The notes beneath the pieces are model-generated. The model saw nothing but the letters and a program-made list of their open reading frames with translations, was not told the origin of the DNA and searched no databases. A stretch of DNA of 64,000 nucleotides from Plumapathes pennacea (Eukaryota > Cnidaria > Anthozoa > Antipatharia > Myriopathidae): the NCBI GenBank assembly GCA_964036295.1, contig OZ038469.1, positions 16,921,591 through 16,985,590 on the forward strand. The letters are read 5' to 3'. Both the position numbers and the translations under genes were made by a program. Shown in pieces: positions 1 to 64,000 of the stretch (positions are counted from its first letter, which is position 1; each line of letters starts with the position of its first letter).

Positions 1-164
1 GCGTTTGATTTGGCAGCTACAAAATATCCTATCACAAAACCCAGAAGACCAACGAGGAAGATGAACAGTGCAAACCCGAAGATAAATTTCTTCTGTAAAC
101 TCATCTCGCTGGAACGGGTTGTCAGTGGATACGATGAATTGCTTGGCGCAATTCGACATAGCAT
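1..164 (-). CDS. Partial first exon of a type II membrane protein, probably a third GCPII-like paralogue
   Basis: The minus strand opens with an ATG at 164 and stays open to the window edge. It encodes about 20 polar residues, a second in-frame Met at 104 (MSLQKKF), then a hydrophobic run of about 22 residues with Gly-rich spacing (FIFGFALFIFLVGLLGFVIG), then AAKSN. A short cytoplasmic leader plus one membrane anchor is how the first exons of the two neighbouring glutamate carboxypeptidase II-like genes are built. This exon lies downstream of them on the same strand, so a third tandem family member is the simplest reading. The catalytic part is outside the window, so the family call is inference from position and layout. 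Confidence 0.5.
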   Translation of the reverse strand, partial: MLCRIAPSNSSYPLTTRSSEMSLQKKFIFGFALFIFLVGLLGFVIGYFVAAKSN

Positions 165-2058
165 TTTCGGAACGACTTCATTTTATGGAAATTTTTGCCA
201 AAAGGGAAAATTAAAGTCAACAAGAGGTAAATGAAGTCAACAACTTGATTGACAGTGACTGACTGGATGAAAGGATCCAGCTGTTGTGAGGATGACAATT
301 AGTGGAAAAGTTCTCTTGTTTTTTTTTTCTCTGTTCGATACTTGGAAGATGCTAAACAGTGGTTGGCCGAGCCGGGTGACAATAAGTCAGAATGCCTTGC
401 TCCAGTCAAATATTTAGATGTATCCAAGTTCAAAGCTAAGAGATAACGTAACAAGTTAGAGCCCCACCAGCTTTTAGTCGCCTGACGAAGATCCCTTCGC
501 AAATAGTAATAACTTCTCAGTTTTCCACTGGAAGGAACACTCCTACAAAGTTGCCGTTTTAGTGAAAATAAAAGTTGTCGCATTCTCTGAGCTGATTTGC
601 TAGGTTTCTTTTTTCTTAAAACCCTGCCATTGATCGGAAGGTCCAGTGACGCAAAACAAACGAAGCCAACCCGAGCAGAATACACCGGTTAAACAATTTC
701 TAATTTGTTCTTACGTGGCTCAATTTGTTGCGGATGTTCACAGATATTTTGCCATTTTCTGGTGGCTACTTTTACAGCAGGCGTTGATCGACAGCTTTCA
801 CACCCTAAATGATTCTTCTTCTATACATTTTAAGAATCGTTTCCGCAAAGTTGTTTTTAATTTTCAGGGTGTCTGTCTAATCATTTTACAGTATACATAG
901 GAAATATTACAGGTACCAGCCGAAGTTCATTATCTTTTTAATAAAAACTATACTATAGATTAAAATCTTCAGAGTTTTGTATAAAAGATATTACGAAATA
1001 AATTATAAAACATTTCCAAAGTTTTGACTCTAAAGTTAAAGGTTAAATGGCCACAAAACACAAAAACAAAAAACAAAAATCATCAACTTTCCAGAAACTA
1101 TATTCAAAATCTGGCGTTTTGCCCGTTTCTCGAATATAAAACTACATAGCAATTTTTATAATCGTTGTTGAAAAATGACTTTTAAACCACCGATATTTGT
1201 AATGTAAATGATACATTATCTCCATAGTTATCCTTTCGTAAAATATTTTGTGCATGTGAAACGCTCTTACTTTCACGACATCTTCTGTGCCAGTTGTGTA
1301 ATGAGAATTTTGTCTGACAACTTCGCTTTATTATTATGTCTCAAATCCATTGGAAATTGAACACAAGTCGTTTTGAGATCGCTCAAGTTGATTGCTCGAC
1401 GTGTGAAAAATACCACTGTTTATACAGTGACCTGAGAGAAGACATATCTGACATTACAAAACAAACTGGAAAAAAAAAAACACACAATTTTATGTCAGTT
1501 CTGCGATTCACCGATTTGTTTTAAATGTTTGTTATTCCGCATGATTTTAAAACGTTCGTGTATTTCTAATTTCGACAGATGACTGAGGTTCATTATTAAT
1601 AGTCGTTTTTAGCATATTCTCGAAACGAGGCCGTCTGCACTTGAATAAAGATCATGAAATTGCCCTTGTTCAAACCCGTGGGAAGTAACAATTAATATCA
1701 TACCATTTTCGGCGGGTGACATTTCCAATACAATCAGCCATCGAATCTATCACATTTAAATCTTATTAAACAAAACGTCTGATTCACGTTTATTCTAAAT
1801 TATCGGTTTTACAGGTTACTCTTCTGAAATGTTATTAAAAAAAATCTAAAAAACAAAACTATTTAAGAAAGGATTCACAACCGCCAGCACTTGTAACCTA
1901 CGAAAACAAATAGACTAACTCGACGCTATTCTAAGACAACTAACAATTATTTTATCAAAGTAATAAAAAACATGGCTACTAGACAATTACGTTCATGACC
2001 GCCTTACTTGCCAACAAACACCGCTGAGCAACCGCTCCTACCACAAGACTGATACGCA
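165..2058. other. Spacer between the partial exon and GCPII-like copy A
   Basis: No convincing coding exon. From 489 onward the sequence is the left part of tandem unit A and matches 10003-11579 closely. It is AT-rich and should contain the 3' UTR of copy A on the minus strand. Candidate minus-strand AATAAA signals lie at 1789-1794 and 1327-1332. Open frames at 299-685 and 646-900 show no family resemblance. Confidence 0.6.
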
Positions 2059-4852
2059 CTACAACGAGGCCAGTTTCATGACGTCAGTGGCCGCTTGTAT
2101 GAAATAAGTAACGACTGATAGCTCCTTCTTAACTTTGTTCCAGTCTTTCTCGTCCGCTCGTTGGACTTCGTACAAAGCGTCTGCCAGTCCCGGGAAACTG
2201 CTGCCCGCGTACGCGTTGTGAGCACTTGGCGCGAAAATGACGTGCCTAGCGAAAGAAAATCCAAAATGTCTTATGAAGGAACACAAGAAGGAAGGGGCGG
2301 AACCATCAGAAAGTGGAAGAAGAAAGAACAGGAGGGGAAAAAAAAAGAAGAAGAGATAAAGATGGGTTAACAAAAGAAAGAGAAAGAAGGATATACAGCA
2401 TTTATTCGCACCGCATGTAAGGCCTTCCCGGTAGTCCTTGGGGGTTTATGAAGGCCCGCTCCAGTTGCATCAGCCGATCATTTACCATCCGCACTGCCAA
2501 GGAACTGGGAAGGAATTAGGAAATGTAAGCGAGGAAACACTTTTAATCGTACAATTAATTCAGTAACATGCAACATAGAAAACAACGAAGAACCCATCGC
2601 TTTGAAAGTACAATATGCAGGTTCGAGAGGAAACGTTAATAGAAAAAAGAAAATGTTGCAGCAGTTTACTATGCTGCAATGTCATCACGGATAAGTTCTG
2701 GCTCTTCCCATTCCCCCTCCTCCCCTCATGCACGCACCAGTCCCCCTTCCACGGGGGAGCCGCCAACGCAGGCGACTGCATTCATCTCCAGCTTCCCCGC
2801 CTCATTCCGTAGGCCCCGGCAAGGATTTTCACTTACTTGTCCTGGTCAACTGACTGCACAAACGTGTTGAACTTTTTGGCTGCTGCTGTGAACTCGGTGA
2901 CGGATGATTTGAAATAATCTGCAAGTAGACAGATATGTTGCATGCTAAATTATTCAGAATGAGTGCTATAGTTAAGCTGCGTTCCAATTGTCTGTCTGTG
3001 ACTAAGCGGACACCTCTCTTGGGCGGACACTAAATGCTAATCCCGAGGGTGTCCGCCTAAGAGAGAGTTCACTGCATTTACAGAGAAACAGGGCGGTGAA
3101 AGAATTCATCGCTCCACTTACCCAAAGATATGTTTTGCTTAGTGAACGTTTTTCCATTGGTGCTTTCAAAGTCATCTGCATAGCGCGCAAGTTTTTCAGC
3201 AAACCGCAAGCAGTTGAAGGGCAAGACGACGGCATCCGCCAATTGCAGAGACAACTGCACCCAAACTTGCGTGACTGCGCGGTGGTACTCAAAGTTGCGG
3301 TCCACGAAATTCTTCATCCAATGGAACGAGTCATGAACGGAGTGGGAGACCGGGTAGCCTGACACTGTGTACTTGTTCTGTTGATCAGGAATATTAGAAC
3401 ACAGAAATATAAAAAATGTCCTTTAGTCTATTTGCTCGCCGAAAGCAATTTTGAAGTAAGCACAAGAAGAAACTTTCGCACAGGTAACAGGTTAATACCG
3501 GTTAATACAGATTAATACAGGTTATACAGGTTAATACCGGTTAATACTGGGTAATACGGGTTAATACCACATCTCGAACCGTCTCCAAGTTACCAGTTAG
3601 ACTCCACCGCCCGTTCCTCCTCCTGAACGATAAAAAGACACTCAAAGACTCACCCATACAAAAAGCGAAGTTCAATTACCTTGTTGTATGTATGGCCAAA
3701 AAATACTGATGTAATCCCTAACCGGAAGTACACACAAGTGTGATCACTTCCGGAGGAAACTTTAAGGACACTAGTGACAAAAAGAAAAACAGATGAAATG
3801 TATAGTTTTTGTAAAAAGTAATCTATTTTGCTCATTTCGCACTCACGAAGGCAGCATGGAATCCTTTTCATCCGGGAACTTTTTTCTCCAGTCTTCGTAC
3901 ATGGTATCACCTGACAACGAAGAACCCGGATGTGGAACCTGGAACGAGTAAATGATACGATATTCATAAATACAACAAATGAAAGTGCAAGTATCAACAC
4001 ACACGCACCCAAATGTGTCTTGATAAGTGTACACTAGCGCACTTACAAAGTGCATAAAGATATCAACATAGTCACAGATGGCACGCTTCGATTCTTGGAA
4101 ACTAACAATCACACGCATGTAAAACAAATACATGACAAATTTGTGAATATTGGACGCCATTTGTTACACAAACCCACCTTCTTGGTCGCCTCCATGAATG
4201 CAAAATCTAACAAAGGGCTGGACTGCACAATCAAGCTGTAGTTTCCTGGCAATACGACAAACACACTGAATAATAAGTGTTCATGCACAAAACTACAGGC
4301 ACGAACACAGTACAGGTAAACCACGACCACGCAGGCCCTCAGTCACAAACATAAACACACCCACGACTCTAACCACAAGCACGAACAAGAGTACATGTAT
4401 ACGAAAACAGAAGCGAGGAAATAGAAACAGATAAACATTTACAGCGGCAGATATCAAACACTCTGTTAGCCATACCTTCCACAGCAGAGTCTACGTTGAT
4501 ATAAGCAACAGCTCGACTCGAGAGCAGGTTGGCGTAGTCCTAAAACGTATGGCAATTACCAGATCAGTTGACAGCGCTCACAAAACAAGTCAAGTTTAAC
4601 TTATTCTATAGTTTAGAACGTCACTGTCAAACAATCGTCAATGGCCTTTGAATATTCCTATTCTAACTCTCCTAACCTTGTAAGAAAAGAATAATTATGT
4701 GTATTGTTATTAGGATAATTTAGTGTGACAAGTTACAGGTCCGACATCAGCAGACGTTGCTTACTTCAGCCCACTCAGTCGAGCCGATCACGCCTGGCTC
4801 CTCAGCTCCCCAGCTACACAAAACAATTGTTCGCCTTGGTTTCCAGCCTGAG

Positions 4853-4887
<35 letters not shown>

Positions 4888-7224
4888 ACTCACATAAACA
4901 CAAATGCGTTTAACGTAAGGTCGCAAAACGCTTAACAGCACAGAAAAAGGGAATGAGCTTTCTGCGATTTACTTTGATGAGCCGGCTGGCGTTTCTGTCT
5001 ACAGTGGGAGTCCAGAACCACTCAACTTTAGCAGACTATAATCAATCTTTCCGTGACTATTACCTTTGTCCTTCAACTCTCCCAGGACCCTCGCTGTTTC
5101 CATCAAAGCAGCTGTTCCACTGGATGGATCAACCGCTCCGAAAATCCACGCGTCGCGATGGTTACCAAGCATCACTAGTCGATCTGCGTAGGAGTAAGAA
5201 ATACGCGATCAACTCCGAGTTTCTCTTTTGGCATCTCATAAGCCGACATCACAATGACAGTTTGTGAACAATGTGGCTGGTGCAATTGCGTTCACCTGGT
5301 TCCACGGCGCCTTTCATGGTGCCGATTACATTGTACACTGCTCGCATCTCTAGCGACATTTCCACGTCCAAGTTAACGTTCCTGAAAAAGAAAGATTTGT
5401 GGTGGTGATGGTGGTGATCATGATATTGGTGGTCATGATAATGATGGTGATGATAGTGACGGTGATGAGAGTGATGGTGATGATAGTGATGGTGATGATA
5501 GTGACGGTGATGATAGTGATGGTGATAATGGTGGTGATGATATTGGTGGTGATGATAGTGACGGTGATGATAGTGACGGTGATGATAGTGATGGTGATAA
5601 TGGTGGTGATGATAGTGGTAGTGATGGTAGTGTTGGTTGTGATGGTGATAGTGTTGGTGATGGTGACGATGGTGGTGGTGGTGACTTTGACTTTGGTGGT
5701 GATAGCGGGGATGGTGGTAGTGATGGTGATGGTAATGATGATGTGAAAGTGATAATGGTGATAATTGATGCGTAACGTTGCTTACCGTTTCTCAGTGTCG
5801 GCCATTTCGATATTGTAAACCATATTGATCTTCCCTTGCCAATCGTTTGGAGCTCGAGTTTTGTTTAACAAACTGCACAAAGGAACAATGTTGGACGTTA
5901 TTTATCCACAACGCAAGTTCAGTCCATCGACTCTTAGCTTTAAAAATCACCAGAATATTTTTAACTCGATAATAAGTTTATGAAATTTGAAAATGAACGA
6001 GTGCAGAAGCCGACACAAGCTCAGGCAGGATTGGATTTACCTCAAGAAGTGACCAGCATCACTGTACGAGACGGGATACACGGGAATTGTGGGTAAGTTG
6101 GCATGGTCAATCGAATTGCGGAACACGCCGTCTGTAAAGAAATTGCAACGTCATTACACAAAACTGTACCTTATTTTATGTAGGATGGAAGGATGGATGG
6201 ATGGCATGGGATTGAATGAAATGGAATGAGAAAGAGATGAAAAGGAGCAACACCGTAGAGGCAGAATAAATGAGTGGACAGATAGATAAATGCAAGAGTG
6301 CGGATTGGTTACATAGGTGTCTCGTGTGTGTCTGCATGTGCGTATGGTTGTAGTGTGGGGTGGGGTGGGGTGGGTGAGTAGACAAGTAAATACCTCTAGC
6401 AGGATATCCTGGAGTCAGGGCATCCCCTTCCTCAAAACTAAGCAGCGTCCCCCTTTGAACTCCAGTAGGAGGCATCCACCAGCTCTTAGGATAACTGTCA
6501 TCTGGTCCTTCAGGACTGTAATCAATGGGATCGGTGTACAGGATCAAACCAATGGCCCCCTCACCAGCTGCTATCCGCGCCTTATATATAAAGGACACAA
6601 AGAAAGTTTAAACTCAGTTCTCAGAAAATAGCAAAGCCAGTGATACCAGTGATGTCCCTAACTCTTTCACTCCCTAACTCAAAACGCAGATTCTCCCAGC
6701 TTTTTAAGAGGAAAGTGTATGAGCAACGTATCGAGAAGTGGTAGTTTAATCAGCTTTCATCTAAAGACAGGTATTAAAAGCCAAATTCTCCACACCGTGT
6801 GATATATATTGGGTGAGAAACCAAAGAAGAAATTTGAAGTTGATCACTCCTTTACTAATAATCACATCCTCGGCACCCTTCATGCCACTGTCAAATGTGG
6901 TCAATAATCTCTGTATATTAATGATTTGTTTCCAACAACAGACCATTTCCAGTTAAATTACCTTATCTCCTCTGAATATTTTGCCGTACTTCGCGATCAC
7001 TATGTGTCCCGTGCAGTTGATGTTTAGTTCTTTCAGTTTCTCGAAGTCCTCCACTCGGGCGTAGTTGACATAGATCAGCCGACCCTACGATGTAAGATCA
7101 TATAATGATAACCGACTATAGCCAAATGTAAAATTGAATTACGTCACCAAGGATGTGACTTCATTTGTCTTGTTTCTCTACTGTCTACTTTTGGTGCTCG
7201 CAGTCGCCAGGATAAAATAGGGGT

Positions 7225-7259
<35 letters not shown>

Positions 7260-9898
7260 TAAGAGGGGGATTCTATTTAATAAATGACCTTGTGGAGAGG
7301 GAGGGTAGGGTAGGGGACTTTTTTCAAAAGTTGACCTTGTGAGAAGGAGGGGAGGGGGTACTTTTTTCAAAAATTGACCTTGTAGAGAAAGAGGGGAGGG
7401 AGGGGAGGGGTCTTATAACAACACACTAACCGTAACATTCCCAGAGGCAGAAAAAGCATTGAATGGCGGTACAACATCTGTATGATTTTCCCGTGGTTCC
7501 AGGATCTTCTCTCTCTTTTGGGCGGAAAAAGTTTTTTGTCCATCACTGCTCACAATCGATGCGACGTTAGGACGTTTGGGGAATGAGAGCAAGACGTCGT
7601 ATTTTTTCAGCTCCACTTCAAATCCGAATCTCTTCCATTCTTTCTCCATGTACTGAGCTTGCTGGTAGCTGATATTTGAACCACCAATATGGGGAGCCTT
7701 CGTGAAGTTCCTAGAAAAAGAGAGAAACGCCGTCATTAGATTCCGATACACTAGAAGAGAAAGAGAGGAGAAGAAGAGGCTGATTAACCCTTTCACGTCT
7801 CCCAGGAGTGATCAACTTCAATTTTCTCCTTCAGTTTCAAACCAGAGATATATAACACAGTATGGAGAACTTGGCTTTTGATGACGCGCTTAGATGAAAG
7901 CTGACTAAACTATCAACTCTCACTAGTATGCATCACTCATACATTTGGATAATCTTGGGAATGTAACATATTGAAGAATGATAATTGAGAATAGATGACT
8001 GGGACAGATGCTACAATCTCCATACTGCATTTTACATTTTTAATTTCAAAGTTGCTGTAAAATTTAAACGCATAGGTTAATTTGGTCTTGTGATTTAATG
8101 GTCCGTGTTATTGCGTGATACATTTTCGATTGAGATTTTAAAAACTTTGCAATTATTACTAACTGACATTGCAGCTAAAGTTAATTAAAAGTAAGTCTAA
8201 AAGTACTGACAGAATAAATACAAAGACAGTGTGATCACTTCATGCCCGACCGGTTTCCGCTGTTTATGTTAAATAATTAATGTAAAAGGAAACAATTTAC
8301 CTGAGGAACGTTTCTATATTTGAAGCTAAAACTTCTCGTTGTGCCAGGCTGTGAAAGTTGCTGACTGTCTCTTTAGCGAACAGAGAGTTTGCACAAAATC
8401 GAGCGGATTTCTTGAACGTAAAATATCCAGCAATAAAGCCGAGTCCACACAGAAAGAAAGTCACAAAAACACGACAAAGACATGCCCGTCTGTTTCGACT
8501 TGGCACAATTGTGTTCTGCCAGCACACGTCGCGGCGTTTTGACGAGAGCAAAGAGTACATCCTCCCATCAAATGATAGGCGTGTTCTGAATGCCGCTTCG
8601 TAAAGTTCATCATTCGTCAACAGCGGCGCTGTATCGTAGTCGTCGTAGATGTAACCATCGTCCAATTCTGTGTCCGGGTTGAATTCATCGAGTGAACCAC
8701 GTGGAGAAAGCTGACGCACGTCCATGTGGTGAGTTTTGTTTAAATTCACGCTTCGTTTGTCTTCTTCGTGTATAAAACTGGACCTCACAGCAATGCGGCG
8801 GACTGATCGTTAATACTTAGTGAAGTTTTTCAAAGTTTGTAGTCTTTACGCTACGGACTAAAATCACCACTTGATAAGTACTATCCTGACGTAATCTGAA
8901 TATAATTATTATCTTCTACAGGTAGAGGGTTCAATGAAGCACTCAGCGACTGGTCTTTGTTTCCCAGGTTGAACCATAAATTTACTATCTTTACTGCGTC
9001 GGACCGGTATCGCGAATGTCACAAAGGTTCAATTCCCGTTGAAGCCCAGATTCTTTCCAAAGATCGAGTGATTTAATAGTACATGAGCATGTTGAGAGAC
9101 TCACCAAAGGGAAAAAATAAATAAATAAATAAGAAAGAAAGAAAAATCATACTAGATGGCGTGTTCAGGCACTATAGATGGGGTTTCTTTTATGAACTTA
9201 AGCCAATTGAACTACACGACGCGTGAAATGATAAAAAAAGTTGATTGCTACGGGAGTTTTCGAACAATGTATTCCATAACAAAAGTGCTTTGGCTATTGA
9301 TTGGACGGCCTTTGACACAGTGTTGTCTTGCTACAGACGTTGCTGTCGTCCTCTCGTCTGGGACCAGAGTAACAGCCAAACAGCGAAATTAACTTATTAA
9401 CGGACCGCACCCCAATCTTCAGAAAACCCGAGTCAAATATACTTTGTGCCACACAAGACTGGAAATAGATAATGCTCTTATTTTAATAATATGCTCCAGC
9501 AGCTAAAGTCATTTCTTGTTGCTGGTACATTCTGACTTGTTTAAAAATACTGTTGACATTCTTTACACGATCAGTGTAGTTAGGATCCCAATATTTTAGA
9601 CTTACCTCAAGTGATCTTCAAGTTTTCCAGCTGAAACCGCATCCACCGTTTCTTTGTACTGAGATTCAACCTTGCCCCTCTCCTTCTTCGACTCACAGAG
9701 CTCACATTCAGGCGTCACCGCCATTTTCACTAAGTACCCAACGACAAATGCAAGTACGAGGAGGAACACAGCAAGTGTAACGACTGCGGCAATCTTAAGT
9801 TTCCTTCGTCTACTTGCCCCTGGTTCTTTCTCATCGGCGGTTGGACTTGCGCCATCTTCATCGCCTTTGACCAGAGAGAATTCCGTGTTCTCCGCCAT
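2059..9898 (-). CDS. FOLH1-like: Glutamate carboxypeptidase II-like metallopeptidase, copy A (M28B, type II membrane protein)
   Basis: Zinc exopeptidase of the GCPII/NAALADase/PSMA family, predicted to have its catalytic ectodomain outside the cell. Exons, 5' to 3': 9606-9898, 7431-7710, 6962-7084, 6394-6580, 6041-6131, 5786-5872, 5296-5381, 5064-5183, 4765-4847, 4476-4539, 4178-4245, 3847-3938, 3680-3770, 3122-3377, 2837-2918, 2412-2504, 2059-2245. Together they give 760 codons in frame (human 750). Residues 1-35 are cytoplasmic, then a membrane anchor ([20 protein letters not shown]). Metal and catalytic residues are present: NHRDAW (His) and FGAVDP (Asp) in exon 8, WGAEEPG (base and ligand Glu) in exon 9, NVDSAVEG (Asp) in exon 10, SHSVHD (His) in exon 14. 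Pocket residues that recognise glutamate in human GCPII differ (see findings), so the substrate is probably not NAAG or folate. Confidence 0.93.
4851..4889. repeat. (CAA)n microsatellite
   Basis: About a dozen CAA triplets lie immediately upstream of exon 9 of GCPII copy A, at its splice acceptor. Copy B has a shorter tract at 14342-14370. Confidence 0.9.
5399..5760. repeat. GTGATG-type microsatellite in intron 6 of GCPII copy A
   Basis: Degenerate GGTGAT/GTGATG hexamer array of about 350 bp on the plus strand. It yields a Val/Met-only translation that is not a gene. The matching tract in copy B is about 120 bp shorter. Confidence 0.92.
6660..6850. repeat. Dispersed ~190-bp repeat (CTTTCACTCCC family), inverted copy
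   Basis: Starts CTCTTTCACTCCC and ends GTTGATCACTCC. It matches in reverse complement the units at 7785-7970 and 63341-63535, sharing phrases such as GATTCTCCCA and CCAAATTCTCC. Lies in intron 3 of GCPII copy A; its twin in copy B is at 16036-16226. A non-autonomous element is likely. Confidence 0.7.
7225..7258. repeat. Poly-G run of 34 bases in intron 2 of GCPII copy A
   Basis: An uninterrupted run of 34 G. The same place in copy B (16602-16610) has only nine, while the flanking sequence is nearly identical. Either a recent expansion or an assembly or sequencing artefact. Confidence 0.9.
7785..7970. repeat. Dispersed ~190-bp repeat (CCCTTTCAC... family)
   Basis: Begins TTAACCCTTTCACGTCTCCC and continues with GGAGTGATCAACTTCAATTTTCTCC, GTATGGAGAACTTGGCTTTTGAT and CATCACTCATACATTTGG. 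Same order of phrases as the copies at 49725-49910, 55485-55668 (reverse) and 63341-63535. Twin in copy B at about 17135-17330. Confidence 0.8.
8301..8725 (-). CDS. FOLH1-like: Alternative first coding exon of GCPII-like copy A
   Basis: An ATG at 8725 (MDVRQLSP) opens 141 codons ending ...NIETFLR at a CTCAG|GTAAAT donor. It ends in the same phase as the upstream exon 9606-9898, so both join exon 2 (7710) in frame. The exon encodes an acidic, Tyr-rich cytoplasmic segment ([10 protein letters not shown]), a Cys/Arg-rich stretch and a membrane anchor ([17 protein letters not shown]). Using it gives an 804-residue isoform with a much longer cytoplasmic tail. The frame stays open upstream of the ATG, but no upstream in-frame ATG was found before a stop. 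Whether it has its own promoter cannot be seen. Confidence 0.8.
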
Positions 9899-11579
9899 TC
9901 TTCAGTTGACTCCAGCCTGAGAAAACTGACCTCGCCGAAATCTGATACGACTATTTGGGGAGTATCAATATTGACATTTAAGGCTGGTTCACACGGAAGA
10001 ATAGATCCCTTCGCAAATAGTAATAACTTCTCAGTTGTCCACTGGAAGGAACACTCCTACAAAAGTTGCCATTTTAGTGAAAATAAAAGTTGTCGCATTC
10101 TCTGAGCTGATTTGCTAAAAGTTTCTGTTTTCTTAATACCCTGCCATTGATCGGAAGGTCCAGTGACGCAAAACAAACGAAGCCAACCCGAGCAGAATAC
10201 ACCGGTTAAACAACTTCTAATTTGTTCTTGCGTTGGTCAATTTTGTTGCGGATGTTCACAGATATTTTGCCATTTTCTGGTGGCCACTTTTACAGCAGGC
10301 ATTGATCGACAGCTTTCACACCCTAAATGATTCTTCTTCTATACATTTTAAGAATCGTTTCCGCAAAGTTGTTTTTAATTTTCAGGGTGTCTGTCTAATC
10401 ATTTTACAGTATACATAGGAAATATTACAAGTACCAGTCGAAGTCCTTTATCTTTTTAATAAAAACTATACTATAAATTAAAATCTTCACAGTTTTGCAT
10501 AAAAGATATTACGAAATAAATTATAAAACATTTCCAAAGTTTCGACTCTAAAGTTAAAGGTTAAATGGCCACAAAACACAAAAACAAAAAACAAAAATCA
10601 AAAGTAATCAACTTTCCAGAAACTATATTCAAAATCTGGCGTTTTGCCCGTTTCTCGACTATAAAACTACACAGCAATTTTTATAATCGTTGTTGAAAAA
10701 TGACTTTTAAACCACCGATATTTGTAATGTAAATGATACATTATCTCCTTAGTTATCCTTTCGTAAAATATTCTGTGCATGTGAAATGCTCTTACTTTCA
10801 CGACATCTTCTGTGCCAGTTGTGTAATGAGAATTTTGTCTGACAACTTCGCTTTATTATTATGTCTCAAATCCATTGGAAATTGAACACAAGTCGTTTTG
10901 AGATCGCTGAAGCTGATGTGTGAAAAATACCACTGTTTAAACAGTGACCTGAGAGAAGACATATCTGACATTACAAAACAAACTGGAAAAAAAACCACAA
11001 TTTTATGTCAGTGCGATTCACCGATTTGTTTTAAATGTTTGTTATTCCGCATGATTTTAAAACGTTCGTGTATTTCTAATTTCGACAGATGACTGAGGTT
11101 CATTATTAATAGTCGTTTTTAGCATATTCTCGAAACGAGGCCGTCTGCACTTGAATAAAGATCATGAAATTGCCCTTGTTCAAACCCGTGGGAAGTAACA
11201 ATTAATATCATACCATTTTCGGCGGGTGACATTTCCAATACAATCAGCCATCGAATCTATCACATTTAAATCTTATTAAACAAAACGTCTGATTCACGTT
11301 TATTCTAAATTATCGGTTTTACAGGTTACTCTTCTGAAATGTTATTAAAAAAAATCTAAAAAACAAAAGTATTTAAGAAAGGATTCACAACCGCCAGCAC
11401 TTGTAACCTACGAAAACAAATAGACTAACTCGACGCTATTCTAATACAACTAACAATTATTTTATCAAAGTAATAAAAAACATGGCTACTAGACAATTAC
11501 GTTCATGACCGCCTTAGTTGATAACAAACACCGCTATAACCCTGCTGAGCAACCGCTCCTACCACAAGACTGATACGCA
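9899..11579. other. Spacer between the two GCPII-like genes
   Basis: Holds the presumed promoter of copy A (just above 9898), the 28-bp duplication junction (9975-10002), and then the unit B counterpart of 489-2058. No coding exon is supported. Candidate minus-strand AATAAA signal for copy B at 10852-10857. Confidence 0.6.
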
Positions 11580-14500
11580 CTACAACGAGGCCAGTTTCAT
11601 GACGTCAGTGGCCGCTTGTATGAAATAAGTAACGACTGATAGCTCCTTCTTAACTTTGTTCCAGTCTTTCTCGTCCGCTCGTTGGACTTCGTACAAAGCG
11701 TCTGCCAGTCCCGGGAAACTGCTGCCCGCGTACGCGTTGTGAGCACTTGGCGCGAAAATGACGTGCCTAGCGAAAGAAAATCCAAAATGTCTTATGAAGG
11801 AACACAAGAAGGAAGGGGCGGAATCATCAGAAAGTGGAAGAAGAAAGAACAGGAGGGGAAAAAAAAAAAGAAGAGTTAAAGATGGGTTAACAAAACAAAG
11901 AGAAAGAAGGATATACAGTATTTATTCGCACCGCATATAAGGCCTTCCCGGTAGTCCTTGGGGGTTTATGAAGGCCCGCTCCAGTTGCATCAGCCGATCA
12001 TTTACCATCCGCACTGCCAAGGAACTGGGAAGGAATTAGGAAATGTAAGCGAGGAAACACTTTTAATCGTACAATTAATTCAGTAACATGCAACATAGAA
12101 AACAACGAAGAACCCATCGCTTTGAAAGTACAATATGCAGGTTCGAGAGGAAACGTTAATAGAAAAAAGAAAATGTTGCAGCAGTTTACTATGCTGCGAT
12201 GTCGTCACGGATAAATTCTGGCTCTTCCCATTCCCCCTCTTCCCCTTATGCACGCACCAGTCCCCCTTCCACGGGGGAGCCGCCAACACAGGCGACTGCA
12301 TTCATCTCCAGCTTCCCCGCCTCATTCCGTAGGCCCCGGCAAGGATTTTCACTTACTTGTCCTGGTCAACTGACTGCACAAACGTGTTGAACTTTTTGGC
12401 TGCTGCTGTGAACTCGGTGACGGATGATTTGAAATAATCTGCAAGTGGACAGATATGTTGCATGCTAAATTATTCAAAATGAGTGCTATAGTTAAGCTGC
12501 GTTCTAACTGTCTGTCTGTGACTAAGCGGACACCTCTCTTGGGCGGACACTAAATGCTAATCCCGAGGGTGTCCGCCTAAGAGAGAGTTCACTGCATTTA
12601 CAGAGAAACAGGGCGGTGAAAGAATTCATCGCTCCACTTACCCAAAGATATGTTTTGCTTAGTGAACGTTTTTCCATTGGTGCTTTCAAAGTCATCTGCA
12701 TAGCGCGCAAGTCTTTCAGCAAACCGCAAGCAGTTGAAGGGCAAGACGACGGCATCCGCCAGCTGCAGAGACAACTGCACCCAAACTTGCGTGACTGCGC
12801 GGTGGTACTCAAAGTTGCGGTCCACGAAATTCTTCATCCAATGGAACGAGTCATGAACGGAGTGGTAGACCGGGTAGCCTGACACTGTGTACTTGTTCTG
12901 TTGATCAGGAATATTAGAACACAGAAATATAAAAAATGTCCTTTAGTCTATTTGCTCGCCGAAAGCAATTTTGAAGTAAGCACAAGAAGAAACTTTCGTA
13001 CAGGTAACAGGTTAATACCGGTTAATACAGATTAATACAAGTTATACAGGTTAATACCAGCTGGGTAACACAGGTTAATACCACATCTCGAACCGTCTCC
13101 AAGTTACCAATTAGACCCCACCGCCCGTCCCTCCTCCTGAACGATAAAAAGACACTCAAAGACTCGCCCATACAAAAAGTGAAGTTCAATTACCTTGTTA
13201 TAGGTATGGCCAAAATATACTGATGTAATCCCTAACCGGAAGTACACACAAGTGTGATCACTTCCGGAGCCAACTTTACGGACACTAGTGAAAAAAAGAA
13301 AAACAGATGAAATGTATAGTTTTTGTAAAAAGTAATCTATTTCGCTCATTTCGCACTCACAAGGGCAGCTTGGAATCCTTTTTATCCGGGAACTTTTTTC
13401 TCCAGTCTTCGTACATGGTATCATCTGACGACGAAGAACCCGGATGTGGAACCTGGAACGAGTAAATGATACAATATTCATAAATACAACAAATGAAAGT
13501 GCAAGTATCAACACACACGCACCCAAATGTGTCTTGATAAGTGTACACTAGCTCACTTACAAAGTGCATAAAGATATCAACATAGTCACAGATGGTACGC
13601 TTCGATTCTTGAAAACTAACAATCACACGCATGTTAAACAAATACATGACAAATCTGTGAATATTGGACGCCATTTGTTACACATATCCACCTTCTTGGT
13701 CGCCTCCATGAATGCAAAATCTAACAAAGGGCTGGACTGCACAGCCAAGCTGTAGTTTCCTGGCAATACGACAAACGCAATGAATAATAAGCGTTCATGC
13801 ACAAAACTACAAATAAGAACACAGTACAGCTGAACCACGACCACGCACGCCCACAACCATAATTATAAACACATCCACGACTCTAACCACAAGCACGAAC
13901 AAGAGTACATGTATAAACAGATAAACATTTACAAAGGCAGATATCAACCAATATGTTAGCCATACCTTCCACAGCAAAGTCTACGTTGATATAAGCAACA
14001 GCTCGACTCGAGAGCAGGTTGGCGTAGTCCTAAAACGTATGGCAATTACCAGATCAGTTGACAGCGCTCACAAAACAAGTCAAGTTTTTTCAACTTATTC
14101 TATAGTTTAGAATGTCACTGTCAAACAATCGTCAATGGCCTTTGAATATTCCTATTCTAACTCTCCTAACCTTGTAAGAAAAGAATATTTGTATTGTTAT
14201 TGGGATAATTTAGTGTGACAAGTTACAGGTCCGACATCAGCAGACGTTGCTTACTTCAGCCCACTCAGTCGAGCCGATCAGGCCTGGCTCCTCAGCTCCC
14301 CAGCTACACAAAACAATTGTTCGCCTTGGTTTCCAGCCTGAGAACAACAACAACAACAACAACAACAACAAACTCACATAAACACAAATGCGTTTAACGT
14401 AAGGTCGCAAAACGCTTAACAGCACAGAAAAAAGGAATGAGCTTTCTGCGATTTACTTTGATGAGCTTTTTGCTGGGAGTGGGAGTCCAGAACCACTCAA

Positions 14501-17500
14501 CTTTAGCAGACTATAATCAATCTTTCCGTGACTATTACCTTTGTCCTTCAACTCTCCCAGGACCCTCGCTGTTTCCATCAAAGCAGCTGTTCCACTGGAT
14601 GGATCAACCGCTCCAAAAATCCACGCGTCGCGATGATTACCAAGCATCACTAGTCGATCTACGTAGGAGTAAGAAAATACGCGATCAACTCCGAGTTTTT
14701 CTTTCGGCATCTCATAAGCCGACATCACAATGACAGTTTGTGAACAATGTGGCTGGTGCAATTGCGTTCACCTGGTTCCACGGCGCCTTTCATGGTGCCG
14801 ATTACATTGTACACTGCTCGCATCTCTAGCGACATTTCCACATCCAAGTTAACGTTCCTGAAAAAGAAAGAAAAAACAAATGCTAGAAAACCAGTGATGG
14901 TGATGATATTGGTGGTGATGATGGTGGTGGTGATGATAGTGATGGTGATGATAGTGGTGGTGATAATGGTGGTGATGATAGTGGTAGTGATGGTAGTGGT
15001 GGTTGTGATGGTGATAGTGTTGGTGATGGTGACGATGGTGGTGGTGGTGACTTTGACTTTGGTGGTGATAGCGGGGATGGTGGTAGTGATGGTGATGGTA
15101 ATGGTGATGTGATAGTGATGATGGTGAGTAACATTTTGAAATTGATGCGTAACGTTGCTTACCGTTTCTCAGTGTCGGCCATTTCGATATTGTAAACCAT
15201 ATTGATCTTCCCTTGCCAATCGTTTGGAGCTCGAGTTTTGTTTAACAAACTGCACAAAGGAACAGAGTTGGACGTTATTTATCCACAATGCAAGTTCAGT
15301 CCATCGACTGTCAGCTTTAAAAATCAGCAGAATATTTTAAACTCGATAATAAGTTTACGAAATGAGAAATGAACGAGTGCAGAAACCGACATAAGCTCAG
15401 GCAGGATTGGATTTACCTCAAGAAGTGACCAGCATCACTGTACGAGACGGGATACACGGGAATTGTGGGTAAGTTGGCATGGTCAATCGAATTGCGGAAC
15501 ACGCCGTCTGTAAAGAAATTGCAACGTCATTACACAAAACTGTACCTTATTTTATGTAGGATGGAAGGATGGATGGATGGCATGGGATTGAATGAAATGG
15601 AATGAGAAAGAGATGAAAAGGAGCAACACCGTAGAGGCAGAATAAATGAGTGGACAGATAGATAAATGCAAGAGTGCGGATTGGTTACATAGGTGTCTCG
15701 TGTGTGTCTGCATGTGCGTATGGTTGTAGTGTGGGGTGGGGTGGGGTGGGTGAGTAGACAAGTAAATACCTCTAGCAGGATATCCTGGGGTCAGGGCATC
15801 CCCTTCCTCCAAATTAAGCAGCGTCCCCCTTTGAACTCCAGTAGGAGGCATCCACCAGCTCTTAGGATAACTGTCATCTGGTCCTTCAGGACTGTAATCA
15901 ATGGGATCGGTGTACAGGATCAAACCAATGGCCCCCTCACCAGCTGCTATCCGCGCCTTATATATAAAGGACACAAAGAAAGTTTAAACTCAGTTCTCAG
16001 AAAATAGCAAAGCCAGTGATACCAGTGATGTCCCTAACTCTTTCACTCCCTAACTCAAAACGCAGATTCTCCCAGCTTTTTAAGAGGAAAGTGTATGAGC
16101 AACGTATCGAGAAGTGGTAGTTTAATCAGCTTTCATCTAAAGACAGGTATTAAAAGCCAAATTCTCCACACCGTGTGATATATATTGGGTGAGAAACCAA
16201 AGAAGAAATTTGAAGTTGATCACTCCTTTACTAATAATCACATCCTCGGCACCCTTCATGCCACTGTCAAATGTGGTCAATAATCTCTGTATATTAATGA
16301 TTTGTTTCCAACAACAGACCATTTCCAGTTAAATTACCTTATCTCCTCTGAATATTTTGCCGTACTTCGCGATCACTATGTGTCCCGTGCAGTTGATGTT
16401 TAGTTCTTTCAGTTTCTCGAAGTCCTCCACTCGGGCGTAGTTGACATAGATCAGCCGACCCTACGATGTAAGATCATATAATGATAACCGACTATAGCCA
16501 AATGTAAAATTGAATTACGTCACCAAGGATGTGACTTCATTTGTCTTGTTTCTCTACTGTCTACTTTTGGTGCTCGCAGTCGCCAGGATAAAATAGGGGT
16601 GGGGGGGGGATAAGAGGGGGATTCTATTTAATAAATGACCTTGTGGAGAGGGAGGGTAGGGTAGGGGACTTTTTTCAAAAGTTGACCTTGTGAGAAGGAG
16701 GGGAGGGGGTACTTTTTTCAAAAATTGACCTTGTAGAGAAAGTGGGGAGGGAGGGGAGGGGTCTTATAACAACACACTAACCGTAACATTCCCAGAGGCA
16801 GAAAAAGCATTGAATGGCGGTACAACATCTGTATGATTTTCTTGTGGTTCCAGGATCTTCTCTCTCTTTTGGGCGGAAAAAGTTTTTTGTCCATCACTGC
16901 TCACAATCGATGCGACGTTAGGACGTTTGGGGAATGAGAGCAAGACGTCGTATTTTTTCAGTTCCACTTCAAATCCAAATCTCTTCCATTCTTTCTCCAT
17001 GTACTGAGCTTGCTGGTAGCTGATATTTGAACCACCAATATGGGGAGCCTTCGTGAAGTTCCTAGAAAAAGAGAGAAACGCCGTCATTAGATTCCGATAC
17101 ACTAGAAGAGAAAGAGAGGAGAAGAAGAGGCTGATTAACCCTTTCACGTCTCCCAGGAGTGATCAACTTCAGGTTTCTCCTTCAGTTTCAAACCAGAGCT
17201 ATATTACACAGTATGGAGAATTTGGCTTTTGATGACGCGCTTAGATGAAAGCTGACTAAACTATCAACTCTCACTAGTATGCATCACTCATACATTTGGA
17301 TAATCTGCATTTTGAGCTTGGGAATGTAACATATTGAAGAATGATAATTGAGAATAGATGACTGGGACAGATGCTACAATCTCCATACTGCATTTTACAT
17401 TTTTAATTTCAAACTTGCTGTAAAATTTAAACGCATAGGTTAATTTGGTCTTGTGATTTAATGGTCCGTGTTATTGCGTGATACATTTTTGATTGAGATT

Positions 17501-19270
17501 TTAAAAACTTTGCAATTATTACTAACTGACATTGCAGCTAAAGTTAATTAAAAGTAAGTCTAAAAGTACTGACAGAATAAATACAAAGACAGTGTGATCA
17601 CTTCATGCCCGACCGGTTTCCGCTGTTTATGTTAAATAATTAATGTAAAAGGAAACAATTTACCTGAGGAACGTTTCTATATTTGAAGCTAAAACTTCTC
17701 GTTGTGCCAGGCTGTGAAAGTTGCTGACTGTCTCTTTAGCGAACAGAGAGTTTGCACAAAATCGAGCGGATTTCTTGAACGTAAAATATCCAGCAATAAA
17801 GCCGAGTCCACACAGAAAGAAAATCACAAAGACACGACAAAGACATGCCCGTCTGTTTCGACTTGGCACAATGGTGTTCTGCCAGCACACGTCGCGGCGT
17901 TTTGGCGAGAGCAAAGAGTACATCCTCCCATCAAATGATAGGCGTGTTCTGAATGCCGCTTCGTCAAGTTCATCATTCGTCAACAGCGGAGCTGTATCGT
18001 AGTCGTCGTAGATGTAACCATCATCCAATTCTGTGTCCGGGTTGAATTCATCGAGTGAACCATGTGGAGAAAGCTGACGCACGTCCATGTGGTGAGTTTT
18101 GTTTAAATTCACGCTTCGTTTGTCTTCTTCGTGTATAAAACTGGACCTCACAGCAATGCGGCGGACTGATCGTTAATACTTAGTGAAGTTTTTCAAAGTT
18201 TGTAGTCTTTACGCTACGGACTAAAATCACCACTTGACAAGTACTATCCTGACGTAATCTGAATATAATTATTATCTTCTACAGGTAGCGGTTTCAATGA
18301 AGCACTCAGCGACTGGTCTTTGTTTCCTAGGTTGAACCATAAATTTACTATCTTTACTACGTCGGACCGGTATCGCGAATGTCACATAGGTTCGATTCCC
18401 GTTGAAGCCCAGATTCTTTCCAAAGATCGAGTGATTTAATAGTATACGAGCATGTTGAGACTCACCAAAGGGGGAAAAAAAAAAAAGAAAGAAAGAAGAA
18501 AGAAAGAAAAATCATACTAGATGGCGTGTTTAGGCACTAGATGGGGTTTCTTTTATGAACTTAAGCCAATTGAACTACACGACGCGTGAAATGATAAAAA
18601 AGTTGATCGCTACGGGAGTTTTCGAACAATGTATTCCATAACAAAAGTGCTTTGGCTATTGATTGGACGGCCTTTGACACAGTGTTGTCTTGCTACAGAC
18701 GTTGCTGTCGTCCTTTCGTCTGGGACCAGAGTAACAGCCAAACAGCGAAATTAACTTATTAACGGACCGCACCCCAATCTTCAGAAAACCCGAGTCAAAT
18801 ATACTTTGTGCCGCACAAGGCTGGAAATAGATAATGCTCTTACTTTAATAATATGCTCCAGCAGCTAAAGTCATATCTTGTTGCTGGTACATTCTGACTT
18901 GTTTAAAAATACTGTTGACATTCTTTACACGATCAGTGTAGTTAGGATCCCAAATATTTTAGACTTACCTCAAGTGATCTTCAAGTTTTCCAGCTGAAAC
19001 CGCATCCACCGTTTCTTTGTACTGAGATTCAACTTTGCCCCTTTCCATTTGATCCTTCTTCGACTCACAGAGCTCACATTCCGGCGTCACCGCCATTTTC
19101 ACTAAGTAGCCAACGACAAATGCTAGTACGAGGAGGAACACAGCAAGTGTAACGACTGCGGCAATCTTAAGTTTCCTTCGTCTACTTGCCCCTGGTTCTT
19201 TCTGATCGGCGGTTGGACTTGCGCCACCTTCATCGCCTTTGATCAGAGAGAATTCCGTCTTCTCCGCCAT
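11580..19270 (-). CDS. FOLH1-like: Glutamate carboxypeptidase II-like metallopeptidase, copy B
   Basis: Same architecture as copy A. Exons: 18969-19270, 16782-17061, 16338-16460, 15770-15956, 15417-15507, 15163-15249, 14772-14857, 14539-14658, 14255-14337, 13966-14029, 13692-13759, 13361-13452, 13194-13284, 12642-12897, 12357-12438, 11932-12024, 11580-11766. They give 763 residues; the first exon has three extra codons relative to copy A (KKDQMERG against KKERG). All five zinc ligands and the catalytic Glu are kept. Amino-acid changes relative to copy A concentrate in exons 11-14. Copy B keeps Tyr before the last zinc-ligand His (VYHSVHD), where copy A has Ser (VSHSVHD). Likely a type II membrane ectoenzyme; the substrate is unknown. 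Confidence 0.93.
14893..15125. repeat. GTGATG-type microsatellite in intron 6 of GCPII copy B
   Basis: Contracted counterpart of 5399-5760. Its last part (from GGTAGTGATGGTAGTG onward) is almost identical to copy A. The missing block lies at the start of the array. Confidence 0.9.
17664..18088 (-). CDS. FOLH1-like: Alternative first coding exon of GCPII-like copy B
   Basis: ATG at 18088 (MDVRQLSP), 141 codons, same donor phase as the copy A exon 8301-8725 and same join to exon 2 (17061). Conserved acidic Tyr-rich tail and membrane anchor, with a few substitutions (for example SSKRRD to SPKRRD, VTFF to VIFF). An intact reading frame in both tandem copies supports a real, selected alternative N-terminus. 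Confidence 0.8.
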
Positions 19271-20016
19271 TCTTCAGTTGACTCCAGCCTGAGAAAACTG
19301 ACCTCGCCGAAATCTGATACGACTATTTGGGGAGTATCAATATTGATATGGATCATGTGTGTGGACGTGCGTAAACAGTAGATAAGTTAAAAACTGGGAT
19401 AGGCTGCGAAAACAGATGAACTGTTATAACTCTGGTGTCAGAATAAATCCAGCTTTGTATTTGACAAGTCTGCACACGAAGATTAAACCAATCAATCGGA
19501 GATGGCTACGGCCACATTTACGTGAAACGACCAATCATAGTTGAGCTGTTTACTTCCTTTATCTAAAGCATTTGAATTACATCATTGGATACTCAAGATC
19601 AGTCAAGGGTAGACAAGGTTGCAACACAATATTGTTAATACTGGCACTATTCATTATTTTTAAATTATTCTATGACAGATTTGCCACATAATAGCGAGAC
19701 GTTTCAGTCACAGGACCTGATGTTTTCATAAATCTAAGTGAGGTTCTCAGTGTTGTACAAAATTACGATTTACCGATACTCTTGTCGTAATCGGAAGCTA
19801 CGTTCTGGAGACAAGTGAGGTTTTAAACTTAGGTGACGCAAGCGGAAGTCGCCAGCTGGAACTACCGCAGTGTCGTAGCATCCCTCCGAATGTTGCAAAA
19901 TACTTAACACAAATTCCTCGATGTCGTCTTATTTCCGAGAAACAGGAATTAAGCACCGATTGCATGCGCACACGCGGAGTAGCCTGGTGACGAAACAAAG
20001 ACTGAACTTCCAATCA
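19271..20016. other. Spacer between GCPII copy B and APLF
   Basis: Unit B ends at 19346. The rest is unique AT-rich sequence holding the upstream region of GCPII copy B and the 3' UTR of APLF. No exon, RNA gene or inverted repeat was recognised. Confidence 0.5.
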
Positions 20017-23000
20017 TCAAACTGGTTTTGTCAACTTTTTGTTTCGTAGAAATCCCCGCGCTTCTGACAACAGTTCATTCACGTCTTCCTCTTCGCCGTC
20101 TTCTTCCTCTTCTCCTACCTTCGCGTCTGGTTTCCAGTCACTATCACCAGACTCCTCGCCATAGCTGCTGCTCTCGCTGTCCGTCAAGAAGCTGTCGTTG
20201 TAGTCGTACGTGTTGGGAGACCCACTGTCGTCGCTGTCGCCCTCTAGAACGCTTTTCTTCGCTGCAAAGTGTGCAAAGAATCAAAAGTAAAACGGTATCA
20301 ATCGAGACCACACTGGCGCTCGTTCCAAGAAACAAAGAGTTAGATCCCACCCCCCCCCCCCCCCCCCCCCCGTATAGACTTGTGCGGGAGTGTGCCCCCG
20401 GTTCTCAAAACCCTTACCCTATTTTTAGACCTGTATCTCAAAAGTCCTCCTTTTTAGGCCTTTATACCAAAAAAGTCACCCTATTTTAGACCAAATACGT
20501 CGACCGTTTACATTTGGCTCGCACTTCGATATCAGATTGATATAACTTGAGTGAACGGGCCTCACAATGACTTACCAGTCTTCCTGGCTGATTTGCGTTT
20601 TGGGCGATCTGAATCTACAGCGCGAAACAAGAAGGAAAACGAAGGATAACGTCATGAGTCCGTCATGCCAAGATGGTGCGAAATGTGTATACGTGTGTTG
20701 CGTTCATGTGCATTATGATGACAATGATGTTTAGAGTTACTGTACAGGTACATGTAACCACACAACAAAAGTAGACTATATTGTCTGCCTGTCCAGCCTG
20801 TCTAAGAGAAGTGAAACCAACACTAGACAGACAGACGTACAGAGGAAATCTCAAACTTTGATTACCTGCAGTGTGTTTGAAATCTTTCTTGTGCTGAGCG
20901 TTCCGTCTGTAGCAGCTCGTGCCGTAAGGGCACTCGGGACGGTTATCATCACTGTCAAGGTCAGAATCAGCTTCCTTGCTTGCATGAGAGTATTCCTGGA
21001 AATGAACTGGGTTTTTCCTGGAAACATAAGGTGAACGTTACACGGAAGAAATACTGAAGCATTACTAGGCTGGAAGTTACTGCTAAATGAGACCAGATTT
21101 GCGTTACACAGAAGAGATTTACCCGCTGGGAGCTAGAAGCATTCGACTGGAATTACTGCTTAACACTGTATTGAATACCAGGCTTGCGTTACGCAGAAGA
21201 AATTTACAGAGAAGCATTCGATTGGAGTTACATTGCCCAACGATACAAGGTTTGCAAGAATGGTTTTTGTTCATAAACTCACAACTGACCTGTAGCAGTT
21301 CGCTCCATACGGACAAGTCGGTAGTATCTTTTCACCTTCGTTCCCATTCTCTTCGCCAGAGCTTTCCTCCTTCAGACTACAAGCACGCTCTTCATTCTGG
21401 CGAGATTGAATCAGAGATGGTATGAACTGTAATTCTGTATTATTGTAATGATAGCGACACAGCTTACCCTGTGAGTGCGCGAAAGAACTCTCATATTAAA
21501 AGTTTTTGCTCTCAGCAAGTTGAGATGTGCAGCTTGATCTTGGGAGTGGAAGGGTAAAGGATGAGCACTTTCTCTGTACTTTAAACAAACGCTTGAGGAC
21601 AAGATTAGGATGTTAACCAAGTTTAAGAATACTAACTGAAGCTGTGGAAGCCACGACATCGTCATTATCGCTGTCAATATCCTGTCTTTTCGCGCCGTGA
21701 GTTCTTCCTCTTTTTCTCTGTGGACTTGCTGTATCACTGTCCTTGATTTCTGAAGCTTCCTCGTCGCTGTCTAGGGCCCCTTTCGTCTTCCTCGCAGTTT
21801 TCTTTGGCGTTCCATTATCACCACCTTCATCTCCTGTTTTTGCAGACTTCGTTTTTGAAGATTGTTTTGCTCTCTTTGGTTTATTGTTGTTTTCTTCAAC
21901 TTTGATCCAGAAAAAAAGTCGTGTTTGAGTATCACAAAATTATTCATTGCACAATCATGCACTACCTCTGTTCTAGTGACATACTATGTAACTTTTGTAA
22001 TCACCTCTTGTGCTTTGCATTCTGTAGTTATTAAACCATGGCCATCTAAAGCCACTCTGCACTAAATTCTATATACACAGACACTGTTTTGTCTTTGACC
22101 TTACTTTACAAGGCAAGCCGCCAAAGAGATCGCAAGCACCACACTAATCCTGTATACCTACTGCAGGATAATAGGGCCTACATTAGGCACAAGAGAATAT
22201 ATAAATAATTATTAGCCCCTTCAGTTGTAAACTAAGATAACCTTGTCTGATTAGCATCAGCAAAGAAACCATTACTTGTGGTCAGAACAGCAGTGAGAAC
22301 CATAACCATCTCACCTTCAGTTTTCATTTTTTCGGCTGTCATTTTCTTCTTCCCTTTGCTTGTTGCTTTAGCTGTAGGCTCCAGCATCCAAGTTGGCAAC
22401 TTGCGTGTCTTCTGCAACGGAGATGCTGCCTCCACATTTGGTTTGGCTTTTGACTGAAGGCTTGTTGAGGAATCTGAAGTATCCTACACAGAAGGAAGAT
22501 ATATATTTCCAAAAATAAAAATAAAAAAATGGAAAACTGTGTTAATCATCTTGACATTTGCTAATTATTTACCTGTGATTTTATCAAAGAAGTTGAAGGT
22601 TCTTCATGTAGCGATGTTGGTTGCCTGCTAGAGGTTCCAGCTTCAGTGATGTCTGGTGTCATTGCTGTAGCACTTGAGGTAGCCTCGTTCCCAGGCTCTT
22701 TCATCTCCTGGCCCATGAAAGAGCCTGGGAATGAGGTTGCACTTGAGGAAGGTTCATAATCCATTAGTTCATCCAATACAGACTCTAGACAAAAATAAAT
22801 AAAAAATAAAAATAACACAAATTTAGCAACTTACCTACAGTAATAATATATTCAAATCAGATTAAATGCAACAATAGAAAAGAATAGAACAATAATTTAT
22901 TTAAAAATTATACTCACCTCCTTTCTTCTTGTGGCCTACATGCAATGACGCTTTATCGGTATGACGATGTTCATCATCTATTTGCCCAGCCTCTTTGTCA

Positions 23001-24177
23001 CATACCTCAACAGTTAAAGGTTTTCTATCAATATAAAACAATCACAAAATATTAAATAATATTGATATTAGTTACTTATAGAATATTAAGACAACTACAC
23101 TTTATTATAGCACAAATATTACGGTACACTTTGATTGATCAATATTAACTGTCCCTTTTAACTTTTTGATTTTATTTTTTTTGGTCTTCTTGGATGATTA
23201 TGGTTCATCAGTAAGACCGATGATGTAAATATATACACACAACTTAATTACCTATAATCATCGGCTGTCGCTTCTTCAGCCCCAGGATTCTTGACAGCTA
23301 CTTCAGATTCTGCACTCTTTGCATACACAACTTCAAAAATATATTTGTTTGGCAGGAGAGAAATGAAATCACCATCTTGCAGTTTCTTTGGTTCATTCTT
23401 TTTCAGGTTCACAAACTTTGTCTTCCCCTTGGGTTTATAGAATGTTGGGTTGGTGTGAATCTGTGATGATTAAATGAAATCACCCCAAACATTAAATGTG
23501 CAAACAAAGAGGGAAAAAAAAGTTAGTCATGACCATTATATTCCATTATCAACCAGAGGACTGCTGTAGTTATGTTTTTTGTTCCAAGGAATGATTAATA
23601 GTTTGGAAAAATCCAGTGTCTAAACCAAAACACATATTTCTGCAGATGTGTTATAAGCCAAGGACAAAACATTAAGCAATCCTCACTCAATCCTTACCGC
23701 ACTTATACATGCACAGCAATGTATTTCTTCAAATAGTTTATTAAAGAAATTATTTTAGGTCTCTCTCACTGGTAAAACTGTCAAAGATCCATCCAAAACC
23801 TCGAGTACAGCATGCGATCTGGAAACATGCTTATCGGCAACCTGAATGTGTGAGAAAAAGGAAGTGGACATCTCATTTTTAGAAACTAACCAAACAAATT
23901 ATGACTATGATTCAACAATTATATATCCTGCATTTGCAAGACATGTTGGCCTCTGTAATCTCCCACATGCAAGAGAAGGAAGCTCTGCTGCGGGGTGGGT
24001 TCTTGTGGCTTGTGCGTCAATTGTATATTTTATATTCATCTCCTACACTTGGAAACTCAAATAAACAATAATGATACTCACTGCTAGCAGTGATCCTCTT
24101 CCCACAGTTGTTTTGCCTGGTGGAATCTCTATTTTTTGTCCGCTATCAACTGCCCTGAGCCAAACGACACCAAACAT
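20017..24177 (-). CDS. APLF: Aprataxin and PNK-like factor (APLF)
   Basis: Scaffold for non-homologous end joining: binds XRCC1/XRCC4 through FHA, Ku through a short motif, poly(ADP-ribose) through PBZ fingers, and histones through the acidic tail. Exons: 24082-24177, 23770-23841, 23252-23460, 22918-23024, 22573-22784, 22315-22483, 21637-21899, 21290-21396, 20866-21017, 20576-20614, 20017-20261; 556 residues (human 511). FHA (about 1-105) has TTVGRGSLL and VSRSHAVLEV. The Ku-binding motif RKLPTWML lies in exon 6. PBZ1 (CPYGANCYRKNPVHFQEYSH) spans exons 8-9; PBZ2 (CPYGTSCYRRNAQHKKDFKH) is in exon 9; both fit C-X5-C-X6-H-X5-H. The C-terminus has YDYNDSFL and DSDWKPD followed by Glu-rich sequence, as in vertebrate APLF. 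Exon 5 contains an exonised foldback sequence. Confidence 0.95.
20348..20371. repeat. Poly-C run
   Basis: A C homopolymer of about 23 bases in the last intron of APLF, less than 100 bp from the final exon acceptor. Confidence 0.9.
22670..22748. mobile_element. Foldback (palindromic) insertion inside APLF coding exon 5
   Basis: Arms GCCTCGTTCCCAGGCTCTTT (from 22682) and its complement ending near 22736 pair over about 22 bp around a 10-base loop. The palindrome is flanked by an exact direct repeat GCACTTGAGG at 22670-22679 and 22739-22748, which looks like a target-site duplication. It adds in-frame residues TSFPGSFMGQEMKEPGNEAT to the protein. The arm motif CCTCGTTCCCAGGCTCTT also occurs at about 42891. 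Confidence 0.8.
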
Positions 24178-24743
24178 CTTATCGTCGGTACGTACTTCAT
24201 ATAAACCGTGACCGCATGTCCTAACGTACTTCCGCCCTCGTTTTGAGTCAAGCTTCCAATATTGTGTAACAGACAAGGAAGAGAGCAACCAACAAACTTC
24301 AGTTCGTCTCAACAGAAAATTAAACAGGTAAATATTCCGACTGTGCTGATTATGAAGAAATTAATATGTATCTTTATACTATCACTAATTTCTAGGCAGA
24401 CTGTACATCACGTCACCATTTATAACGAATGCGAATGCGGTATCATCGTTCAGTGTTTACTCTCACAGTCACTCGACGCTCTCAAGTCGAACAGCACCGA
24501 ATACAGACTGAAAGCATGTTCAGTCGGGGCGCAATTTCAAGACGAATGGCGTGAAACTTGAACTCGAACCAGTTTGGGCTTGTTTTAAACGTCGAACTTC
24601 AGATAAGGCGAATGCAATGCAAATGAGCAAAAGCTATTGTTTAAACTATTAGTTTAGATTGTATTCGACTCATGTGAAGTCCAACGTTTGAAACAATCTT
24701 GATTGATTGTCTGTAATGTGCTTTGTCAGCCCTACAGGGGGAA

Positions 24744-25102
24744 GGGCGTTGCTAAACAGCGAAACAGCGAAACGAAACAGCGAAACAGTTTCAAAATTTA
24801 TTATGCTCATGTCGCTATGTCGCTAGTGTGAACCAGGCTTAACAGTTTGATGTGATGTGGAAAAGCTAATAGCGCCACGAAGGTGTTTAGCCCTCCGTCT
24901 GACCAAGTAAGTTCGCTTCGAATCTGTGAGACATAACAGCTTGAACAAGCTACGTGCGTTTATAGTTGGATCCATGTTGGTGCTCGAGGCGTTCTCATTC
25001 TCCGCCATTCTCGATTTCTGGTTTATGTTGTTTTGCCTTTCTTTTTAAAATTTAAAATTTTGAAACTGTTTCGCTGTTTCGTTTCGCTGTTTAGCAACGC
25101 CC
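24744..25102. mobile_element. 359-bp terminal-inverted-repeat element
   Basis: Left end GGGCGTTGCTAAACAGCGAAAC..., right end ...GTTTCGCTGTTTAGCAACGCCC. The arms are about 45-50 bp and themselves consist of repeated CGAAACAG units, with one extra unit in the left arm. The interior carries GTGTGAACCAGGCTT, related to the GGCTGGTTCACAC motif at the GCPII duplication junction. No transposase, so non-autonomous. Confidence 0.8.
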
Positions 25103-25443
25103 CAGGGGGGAGGGGGCTACAGGACTTATGTGCTCGCTGGCATATATTAAAATAGGCATCTGAGAGGTGCAGGTGTGTCTACCGCATTTCCTTTGTTATT
25201 TAATATTATTACTTTTTTGGGGGGTGCGGGGGGGGGGGGGGGGGGGGGGGGAAGAAATGGCATGTGCAATTAGATAATTTCTGACGCAGCATATACTCGT
25301 GTACTCGTTAGTCATAATTTATATCATGACAACAATTTGAACTGAATCTTCGTTGCAAACAAACTAGAAATCCTCCCGACCGTTGCCTTTCAACCAAGTC
25401 GAGGACGCGACTACTGAAGCTGCAAGCGAGGTGAAAAAGCACT

Positions 25444-25651
25444 GGGTCCGGTTTCTCAAAGCACGATTAGGCTAATCCTGGATTAGGTCTAAACTTTCTT
25501 GTCATTTATAAGCCTCAAAATCTGAAGGCTTTGTCCTGCAACGACTTCCTTCATTTTCGAACGAAACTTTGCTGTTTATTGGCAGAGAGGTCGAGAGAAA
25601 GAATTTCGTTAATCCTGGATTAGTTTGATCGGCTTTTGAACAACCGGGCCC
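25444..25651. mobile_element. 208-bp MITE with GGGTCCGGTT / AACCGGGCCC ends
   Basis: Inverted ends GGGTCCGGTTTCTCAAAGCACGATTAGGCTAATCC and, in reverse, GGGCCCGGTTGTTCAAAAGCCGATCAAACTAATCC. A partial relative ends at about 27417 (AGGATTAGCCTACTCTTGCTTTGAAAAACCGGACCCC). Confidence 0.7.
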
Positions 25652-25982
25652 TGATACCATATGTCAAGTCCGTTGCTACGGATTTCGCAAGCGTTCTTGT
25701 GGTTGGCTGATTGTTCAGTTTCCCGACGTCTTTTACTCGGGCTACGAACAGGCCCGACGCGCCGTTATCGATTAGTTCGATTTCGTATCGATAAGTTAAC
25801 ACGGTTTTTAGATTACTAACATGTGTCTGCTGCGCATGCGCAGTAGATACAAAAATTCGGCCAAAGTGCGGCTGTATATACATTGTACCAGCACCGCTGT
25901 GTATATATGCTCACGGATGATCATTGATATCTAATGCCGTTTTTAACTTGCAGGAACATAAAAAGAAAACGTATCTGGCGCA

Positions 25983-26666
25983 ATGAGTACAGGTATAATT
26001 CTTGCCCCAAACCTCCACCACTACTCTAATATATTTTATTACCGACGAAAGTGGGCAAAAATTGGGTTCGCGCGCCATTTTGTTTTACCGGAAGCCGCCG
26101 GGAGGTGAATAGTACTTGATATTCCGAGATTAAGGAGCCAATCAGAGCGTGCGAAAAGCACTATTCACTTGTGTGGTATATACTAACACTGATTATACAT
26201 CTTGCTATAGACATTGAAACATTACTTTCATTTCTGGGATGAATTGTTACCCGTTATCATGATAGCATAATATTGTAAACAGTTTTTCTTTTGTAATACA
26301 CGATGCATATTTATATTTGACTCTGTACAAGTGACATGAAAAATATAGATAAAGTTCTTTAACGGCCTTTTAGGGTCCTGGTGGCAGACCGCTGGACATT
26401 ATGCCATTCCAATTGCATCTGGTGCAATAGCTGCGGTTGGACTTCCTGTTGCAATCGGCGCCATTGGCTTCACTGGCGCAGGAATAACAGCAGGATCTAT
26501 AGCAGCTAAACTAATGTCTGTGTCTGCCATAGCAAATGGTGGAGGGGTGGCTGCCGGGGGACTAGTGGCTACTCTTCAGAGTGTTGGCGCTGTTGGACTG
26601 GGAGCTAAAGCAACAACTGTTGTGGGGTGTTCTACTGCAGCGGTTGTGAAGTTCATCCGGAAGTGA
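25983..26666 (+). CDS. IFI27-like: IFI6/IFI27-like (ISG12 family) membrane protein 1
   Basis: Two coding exons: 25983-25992 (only ten bases, ATGAGTACAG) and 26374-26666, giving 100 residues. Residues 5-12 are Trp-rich (WWQTAGHY). The rest is the ISG12 domain: Gly/Ala-rich hydrophobic helices with [36 protein letters not shown] and VGAVGLGA, ending KFIRK. Vertebrate members are small, mostly mitochondrial or nuclear-envelope membrane proteins that affect apoptosis and antiviral defence; their function in invertebrates is little known. No signal peptide is seen here, unlike the two downstream single-domain genes. The first exon is tiny but follows GT/AG rules and gives the same phase-1 junction as the other three genes of the cluster. 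Confidence 0.85.
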
Positions 26667-27468
26667 TCTGACGTCATGACGACTCAACTTTAATCACATG
26701 ATTTGAATCCGATTAATTTTTGTGTTGAAATCTGGCTATTGCTGGTGTGCATACTGCGAGAGTAAACATCACTGTTGCCTAGTAACAGTGTGAAATCACT
26801 GTGAAGAGTTAATATGCATAGTTCTGTGCGATGAATTGAGATTTGATTGTAAACTTATGATTTATAAATAGATATAGCAAGAAAACTACGCATAGTTTGA
26901 ACGTCCTTTATTTTAAAAAGCGTTAAGTGTTGGTCGACGATCTGCTCATATTTCTCGCTCCCAGCTGTTTAAAGTATCACACATTTCGCACAGACAGCTT
27001 TGTAATAGTCCTAGGAAGGCTTCCTGAAAGTTTCTTGCGAGTCTGATATTCGGCCAAAAAATAAGAATTTTCTGAAAAAAAAAAAAAAAAAAAAAAAATG
27101 GAAAGGCTGTCATTACGAATCATTTTATGGCCTAGTAACAAGGGTTTCTCTGCAAATATACATCAGTTTTGCCTTAATATGAAATTATGATTTATTGCGA
27201 TATAGCAAAAGAAATAAGCTACAAACATTGCACTCAAACAGCTTCTTTATAGTCCCAGGAAAGTTTCCTGAAAGTTTCTTGCGAGTCGGTTCCAGCTTAA
27301 AACGTATCAAGGAAGTCGTTGTGGACGAAACCTTCACATTAGTCAGGCTTATAAATGACAAGAAAGTTTAGACGTAATTTAGGATTAGCCTACTCTTGCT
27401 TTGAAAAACCGGACCCCGAAGACTAAGAGTCGGGCTAAAAAACTGAGTGCTAAAATTTTCCCCGGCAG

Positions 27469-27816
27469 TTATTACACGGGAAGGAGTGCAGTACGGCGGA
27501 GTATTTTTACGAGTCGGTTTTATTTTTTCGAGCCTGCTTCAGGCGAGAAAAAATAAAATTGACGAGTAAAAATACAGCCGTATTGCACGACTTTTCGTGT
27601 AATAAATTGTTTATTACACGACAAACGAAGCAGGGCAAACATTCTCGCCGCGCGCAAAATGGAACAAAAAATGACGCGTTCATAAACTTTGCTTGCGAAA
27701 ACTGATCACGTAAGCTAATAAACCAGTTGATCTGGTTCCTGACGATGCAATACGCTCCCACCTTTGCACTCGTTTTGGCCCGTATTTGCACTTGAAAATG
27801 TGAAGTCGTGTAATAA
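27469..27816. mobile_element. 348-bp TIR element, copy 1 (TTATTACACG ends)
   Basis: Ends TTATTACACGGGAAGG and GAAGTCGTGTAATAA. It has an internal palindrome built on TTTTTCGAGCCTGC and GCAGGCGAG-like sequence. Reverse-complement match to the 350-bp copy at 32153-32502. No transposase. Confidence 0.85.
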
Positions 27817-28173
27817 ATAAACAATATTATCGATGTCCCGTGAGAGTGCGAAGAGGCAAATAGCTAGCTCATTTGTAACTGAAAGAAATACATTTTGTTA
27901 CTGTTGTTCTCCTTTCACAACACGATTTCTCCAGGCACTGCATGATGAGGATTCTCCGGATAGGCTTCTCTTAATTTGTTCGATATTGCAACTCTATCAC
28001 AACACATCACGATTCTCCACCAAAACTACCAGACTACGAGACGTAAAAGTCACGTGATCCAGAAAGACTTCAAAAAAGACATTGGTCTGCACTTCCGGTT
28101 TGTTTTACGTCACGTGACCGCTGATCATTTGGTAACTTCCCCAACTGTGTAGCGCATGCGTCATCTGTAATTA

Positions 28174-28580
28174 TAGTACGTATTCCATGTATGGAACAAC
28201 CGGACGAGCAAATACCTGGCCCAAATACATTGCCCCAACGAGCAAATACGCAACCTTGAATAATAATTAGCTGTAAATACGTGGCGCACGAGCAAATTCG
28301 TGACATTGAATAATAATTAGCCGTAACTTTGCAACTGGATAAACAGTGTTTGGATTATAGTTTAGACTTTAAGGTTGGGGTTAGGTTTAGGGTTAGGATT
28401 AGGGTTATGGTCAGGGTTGGGCCGTAATTTTCGTATATCTATGTATTTCTCACTCGCATCAATTCAATTTACGGCTAATTATTATTCAAGGTTGCGTATT
28501 TGCTCATGGGGCAATGTATTTGCTCATCAGGGCCAGGTATTTGCTTGTCCGGTTGTGCCTTATAAGGAATACGTACTATA
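28174..28580. mobile_element. Foldback element upstream of the NDRG-IFI27 fusion gene
   Basis: Long inverted arms of about 110 bp: TAGTACGTATTCCATGTATG...GGACGAGCAAATACCTGG...CAACCTTGAATAATAATTAG on the left, and CTAATTATTATTCAAGGTTGCG...CCAGGTATTTGCTTGTCC...GGAATACGTACTA on the right. The loop holds GTTAGGGTTAGG-type repeats. It ends 80 bp before the predicted start codon. Confidence 0.85.
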
Positions 28581-28660
28581 TATACCTATCGCATGCGTGC
28601 ATCTATAATAGTTACCAGTTCAGTCCTGATCAGAGCGACGAAGGAGAAACAACGCAAGAA

Positions 28661-31600
28661 ATGGCTGAAGGAAACGAAAACCCAAAGGTGATGAGCAGAC
28701 ATCAATAATGTTTATTTGATAATGTTCTTTTGGTATCAGTACCACGTCGTCTTACAAAGTAATTTTATGTTTACGATGTCTGACAGGTTTTTAAGGTGAA
28801 AGATCTGACGGTTCATGTCGTGGTGAGTATTTACGGCAGCATTTTCGGTGTTCTTGTATTTAGACAAAAGAAAAGCTATATTTCAGTTTCTGAGTTTATG
28901 CATTTCTCTATCAAACCGTTAATTTTTTGTTTTATGTATAAATATCTGGCCTACGAATACAGCGAGCCGCGCCTGATCTTTATGATTAAACTCAGACATC
29001 GTCGCCCCTATATCGTACGTATTTATTTTTACCACAACACACTAGTTTCTCGCTCTCTGACGTCAGGCGCTTTGCTGAGTGAGTCCGCAACTAATTTTGA
29101 CCATGTGATGACGTAAATCGTGGTAAATAAGAGTCCACACCACGGCAAACCAGTGGAAATTTATTTTTTACCACAACATTTAGAAATATACAGGAAACTT
29201 TTGTTGTATTTCGCTGCAAAACGTGACATGCTGGCGTCAGCTGGCGTCAGCATCGTTGTCTGGACTCTTATTTACCACGGTAAATCGACCAATCAGAGAG
29301 CGAGAAACTAGTGTGTTGTGGTAAAATTATTAAATTCACAAACTAAAATCAACGATTTCGTACGTTGGTTGGTTCAATAATTTTAATTTACAAGATAAAT
29401 AACACGACAGGTGGGCGACTAATTGCATGGCCGAGTTAACGAGGAAGTTAGTAATGGATGGGAAATTTTAGTCGATCGGGAGCTCGAGTCGTAAGCTGGC
29501 GCATTTCCCCCAAAACAAAATGTATTACAAAATATCCTGAATTAGATCTTTAATCATTATCCACTAAATAATTGTGAACACAGCAGCTTTTTGGCATTTT
29601 TGTTAGCCTAAGATTAGCAACAACGATGTTCGTATTTCCCTCATGGAGGTGACGTGACATTCCGACCGGAAGGATTAAAACTGAAAATAACATGACTCCT
29701 TTGAACTTGTTTACGTGTGCATTTCCTTGCTACTGTACAGTGATTTTCAACTTGATTCACCCCTCATAAGATAGGAAAGAGCCTATATCGAAACCACAAC
29801 CTATTTCTTTTTGGAGGGGGGAGGGGGGAAGGGGTGGGGCAGGACAGGTGGAACCTCACATTGCAAACAAGGTAGTCAGAGTACCGACTGCAGCAAATAG
29901 AGCGAAGCTATACTGTTTTGCATTTGTCAAGCTGCATGATATTATATCCAATGCTACTCGTTTTATTGCCCATTTCTATATACTTATAGGGAGATGACAT
30001 CAAGCCAGAAGAAAATCAAGAAAAAACTGAAAACAAAAAGAAGAGCATCATGATCACATTTCATGGTGTTGGCATGAATCGTGAGTTAACTACGGCAGAA
30101 GTGTGAATATTCCTCATATTATTTGCATGCACCTTACATTTCATTCATGTCTTATAAATAAATATAGGTATTAAAGAATTTAAGAAACCAAAATTTATTC
30201 TCCAGTACTAACTCCAGGTTTAATATATTATTTTGTTATGGATGTGAGCACTCACTATCAAAGTATTATCAAATTATACTTTGATCAAAAGTTCATTCTC
30301 CACTGTAGTTCTGGGGACTGTAACAGCTGTCTAAAATCTCTTTTTCCTATGTGAGCATGCAGCTCTATTGTCGCGTTCCCAAGCTTACACTTCGCGGGGG
30401 AAAGTAAGACTCGGAGATCGAGAAGTGTCAACCATGTTTAATAAATACACGGTGAAAACTGAAACGGAAAGTAGGGCGATCTAAGTACTAAAGAATACAG
30501 AATGAAGCTCAGATCGCAGGACGGCTACTCACGTTCGGTTCCTGTACTGTGACTTGTAGAAAATTCTCCAGAAAAGATAACTGAAACGATCGACTAAACG
30601 CTACGAAAACACGCTGACTTGGCACAAACAGAAAAAGGGGCGGGCTAGACAAGACCTCGTGGGAAACTGAGCCCGCGAACATTTGGGCCAGAACCGGAAC
30701 TGAACTATAACTATAAATAAACAAGACAGTCTTCCACATCTATTGTTTTTAGGCTTATGATATCTTGTTTGGTCATATTTTTTGGTTAACCATATGGTAT
30801 GAGACCTTTTAATTACCACCTCTGGAGGATAATGGAACAGTATTTTTGAAGGTGTAAGATTGGTATGGGAAAATTTCAAGGTGTGTGATATATGTACCAT
30901 ACTTTTCTCTGCAGATAAGACTTGTTTTGAACAATTTCTCAAGCATGATGCCATTAAAGTTTTACATGAGCAGTTTGTTATTTACCACATTGATGCTCCT
31001 GGACAGGTTGGTTCTCTATTTGTTCATTATTTATTTTTTATAGGTTTTTTGACTTGTGAAGAATGCTATTATAATATTATAATATTAATGAATATTAATG
31101 ATATTAATGATAATATAATATTATATGCATGTGCACCATAATCTTCTTTTGCTGTTCTGTTTTTAGGTGGTCAAAATGAACAAATTAGCTCATGCATTTT
31201 AGTTAGACTGTAAATTTGTCATTTGAACAAAATTATAAACACAAATATTTGTTGATTTTAAAAGCCTTGGTCCAAATGCATTTAATTACTCAGGTATACA
31301 ATATTTTAGAATATTTAGGAATATTACTGACAATATTGCTTTGGATTTAAAATTATTGCTGTGCCTTCTGGAGAGCTTAATTTATATATTTTTAGAGCAT
31401 AAAAAGTCCACTTGAACATGTAAATGAAATAGAAAGCTTGTTTGCAGGAACCTGATGCAGTTACACTGGCTAAAAAGTAAGTCTACTCATGTTTGTTTGC
31501 TCTTAAAAGATCAGTACCCTTTATACATCCCCTCAAAACTAGATAATCTTTGAGAACCTCTTTATATTAGAACCTGAATATGTTATGTGTTTAGGATCAT

Positions 31601-34600
31601 ATCTGCAATCTTAATAGCATCTGTAATTTGCATTTTTATATACTAATCTGCAGCTATCAGTACCCAAGTATAGAGAAACTAGCAGAATGGGTTGGAAGTC
31701 TGATTGAAGAGGAGAAGTAAGTTACACTAAAATGCAGGTTTGACATAATTTTCTGAGTTTGCTCCGAAGTCATTCATGGAAGTTCAATTTACCTTATAGA
31801 TACACTATATATTTATCATTCATTATGTATACATCCAATAATTTTTTTTAAAACTTGTATGTCCTGTGGTGAAAGATTGGATGTGTTTTATAAAGACTCT
31901 TCTGGTTATTTTTTTTTTTTTTTAGGTTGGAAGGCGTGATCTGTTTTGGTTTTGGAGCAGGTGCTGCTGTCATGGCCCATTTAATGGTATATGCAAATCA
32001 AACAATATTAAAATTCTTTCTGGGGGTGTTTTACTGCTATGTTGATATTTGCTGTTATACATTAGGGATAGAGGTTTGTGTTAATTATGACTGGATAATG
32101 TTTAGAACAATTAGATTTTATCTTGTCTTATGCATACAGTAATTATTATGCTTTATTACACGACTTCACATTTTTGAGTGCAAATACGGGCCAAAACGAG
32201 TGCAAAGATGGGAGCGTATTGCACTCGTCAGGAACCAGATCAACTGGTTTATTAGCTTACGCGATCAATTTTCGCAAGCAAAGTTTAACAAACGCGTCAT
32301 TTTTTGTTCCTTTTTTCGCGCGGCGAGAACATTTGCCCTGCTTCGTTCGTCGTATAATAAACAATTTATTACACGAAAAGTCATGCAATACGGCTGTATT
32401 TTTACGAGTCAGTTTTATTTTTTCTCGCCTGAAGCAGGCTCGAAAAAATAAAACCGACTCGTAAAAATACTCCACCGTATTGCACTCCTTCCCGTGTAAT
32501 AACCTCTTTGTATATATATATATATACTTTCAAATGTGTTATGGGTCCAGCTGCCTTAGGGTTGCCTTATCAGACTCCATTATCTCAACTCCAATTGGTA
32601 CGTGTTTCTCTACTTAACTCAGCTCCCTTGACTATGTTGTCTCTCTAATTTCTCGTTTTCTCCAGATATCTAAATGGGTAGACAAAATCAAAGGAATAGT
32701 ACTGGTACTGGAACCAGTGAAGTCTGCAGCAGAAGAGGCCAAGGTAAAATACTTCAATGTGGTCGTTTCACTGTGAGCAATAAATTTATTACCACACTTC
32801 ACATGTTGCATGCACTGTATTCATGCTCCCTGTTTTTTTTTTTTGTTTTTTGTTTTTTCTTTTCAGAAATCACGAAACGTGGGAGCATTCACGAAATCGT
32901 TCCAGGAGTAAGTGCTTTTCTAGTAACAGGTGTATTGTATGCCACTACATTTATAGTGTGCCTTTACATTTAATGTGAATGTATTCGATTCTTTCGGAAG
33001 CTACAAGAATTCTGACTTGCTGGAGAAACTTAAAGCCCAGGAAACCACGTAAGTATTTAGTTTAATTAGCACATTTCAAATGTTACAACATTAAAATGTA
33101 TGCGTTAAATTGCCTTTCTATATAAAGCCCGGATAATCAGTGTTTACAGAACATTGGAATTCGTACCTGAAGCTAATTTATGCACCTGTACAGTTATGTA
33201 TTTCCTGGCCAGGTCAATGCAACCGGTCTTGATGGCTTCCAGCCAATTAGGCCCAATTAAGACTGGATAGCGCGCTGATATGCTGCCGCATGTTCGAAAA
33301 CCGGGGAGAGTTTGAAGCGGGATTGCTTGTGTGACTGTTTGCAGGTCATTTTCTAAAATGCCTCTTGACAAGATAATACTGTTGTCACTTTATATCTTTC
33401 CGTTTCAGGCCTCCTGTGATGATTGTGCGAGGAAAAAACTCTGCATACAAAACACAAGCTGTAAGTTTTGATTGTCACGAGAAGTCCGCCTATCCAAAGT
33501 ATTGTTTCGGCTGCAAAGAAGTCGGTAGAAAATTACGCGACACTAAAAGAAAGCATAGAGAATGTACATAGATTACATATCTTCGAGGATATGTGCGGGC
33601 ACAAACATGCGAGAAACGTAAATCCTAGACGGAAGCAACCTCGATAACTAAATTTGGCGGGAAAACAAGTGAGCATGGTTATCATCAGGACTATTGCCAC
33701 CGTCCTAGAACATTCTTCGATTCTGCAAATATTTTATGTTAATTACAGGAAAACTTGCAGTGTGCTTTAATAAATCGACTTGATTCCAAGAAATGCAACA
33801 TAAACTATATGGACTGTGGAGATAACACACTGGAGAAAAGGGTAAGACTACACTGTTCTGATGTACAGAGCGGTGTTTCTAAGTGGATAACGGCATTTGT
33901 TGTAAACAACTAAAAAATGCCAGCGACGAAAAGAAATACTCAAACGTACGGACACAGTGCACCTGGTTAGATTCGAAGAAGTTGAACCGGAGTATTTTTT
34001 TGTCTTCTAAATTTATAAATTAGTTTTCTACCTCCATGTCGTTATTGTAAATTTCTTTGAAGTGTTTTTAAAGTTTCTTTTTCTGGAGGTAAATTGCCCC
34101 TTATTTTGCTTGTTTTGCCACTTAAATTTGTGGACAGGTTCGATATTTCACTAAGTGCACCTTGTTATTTGCCGTTCCTTGTTTATGTCCCAAAGGCCGA
34201 GTATCACTCTCTTTTTTCCACAGCCAGAGTGCATGGAAAAAGACCTTGTGTCGTTTATTAACGAATGCAACGGTAAGTTACTCGTCTTCACTTTATAACA
34301 GCACGGCACTAATGACGCAACCAGGTATATATAGTTAAATTCAGAAATGGGATTGGGAGATACCCCATCCCCCTCCTCTCTCTCTCCCCATAGTTTAGTG
34401 CTGCTCCTTTGAATTTAAATGAGTCTTGAATTAAATGCTTAATATACAAATGCCATAAAAGAAAGGCTTTTCCTTTTTTTGTTTTTTTGAAGGACCAGTG
34501 GGCGACCAACAAGAGTCCTGGGCGAGTCGCAATGCCGGTAAAATTGCAGCTGGTGTAGGAGGTGGCTTATTGGGCGTGGGCGCTATAGCTGCAGCTCCTT

Positions 34601-34866
34601 TTGTGCTCGCTGCTGCTGGCTTCACCAGTGCAGGAATAGCTGCAGGTTCTTTGGCAGCCAGTATGATGTCTGGAGCGGCGATAGCTAACGGTGGAGCGGT
34701 GGCTGCTGGGAGCGCGGTGGCTGTTCTGCAGGGTGTAGGAGCTGCAGGCTTGGGAGTTGGAGGCGCGGCTGCCGTGGGAGGTGCAGGTGCAGGGGTTGGC
34801 GCGGGGATCGGCGCAGCACTCACATGGTTCCAGAGACGTTTTGGCAAAAAGAAGGAACATAAATGA
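28661..34866 (+). CDS. NDRG-like alpha/beta-hydrolase fold fused to an IFI6/IFI27 (ISG12) membrane domain
   Basis: Exons: 28661-28687, 28787-28822, 29990-30080, 30915-31006, 31448-31476, 31654-31716, 31926-31986, 32666-32743, 32867-32907, 33001-33048, 33409-33460, 33749-33841, 34224-34272, 34493-34866. They close in frame at 377 residues. Residues 1-253 resemble NDRG proteins: FHGVGMNHKTCF, VIYHIDAPGQ, YPSIEKLAEWVG and the elbow CFGFGAGAAVM, where NDRG-type GxGxG replaces the catalytic GxSxG. The fold is therefore probably non-enzymatic, and the NDRG cap region looks shortened. Residues 254-377, all in the last exon, are an ISG12 domain (AAAGFTSAGIAAGSLAASMMS, ANGGAVAAGSAVAVLQG) with a basic end (RRFGKKKEHK). 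No intervening promoter or start exon fits in the 220-bp intron before the last exon. Predicted role: membrane-anchored NDRG-like scaffold; function unknown. Confidence 0.85.
29026..29327. mobile_element. TIR element in intron 2 of the fusion gene
   Basis: Outer arms TTTTACCACAACACACTAGTTTCTCGCTCTCTGA and, at the other end, AGAGAGCGAGAAACTAGTGTGTTGTGGTAAAA. Inner arms GTGGTAAATAAGAGTCCA and GGACTCTTATTTACCACGG. About 300 bp, no coding capacity. Confidence 0.85.
30369..30738. mobile_element. Solo LTR (370 bp) in intron 3 of the fusion gene
   Basis: Begins TGTCGCGTTCCC and ends CTTCCACA (TG...CA). An exact 5-bp duplication TCTAT flanks it (30364-30368 and 30739-30743). No retroviral-type genes are next to it, so it is most simply a solo LTR left by recombination. 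It contains AATAAA and an interferon-response-like core GAAACGGAAA (about 30464). Confidence 0.75.
32153..32502. mobile_element. 350-bp TIR element, copy 2, in intron 7 of the fusion gene
   Basis: Opposite orientation to 27469-27816, with the same TTATTACACG ends and internal palindrome. Conserved stretches include GACTTCACATTTT near one end and ACTCCTTCCCGTGTAATAA at the other. Confidence 0.85.
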
Positions 34867-37264
34867 ATCTACACAGCAGAAGGATCGTGTGTGTCTTGTT
34901 AAAGCGTATTGTGTGGTTCTGGCATCTAACGATTGATTATAAAGGACAATCTTTTCTGTCTTGATTTATAGATTATATACAGCTGTTGCGTTCGTTCAAA
35001 TTAATGTTCTCGTCTGTTGGCCAAGATTTTCACCTCGAACGAATTTGTGTTATATTCAGCCTATGATTGTCGTGTCGTCTCGTAACAGTTGTAGTAAACA
35101 AACTAGATGTATTTTGGAAAGTATGTATGAAGTAAATATATTGATAAGTAAATATATAAAAGGTATTTATGGTTGAGAAAAATGTACGGGATGAATGAAA
35201 GAATAAACGTTTTGACTTACGGCCGCCATTTTATTCTCATTCAGTGAGAGAAGCAAATGCTGACTTATAGTTACGTGTGTACCCGTTGTTGTGGTACCAG
35301 TGGAGATTTCACTAACGGTTAGTTGCAAAACACAAGAATAAATTAACTAGTCGCACGACAAATCCAGTTCAAACAAAGGCTTGTGTGACTTGAATATCCA
35401 CGACGGAAACGGTCTATATACAGCTCCAATTTTTTAGCTCGCGAATCCCACAAAGTGGGATTCAAGTTATTGTAATCACTCTGACTCCCTACTTCTCCCT
35501 GTTGTCAACAACAGAATTTCCAAATAGAGCAGTTGCGGTTTTCCAAGTTTGGTCATGATCAAGGTCGCCTTGCCGTCGTAACAACGCAGTTCAAAAACAA
35601 CAAATCGTCGCAGTTCTTGCGAAATGAGTTGCCAGTCGATCTGTTGCATTTCAGAACCATTATCACCGAGGTTTTGGTAAATTCTCGGTTGTAAGCGTAA
35701 GTCACAGTTTATAAACCCGTGACAGCCCGGGGCGACTTCAGCTAATCGAAATATTTCTATAATTTGATTACAAACTTGCAAATGGGTGTTTCACATTTTA
35801 CGGTCTGCCAACTGAAATATTGACACAAAATAATAACTAGCTAGCTCTTACCGTACCGTTCCGGTATGAAGTGTGGTCAGTTTGTGCACAAAGTTTATCA
35901 AGAAAATTGGGTGGTGCTTGAAACCTTAAACCTTAATACCTGTTGTATTAGGCAGTAATCTTTCGTTCAAGTCGCTCCGCATACATAATTTCAAAAGCTG
36001 TGATTCAAATGCAAACTTGAAAATATCGCGAACAAGAATGGCCCCAAGAACTGATCTTCGCTTTAACTCTTCACATGGCTTTTTCGGGAGCCTTCCGTTC
36101 TTTTGTCGGCAAATATTCCGGCCAATGGTGAAGTTGATATACGGTCGGAAATCGTTCCGACTTCACAAACAAACCATTCCGGCTTTTATTGGTGCCGAAT
36201 ATTAACGCACGATCATTTATCGATTCTTACCTCACACACTCGATAGCATAGTGTCTACAGACAGACAGACAGACACACAAAACTGTACACAACTGAAATA
36301 AGAATTTAAAATTGAACACAACTGACCAAAACCGCAAGTACGTGTCACAAGTGTATCACATTTCACTTAATTATTTAGCTTGAAACTCAGCCAAAAGAAT
36401 AAAATCATACTTTGTTTACGCACGTATTTAGTTTGGATGCAGCCTAAGTTGGAGTATCATGGCCTCTGATAAATATGGAAGTGTCGAAGATAAGTTGTGC
36501 ATGGTATAAACTGAATAAATGAAGTCACGGATAGACTTTTTTCGTTACGGCGCCGGATGTTCTCGTTCCAGTTCAGAGATTCGTCAGTGAAAAATTCTAA
36601 ATTCTCCCATTTCGCGCGCCACACAGTGTTATGAATGTTCACCCTCGAAATCGAATACACGGTTCAGCGAAAGTGGAGGCCCGCGGAAACGGATGCGAAC
36701 TTCCACATACCTAAAATTGAGCAAATTTTACAATGTGACCTTGAGCCAGTTCTAATGCCTAGTTCCGCAAAAGTACTTTTTACAAATTCGCGAGCTCAGT
36801 TACAGCTACCTTGCTGCTTTGATTTTATACGTGTTCTGTTTGCAGCAAAAGTAATGTCGCGCTTTACCATTTCGACCGATCCAAACAAACAACCACAAAG
36901 AGAAGTGTAAGAATGATAAACTTGTGCAAGATAAGAAGTTAAAGAACAGAGTACATTACTTTTTTGACAAATACTCTGGCTACATACAGCGGTGCATTTA
37001 TGCGTTGTGAATAACACGTATACAATGTTCAAAACCAAATTCAGACTAAAACTTTCCGTTGTAGACTGCGCCAAGGCATTCTTTTCAGAAAGGAAGGCCT
37101 GAGTATAGCACTTTGCTGTTTGGCAGTGATCTGTGGCCGTGGACTAGAACCGAGTGTTACGTTTATGACGTTTACTGTGACCGTTTACTGTAGGATTTCT
37201 TGGAACTCATTGAGCACGTGGCAGAAATACAAGCAGGTGTGAAAAACATTTGGAAACTAAGACT
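34867..37264. other. Spacer between the fusion gene and IFI27-like 3
   Basis: Holds the 3' UTR of the fusion gene, a likely poly(A) signal at 35202-35207, a GACA microsatellite at about 36258, and the upstream region of the next gene. Parts of 34935-35290 recur in degenerate form at 39000-39190. Open frames here show no family resemblance. Confidence 0.55.
35202..35207 (+). terminator. Probable polyadenylation signal of the fusion gene
   Basis: AATAAA about 340 bases after the stop codon, the first canonical copy on the plus strand after the gene. Confidence 0.5.
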
Positions 37265-40067
37265 ATGGATCTTCAGGCACGAATGCTTATTTGTTTCGTG
37301 CTAATCTTGACATCTGTGGTCCCGGCTGCACGAGGTGAGAATCACTTGTCTTGTTTAGCTTGGGCAGGTAAAAAATTTTGCCGCGCAATTTTGCCGTTTA
37401 GACGGATGTATCTTGGTTTACCTGAAGACCCTGAAAACGAAGAGCCTTCCGATTAATCTGAATGGCATCCACTTTTTTGTATTTTCGAGCGGCAAACAGG
37501 CTGCATGGTTTATCTTAAAGTGATCTGTATGTACGTAGTACCTCGTATTTCGGTCGATCATCTTGAACTGCTTAAAGGTGGTGTTACACTGGTCGATTTG
37601 CAGCGACGATTTGCACCGCCGATTTGCTCCAAACTCACGCAACGGTGTTGCAAGTGTTTTTGATTCGCTTTCAAAAACTTGCAACGCGTTGCAGCACTGC
37701 AAACATTGCAAAAAATCGTTCGCAATGCGGTGTTCCACCTCAACGACTTTTAGCGCAACATCGCATCGTTGCAAATCGACCAGTGTAACACCGGTTCAGA
37801 CGCCGCTCCTGACATTGCGCCGAACCTAATAGTAATAGATTCGACCCTGGTTTGACATAGGAGCGACTGTTGATTCAAACGGCGAACTTTTTCTGCCGCA
37901 CCAAATACACAACAGTGCTTATGTTTAAGGATACATATTTTTAATTCAAAATAATTTAAAATAATTTATGCAATAGGTACGGCACATGTGAAGAGCGGCG
38001 TCTGAATCAACGTCGCTCCCACGTCGGATTATGGGTTGTTACGAAAACTAAGACCCATGAAAACGAAGACCTAAGACCCAAAAACGAATACCCCCCTAAA
38101 ACTCTCGTAAGACGGCTCATAGGAGCCCGCGCTGTGTTCTGTTACTTTGTGCGAGTGTCTGTTTGATTCCTTCGTAAAACGCAGGGGTTATTACGAAAAC
38201 TAAGACCCCCTCTTAAAACGCACGTAGAATCAAACAGACACCTCCGCTTGACTTTATTCGTTTCACTGTTCGCCCTGGTCGCAACACGGAGGCAGATGTG
38301 CTTGTTACGGCTAATTTGTGATAGGGTCTTAGTTTTCGTAAAACGAAGGGGTTATTACGAAAACTAAGACCCCCCGCTAAAACGCACGTGGAATCAAACA
38401 GACACTCGCACAAAGTAACAGAACACAGCGCGGGCTCCTATGAGCCGTCTTACGAGAGTTTTAGGGGGGTCTTCGTTTTTGGGTCTTAGGTCTTAGGTCT
38501 TCGTTTTCATGGGTCTTAGTTTTCGTAACAACCTCGGATTATGCGACAGCGTCAGTGAAACCCAAGGCCCATTTCAAGCGTCGCGCTACTGCCGTGCCGA
38601 ACTCAACTCAAATTTCTTCAAACAATCGAATTTGCTCATTTGCATTGAGTTCGGCACGGTAGTGGCGCGACCTAATTCAAATATGCCGAACCTACTTGAT
38701 TCAAACGCCGCTCTTTCAAGCATTAGGCAGGTTCGGCACATGTCAGGAGCGGCGTCTGAACCGGGCCTAGCTGGGCACGTTCGATTGAGTCTCTTCCGGA
38801 ATGGGAATAGCGATACTAATAAATATTGATAAAACTTTGCTTTGGAGCTGAAGTATGTAAAGATGTATCGGGAGCTGTTTGAAATGTCAGCGTGAAGGTT
38901 TTGAAACCAATCCCGAAAAAAATTTCCCCCAGAACAAGCATAACTTTGGATAATTTAAGCTACTTCTGCGCATGATGTGGTTCAGTGTATATTAGTGAAT
39001 TATTACAAAGGGCAGCTAGTCTTTCCCGTCTTGATTTATAAATTCTATACGGCTGTTGATGTTGCTGCTGATGTATGGAATGTAAAAATAGATGGTTTTG
39101 ACTCGTGTGGTATCCTGCATGCATGTTTATATTCTCATCAAAGACGTGAAAAACAAATGCTGTGTATCGTTACGTGTACCTGTTGTTTTCTTAGTAGATT
39201 TATAGTGCTCCCTCACGTTATAAATGTTCCAACAAAAATTAAAGAAAAAAGAATTAAAATTAACAGTCAAGTTGAGAATGTTGATCTATTGTAACGGACA
39301 AAAATTATTCATCTACTCACTATCTGTTATTCTTAGTGATCCTTGTAAACATGTACTACCTGCATGTATTTTTCCACTCTAGCACTTGCCAGTCTAACAC
39401 TGATTTCACATCTGTGTTTGGCAATGTTTCAACTAAGTGGATATAACAGCTCCTTCCAACTGAGGTGATTGATGTGACAGAAGACTGATCCTATAATTTC
39501 TTGCATTTTGTCTCTGCAGGGCGGCAGTCCAAAAGCAAACCAGTATCATGGTCCTGGTGGACAGATGTCGTTGAACCTGTATACAAACTTGGTATGACAT
39601 TTGATGATGTTTTCAACACTAGTTATCTGGGTGACTTAAGTATTTACAGGACTATTTCACAGTGAAGAATGAACTTAATAATATTTCTTGTCTTTTTATT
39701 GGCAGCTTCTTCGGAAAGCAAATCTTTGTGGAACACCATTAATTGTAACAAAGTTCCAGCTGCAGCTGGTGCAGTTGCTGGGGTAACTTTTTTTGCGGCA
39801 GCTCCTGCAGCTCTCACAGCCGCTGGCTTCACAAGTGCAGGGATAGCTGCTGGCTCATGGGGTGCCACACTGATGGGTTGGACTGCTTCAGCAACGGGCG
39901 GAGGTGTTGCCTCTGGGAGTATTGTTGCTACTCTTCAGAGTGCTGGAGCTACTGGTGTGGGAGCTACAGCTGCAAGTGCTGTTGGATGGACCACTTTTCA
40001 TATCACCAAGTTCTTTCAAGGAGAATGCCAAAACACTTCAGACAATGATAAGCAAAAAGATGTGTAA
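37265..40067 (+). CDS. IFI27-like: IFI6/IFI27-like (ISG12 family) protein 3 with signal peptide
   Basis: Exons 37265-37334, 39520-39591 and 39706-40067; 167 residues. Exon 1 is a typical signal peptide (MLICFVLILTSVVPAARG). Exon 2 encodes a Trp-rich linker (VSWSWWTDVVEP). Exon 3 encodes the ISG12 domain with AAGFTSAGIAAGSWGATLMG and GGGVASGSIVATLQSAGA, then a hydrophilic tail. The junctions are both phase 1. The signal peptide points to the secretory route, unlike the mitochondrial location usual for vertebrate IFI27. Unspliced, exon 1 continues for 40 more codons as a short secreted peptide ending at 37456. Intron 1 (2.2 kb) is filled with insertions and a decayed duplicate of an IFI27-like 3' region, so the assignment of exon 1 to this gene is less certain than exons 2-3. 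Confidence 0.78.
37580..37792. mobile_element. 213-bp MITE with GGTGTTACACTGGTCGATTTGC ends
   Basis: Left end GGTGTTACACTGGTCGATTTGCA, right end its complement (GCAAATCGACCAGTGTAACACC). The interior is further palindromic around GCAACG / CGTTGC. It abuts the next element directly. Confidence 0.85.
37793..38762. mobile_element. Outer TIR element interrupted by a 500-bp insertion
   Basis: Ends GGTTCAGACGCCGCTCCTGAC and GTCAGGAGCGGCGTCTGAACC are exact complements over 21 bp. Sub-terminal copies of GAGCGGCGTCTGAA and GCCGAACC recur inside. Removing the nested 500-bp element and one copy of its target duplication leaves about 460 bp. Confidence 0.8.
38034..38533. mobile_element. Nested 500-bp foldback element with 10-bp target duplication
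   Basis: Ends GGTTGTTACGAAAACTAAGACCC and its complement. Inverted arms run about 140 bp through AAAACTCTCGTAAGACGGCTC and GTGTTCTGTTACTTTGTGCGAG. The duplication TCGGATTATG lies at 38024-38033 and 38534-38543. The centre repeats GGGTTATTACGAAAACTAAGACCCCC. Confidence 0.9.
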
Positions 40068-43000
40068 ACTTGTGAAATTTAATGTACACATTTGTACTGA
40101 TTTTTTTGCTAAGGCAGCAGTTAATATGAAGGATGCATACCACAGTAAATTTGCATATTTTTGTATTTCTGTTTCTGTATACTCTAAAACCACTGCAGTT
40201 AATATTATTATCACTTAGAAGATCCTAGAATTTTGTTCTAGATTATTGAGCAATGCAGCAGTCTCAGTTGTTGTAGCTTAATTGTTTCAGCACTTGCTAG
40301 GACCATTATTATTTAGATATGTTTAGTCACCATGTGCTGAGAATTTCATAATCACTAGCTATCACAAAGCCAGCACAATTGTAGCTCTTAGTCAGTGTTC
40401 GATCAGCTCTCTGTGGGGGAGGTTCACTCCTGGTTGTACTGTTCAAGACATTGGGAACATAAGTTGTTAAGCAAGCATATTGGAGCACAAGGTACAATTT
40501 AGATTATTCTCTTTCTACTAGGTTCATACAATTATGCAGGATTGTTTAGGTTCAGTTTCTAGCTCAGTCAATGTGCACATTTTTCAGTTCAGTAGTTATG
40601 CCTTTGATCAGCAATATATTATTTCTCAATCTACATAAGCACATGGTCCAATTCAAGTTGTATCTAGCTCAGTTGTTATTTAGTTGTGTTTCACTTAAAC
40701 TTTGCCCTTGGTGAAGCAAGTATTTCAGTGCACAGATTTTAAATTGTTTCATCCAAATTGATTTGCTCACCTTTGCTGTGTTAGCACCCTGTGTATTTCT
40801 TAGTCAAGTAGTTTCATCTTTGTGTCCTTATTCTGTTCAGTTTAGTCAATTCAATGCTACAATCACTAGCCATGTTTTTCAGTATTTCACAGCATGATTT
40901 GCATATCAGCTTACTGTTTAGTCAAGGATAACTTGATTAGTCATTAAGTCATTTCCTGTCAGTTAGCAATTCCTATTGTTGCAATTAGGTTTACAAAATG
41001 CAATGTTTATCTTTGTTGTCAACAAGCTTAACAGCAGTCTTTAGTACCAGTGCTACTCCTATTGCCAATGAGCAAGCCGAGCGAAGACGGTCGGCTTGTG
41101 AGGCGGCCAGCATATGCCATGTGAAGTATTGCAGCAGGCAGAAAAATTCTCGATCGAGCTGTTAAAAGTGTAATGTAAGGTGTAGATTCCCTGGAGACTT
41201 TGGTGCCGGAAATATTAGAGCCAACAGAGCCAATGAAAAGAGATGTTGATTTAATTGGTGTGACTGTTCTTAGCCAATCAGGAGGGAGTATTTTGCATGA
41301 GGTTAACACATGCACTCACTAGCATCTGTCATCGAGTTCTTTTTCTCTCATTGGCACTTAGTGAAAGCTACAACTAGTAGTTAGGATAATCGAGTTAGGT
41401 TATATTCTCATAGTATTTTGTTGTACTTGCTTTGTTTCCTAGCAATGTTCCTCATTTCCGTTTTAGACTGTTTTAGACCATTTATACCGTTTTTATACAC
41501 TGGTACTGTTTTGATCTGTTTCATTAAAGTGTTTTTGTCAGTCCACTTGCTGCATCCCTATTTAATTATTCACAGTGAAACTGCTCGCGCCGTCCGGTTA
41601 CATAAACACAGCATAGGATGTTTCTTACTTTTCAATTCCTTGATATTTTCTAGCTTTAGTATTATTATTTGATCAACCTGTTGTGTTTTATAGCTGTTAT
41701 AAATCTGTTTATTTCATGCATAGTAGTGATGCTAAAGGATTTCTGACGACATTAATAATTAGTTATTCATTCATTCATTCATATCATTTTATTCTGTTAC
41801 AAGGCCCAAATTGATAGCAGTTTTGTAACTGAAAAAGTGGTTAACCTGTCAAAATGGTGTTACTATTTATTAATATTATTCGCATGGTAATTAGCACAAA
41901 TAAAGATAACTGGAAGTTTTCTTTTTGATCAGGAATGAAAAGATTTAAAATCATTTTATTTCTTGAGGTGCTTCATGATACCTAATGGCTATTTAGTAAA
42001 AACATATCAATTGGTCTATAATATTAGGATAGCTGTAGGTGTCACACTGGCTTTGGAGAGTGACCAGGACTGGTAAACAGATTCTTTTGGGACTCAAAAA
42101 GTATACCAGCAGGTTGCACAGCAAATTTGATAAAAAAAGCATTAACATGACAGTGAACTAAACAACATGAGTTGGACAAAACAAAAATGGTCAAATAATG
42201 AATATAGGCCTACCCAAATAGGCCCAATATTCTGATAACAGAAATCCCCTCTTGCTTATATTAACCCTGCCCAGTAAAATTATAAACCGGCTCTCCTTCC
42301 ATCCATTCTTCACAAGAGTACCAGGTAAATAGATTAATGAGCCAGATTCTCACTTGAACTGACTAAAATAACATAGCATTTACTGTTTAAACAAGCTGCC
42401 ACTAGTGTGCTAATAAAAATTAATTGGTTACTGTTATGCACTTTGAAATATATATTTTCATTCCAGATACTATAAGCCCTTTACGAAGTTAAATATGCCA
42501 TATAAAATCTGAGGGCTTATCACAGGAAATTTACAGTAACATACCCTCAAAACACCAGGGCTGAGTTGGGTAGGGTCTGGCTGTCGTACATTTTGCACTG
42601 ACTACACTTACAGTATAGTGTTATGTGCTGACCAGAGCTGTATCAGCTGCCAGTTTTCGCAGGCATCCTTGATTTACACCATTCCATTTGCAAAAGTAGA
42701 AAACGGCTGCGTGAAGGCTAAGAGAAAGAAGAAGGAAAACAAATACAAAATATTTTTTTAGTAACTCAATATCAATAAAACTTCAAGATTTAAAGTGCAT
42801 ACCTGTGGACTTCTTTATACCGCCCTCAACTGCCCGCATCTCATTGTCGGTGGGTACTCCATATATCGTTCACAATTTGTCCCAGCATCCTCGTTCCCAG
42901 GCTCTTTTCCCCGCCCCACCAACATGGCCACAAGCGTGCCGATCCGTCGACTCATAAAACGGTCATAAACCTACGTTACAAGTTCTTTTAAAAGTGTAAA

Positions 43001-43946
43001 GTGAAAGTTTACAAAACAGTGTATAATGAGGGCCGGGTGAAGCTCTTACAGTTAACGGTTAAAAATATTGCTTTCTTATGGTTGGCGGGTATTTTTTGAC
43101 CATTTTACAGTTACAGGGGGAAGGGGAGGGGAGTTCTAACTCCGTTGGCGCGAGTCGTAAGGGGGCCCGGGCCCCGGGGGCATGCAATATGACTCAGTTA
43201 TCAAATTTGCACGCGGTAGGTCATGCCGTTGCTCAAGGTCGGGTGGAAAACGCGGAGTGCGTAAATGTGTCTCGTGTAAACACGGTATAAGATGTCCAGA
43301 TTACTTTTTAGTTTTAATTTCTTGATATTTCCTAGCTTTAGTATTGTTATTTGATCTAAACAACAGTGAAATCCCGACACAAGAAATCCTTTCCGGCTAC
43401 TGGAAAAAAGTACTTTGAATGTACTTGTAAGTCGTATTTTCAGTGACTATAAAACTGCTTTTTTATAAACTTTTAGAACCTATCGATGACACAAAACGAT
43501 GACCTGTTGACATAATAATAATAGGGACCTGTTGACCAACTAAGGCCGTGATACATGAGACCGTTACGAACTCAGACCGGTACGCAACGGCCACCTGCAT
43601 CACACTGATCTGTATTAATTATAGCTGCAGAAAAATTAGTATCGCACGCGAGCTGCTAGACGGAAATCAGTATTGATTTCAGGAACACGATCCATCCCAG
43701 CCCCGCCAGCCGGTGTGACTAAGCGTGCTGTACTCGATCCTTTACTATATGAGCTCCTCTACAGTCGTCGACTGGTGCCAGTTGTAGTTTCGGCCATACG
43801 AGGCGAAGACAGCCACCTGGAACGAGTATATTGTGAATGTGTACTGATGACGTAAGGGAAATTCCCTGGGAATTCTTAGAACTGAAAGTGCTTACGTTGC
43901 AGAAAGGTACTTGCATAATCTTTGGAACTGATCAGTGGTGAAAAGT
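40068..43946. other. Long spacer between IFI27-like 3 and 4
   Basis: Mostly AT-rich unique sequence without recognisable exons. Notable: a short segment at about 41633-41675 (CTTGATATTTTCTAGCTTTAGTATTATTATTTGATC) recurs at 43320-43357. The CCTCGTTCCCAGGCTCTT motif of the APLF foldback is at about 42891. The last few hundred bases should hold the promoter of gene 4. The ORF on the minus strand at 41028-41315 has no recognisable family. Confidence 0.5.
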
Positions 43947-44774
43947 ATGCATTTTGGAGCCCTAACTTCTGCCTTTGTCGTCGTATTCATTTTGACATCT
44001 GGTAACTATGCAGGTGCTGCAGGTAAGAAGTAAAGCCGTGCTAGTTTAGCCACGATTTTTAGTTACATGACCGCTTTCGCGGTGTCCGTAGAATGTGAGG
44101 CAGAAATCTTTAAATTTACGACACTCTATATTACGTGGTCACCAAGGGCTCGTTATTTTCTTTTTATGGCTCAATCCGAAACAGGAATGATAGAATACTC
44201 GCACAAGTAAAGCAAGCGCAAGGAATGAAAAGGTCTCCATTCTAGTACGTTTTTTTTACAAATCATATTCGCGTGAGCCAGCCCAAGAGAGCTAATGGCT
44301 CATCTTACTCCGACAGCCAGCCAGCCAGCCAGAATATATAAGATACAATTGATTATTTTTTTTGTAGCCAGCTCTGGGCTGCGCAGCTCTTGTCCAGATC
44401 GCGAAAATAAACGCGAATCCCAATTATTTCTTAAAGGAGACTCGGAAGACAAGCAGCAGTCCTGGATGAGGAGTCCAGTCCAGATGGCAAAGGAACATTA
44501 TTGCCAATTTTTTATTGGTGTTGCAGTTGTGATCCTGGTCGTGATCTACTTTCCAGGACTAGTGCTCAATGTTATCGGGTTCACTGCTACAGGAATTGTC
44601 AAAGGCTCCATTGCTGCCTTCATGATGTCCATATCTGCGATACAAAGTGGTGGAGGTGTGGTTGCTGGAAGCTTGGTGGCTATATTTCAGAGTATTGGGG
44701 CCGTAGGTCTGAATCCTCAAATATCAATTGTTTTGGCATTGATGTTCTTGTTTTGTTGGTACTGGTGGGCTTAA
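43947..44774 (+). CDS. IFI27-like: IFI6/IFI27-like (ISG12 family) protein 4, divergent, with signal peptide
   Basis: Exons 43947-44022 and 44368-44774; 160 residues. Exon 1 is a signal peptide (ALTSAFVVVFILTSGNYAGA). Exon 2 starts with about 45 hydrophilic residues containing DKQQSWMRSP, comparable to DQQESWASR in the fusion gene, then the ISG12 core: a first helix that has lost most Gly/Ala (FIGVAVVILVVIYFPGLVL), the conserved ATGIVKGSIAAFMMSISA and GGGVVAGSLVAIFQSIGAVGL, and a last strongly hydrophobic segment ending FCWYWWA. The junction is phase 1. Function unknown. Confidence 0.83.
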
Positions 44775-45791
44775 TGTGAAGTGGAGATACTTTTAGGGTG
44801 ACTGTGACAAGTGATTTATTGTAAATATTTCCTTGTACTTCAGGCACATGTCTGACACAAAACTTTGCTTTCACATGTGGCTAAATATAGATAAATAACA
44901 ACCGGATAGAGCGCAAGAGTTTCAAATCCTGGTGAAAACATTGCTTCATTTCTTTACCAACTATACCACTACAATGTGCAAACTTGCATGCAACTAGATG
45001 TGTTTGCTATAGCGTGTCAATAAAACAGACATTTCCATATAATCAATGTGTGACAAAATATGCAACAGTTGTAAAAGATTAGAAGTAAACATTATACAAC
45101 TTTGCATAAAGGGCATCTTTATTGTACTTGAATTTTTTTACATCTCAAACAAAAGCTGTGTAGAAATATAACTGTCAGAAAATTAGATATTTTATTCGTG
45201 GAGTTTCACAGTAGTTCAGTGGCAGAGAAGTTGGTGTGATATCCGTAGAATTTTACAGACTAAACAAATATAGAGGTAGATGAGAACAGAAAAAAAAAAA
45301 ACAAAAAAAAAAAAACAAACAAACAAATAATTATGTCCTTTTCCTTCATCATATTACAATATTTGTTGACTTTCTTAAATTTAGAAGTCAAGCCAGTGTG
45401 ACAGTATACAAAATTCTAACTAGAATGTCCAGGTCCACTTGATACAGATTATTAGTTGTGCATTTTTAGATAAACAGTACAGCCTACTGCATAAAAAGAA
45501 AAGAATAGTTAACACTGCATTTGTAAATGTAACATTGCACACTCAAATATTTGAAAACTAAAGTATAGCCTACCCAAGTCCGCTTCTCACAAAGCCAGAA
45601 GTGCTTAGAGCCAAAATATTGAATCTGCTTCATAAGTGTCACAGGACTGCAGCAGCCTTTGCAACAACATTCTTTCATCCAGTGGTCACATCCATAACCA
45701 GCCAATCAGACAACGGGGTGGCCTTTGTTGCCCTGTGCCTAGAATATCCAGTGATCTATTCCAAGTATTACATTTTCAAGCTAACTCAAGC
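44775..45791. other. Convergent 3' regions of IFI27-like 4 and TBP
   Basis: The plus-strand AATAAA (45019-45024) and a minus-strand AATAAA (45118-45123) face each other about 95 bp apart, so the two transcripts probably end close together. An A-rich tract lies at 45290-45327. No coding exon. Confidence 0.55.
45019..45024 (+). terminator. Probable polyadenylation signal of IFI27-like 4
   Basis: AATAAA 245 bases after the stop codon, within CAATAAAACAG. Confidence 0.55.
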
Positions 45792-48151
45792 TCATGTTTT
45801 CCTGAAGGACTTCAGGATTGGATAAATGTTCTCAAAGGCTTCATAGATCTCTGAACGTACCTTTGCTCCTGTAACAATAAAGGTTTGTTATTAATGACCA
45901 ATGTTCCTGTATAGTAAGAGAATTCAGAAGGCCACTCATCCAGTACTACTCTTTCTTTGACAATTTTACCTCAAAAAATTAACATGAATACAGAGGAGCA
46001 GAGTTTCATTAGAGGAACATTAAAAAATGTTCAGAACAATCTATTGCAGTATCATTTACCAGGCAGTAACTCAGGAGATGGTTCCCCTGGGAAGTTTCAC
46101 AAACCTGTTAACACCACTTTGCCAGAGACAAAGATAAGGAGCACAATCCTGGGCTTTACCATCCGATAAATCAAGCCTGGAAACAACTCAGGCTCATAGC
46201 TGCAGAAAAGCAACATTAAGGACGAGTTAAATATTTTCTATTTTATATATTTATGTTTTGTCTAATTAATTACAGTACATGTGCACCCAAAACAGGATCT
46301 TAGAAAAGAACATCTCATGGGAATTGTTTTAGGAGCCGGGTGGACAAAGTTTGTTAGTTGTTACAGCTTTGACAAGCATCGCTGCCATTCCATTTGCTAA
46401 ATTAAATGGACTACAGCCTTGATTTGCACTTTACCTTGAGAACTGTCCATGAGCCAAGACTAGTCCTTCAAGACGGATGGGAAATTTAACGTCACAACTA
46501 CCAACCATGTTCTGAATCTTAAACTCTGTAAATTTTGCCTGCAAAATAAATTTTAGCAGTGTAAATATACAACTTGTATTTGAAAAAAATTATTTAGCAA
46601 GCAAACAGAATTTCAAAGGATTTAAAGTACAGAATTCTTACTGGAAATCCTAGCTTCTGTACAACTCTTGCATACTTTCTTGCTGCTAATCTTGATTGAT
46701 CCTCACTATAAGATAAATAACAGTAAATGTATAAACAAAAACAAATACAGGTTTATCAAACATAGGTTTCAAGCATTACATTGTCTACACTAACACACCT
46801 TTTAGCTCCAGTGCAAACCATCTTTCCAGAACTGAAAATCAAGGCTGTCGTCCTGGGGTCACGGATTCTCATGATAACAGCTGCAAACCGCTGAATTAAA
46901 AACAGAAAGTTGTCAAGCATACTTTAGAAGGCAACAGGTATAAGCTGCACACAAACAGCAATACCTTTGGATTGTATTCTGCATTTCTTGCATGAAGAGC
47001 AATTTTCTTTAGGTCAAGCTTGCACCCTAAATTTACTGTTGACACAATATTTCTGCAAGAATAAACATGAAGTTATGGCATTCAGTACACAAACCACCGG
47101 CTGCTGGTCCATGTGGCCCCAAACAGTGCCGAGTGTTTGTCACTTACTGTAACTGTGGTACAATGCCAGCCTGCTCTGCTGTCATGGGCGTCATCGGTGT
47201 GAGGGGTGGCATCGGACTTGGGGTTGCAGGGTAAGACGCCACACTTCCTGGCAAAGAGGATGTTGTCAGGGCTGGTGATACAGCAGGCATCAAGCCCATG
47301 TGTGGCTGAAAATAAGAAGTTCTCAAAAGTGGGTTTGGGATCCAACTGACATATGTTTTCCTGCCCAAGACTTCAATTTGTTGCTTTACAGACTGTGTTT
47401 ACAGATTTTGGCAGACAATTTGAAGTTATTAATAGGCTGATCATAAAAGGTATTTCAATATTATTTTAGAATGACACAATTCATTCCTCCTCCTCTTCCT
47501 TCTCCTTTTCTTCCCGCTCCCCCTCCCCTTCCATCGCTTTTTGCTCCTTGCCGTGAGAGAGAAACTTAATAAAGGCAAAGATACATCTTGACTTCGCAAA
47601 GAAATACAGCAAGAAAACCTGCAGGCACAATAATTTATGCATGTGTTCGCATTGTATGTAAGCCAGATAAAACGTATGTACATGTATGTATTTTGCTACA
47701 ACGTGCTCTACAGTAACAAACGGGTTACTGTTGCTTTTGCGGTATATTGACATTGGCCGACATTGTGCTAAAGTTAAACTGACTGCGTCCGGTTCATTGT
47801 TAACTCTGATAGAAATTAAGAGCTGTTCTCTCACGTGTGGTGCCGAACCTTCCAAATAAATTTAATATAGCGAGACAGACCGTCGGCTCTCGTCCGCCAT
47901 TTTATCGTGAAAATCACGACGATAACACGTTAGCTTTTTCACATTGAAAGCGTTGATTCTGTTGTCATTACGTTGCCTTTACTCGTAAAAAAGTAGTTTC
48001 AACCTGTTGCTCATGTTATGCTTTCCGGTACAAGAAAAACAGTGAAAATTTCAATAACCTATCAGCTGGCAAACATATTAATTTAACCTACCGGAGCAAG
48101 AGCGTTTGACCTGTACCGGGTATCATCGTCCTGGTCTGTCCTCTGCTCCAT
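45792..48151 (-). CDS. TBP: TATA-box-binding protein (TBP)
   Basis: Core subunit of TFIID, and also of SL1 and TFIIIB; binds the DNA minor groove. Exons: 48092-48151, 47148-47305, 46965-47052, 46799-46890, 46642-46705, 46435-46538, 46105-46199, 45792-45868, closing in frame at 245 residues. The N-terminal part is short (about 65 residues) with [11 protein letters not shown] and [18 protein letters not shown]; the polyglutamine tract of vertebrate TBP is absent. The C-terminal saddle has both direct repeats: [44 protein letters not shown], then [38 protein letters not shown], ending [10 protein letters not shown]. The core is essentially as expected for an animal TBP. The first ATG chosen ([10 protein letters not shown]) fits other short invertebrate TBPs. 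Confidence 0.97.
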
Positions 48152-48933
48152 TTTAGGGGAAGAAGTGACAGGAACTCTTTGTCTAAACTACCTCACCACA
48201 AACTAACAACAATCTTCATTCACCAGCTCTGACGGCTCGCGTGCGAAGCTTCTTTATAAACTGCACTACGCAGCCCGAGAGGCAGCATGGGATCGTTGTA
48301 TGAGCCTGTCGTGATACGAGCAGCGGTCGAGTAGCAACTCGTCACCAGGCTCTCGCCTCCACCAGGGCCATGTTGCCGGGTGAGAGAACGTGTAAGGTAA
48401 ATTGGCGTGGATATGCTGTAAAGAATGTGTTGGTTGCCGTTTTAGGGTCTATTAGCCCGCCGTCAAAGAAGACGGTATAAGAAGACCATTTCATATCATT
48501 GGTTATGCAGACGCAAAACAAAATAATCCACACAGGCAGTATATAGGTCATGTCAGGAAAATAGTAAAAAAGTGCTTAGCTTTATTTCTCTTCTTTATCT
48601 GCAAACGGAAATACAAACTCACGAATGAAGCGATCGGCAGGATGGACTTATTAAAACGAGTAAAGATATCTTCATCCGGTCTACCCTAAACATAGTTATC
48701 TTTGACTGAATACAAAAACAATTTGCAATAAAATTTCCCTGTTTCACTAATACACCGTGCTAGCGTTTTTGGGTGATGCACTGCGCTTTACACCACAGAA
48801 ACCCATTTAAACAGTCAGTGAGTTGATGTCTTCACCATGTACTTCTGTTGCTTAATCCAAACGCCCTGTACAATGTATTACACGGACAGTCCTCCGCCTG
48901 TCGATGCACACAAATCGTAACTACTCGATTGGC
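48152..48933. other. Spacer between BAZ1A and TBP (same strand)
   Basis: Under 800 bp. It holds the TBP promoter and 5' UTR and the BAZ1A 3' UTR, with a minus-strand AATAAA at 48581-48586. No bromodomain exon is visible on either strand. Confidence 0.6.
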
Positions 48934-51900
48934 TCAACGACCGGATTCAACACGAACACTTCGTCGACGTTTCGACTTCGTGCCGCTGTCGGCACTGGAT
49001 CGGCGTTGTCCGCGACGCCCTCGGGGAGGTGGCGACGGAGAAGGCGAAACTCTTCGCTTCCGGCTCGATCGACTTCCGCTTTTGCCCTGCCGGCTGCTAG
49101 AACGGGAAGCGGCTCTGGAGCTCCTCCCGGCCGCTGCTTTGGCGCTCTTTCTGAGACTCTTCTGAGCGGCTAAAGAAAGCAAGAAAAATGGCTTCAGATT
49201 CAGATGTTTAGGATATATCGCTAGGAAGTCTTGTGAAGGGAGGACATGAGACAAATTAGTGGGAAGTGGAGACAAACAGAGACGCGACGGCTCGCACTAC
49301 GAGAGATTATTTTAAACTATACTTTGCCTGTAAGTAAAATGGATATTTGAGAACAATTTGTCTATTTGAATGTTTGTGCGTCCATATTACGTGGACTACA
49401 TCCATTTTAATGTCGATACTGCGTATGACTACGTTTAAATGATTACATTTTTGCTGCTTACCTTCAATAATAACCTTCTTTACACGCTCTTTTCGTGATC
49501 TGTCCTCGTCGGCGCCGGTGCACACTTGACAGGCCCAGTTCCCACGCGGAACGCGGCGGAGGGGTGGGTAGGCGCAAGTCAAGTGATAGGCCAGTGGACA
49601 TGTGTCACAGCACAGCAGTTCCCCTGCCTCTCCACACAGAGCGCATGCGTCACCGTGCTCAGACGCAGCACAGTCCGACTCCTCTGTAAGAAACAAACAC
49701 ACAACACTTGAAGCAACTTCACTTTTCTTTAATTTTCTCCTTCAGTCTATCACTGTAGAGATATATTATGTTATAGTATGGAGAAATCGGGTTTTGATAG
49801 CTTGCTCAGACTAAAGCCGATTAAACAATCAACTTTTACTACATCATTCATACATTTTCTTCTTAAAAGGTTGGAAGAATCTGTATTTTGAGTTTGGGAG
49901 TGAAAAGGTTAGTCCGTTTCACGTCAAGAGTTTTCTTAAAGAAGACAACTCGTACAAACCTTCTTCGCTTTCTTCTTCCTCTTCGCCGTCCTCGCTGTCA
50001 TAATCGCTGTCCTCTTCACCACCACTGTTCCCTTCCTCTGCCTCTTCTACTTCGTCTTCCTGATCTTCTTCTTCGTCCTCCGATATCACCGGTTTCCTGC
50101 GTCGGTCACTCCGCCGGGGTTCCTTGGGACGACAGTCTGCACAGAACCAGTTCCCTTCTGGAATCTGAGGATTGAAATTCGGTCAGCAACACGACACACT
50201 GGATTCAACCGTACTTGAAGTGCTTTTCATTCTTAAAGTCTAAACCTTGGGAGCGACAGGTGACGCAAGAGAACGTAGAATGAGCATCAGCAACGTCACC
50301 ACCACCAACTTCGTCCATAACAATAAAGCGGTATGCCGTAATCGATCGACTGTCAAACGCAGTTGTGCGATTGTTTTAGTTTTGCGTTTGCTGCGCGACT
50401 GGATTGGTTCAAGTAGGTTTGGCAACATTCTCTGCCAATCAGGAACAAAAGCAAAACCCGATTGCGAAATGGTTACGCAAGCATGCAGTGGTGTTGGTGT
50501 TTTATTGCAACCGCTCATTAGTCTCTTCTTGACTTCTGATTGGTTGAAAGTGTTTTTTAAGAACCTCTGTGATTGGCGCTGTAATTACATTGGTTTAACG
50601 AATGTCTGCTGAAATGTGCTATACCACTACGCAACAACAATTAATTAGCACAACAAGCAGCAGTAGAAGTAGTACAAGCGACTCCTCCCAGCGCTCTAGC
50701 CATATTGTATTTACATCTAGTCTTTTATGTACAAATAAAAAGTTGTTGTTGTACACACCTCTTTGATAGGCGGCTTGAGACAGTACATGTGATGTCCTCT
50801 GTCACACGCGTCACACAGCAACATGTGTTCCGCGTCCCCTTTTCTCCTGCACAGCCGACAGCGTGCATTCAGTACAGACTTACTCCAAGCGATCGACTGA
50901 TCCAGAGTGTTCAGATGCACGAACACCTGAGACAGATTGGTGCACGCCATGAGCGACTCCTCCCAGCGCTCTAGACACGTTTTGGCTTTCGTTGGTTCCT
51001 CACTGGATGAACTGCTTGCGTCGTCGTTGTCCTTCTGTTGACCGTTCTCGTTTTCGTCTTTGTTCTCGCGCCCGTCCGTCTGACTGTTGGTTCCGTCCCT
51101 CTTCTCCTTCTTCGCTTTTTTCTTTCCTTCCTCTGCACGTTTCATCATCTCGTTGAACTCCTTTAGCGCCGTCGCGGCTGCTTCTCGCTGCTTTTGCTTC
51201 TTCGTTTCTTCGTCTTCGCCGAGTGGCGGGTTCAAGTATTTCCTCTCAATACCCTGCTCCACCTGAAAGAAAAATGTATATATATAAACAAAACAAATAA
51301 ACAAACAAACATCAACATACAACGAATGTTGCAGACTGACTGAGAATTTACAGCTAATAGAGTCCGAAAAGACCCCAAACCTGCGCCAAGAATCTCGTTT
51401 ACCTTTAACAGCGCCACTGCCAGTTCTTTGATTACCGGATTAACGGCCTTGAAGGACGTGGCGAGGCTAATAGTGGGCGTGCCTGAACGGGATTCGCTGA
51501 CAGGTGATGACGTTTCACTTTTTACCGGATGAAGATGCGCAGGGACTGAGGAGAGTGGCAGGTCGCTCGGCCTCTCGGGAAGCTTTTCAAGTTCTTCACA
51601 CACTGAAAGGAAAGCACGAAAGATGTGACTTTTACCGAAACCGAGGGCACTCAAAGCGCAGTTTCCCACGTCCACATGAGCAAACTACATAATCACTGTT
51701 ATTGAGTGCATAAACAAGAAGCAGGTCACTTGTAAGCATTATAATGCGCGCAAAGACAGACAACCTGGAGTCAGGTCAGATACACAACGCAATACTGGAC
51801 AATCACAGCAAGCATAACATGATAATGACGATTATCATCACTGTATTATGCGCACGCTATATTACGCACCTGTATTAGATTCATCGACATCCATTTTCTC

Positions 51901-54900
51901 TACGTCCCCATTCACAACAGGTTGGTCGGGCTTGTCCTCCTCGCTGGAGTGAACTGCGAGCTCGGTTTCCATCCCCACCTGCTGCTCCTCCCTCAAACCC
52001 TCCTCCATTGGCCCCGCACCAGCGTCACCATTAACTAGCACACCGTCGCCGTCTTTGTCGTCTTGTCCGTCGCCGTCTTTGTCGTCTTGTCCGTCGCCGT
52101 CTTTGTCGTTCTGAAGAGCTTCTGCATCAGCGCCCTTCCCACCAAAATGATCGTAAATCCCATTCTCGATTTTCTTCCTCCACGCCGGTCGGTCCTCCAC
52201 CTTCAGTATACCCAAGCCGCCCTGCCACACCCTGTCCTCCAGGTCCAGCACCTGATCCCTCAAGTTCGCCTCGATGAACTCTTCCATGGCTTTGTAGCGC
52301 GACTTGTCCACGCCCTGTTGGGGCTGTCGGCCGCCTCGCCTTCCCTTCTGTTTGCTCTCTTTCTTCTGACCTTGGTTCTCCTCTGTAAACGGACATTTCT
52401 CGATCGACTTCACCAGATTCTTGTAATCCTGTTGAATGTTCTCTCGGAGGACTCGCTCGCGCATCCCGCGCTGGTTCAGCGAACCCAACAGAGAGTCCAG
52501 CTGCTCCTTCGACTTCAACAGCGACCACCTGACAATTTGTCGGTCCTTGTATATCTCCCGCAAGTTCTTTGCTATCGAGTCTTCTTTAGCGCTCGTTTTA
52601 TCGCTACCGGTCGTGGCATCGCTTCTCTCGGCTTCCTTGGCCTCCGTTTCAGACTTCCTTCCATTAACAACAGGCGCCATGTCGCCATTCTCCTTTACAT
52701 CGCTCTGGGGTTTGGAGTTCTCAACTGAATTCACAGCGTTCGCTCCGTTCTCGCTAGCTTTACTCGTGCTCGCTGACGCTTGAGTGTTTTCGGTGCTGTC
52801 AACTTCCTCTGCCTCGTCGTCCTGCGGAATACACGATCGCACATTATATATTATTATTTTGTTCTAACCATTGTTGTATTCTATGTTAACACTCCCGTTC
52901 TATTATAGCATTAGCGTGCTATGTTGAATTATAGGAACACTTGGAGATTCGTAAGAACACAATGGAAGTGCGTGGAACACACGACGTGGAACACACCATC
53001 TGCAGACTTCTCTCGTGTTCTTACAAATTTCTGTGCGCTTCTATAACGCAACACAGCACGCCACGTCACACACGGCAATGACGCACGCGGTGTGACCAAT
53101 CAGATTGCGCGTAAAACTCTAGTCAACCGTATCCTGTAACCCTCTCTCTTCTCCATCTGGAATCTGCACTTTCTCCTGTGTGATCACGTACCTCTGAGCC
53201 CTCCTCCTCGTCCGACTCCTGGAGGAAAGTCTGCAGCTCTGGGTCATCTTCCTCAACGTACAGTCCGCGTAGCGCCTTGAAGCTCCAGTATCTCCTGAAC
53301 ATTCTGTCCCGTCCCAGCGACTGCAGGCTGCTCATGGCCGTCGCTTTAGACAGCTCTAGGATAAACTCGTTATCTTTGCGCCTCCTCTCTTCCTTTCGCT
53401 GCCTCGCTAACTCCTCTTCTTCTTCCTTTATGCGCGTGAGGTCCTCTTTGATTTCGTCGGATGATTTTTGAGGCAGCTCCTCTTTTTCCTCTTGTTTGGC
53501 TGTTGTTGCGTCGTTGCTCTCTTGTGACGGCGCTTTTTCGTCCTCCTTTGCTTTCCCTTTGTTTCTTTTCTTGCTATTCTTTTCATCGCTCTTCTTCTTG
53601 TCCTCTTCTTGTGAAGGCTCGCCGCTCGTTTGGCTTTCGGGGTTTGAACTGGAATGCAAAACATTTTACTTTTACTTTACGTCAGTAGTGATTCTGAAGT
53701 CTAGCAATGAAATCTCTGAAGTGGGATATAAATACACAACACATAATTCAATTCTGACCTCGCTGTAACCTGTTTTCTACGACAGAAACGTTTCTTAAAG
53801 CCTAACACAACACGACACAATCGCTTTGATTGAAACCGTGCAATTCCGCGCTATTTTGAAAATACGAGTCCACGGTCCTGGAAAAAATCAGAAGTGATAT
53901 GTCACCTTGTTCCTCCTTTCTCTTTTTCTTTCTTTTTCCTCTCCATCCTCTCCTTCTGGCGCAGTCTTTCAGCCTGTTTTTGACGATATCTCGCGGCTGC
54001 TTCTTCTTTCTCTCGTCGAACGTCAGCCCACTGGTCCTCTTGCCACTCACGACGGGCCTTCTTGTACCTGACAACAAAACCACAAATTAGGCTTAAAGAT
54101 GCACAAACGAAATACAAAACAACAACAACAACAACAACAAACAAAAAAGCAACAACTTTTCTCAACAACAACGCAAACTCTGCTATCAAAATGCACATCG
54201 ATCACAGCCAGGCACTTCAGAGTCTATTAGAGTAGGCTATCAGAGTTAATGATTAACTAATCCCTAAACATATCCCTTATCCATCGAAGAAAATCCTCAA
54301 AAATCTAAAGGAGTAGAATCCGGTTTGTGAGCCCATGATTTAAAGAGGAGACCTGATTTTGACGGAGGTTCTTTAGTGCCTTCAGATATATGTCCTTGAG
54401 TTCCCCCTTTTCTCCGTCAAGTGGAGAACATGCGCACTTACCTCTCGAACCCGTCCTCCATGTGGTCTCTTGCAATGGCATACGTCATCATCTGTGTGCA
54501 CAGCGCCACCAGTATCTTGAGCTTGTCAGGCGCACTTAAGTCGTACACATTGTTGGTGACCAGAGCCTTCAGTATACCTGGCTCGCGGTGTCGGAACTCC
54601 ACCACGGCGTCATCGGAGTAAGTGAAGCCCCCGCGACGCTGCCAGCGGTATGACGCATCCCGGCAACCTGTTATAAAGCACGTTATATAAGATAAGGTTG
54701 ATAGTACGGACGATTTGATTTGTTAAGCCGCGGGTGCGTGGTGTAACCTGTTATAAATCACGTTTTATATGATAAGGTTGATAGTACGGACGATTTGATT
54801 TGTTAAGCCGCGGGTGCGTGGTGTAACCTGTTATAAATCACGTTTTATATGATAAGGTTGATAGTACGGACGATTTGATTTGTTAAGCCGCGGGTGCGTG

Positions 54901-57900
54901 GGAGGGGGGAGTGATCCTCCACCTTTTTCTCGTGTTCTTACAAAACCCGTTGTCACACTTGCGCCAGAACCAAACTTAGCACGCGGGAACGTGCGTCTGT
55001 TCATTTGAAGTTTCGCCTCACGTGCAAGGCTGGTCATGTGAACAATTAAACGCGTTTGTCCGCCAACCGCTCTATCAACAAGCCAACCCACCAATCCTGG
55101 CTCCAGACGACATCAGATGAAGCCGCAGCAACTCTGAACACGTGAACGGATCCATGATGAGTTCATGCAGGGCCTTGCCTTGATACACAAGCGGCCAAGC
55201 TGCGGCGATGCTGGCCGCCGCGGACACAGTCGCTGTAGAGTCCGTCTCGTCCTCGTCCAGGTCCATCTTTTCAGGATTCTTGACGTGCATTCGATCCAGG
55301 CCCTCGTCTTCCTCTTCCTCTAGGTGTGTGCGGAGAATGGCGCCGAGTAGGAACTGCATCAGATCGTAGTACACGCCTTCTGCATCGTGCTCTGTCAACG
55401 CTTCTTCCAGCATGGCTGTATAAACACACAAGTACAGGCTCTAGTATTAACCTCAATAAGCTAATAATATTCAATAAGCTTTTTACTCCTGAGCTCAAAC
55501 TACAAATTCTCCCAAATATTCAAGAAGAAAATATTTGAGTAAGACAGCGAGAGTTAATAGTTGAATCTGAGCGTTCATCTGAGCAAGATATCAAAAGCCA
55601 GATTCTCCCTACTGTATGATCTATCTCTGGTGAGAGACTGAAGGAGAAAATTGAAGTTGATCAACTCATGCATTTGATATTTTGTCATACATATTGTTGC
55701 AACAGGTTTTACAGTGAAAAGAACATTCATCAAAATTACCCACCAAAAGAAAGACCAGATGGAAATTCGTCTTTCATGTCAAAGATACTTCCAAAAATGT
55801 TCAGAAATTCCAGCACCATCACCACATCACCAAACAGGTCTTGTGGTATCTTTAGATTCAGTGGAACCGGACTGGGTAATTCCTGGGGTTAAACAGCAAT
55901 AAATTAGTTCACAAAACTTCCAAACTTCAGAACTACAGCCTGAACACAGGATTTGGAAAATGTAAGCTAGTCAGTTCATCCACAAATTTGTCTCAGTTTC
56001 AGGATGTTTAAATGTCACCATCCTTTCCACATGCATTGGTCTCTTGCCTTTCAGCATAAAGTGCCACAGTTTTTTTTTTGTTCATCTGTTTGATTTGTTA
56101 AAATCTAATTTATGCTAATTTATGTTAATTTATGCTGATCTCACCTTGAGGTCATCAAGGTGTAAATCTTCCCTGGGTTTGTTATATTCCCTCAGCACTA
56201 TGGCTTCTATCCTCTTCTGTTCTTTCAGCCTCTCACGCTCCTGAAGAAAAACAAAACAGGTCAACAAAGATATTAATAATCTCTCTCTTAGACAAAAACT
56301 GATTAAAATTTGTAATCTCACTACATCATTCATAGTTTCTCTTTCTAAATGGTTGGGAGAATCTGCATTATGAACTCAAAGAGTCTTACCCTGTCCCTCT
56401 CCACCTTCTTCTTCACTCTCTCTTCTTCTCGCTTGGCCTTCATTTCATTCTTTTCCCGTTCCTTTTCCACTCTTCTTCTCTCCTTCTCTTCCTCCAGGAT
56501 CTTCTTTTTCTTCTCCTTTTCCTCCTCCAAAAACTTCTGTCTTTCCTCTGCAGTCATCTTTTTCAGTTTGGCTTCCCTCTCCTGGAAAGGAAAATTTGAA
56601 TCAAACACAATACTGTACAGCCCTTATCTTATGAAAGCCAACTTATGTACACATGCAGCACCACTTGGGCAAGCATCATTGGTCATCATGACTATTTATA
56701 TTTTAATATATAAAATTTATATGACTAAGTGACCTTCTCTTTCTTTTTCTGCTTCTTGCTTTCGCTGCCAGCATTGTCTCCTGTGAGTGCTCTTTTCTTT
56801 TTCTTTGCTGAACCTCCCTCTGCATGACCTTGAGAGGATTTACGCTTCTTTGCTCTCTCTTTCTTCTGCTTTGGTGTTGCGCTCAACTGAACAGCCACTG
56901 GTTCACCCAGGTCAAATTTCTCACAGTACTCTCTCTATTAAATAAAATAAAATAATTATGTTCAGTGGAACCCTGATATGTTGAAGGCCAATGGACTGGA
57001 GAAATGTGTTTGTTACAATGGGGGTTCATTATATTCGGGTTCTGTTCCATACATTTTGAGTACTATAACTTTATCGGCCGGGCTGAAGAATATTGTTTGT
57101 TGTTTTGGGGACTTTGTTATAAAGCGGTTGGTAGTGGTGATAATCACTAAATGCAGTGTGTAGGTGGTGATCTCACATAATATGAATACAGTAAATTAAT
57201 TAGCATAATGATAATGCTACAATAATCCCACCTTCACAACATAGAATCCATCATCTGACTGAGGGGTACTTCGAATGCAGCTGATCTTGAGAAAAACCTT
57301 GAGTTTCTCCCGAGTAAATACACCTTTTATGCGACTAAACAAAAATAAACATTAATTGGGATAAACTTAATTTATAATTATTAAAACATTATTAGATTAT
57401 TATGGACAGTTTGAGATTCATTTAGTCCTTCATTACATATTTGTATGTTTTGAAATTCTAAACCTGAATCAAGAAATTCTTTACAGAATTTGGCACACCA
57501 CAAACAAGGTTTAGCTAGATGCAAAAAATGTCTCAGAACCCCCACCCCCTCAGGAGAGACAAAACAGAAGCCCCAGCCCACCCTAGACAGAAACCAAAGC
57601 TGTGTGAATGTACAAGAAACAATGAAAAGCTAATACTTGGGACAACAAGTTGGACTGTGTCGGCGTGAAGAAAGACGTATGATCAATATTGATGAATTCA
57701 TCCAACAGAGGTAATGCTTAAAAAGGGTTACCTGACTTGATACGCTGACACTATCACAACCTCTGCCTTGTCCTTCTTCTTTCCACCTTTTTCTGGACGC
57801 AGCTTCACTTCGTACTTATATTGCTGTGCTGCGGGCCACAAGCACTTCATCTTGTTTTTGGGCGATGCAAGAGTTTGCGAGCTCGAGCTATCCTCTTGAC

Positions 57901-59734
57901 TGCTATGGTCATCTTTTATTACAACAACATCGGGTGCACTGTTTGACTTATTTAACTTGGGTGAACATAAAGCCTCCTCATCACTAAAAAACACAGGTCT
58001 GTCATCAGAAGTTGGGGATCGGTCATCTTTGCCTTCTTTGTGCATTTTTGATGTTGATGCTACATCCTTACCATTGTGATTACTAGAATGTCCAGGAGAT
58101 CTGTCTTGCATACTATGTTTCTTGGATCTAAATGTGGTTTGAGATTTTCCATCTTCGCTTGTGCTCAGTCTGTGTTTCTTGCTTGGTGTGACTTTATCCC
58201 TTGTGTCACTAATACTACTTTTTCTGGACTTTGGAGTCTTTGGTTTGTCATCTGTGCTGTGTGTTCGAGATTTGGTGGGTGTTTTACCACTACCTGAGGA
58301 TTTCTTTGATGTCGGTGAACTCAGGTCTTCAGCAGATTTTGTAGAACTATGTTTTCTTTCCTTTGGTGAACGCATTGCATTGACAAGACGGACAGAGTTG
58401 TCTTCTGGTGGGATGACATCTACTATAACTCCCTGTCTCCTGTAAATAAACAAACAAACAAACAAATAACATAAATAACAGAATGAAAGCCCTGTATAAA
58501 ATAATGAAATAATGCCTCAAAACATCAGGTAACAACAACAAAAACATGTCAGGGTATTAGTGCTTTTTCAATTAATTGAATATTAATTATTAATAAATAC
58601 ATGTCACAAGATATGTTGAATTATGTTGGTAATTATCTTGTGACAATCAAATAAAATATTATTTGGCAAAATTACCTATGCTGTGTATTCAAACATGCAA
58701 CAATTACAATAATTAATAGTTTTATAACATTCTGTAATTTATTCTCTAAGATTATTTTATGATTAAACACTGCTGTAAATTTAAAACAACTAAAAAATCC
58801 AAATAAAACTGAAAACTGCAAGAGGTACAAGTTTCCATGGTAACAACCCAGCTGCCGATAGGGGGTTTGAAATATTATTTCATAAAAACCAACCCAGGAA
58901 GCTGACACAAGGTCAAACAAAGATGGCTGCCCCCACAATACAAAGCCTTGAATGTGAAACCTAGTAGACTGCAAAATCTTGAGGGCCATCAAACCCCACA
59001 CCACTCCCATTGGGTAAAATTGGCCTAGACTAGAACAAATTAAAGGTTTCTTAAAAGTTGTAGAGAACGGATGATTTTAGGCGATGTACGCAACATTCTC
59101 GAGGCAGAAAACCTTCCCATGCAACACGAAGATGACATGTCACTGTGCACCGCTTCCCCATGGCCAGGCTGAGTAGCCCCTCACCCCACGAGTCGAAAAT
59201 TCTCCTCCGTGGCTGTAAAATAGGCAAGAAAATCCAAACTTACCTTCTTCCTGAGCAAAGAACGTCAACTTCTTCGCCTTCCTGGTAGCGATCCTTGATG
59301 TAGCTGTACACTTCGTCGCATAAATTAGCCAAGCGACCACGTTGAGTGTGATGTACCAGAGTCAGCGCCGCCTGTTGGATGGGCTCCGGCAAAGTTCTGC
59401 CTTGTTTCTCGACTTTATTCTCCGACTTTTGGGCTTCTGCGTAGGTCAAACCACTTTTCCCCGTCAATTTGCAGGTCCACACCAAGCTGTTACACAGGAT
59501 AGTTCGCTTGAAAAACGACCTACACCAAAAAAATGGCGTAAGACCGGGCGATACTCGGTTAGTTCAGAAAAATGAATGGCAACAAACCGGATATAGAATT
59601 ACGGCATAAAGCAAAACTTACTCATAATTTCTGAAGACTTCATTTGTGTGTCGGCACACAAATACCTCCTCATCTGGCTTGAGATCTGCTGGCGGCTTTT
59701 CCGGAGAAAATGGCTTTCTCTTTAGCAAAGGCAT
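48934..59734 (-). CDS. BAZ1A: BAZ1A / ACF1 chromatin-remodelling subunit without a bromodomain
   Basis: Large subunit of the ACF/CHRAC complexes with the ISWI ATPase. Exons: 59622-59734, 59244-59519, 57732-58439, 57232-57334, 56734-56934, 56390-56581, 56145-56240, 55744-55882, 55092-55415, 54442-54667, 53906-54067, 53192-53648, 51870-52821, 51403-51602, 50759-51262, 49960-50164, 49462-49683, 48934-49169; 1771 residues in frame. WAC domain: MPLLKRKPF, KPPADLKPDEEVFVC, RTILCNSLVWTC. Then a Ser/Lys-rich linker, a charged coiled coil (exons 5-7), DDT (FGDVVMVLEFLNIFG), a second coiled coil (exon 11), WAKZ (LGRDRMFRRYWSF), an acidic region with DKDGDGQD repeats, PHD1 (CRLCRRKGDAEHMLLCDACD...), an acidic stretch, and PHD2 (CALCGEAGELLCCDTCP...). 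It ends in a basic RS-like tail; the usual C-terminal bromodomain is missing. Confidence 0.95.
49725..49910. repeat. Dispersed ~190-bp repeat in a BAZ1A intron
   Basis: TTAATTTTCTCCTTCAGT...AGTATGGAGAAATCGGGTTTTGATAG...CATCATTCATACATTTTC...GAATCTGTATTTTGAGTTTGGGAGTGAAAAGG. Same phrase order as 7785-7970 and 63341-63535. Confidence 0.75.
52914..53061. mobile_element. Small inverted-repeat element in BAZ1A intron 12
   Basis: Arms GCGTGCTATGTTGAATTATAGGAACAC...GTAAGAACAC and GTGTTCTTACAAATTTC...TTCTATAACGCAACACAGCACGC, about 48 bp each with mismatches; total about 148 bp. Confidence 0.7.
54665..54904. repeat. Three 80-bp tandem repeats overlapping a BAZ1A splice acceptor
   Basis: Units begin AACCTGTTATAAA at 54665, 54745 and 54825 and run through GGTTGATAGTACGGACG and AAGCCGCGGGTGCGTGG. 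On the gene's strand each unit ends TTTATAACAG|GTT, so the true acceptor of exon 10 (54668) is followed upstream by two look-alike acceptors at 80-bp spacing. Confidence 0.9.
55485..55668. repeat. Dispersed ~190-bp repeat, reverse orientation, in a BAZ1A intron
   Basis: Reads TACTCCTGAGCTCAAACTACAAATTCTCCC...GCAAGATATCAAAAGCCAGATTCTCCCTACTGTATGATC...GAGAAAATTGAAGTTGATCAACTC, the reverse complement of the family consensus. A short partial copy lies at about 56283-56385. Confidence 0.75.
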
Positions 59735-60310
59735 GGATGTAAAGCGGTTTTAACCGTGTTTGGCCCTCAAATTCTCCTAAAGTGGTGCGAGAAGGGGCCC
59801 AGAACTTCCCAAGAACGACAGAACAACCATTAAATGGATATCGGAGAGGGATTTTAGGGCCAAAGACCGCAAAACGAATCCTTAACTGCTTTACATGCGC
59901 ACACAGGAAATGGACGACATCCCCGTGGATGGTGTGCTTAGCAGGCTGACAATGCCGCGAAGCGCTCAATAGACCTCCAGACACCAGGGTTCAAACTTTT
60001 CAGTCGGGTTTATATCCAGATGTACGTGTTCAATTTCCACCAAAGTTTTGCCACAGATACTTTAGACGGTGCATAAGAATTGGACGAATCCAAGCCAAAA
60101 TCAGTGTTCGCTAAGTTGTGTTTTCAAACTCTCAAAGTGGCCAAAAAATTTTGGTCTCAGTCGCACGTTTGAGTTTTGCGGACAATGCACGATCTGATTG
60201 GTTGAGAAACTCTTGATTGACGGAGAAAGCCATTCAATTGGTTGTAATTTGGCGCGCCGTGTTTCGAGTGGTCAGCGGCTGCACTACAAAATGTAGAAAA
60301 TCAAGCTAAA
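59735..60310. promoter_or_regulatory. Bidirectional promoter region between BAZ1A and MRM2
   Basis: The two start codons point away from each other across 576 bp. Such head-to-head spacing suggests shared promoter elements. No TATA box was recognised at a convincing position. A GC-rich patch GGCGCGCC lies at about 60251, near the MRM2 side. Confidence 0.55.
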
Positions 60311-62876
60311 ATGCTTCGGATCTGTTGGACTCAGAGTGAAGTTTTCGCAAGAAATAATGTCTTTTTAAGGTAGTTTGGCTTGTAATATTGCCATTTTTTG
60401 CAAAGAGAAATGCGGTATTGACTTCCAAAAGCTTTATGTTCATATATCTGTTCTACCATCAACAAACAGTGGTGTTCTGTTTTTTAGTCGATGCATCTCA
60501 TGTGGAAAGCATTTGTATGATTCCAGCAAGAGATCAGCCATCGGGAAGAACAGCAGCTCGACTAGATGGTTGAGACGACATCTTTCAGTAAGAGCCCCAA
60601 CAGATCAGAGTACTTCTGACACCTAATCAAGATGATGTATGTCAGTAAAAGTTAGAAAATAAACTACCTACAGTTTTCCTGACTCCTCTGCAAGAAGAAA
60701 TGAAATAATAGCTGAGAATCCTAGAAACTAGAAGCTAGAAACCTGGCACCTTTGACATCCATTCACTTAAGACATTGAGTCTTGGTTTACCCCGGGGAGG
60801 TGAATTGCTGCAAAAAGTTAGGTTGTCATTAGTACAGCTGGCTGAAGTTTATACTGCGAAAGCAAAAAACTCACTATCTAAATGAACACTACCAGTGTGT
60901 GTATAGATATTAGGACTATGTCCCTTCCTCTTGACTTGGGGTTTATCCTTTCTGGTTGTTGTCTATATTACTACTTCAGGATCCTTATGTCAAGAAAGCT
61001 TTGGAGGAAGACTATCGATGTCGAAGTGCATTCAAGCTCATAGAATTAGATGACAAGTTCCGATTCTTGCGCCCTGGGAGATTTGTGGTACAAGAATACT
61101 ACTTTACAGTCTAATGACCCCTTCTTGGATAATACACTAATTTATGATACTGCTACCTTGTTTTAAGGATGTATCACTCATTAGCCTGCATGTAGACATC
61201 CTTTTAAAAATCATTTCCTGATTTTTAGAGAAAGAACATCTGCACATAGGCTGCTGCTTATCTGCTGTTTCACACAATTTTTATTGAGCTAGTGAATAAT
61301 GATGAACTACGAACTCTAAAAATGTTTCCCTTTTAGGTGGATTGTGGAGCCAGCCCAGGTATGTTGGTCATGCAAGGCTGTTTTACTAAGAGCCAAAGAA
61401 AAAAAAAAAAAAAAAAAAAAAAAAAAACATAATGTTTGTTCAAGGCTGAGTAGGAGATTTTTTTTCATTAGAGACTTCTCTCTGGTAGGTTCCTGGTCTC
61501 AAGTGGCTGTGGAGAGAGTTGCACCACAAAAGCAAAGGGGAGGTGTGAGCACATAATAGTTTGACAGTAGTACAAGACAACTGTGATCCTTTTGTATTTT
61601 TCAGTTTTTTACCAAATATTTCAATATTACCGTAAAGTATTAAACTCTGTGTTCTGTCACTGCATACAATGGGCAAATTAGGTCTAGCAAGGCCTTAAAT
61701 TTTCTTCCATTTTGTTGTGATAAGTATTGCTAAGAGTGCAAATTTGTTGTACAAATTCTACATGTGACCTCACAAACAGAAAGTTTTTTTTTAACTCTTA
61801 TGACTCTAAATTTTGTTTCAAGGTGGTGGAAGACAACATGGTCATGTCCTTGCTGTGGATCTGTTAGGTAGATATTAATACTATGCCTTTTGTATGCCTT
61901 GCATCCCAAAAACAATTCTAATATTGAGAACCCTTTTGACCCTTACTCGCTCCTTTATTTGGGTCATAATACGACATCTAGAAATATTTAAGAAAATGTT
62001 TTGATATCATGAGAATTATTGTTTGTTGTGGTGCAGTTCAATCAGCATAACCATAAGTATAAATAAATATTTTGTCCAGAAATAAAAGACATCCCAGGTG
62101 CTACAATACTGCAGAGATGTGACTTCACAAGTGATGATACTCAAGAAAAACTGATGTCCTTGTTGCCACCAACTGGTGCAGATGTACTTATGAGGTATTA
62201 AATTTACCATCATATCAACACCACATATTATTTTGACTAGCAAACAGGAGTCTAATGGCCAGGTCCATATTTCTGTTTCAGTGATATGGCCCCAAATGCA
62301 AGTGGAAATCACAGATTGGACCACGACAGAATACTGGTGGGTGCAGGGTCAAGAACTTACAGTACATTGTGTGCTTCTATTATCTTACAGACACTTGCAT
62401 CGCAGGTTGTAGACTGGAGTTTGTCTGCAAATATCCATCAATATTAACCTGAAAATCAACACAGTTCTCTGCATGAATTGTGGATTATTTTATTTGTTGC
62501 AAAATAGTTCTGTTGTCATGGAAACATGGATTTTGCATTTTCCAGATATATTACTGGATATAATCTCTTTCAGGATCTGTCTACCTCCGCCTTTGATTTT
62601 GGCACCAGAATCCTTAGGTCAGGCGGCATTTTCCTCTGCAAACTGTGGGATGGCTATGGGACTAGAGGTACTGCAGATTGAGTTCACGGACTACAGCTAT
62701 TACTATGGACTGTTTATAGGAGCATATTCTGCTTTTCTCTGTTAGGTTTCATAAATATATTGGAGGCACATTTCAGAAAGGTCCAAAAGTGCAAACCACA
62801 AGCCAGCCGGAAGGAGTCTGCAGAGATTTACATCTATGCTCAGGATTTTAAAAGGTCACTATCAGATCATTTGTAG
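60311..62876 (+). CDS. MRM2: Mitochondrial rRNA (uridine-2'-O)-methyltransferase MRM2 (FtsJ/RrmJ family)
   Basis: Methylates a uridine in the large mitochondrial rRNA using S-adenosylmethionine. Exons: 60311-60369, 60488-60587, 60980-61087, 61337-61358, 61489-61542, 61823-61867, 62080-62194, 62282-62336, 62574-62667, 62746-62876; 260 residues (human 246). The N-terminus is Arg-containing and acid-poor, fitting a mitochondrial targeting signal. Core motifs: [27 protein letters not shown], the SAM-binding loop [43 protein letters not shown] and SRKESAEIY. The FtsJ K-D-K-E tetrad is represented by Lys in SAFKL, Asp in DMAP, Lys in FLCK and Glu in RKES. The SAM-binding loop is split over a 22-base microexon. 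Confidence 0.95.
61399..61427. repeat. Poly-A run in an MRM2 intron
   Basis: An uninterrupted run of 29 A between exons 4 and 5; no retrotransposon body was recognised upstream of it. Confidence 0.9.
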
Positions 62877-62911
62877 TAGGAGTGTAAGGAAAGTGTGTAA
62901 AATATTTTTCC

Positions 62912-63071
62912 AGTGTGATTAACTTCAGACTGGTTCAAGAGAAGGGTCCAAGAGACAATCTACATTAGAGTGCTCAACTCTTTCTCTCCCAAGTGTGATT
63001 AACTTCAGACTGGTTCAAGAGGAGGGTCAAAGAGACAATCTACATTAGAGTGCTCAACTCTTTCTCTCCCA
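62912..63071. repeat. 80-bp direct tandem duplication
   Basis: AGTGTGATTAACTTCAGACTGGTTCAAGAG...CTCAACTCTTTCTCTCCCA occurs twice with two mismatches. The sequence directly after starts the same way (AGTGTGATCAGCTTCAG) but then follows the dispersed-repeat consensus, so the duplication seems to have arisen at the edge of such an element. Confidence 0.9.
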
Positions 63072-63340
63072 AGTGTGATCAGCTTCAGTTTTTCTCCTTC
63101 AGTTTCTAACCAGACACATATTATACAGTATAGAGAACTTGGCTTAGTTTTCCTGTTTCCAGTTTGTAACTTCAGTTCACTTTATGAACCAGTTGAATCA
63201 TTGCACAGATTTATTAGTAACAGTACACAATCTATCAGTCATATAAACAAATTACCTTTTCCAAAGCACAATAATGTTGTACGTTAATATAACAAACATT
63301 TCATTTAGAAATTGCCACTACAGCTTTATATTGTAACAAT

Positions 63341-63535
63341 TTAACCCTTTCACTCCCAAGAGTGATCAAGTTCAATTTTCTCTTTCAGTTTTGGCAGCAC
63401 AAATGTATCATACAGTAAGGAGAACTTGGCTTTTGATACCTTGCTCAAATGATACCTGATTAAACTATCTATTCTCACTATATCACTCACAATTTCCTCT
63501 TAAAAGATTGGGAGAATCTGTATTTTGAACTTGAA
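63341..63535. repeat. Dispersed ~190-bp repeat (TTAACCCTTTCACTCCC family), best-preserved copy
   Basis: TTAACCCTTTCACTCCCAAGAGTGATCAAGTTCAATTTTCTC...CAGTAAGGAGAACTTGGCTTTTGATACC...CTCACTATATCACTCAC...GATTGGGAGAATCTGTATTTTGAACTTGAA. Used here as the reference for the family. No coding capacity. Confidence 0.8.
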
Positions 63536-64000
63536 CTAATATCAAACCATCTTTTGGTAACCAACCTCGTTTTCTCCAAAGAAGGGTCAATTTTAAAACA
63601 CAGTATGACTGTTCTAAATATAGTATGCAGATGAACATATGATACATACATTTTATGGATGATCCAGGAGAAAATCTTGGTGTAAGCTTGAAGGAGGTTT
63701 GTGTGCATGCTCCCCCCAGAAAAAAAAAAATGAGATTTTGTTCTCCAAAACACCATCTACATTTCCTGCCATATTAGGCTGAGAATAAAATTTTATGAAT
63801 CTGTCCAGCTTCCATTTCTGTGCAATGGTCTGGATCCACTCTTGCATTCAATGTTTTCCAAATATTTTAGTGTAAATGAAAATATAATGAAAATAATTAT
63901 ATGGCCATCTCTTCAGGTAAAATTCTTACTGTGCATATGTACTCAAATGCAAAAGGACAGTTTGTACAGGGTGCTTATCAGAATCCAGAACAATGCCTAT

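What the first reader, a model, noticed from the sequence alone, without database searches (positions are those of the whole stretch)
28661..34866. A single gene fuses an NDRG-like pseudohydrolase to an interferon-inducible IFI6/27 (ISG12) membrane domain
Fourteen exons join in frame without a stop into 377 residues. The N-terminal two thirds carry NDRG signatures (FHGVGMNHKTCF, HIDAPGQ, GxGxG elbow). The last exon is an ISG12 domain. Human NDRG and IFI27 are separate families with no shared architecture, and I know of no described protein with this combination. It could place an NDRG-type scaffold on a mitochondrial or endomembrane surface under stress or immune control.
Basis: partly seen in the sequence, partly recalled or inferred. 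Interest (0 to 1): 0.88.

Follow-up and report, generated by a model that had tools for sequence, protein, structure and literature searches.

The report
NDRG gene with swapped ISG12 tail
In the genome of what looks like a coral or sea-anemone relative, a duplicated copy of a stress-response gene (NDRG) seems to have exchanged its normal last exon for the membrane domain of an immune-type gene (ISG12/IFI27), a fusion not seen in the searches done here; no RNA was available to confirm it.

Summary
Fourteen GT-AG exons (28661-34866) join in frame into 377 residues matching Pfam Ndr (8.9e-39) and Ifi-6-16 (4.6e-21). The host genome gave the decisive control: its ordinary NDRG gene, on another contig, has 15 exons. 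The 13 NDRG exons of the fusion match it in intron phase (13 of 13) and often in length (6 of 13). Cap exon 9 is missing, and where the canonical phase-1 terminal exon belongs, a phase-1 ISG12 terminal exon stands. All four ISG12 domains found in the 290-Mb genome lie in this window. Best reading: a lineage-specific NDRG duplicate that came to lie in an ISG12 array and captured a neighbour's last exon, giving a cytosolic NDRG pseudohydrolase with a hydrophobic C-terminal anchor. ISG12 joined to other domains is recurrent: 15 of 36 database hits, none with Ndr. So: a new combination of a known kind. Not shown: the spliced mRNA, membrane location, immune control. The search for a leftover NDRG tail exon had little power.

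The parts
28661..28687 (+). fusion exon 1, start codon (MAEGNENPK)
   Evidence: matches MAEGK.. of canonical exon 1
28787..28822 (+). fusion exon 2, 36 nt, same length as canonical exon 2
29990..30080 (+). fusion exon 3 (..ITFHGVGMN)
30915..31006 (+). fusion exon 4 (HKTCF..HIDAPGQ), 92 nt as in canonical
31448..31476 (+). fusion exon 5, 29 nt as in canonical; weak acceptor (51.3 percentile)
31654..31716 (+). fusion exon 6, 63 nt as in canonical
31926..31986 (+). fusion exon 7 with GFGAGA elbow (no nucleophile), 61 nt as in canonical
32666..32743 (+). fusion exon 8 (SKW..), 12 nt shorter than canonical
32744..32866 (+). intron 8 (123 bp), where canonical cap exon 9 (78 nt, phase 0/0) would lie; no match to it in 32666-33048
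32867..32907 (+). fusion exon 9, 41 nt (canonical exon 10 is 104 nt); remnant of the cap
33001..33048 (+). fusion exon 10
33409..33460 (+). fusion exon 11, 52 nt as in canonical exon 12
33749..33841 (+). fusion exon 12
34224..34272 (+). fusion exon 13, last NDRG exon, ends in phase 1 (FINECN/G) like canonical exon 14 (FIQGCGL/G)
34273..34492 (+). intron 13, the fusion junction; donor score 10.3, acceptor 9.2
34493..34866 (+). fusion exon 14: ISG12/Ifi-6-16 terminal exon with stop codon, phase-1 acceptor
35202..35207 (+). AATAAA, candidate polyadenylation signal of the fusion mRNA
25983..26666 (+). array gene A: short leader exon (MSTG) 25983-25992 (weak donor, 4.0) and ISG12 exon 26374-26666
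37265..40067 (+). array gene C: signal-peptide-like exon 37265-37334 (ends phase 1), possible exon 39520-39591 (ends read by eye), ISG12 exon 39706-40067
43947..44774 (+). array gene D: signal-peptide-like exon 43947-44022 (ends phase 1), ISG12 exon from 44437 (weak acceptor, 76th percentile) or from 44368, to 44774

Best explanation
This is a genuine chimeric gene made by terminal-exon replacement. A DNA-level duplicate of the host's canonical NDRG gene, introns kept, came to lie inside the ISG12 tandem array. Its own phase-1 last exon, the Ser/Arg-rich tail, is not used (and is probably lost), and its phase-1 penultimate donor is spliced to the phase-1 terminal exon of an ISG12 gene. The likely product is a cytosolic, catalytically dead NDRG-type fold with a reduced cap, anchored in a membrane by the C-terminal ISG12 hydrophobic domain: a constitutively membrane-bound NDRG scaffold rather than one controlled through a phosphorylated tail. 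Shown here: exon homology, phase match, absence of the cap exon, two intact frames with strong junction splice sites. Inferred: the spliced mRNA, loss of the old tail exon, membrane insertion, and any stress or immune role.
For: 13 of 13 NDRG exons share intron phases and 6 of 13 share length with the canonical gene at C12:12068038-12072838. Fusion exon 13 and canonical exon 14 both end in phase 1, and the ISG12 exon enters in the phase of the canonical last exon. ISG12 exons of the fusion and of A, C and D are all entered in phase 1; that of D starts alike (G..D.QQxSW) if its weak acceptor at 44437 is right. Junction sites rank at the 99.9th and 99.0th percentile and the donor is the best of the gene's 13. 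ML tree of 13 rows: the NDRG part groups with the host's canonical gene, 93/87, just under the tool's 95/80 mark. NG86 dN 0.38, dS 0.94 for the NDRG part and 0.21, 0.81 for 45 codons of the ISG12 core against gene A. Neutral simulations at 0.3 and 0.47 changes per site: 0 of 2000 runs each stay stop-free. All 4 ISG12 domains found in the genome sit in this window. Hydropathy: 19-residue mean up to 2.09 at 279-297, net +5 over the last 17 residues.
Against: No transcript or protein evidence; three protein searches held no copy of this protein. A possible first exon for a separate ISG12 message lies in intron 13 (34312-34324), and an ATTAAA at 34430 with an in-frame stop eight residues past exon 13 would allow an NDRG-only mRNA. 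My search for a leftover NDRG tail exon found only weak matches (best E 0.33 in 34273-37264), but it also missed the real homologue of the penultimate exon, 1 of 2 controls failing, so a diverged tail exon could have escaped it. The NDRG branch is 1.23 against 0.11 for its sister and is flagged as long, its place unsure. Shared out by branch length (my arithmetic), dN/dS on the fusion's side is about 0.7 by NG86 and about 1.1 by YN00, so average constraint is weak or absent. The fusion could not be folded. GFP-tagged shrimp LvIFI6-16 was dispersed in the cytoplasm of S2 cells (passages of PMC9144789), which does not show a membrane location.
Confidence: 0.68

Rival explanations
1. Two adjacent genes: an NDRG duplicate ending in intron 13 (or in an undetected tail exon), and a separate ISG12 gene whose short first exon (for example 34312-34324, MTQP) lies in that intron.
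For: Other array genes have very short or signal-peptide-like first exons with phase-1 donors; gene A's leader is only MSTG. A candidate MTQP exon with a donor at the 95th percentile exists. Read-through of exon 13 meets a stop after eight residues and an ATTAAA lies at 34430. A diverged tail exon cannot be excluded.
Against: Mini-exons of this kind occur in 64 of 580 blocks of 220 bp, both strands. The exon-13 donor is the strongest of the gene and matches, in place and phase, the one by which the canonical gene reaches its last exon. No signal-peptide-like exon comparable to those of C and D (donors 10.3 and 11.1) lies upstream: 3 candidates in 26667-34480, donors 6.1 to 6.3.
Confidence: 0.18
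2. Both occur: alternative splicing or read-through gives a fusion and also separate NDRG-only or ISG12-only products, the fusion being minor.
For: As for the two-gene rival; the fast evolution of the NDRG part would suit a by-product.
Against: No recognisable canonical tail for an NDRG-only form was found, though that search had little power.
Confidence: 0.1
3. A decaying pseudogene that happens to be open.
For: Accelerated branch, missing cap exon, and a dN/dS on the fusion's side near 1 by YN00 (apportioned by my arithmetic).
Against: All 13 introns have GT-AG borders. No stop in 254 NDRG codons, against means of 6.4 and 8.2 in neutral simulations at 0.3 and 0.47 changes per site; but 26 of 2000 runs stay open at 0.2 and 105 of 2000 at 0.1. 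Pairwise NG86 dN/dS below 1 in both parts.
Confidence: 0.04

Closest known systems
Canonical anthozoan NDRG (one relative named ZK1073.1-like by its source; host gene C12:12068038-12072838; P0038-P0047)
   Same: Exon order and intron phases (host gene), core motifs and inactive elbow; 51% identity over 246 aligned residues to the host gene.
   Different: The fusion lacks cap exon 9 and most of exon 10, and has an ISG12 exon where the VPTLRTRAMSRSSS.. tail exon belongs.
Human NDRG1-3 (PDB 6zmm, 2xmq, 6l4b)
   Same: Alpha/beta-hydrolase family by sequence. The NDRG3 catalytic triad is fully substituted (passages of PMC7022630); a review describes an Asp64/His194 site seen only in NDRG1 (passages of PMC12272907).
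   Different: Their cap-like domain (NDRG3 Ala167-Arg233) is mostly missing here, and so is the phosphorylatable C-terminal tail.
ISG12/IFI27/IFI6 (FAM14) family, including shrimp LvIFI6-16
   Same: Ifi-6-16 domain well over the Pfam cut-off, at the C-terminus. LvIFI6-16 has a signal peptide, one TM region and a C-terminal IFI6-16 domain, like array genes C and D (passages of PMC9144789).
   Different: LvIFI6-16 has 136 residues and human IFI6 130; here a 254-residue NDRG body stands in place of the leader.
Other ISG12 chimeras in the protein database (RING, vault, SLT/lysozyme g, Rad60-SLD partners)
   Same: ISG12 joined to an unrelated Pfam domain in 15 of 36 hits (4 of the 15 rescanned and 1).
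   Different: None of the 36 carries Ndr. Some may be gene-prediction errors.

Membership tests
NDRG family | Pfam Ndr (PF03096) above its cut-off | tested here: met
   133.3 bits vs 23.3
NDRG family | Nucleophile of the hydrolase elbow replaced | tested here: met
   GFGAGA at the elbow, aligned with GVGAGA, GAGAGA or GDGAGA of relatives, one with GAGAGS
NDRG family | Cap-like helical domain | tested here: not met
   Canonical exon 9 absent, exon 10 cut from 104 to 41 nt; alignment gap
NDRG family | C-terminal Ser/Arg-rich tail exon | tested here: not met
   The ISG12 exon follows instead in the spliced model; no convincing tail exon downstream, in a search of low power
NDRG family | Descent from an NDRG gene | tested here: met
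   Exon-by-exon homology; tree support 93/87
ISG12/IFI27 (Ifi-6-16) family | Pfam Ifi-6-16 (PF06140) above its cut-off | tested here: met
   75 bits vs 29.1; 79 bits in the genome search
ISG12/IFI27 (Ifi-6-16) family | Small stand-alone hydrophobic protein | tested here: not met
   377 aa with an NDRG body in the spliced model
ISG12/IFI27 (Ifi-6-16) family | Interferon, viral or stress induction | not testable with these tools
   no expression data
ISG12/IFI27 (Ifi-6-16) family | Membrane (mitochondrial or ER) location | not testable with these tools
   hydropathy is only suggestive

The most novel reading that the evidence does not exclude
A new class of membrane-tethered NDRG protein: an NDRG duplicate captured by an immune gene array, stripped of most cap helices and of its phospho-tail, and given a constitutive ISG12 membrane anchor. 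It would work as an immune or stress scaffold on an organelle, evolving at immune-gene speed, and would show that ISG12 arrays can act as donors of terminal membrane exons.
Probability: 0.35. Interest if true: 0.7.

Novelty: new variant of a known kind. Interest (0 to 1): 0.5.

Why it matters
It is a clean case of domain gain: donor array, recipient gene and unmodified paralog are all in one genome, and the swap falls on a phase-1 intron. Vertebrate NDRG1 has a phosphorylated tail and a part in endosomal recycling with Rab4a (passages of PMC12272907). An NDRG whose tail is replaced by a hydrophobic module would be a natural experiment on whether membrane attachment can stand in for tail control. 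It also points to ISG12 as a recurrent add-on domain in animals. I saw no account of either in the ten answered paper searches, most of whose papers I saw only as listings, in an open-licence library.

Tried and rejected
Rejected: a cap exon overlooked in the model. Intron 8 is only 123 bp, canonical exon 9 has no match in 32666-33048 and none better than E 1.6 in the whole gene, and the phases fit without it.

Rejected as unlikely: an upstream signal-peptide exon for a stand-alone ISG12 gene B. 3 weak candidates in 26667-34480; by position, two overlap NDRG exons in another frame and one lies in intron 2.

Not settled: a leftover NDRG tail exon. The first search was cut in print; a repeat over 34273-37264 gave only weak matches, and 1 of its 2 controls (the diverged exon 13) failed while exon 4 was found at 4.7e-14. 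One search was the same script with a wrong option and gave no result.

More ISG12 genes elsewhere: 4 found, all in this window; counts of that tool are lower bounds. The Ndr search of the genome found 3 matches in two other genes and did not ring on the fusion's own short exons, so further short-exon NDRG copies may exist.

Led nowhere: a fold of ten database relatives (mean pLDDT 41.5). A protein-query genome search did not complete. Papers with both ISG12 and cnidarian: 0; with Ifi-6-16 and 'Ndr family': 0; two of Ifi-6-16, PF06140, cnidaria: 1, on a fungus. The species was not identified. Tree: P0037, a partial protein, was left out, so 10 of 11 database NDRG hits were used; identities to the canonical gene were computed for 3 of them. 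In one search one YN00 value (residues 41-150) failed.
Full report
CHECKING THE OBSERVATION. I rebuilt the proposed gene from the raw sequence. Fourteen exons between 28661 and 34866, all with GT-AG borders, join in frame to 377 residues. Pfam gives Ndr at E 8.9e-39 (133 bits, cut-off 23) and Ifi-6-16 at E 4.6e-21 (75 bits, cut-off 29). By sequence the N-terminal part matches solved human NDRG1 (2.7e-21), NDRG3 and NDRG2. The elbow reads GFGAGA, with a glycine at the nucleophile position, as in its NDRG relatives.

THE DECISIVE COMPARISON. The window lies in a 290-Mb assembly (G000, contig C8). An Ndr family search there gave three matches: two in an intron-poor gene at C8:5.08 Mb and one on C12; the fusion's own short exons did not ring. 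From C12 I assembled a 15-exon, 326-residue gene that is 65-66% identical to the three NDRG relatives compared (P0038 from an unnamed source, P0043 of Desmophyllum, P0046 of Actinia). Set against it, the NDRG part of the fusion is the same gene exon by exon. 13 of 13 exons have the same start and end phases, and six have the same length (36, 92, 29, 63, 61 and 52 nt) (which counts 14 because it also pairs the terminal exons). Because introns are kept, the copy arose at DNA level (inference). Two changes stand out. Canonical exon 9, 78 nt of the cap, is missing and the next exon is cut from 104 to 41 nt. And where the canonical terminal exon belongs (phase 1, coding VPTLRTRAMSRSSSVGSSGGTRTLSMSED), the ISG12 exon follows, also in phase 1. 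I found no convincing relic of the old tail exon downstream, but that test is weak: it recovered exon 4 and missed the diverged exon 13.

WHERE THE TAIL CAME FROM. The window holds three further ISG12 domains, and a genome-wide family search found four in all, every one in this window (such counts are lower bounds). Gene A has a short leader (MSTG). Genes C and D begin with signal-peptide-like exons that end in phase 1. The four ISG12 exons are entered in phase 1. Those of the fusion and of gene D begin alike (G..D.QQxSW), with the caution that D's acceptor there is weak (76th percentile) and another at 44368 is possible. The simplest history is that the NDRG duplicate came to lie upstream of one ISG12 gene and took over its last exon.

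IS THE SPLICE REAL? The junction donor is the highest-scoring of the gene's 13 (10.3; 99.9th percentile of GT sites in the window) and the ISG12 acceptor is at the 99.0th percentile; three other sites of the gene are weak (acceptors of exons 5 and 10, donor of exon 7) (scores from a recalled weight matrix). The rival is two adjacent genes. Intron 13 contains a possible mini first exon (34312-34324, MTQP), but such candidates appear in 64 of 580 blocks of that size. No good signal-peptide exon for a separate gene lies upstream. Against the fusion, an unspliced exon 13 meets a stop after eight residues, an ATTAAA lies at 34430, and a diverged NDRG tail exon could have escaped me. I have no RNA data, so the splice remains an inference, though a strong one.

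IS IT ALIVE? The NDRG part shows dN 0.38 and dS 0.94 against the canonical gene by NG86, 0.42 and 0.69 by YN00. Identity is 63% for residues 41-150, 51% for 1-40 and 39% for 151-254; 45 codons of the ISG12 core show dN 0.21 and dS 0.81 against gene A. On an ML tree of 13 rows the NDRG part groups with the host's canonical gene (93/87, under the tool's 95/80 mark), with a branch of 1.23 against 0.11. That suggests a lineage-specific, fast-evolving duplicate; long branches are hard to place. If changes are shared out by those branches and dS halved, the fusion's own dN/dS is about 0.7 (NG86) or 1.1 (YN00) by my arithmetic, so average constraint is weak or absent. Yet the frame is intact. In neutral simulations started from the present sequence, 0 of 2000 runs stayed open at 0.3 or at 0.47 changes per site, 26 of 2000 at 0.2 and 105 of 2000 at 0.1.

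MECHANISM. By eye the N-terminus has no signal peptide, so the NDRG part should be cytosolic (inference; no predictor was run). The ISG12 part holds the longest hydrophobic stretches (mean up to 2.09 at 279-297; the NDRG core reaches 1.87 at 116-134), and the last 17 residues carry net charge +5, which would suit post-translational insertion of a C-terminal anchor. [quoted passage not shown] By alignment the fusion keeps a segment matching the last cap helix and lacks most of the earlier ones. The human NDRG1 tail is phosphorylated under SGK1 and GSK3, and NDRG1 acts with Rab4a in recycling (passages of PMC12272907). I therefore propose a constitutively membrane-attached NDRG scaffold without tail control. 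An immune role is suggested only by the ISG12 domain: human IFI6 is reported in mitochondria and ER with antiviral and anti-apoptotic effects (passages of PMC10687481), and shrimp LvIFI6-16 protects against a virus but was seen dispersed in the cytoplasm (passages of PMC9144789).

NOVELTY. In the full-length search 36 proteins matched; all 36 carry Ifi-6-16, 15 of 36 carry another Pfam domain (8 RING, 3 Rad60-SLD, 2 vault, 2 SLT) and none Ndr (only the 8000 candidates sharing most words were scored). The NDRG-part searches gave 1 hit among 1045 candidates and 11 among 72, all Ndr without Ifi-6-16. These searches need shared exact words, so distant orthologues could be missed. The pairing appears new; the habit of joining ISG12 to other domains is not. 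Some database chimeras may be gene-prediction errors, though the RING form recurs: four of its eight are from named decapods (Scylla, Panulirus, Cherax, Homarus) and four from unnamed sources.

VERDICT. A well-explained gene structure, a new variant of a known kind. It is less exotic than first claimed but better supported, lacking transcript proof.

Noticed in passing
489-9974 and 10003-19346: Recent tandem duplication of about 9.4 kb, pieces 94.5 to 97.8% identical, each holding a minus-strand open frame (8297-8809 and 17660-18172); no Pfam match for the one scanned.
   Followed up: partly
27468-27817 and 32152-32503: A 352-bp repeat in inverted orientation (94%), one copy upstream of fusion exon 1 and one in intron 7; might relate to how the duplicate moved.
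   Followed up: no
20867-21001 and about 20000-24300, minus strand: PBZ zinc finger (Pfam 9.9e-14) in what by eye looks like a gene with an FHA-like start; resembles the DNA-repair factor APLF (name recalled, FHA part not tested).
   Followed up: partly
50717-53665, minus strand: PHD finger and WSD motif matches, like a BAZ1A/ACF1 chromatin remodelling subunit (name recalled).
   Followed up: partly
G000:C8:5075634-5077277 (L001, L002, L006): A third NDRG gene with few introns, very distant from the other two (tree branch over 2).
   Followed up: partly
P0005, P0008, P0012, P0015, P0026, P0029 and others: ISG12 domains joined to RING, vault, Rad60-SLD or SLT domains in crustaceans, fish and unnamed sources; a survey of ISG12 as an add-on module seems worthwhile.
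   Followed up: partly
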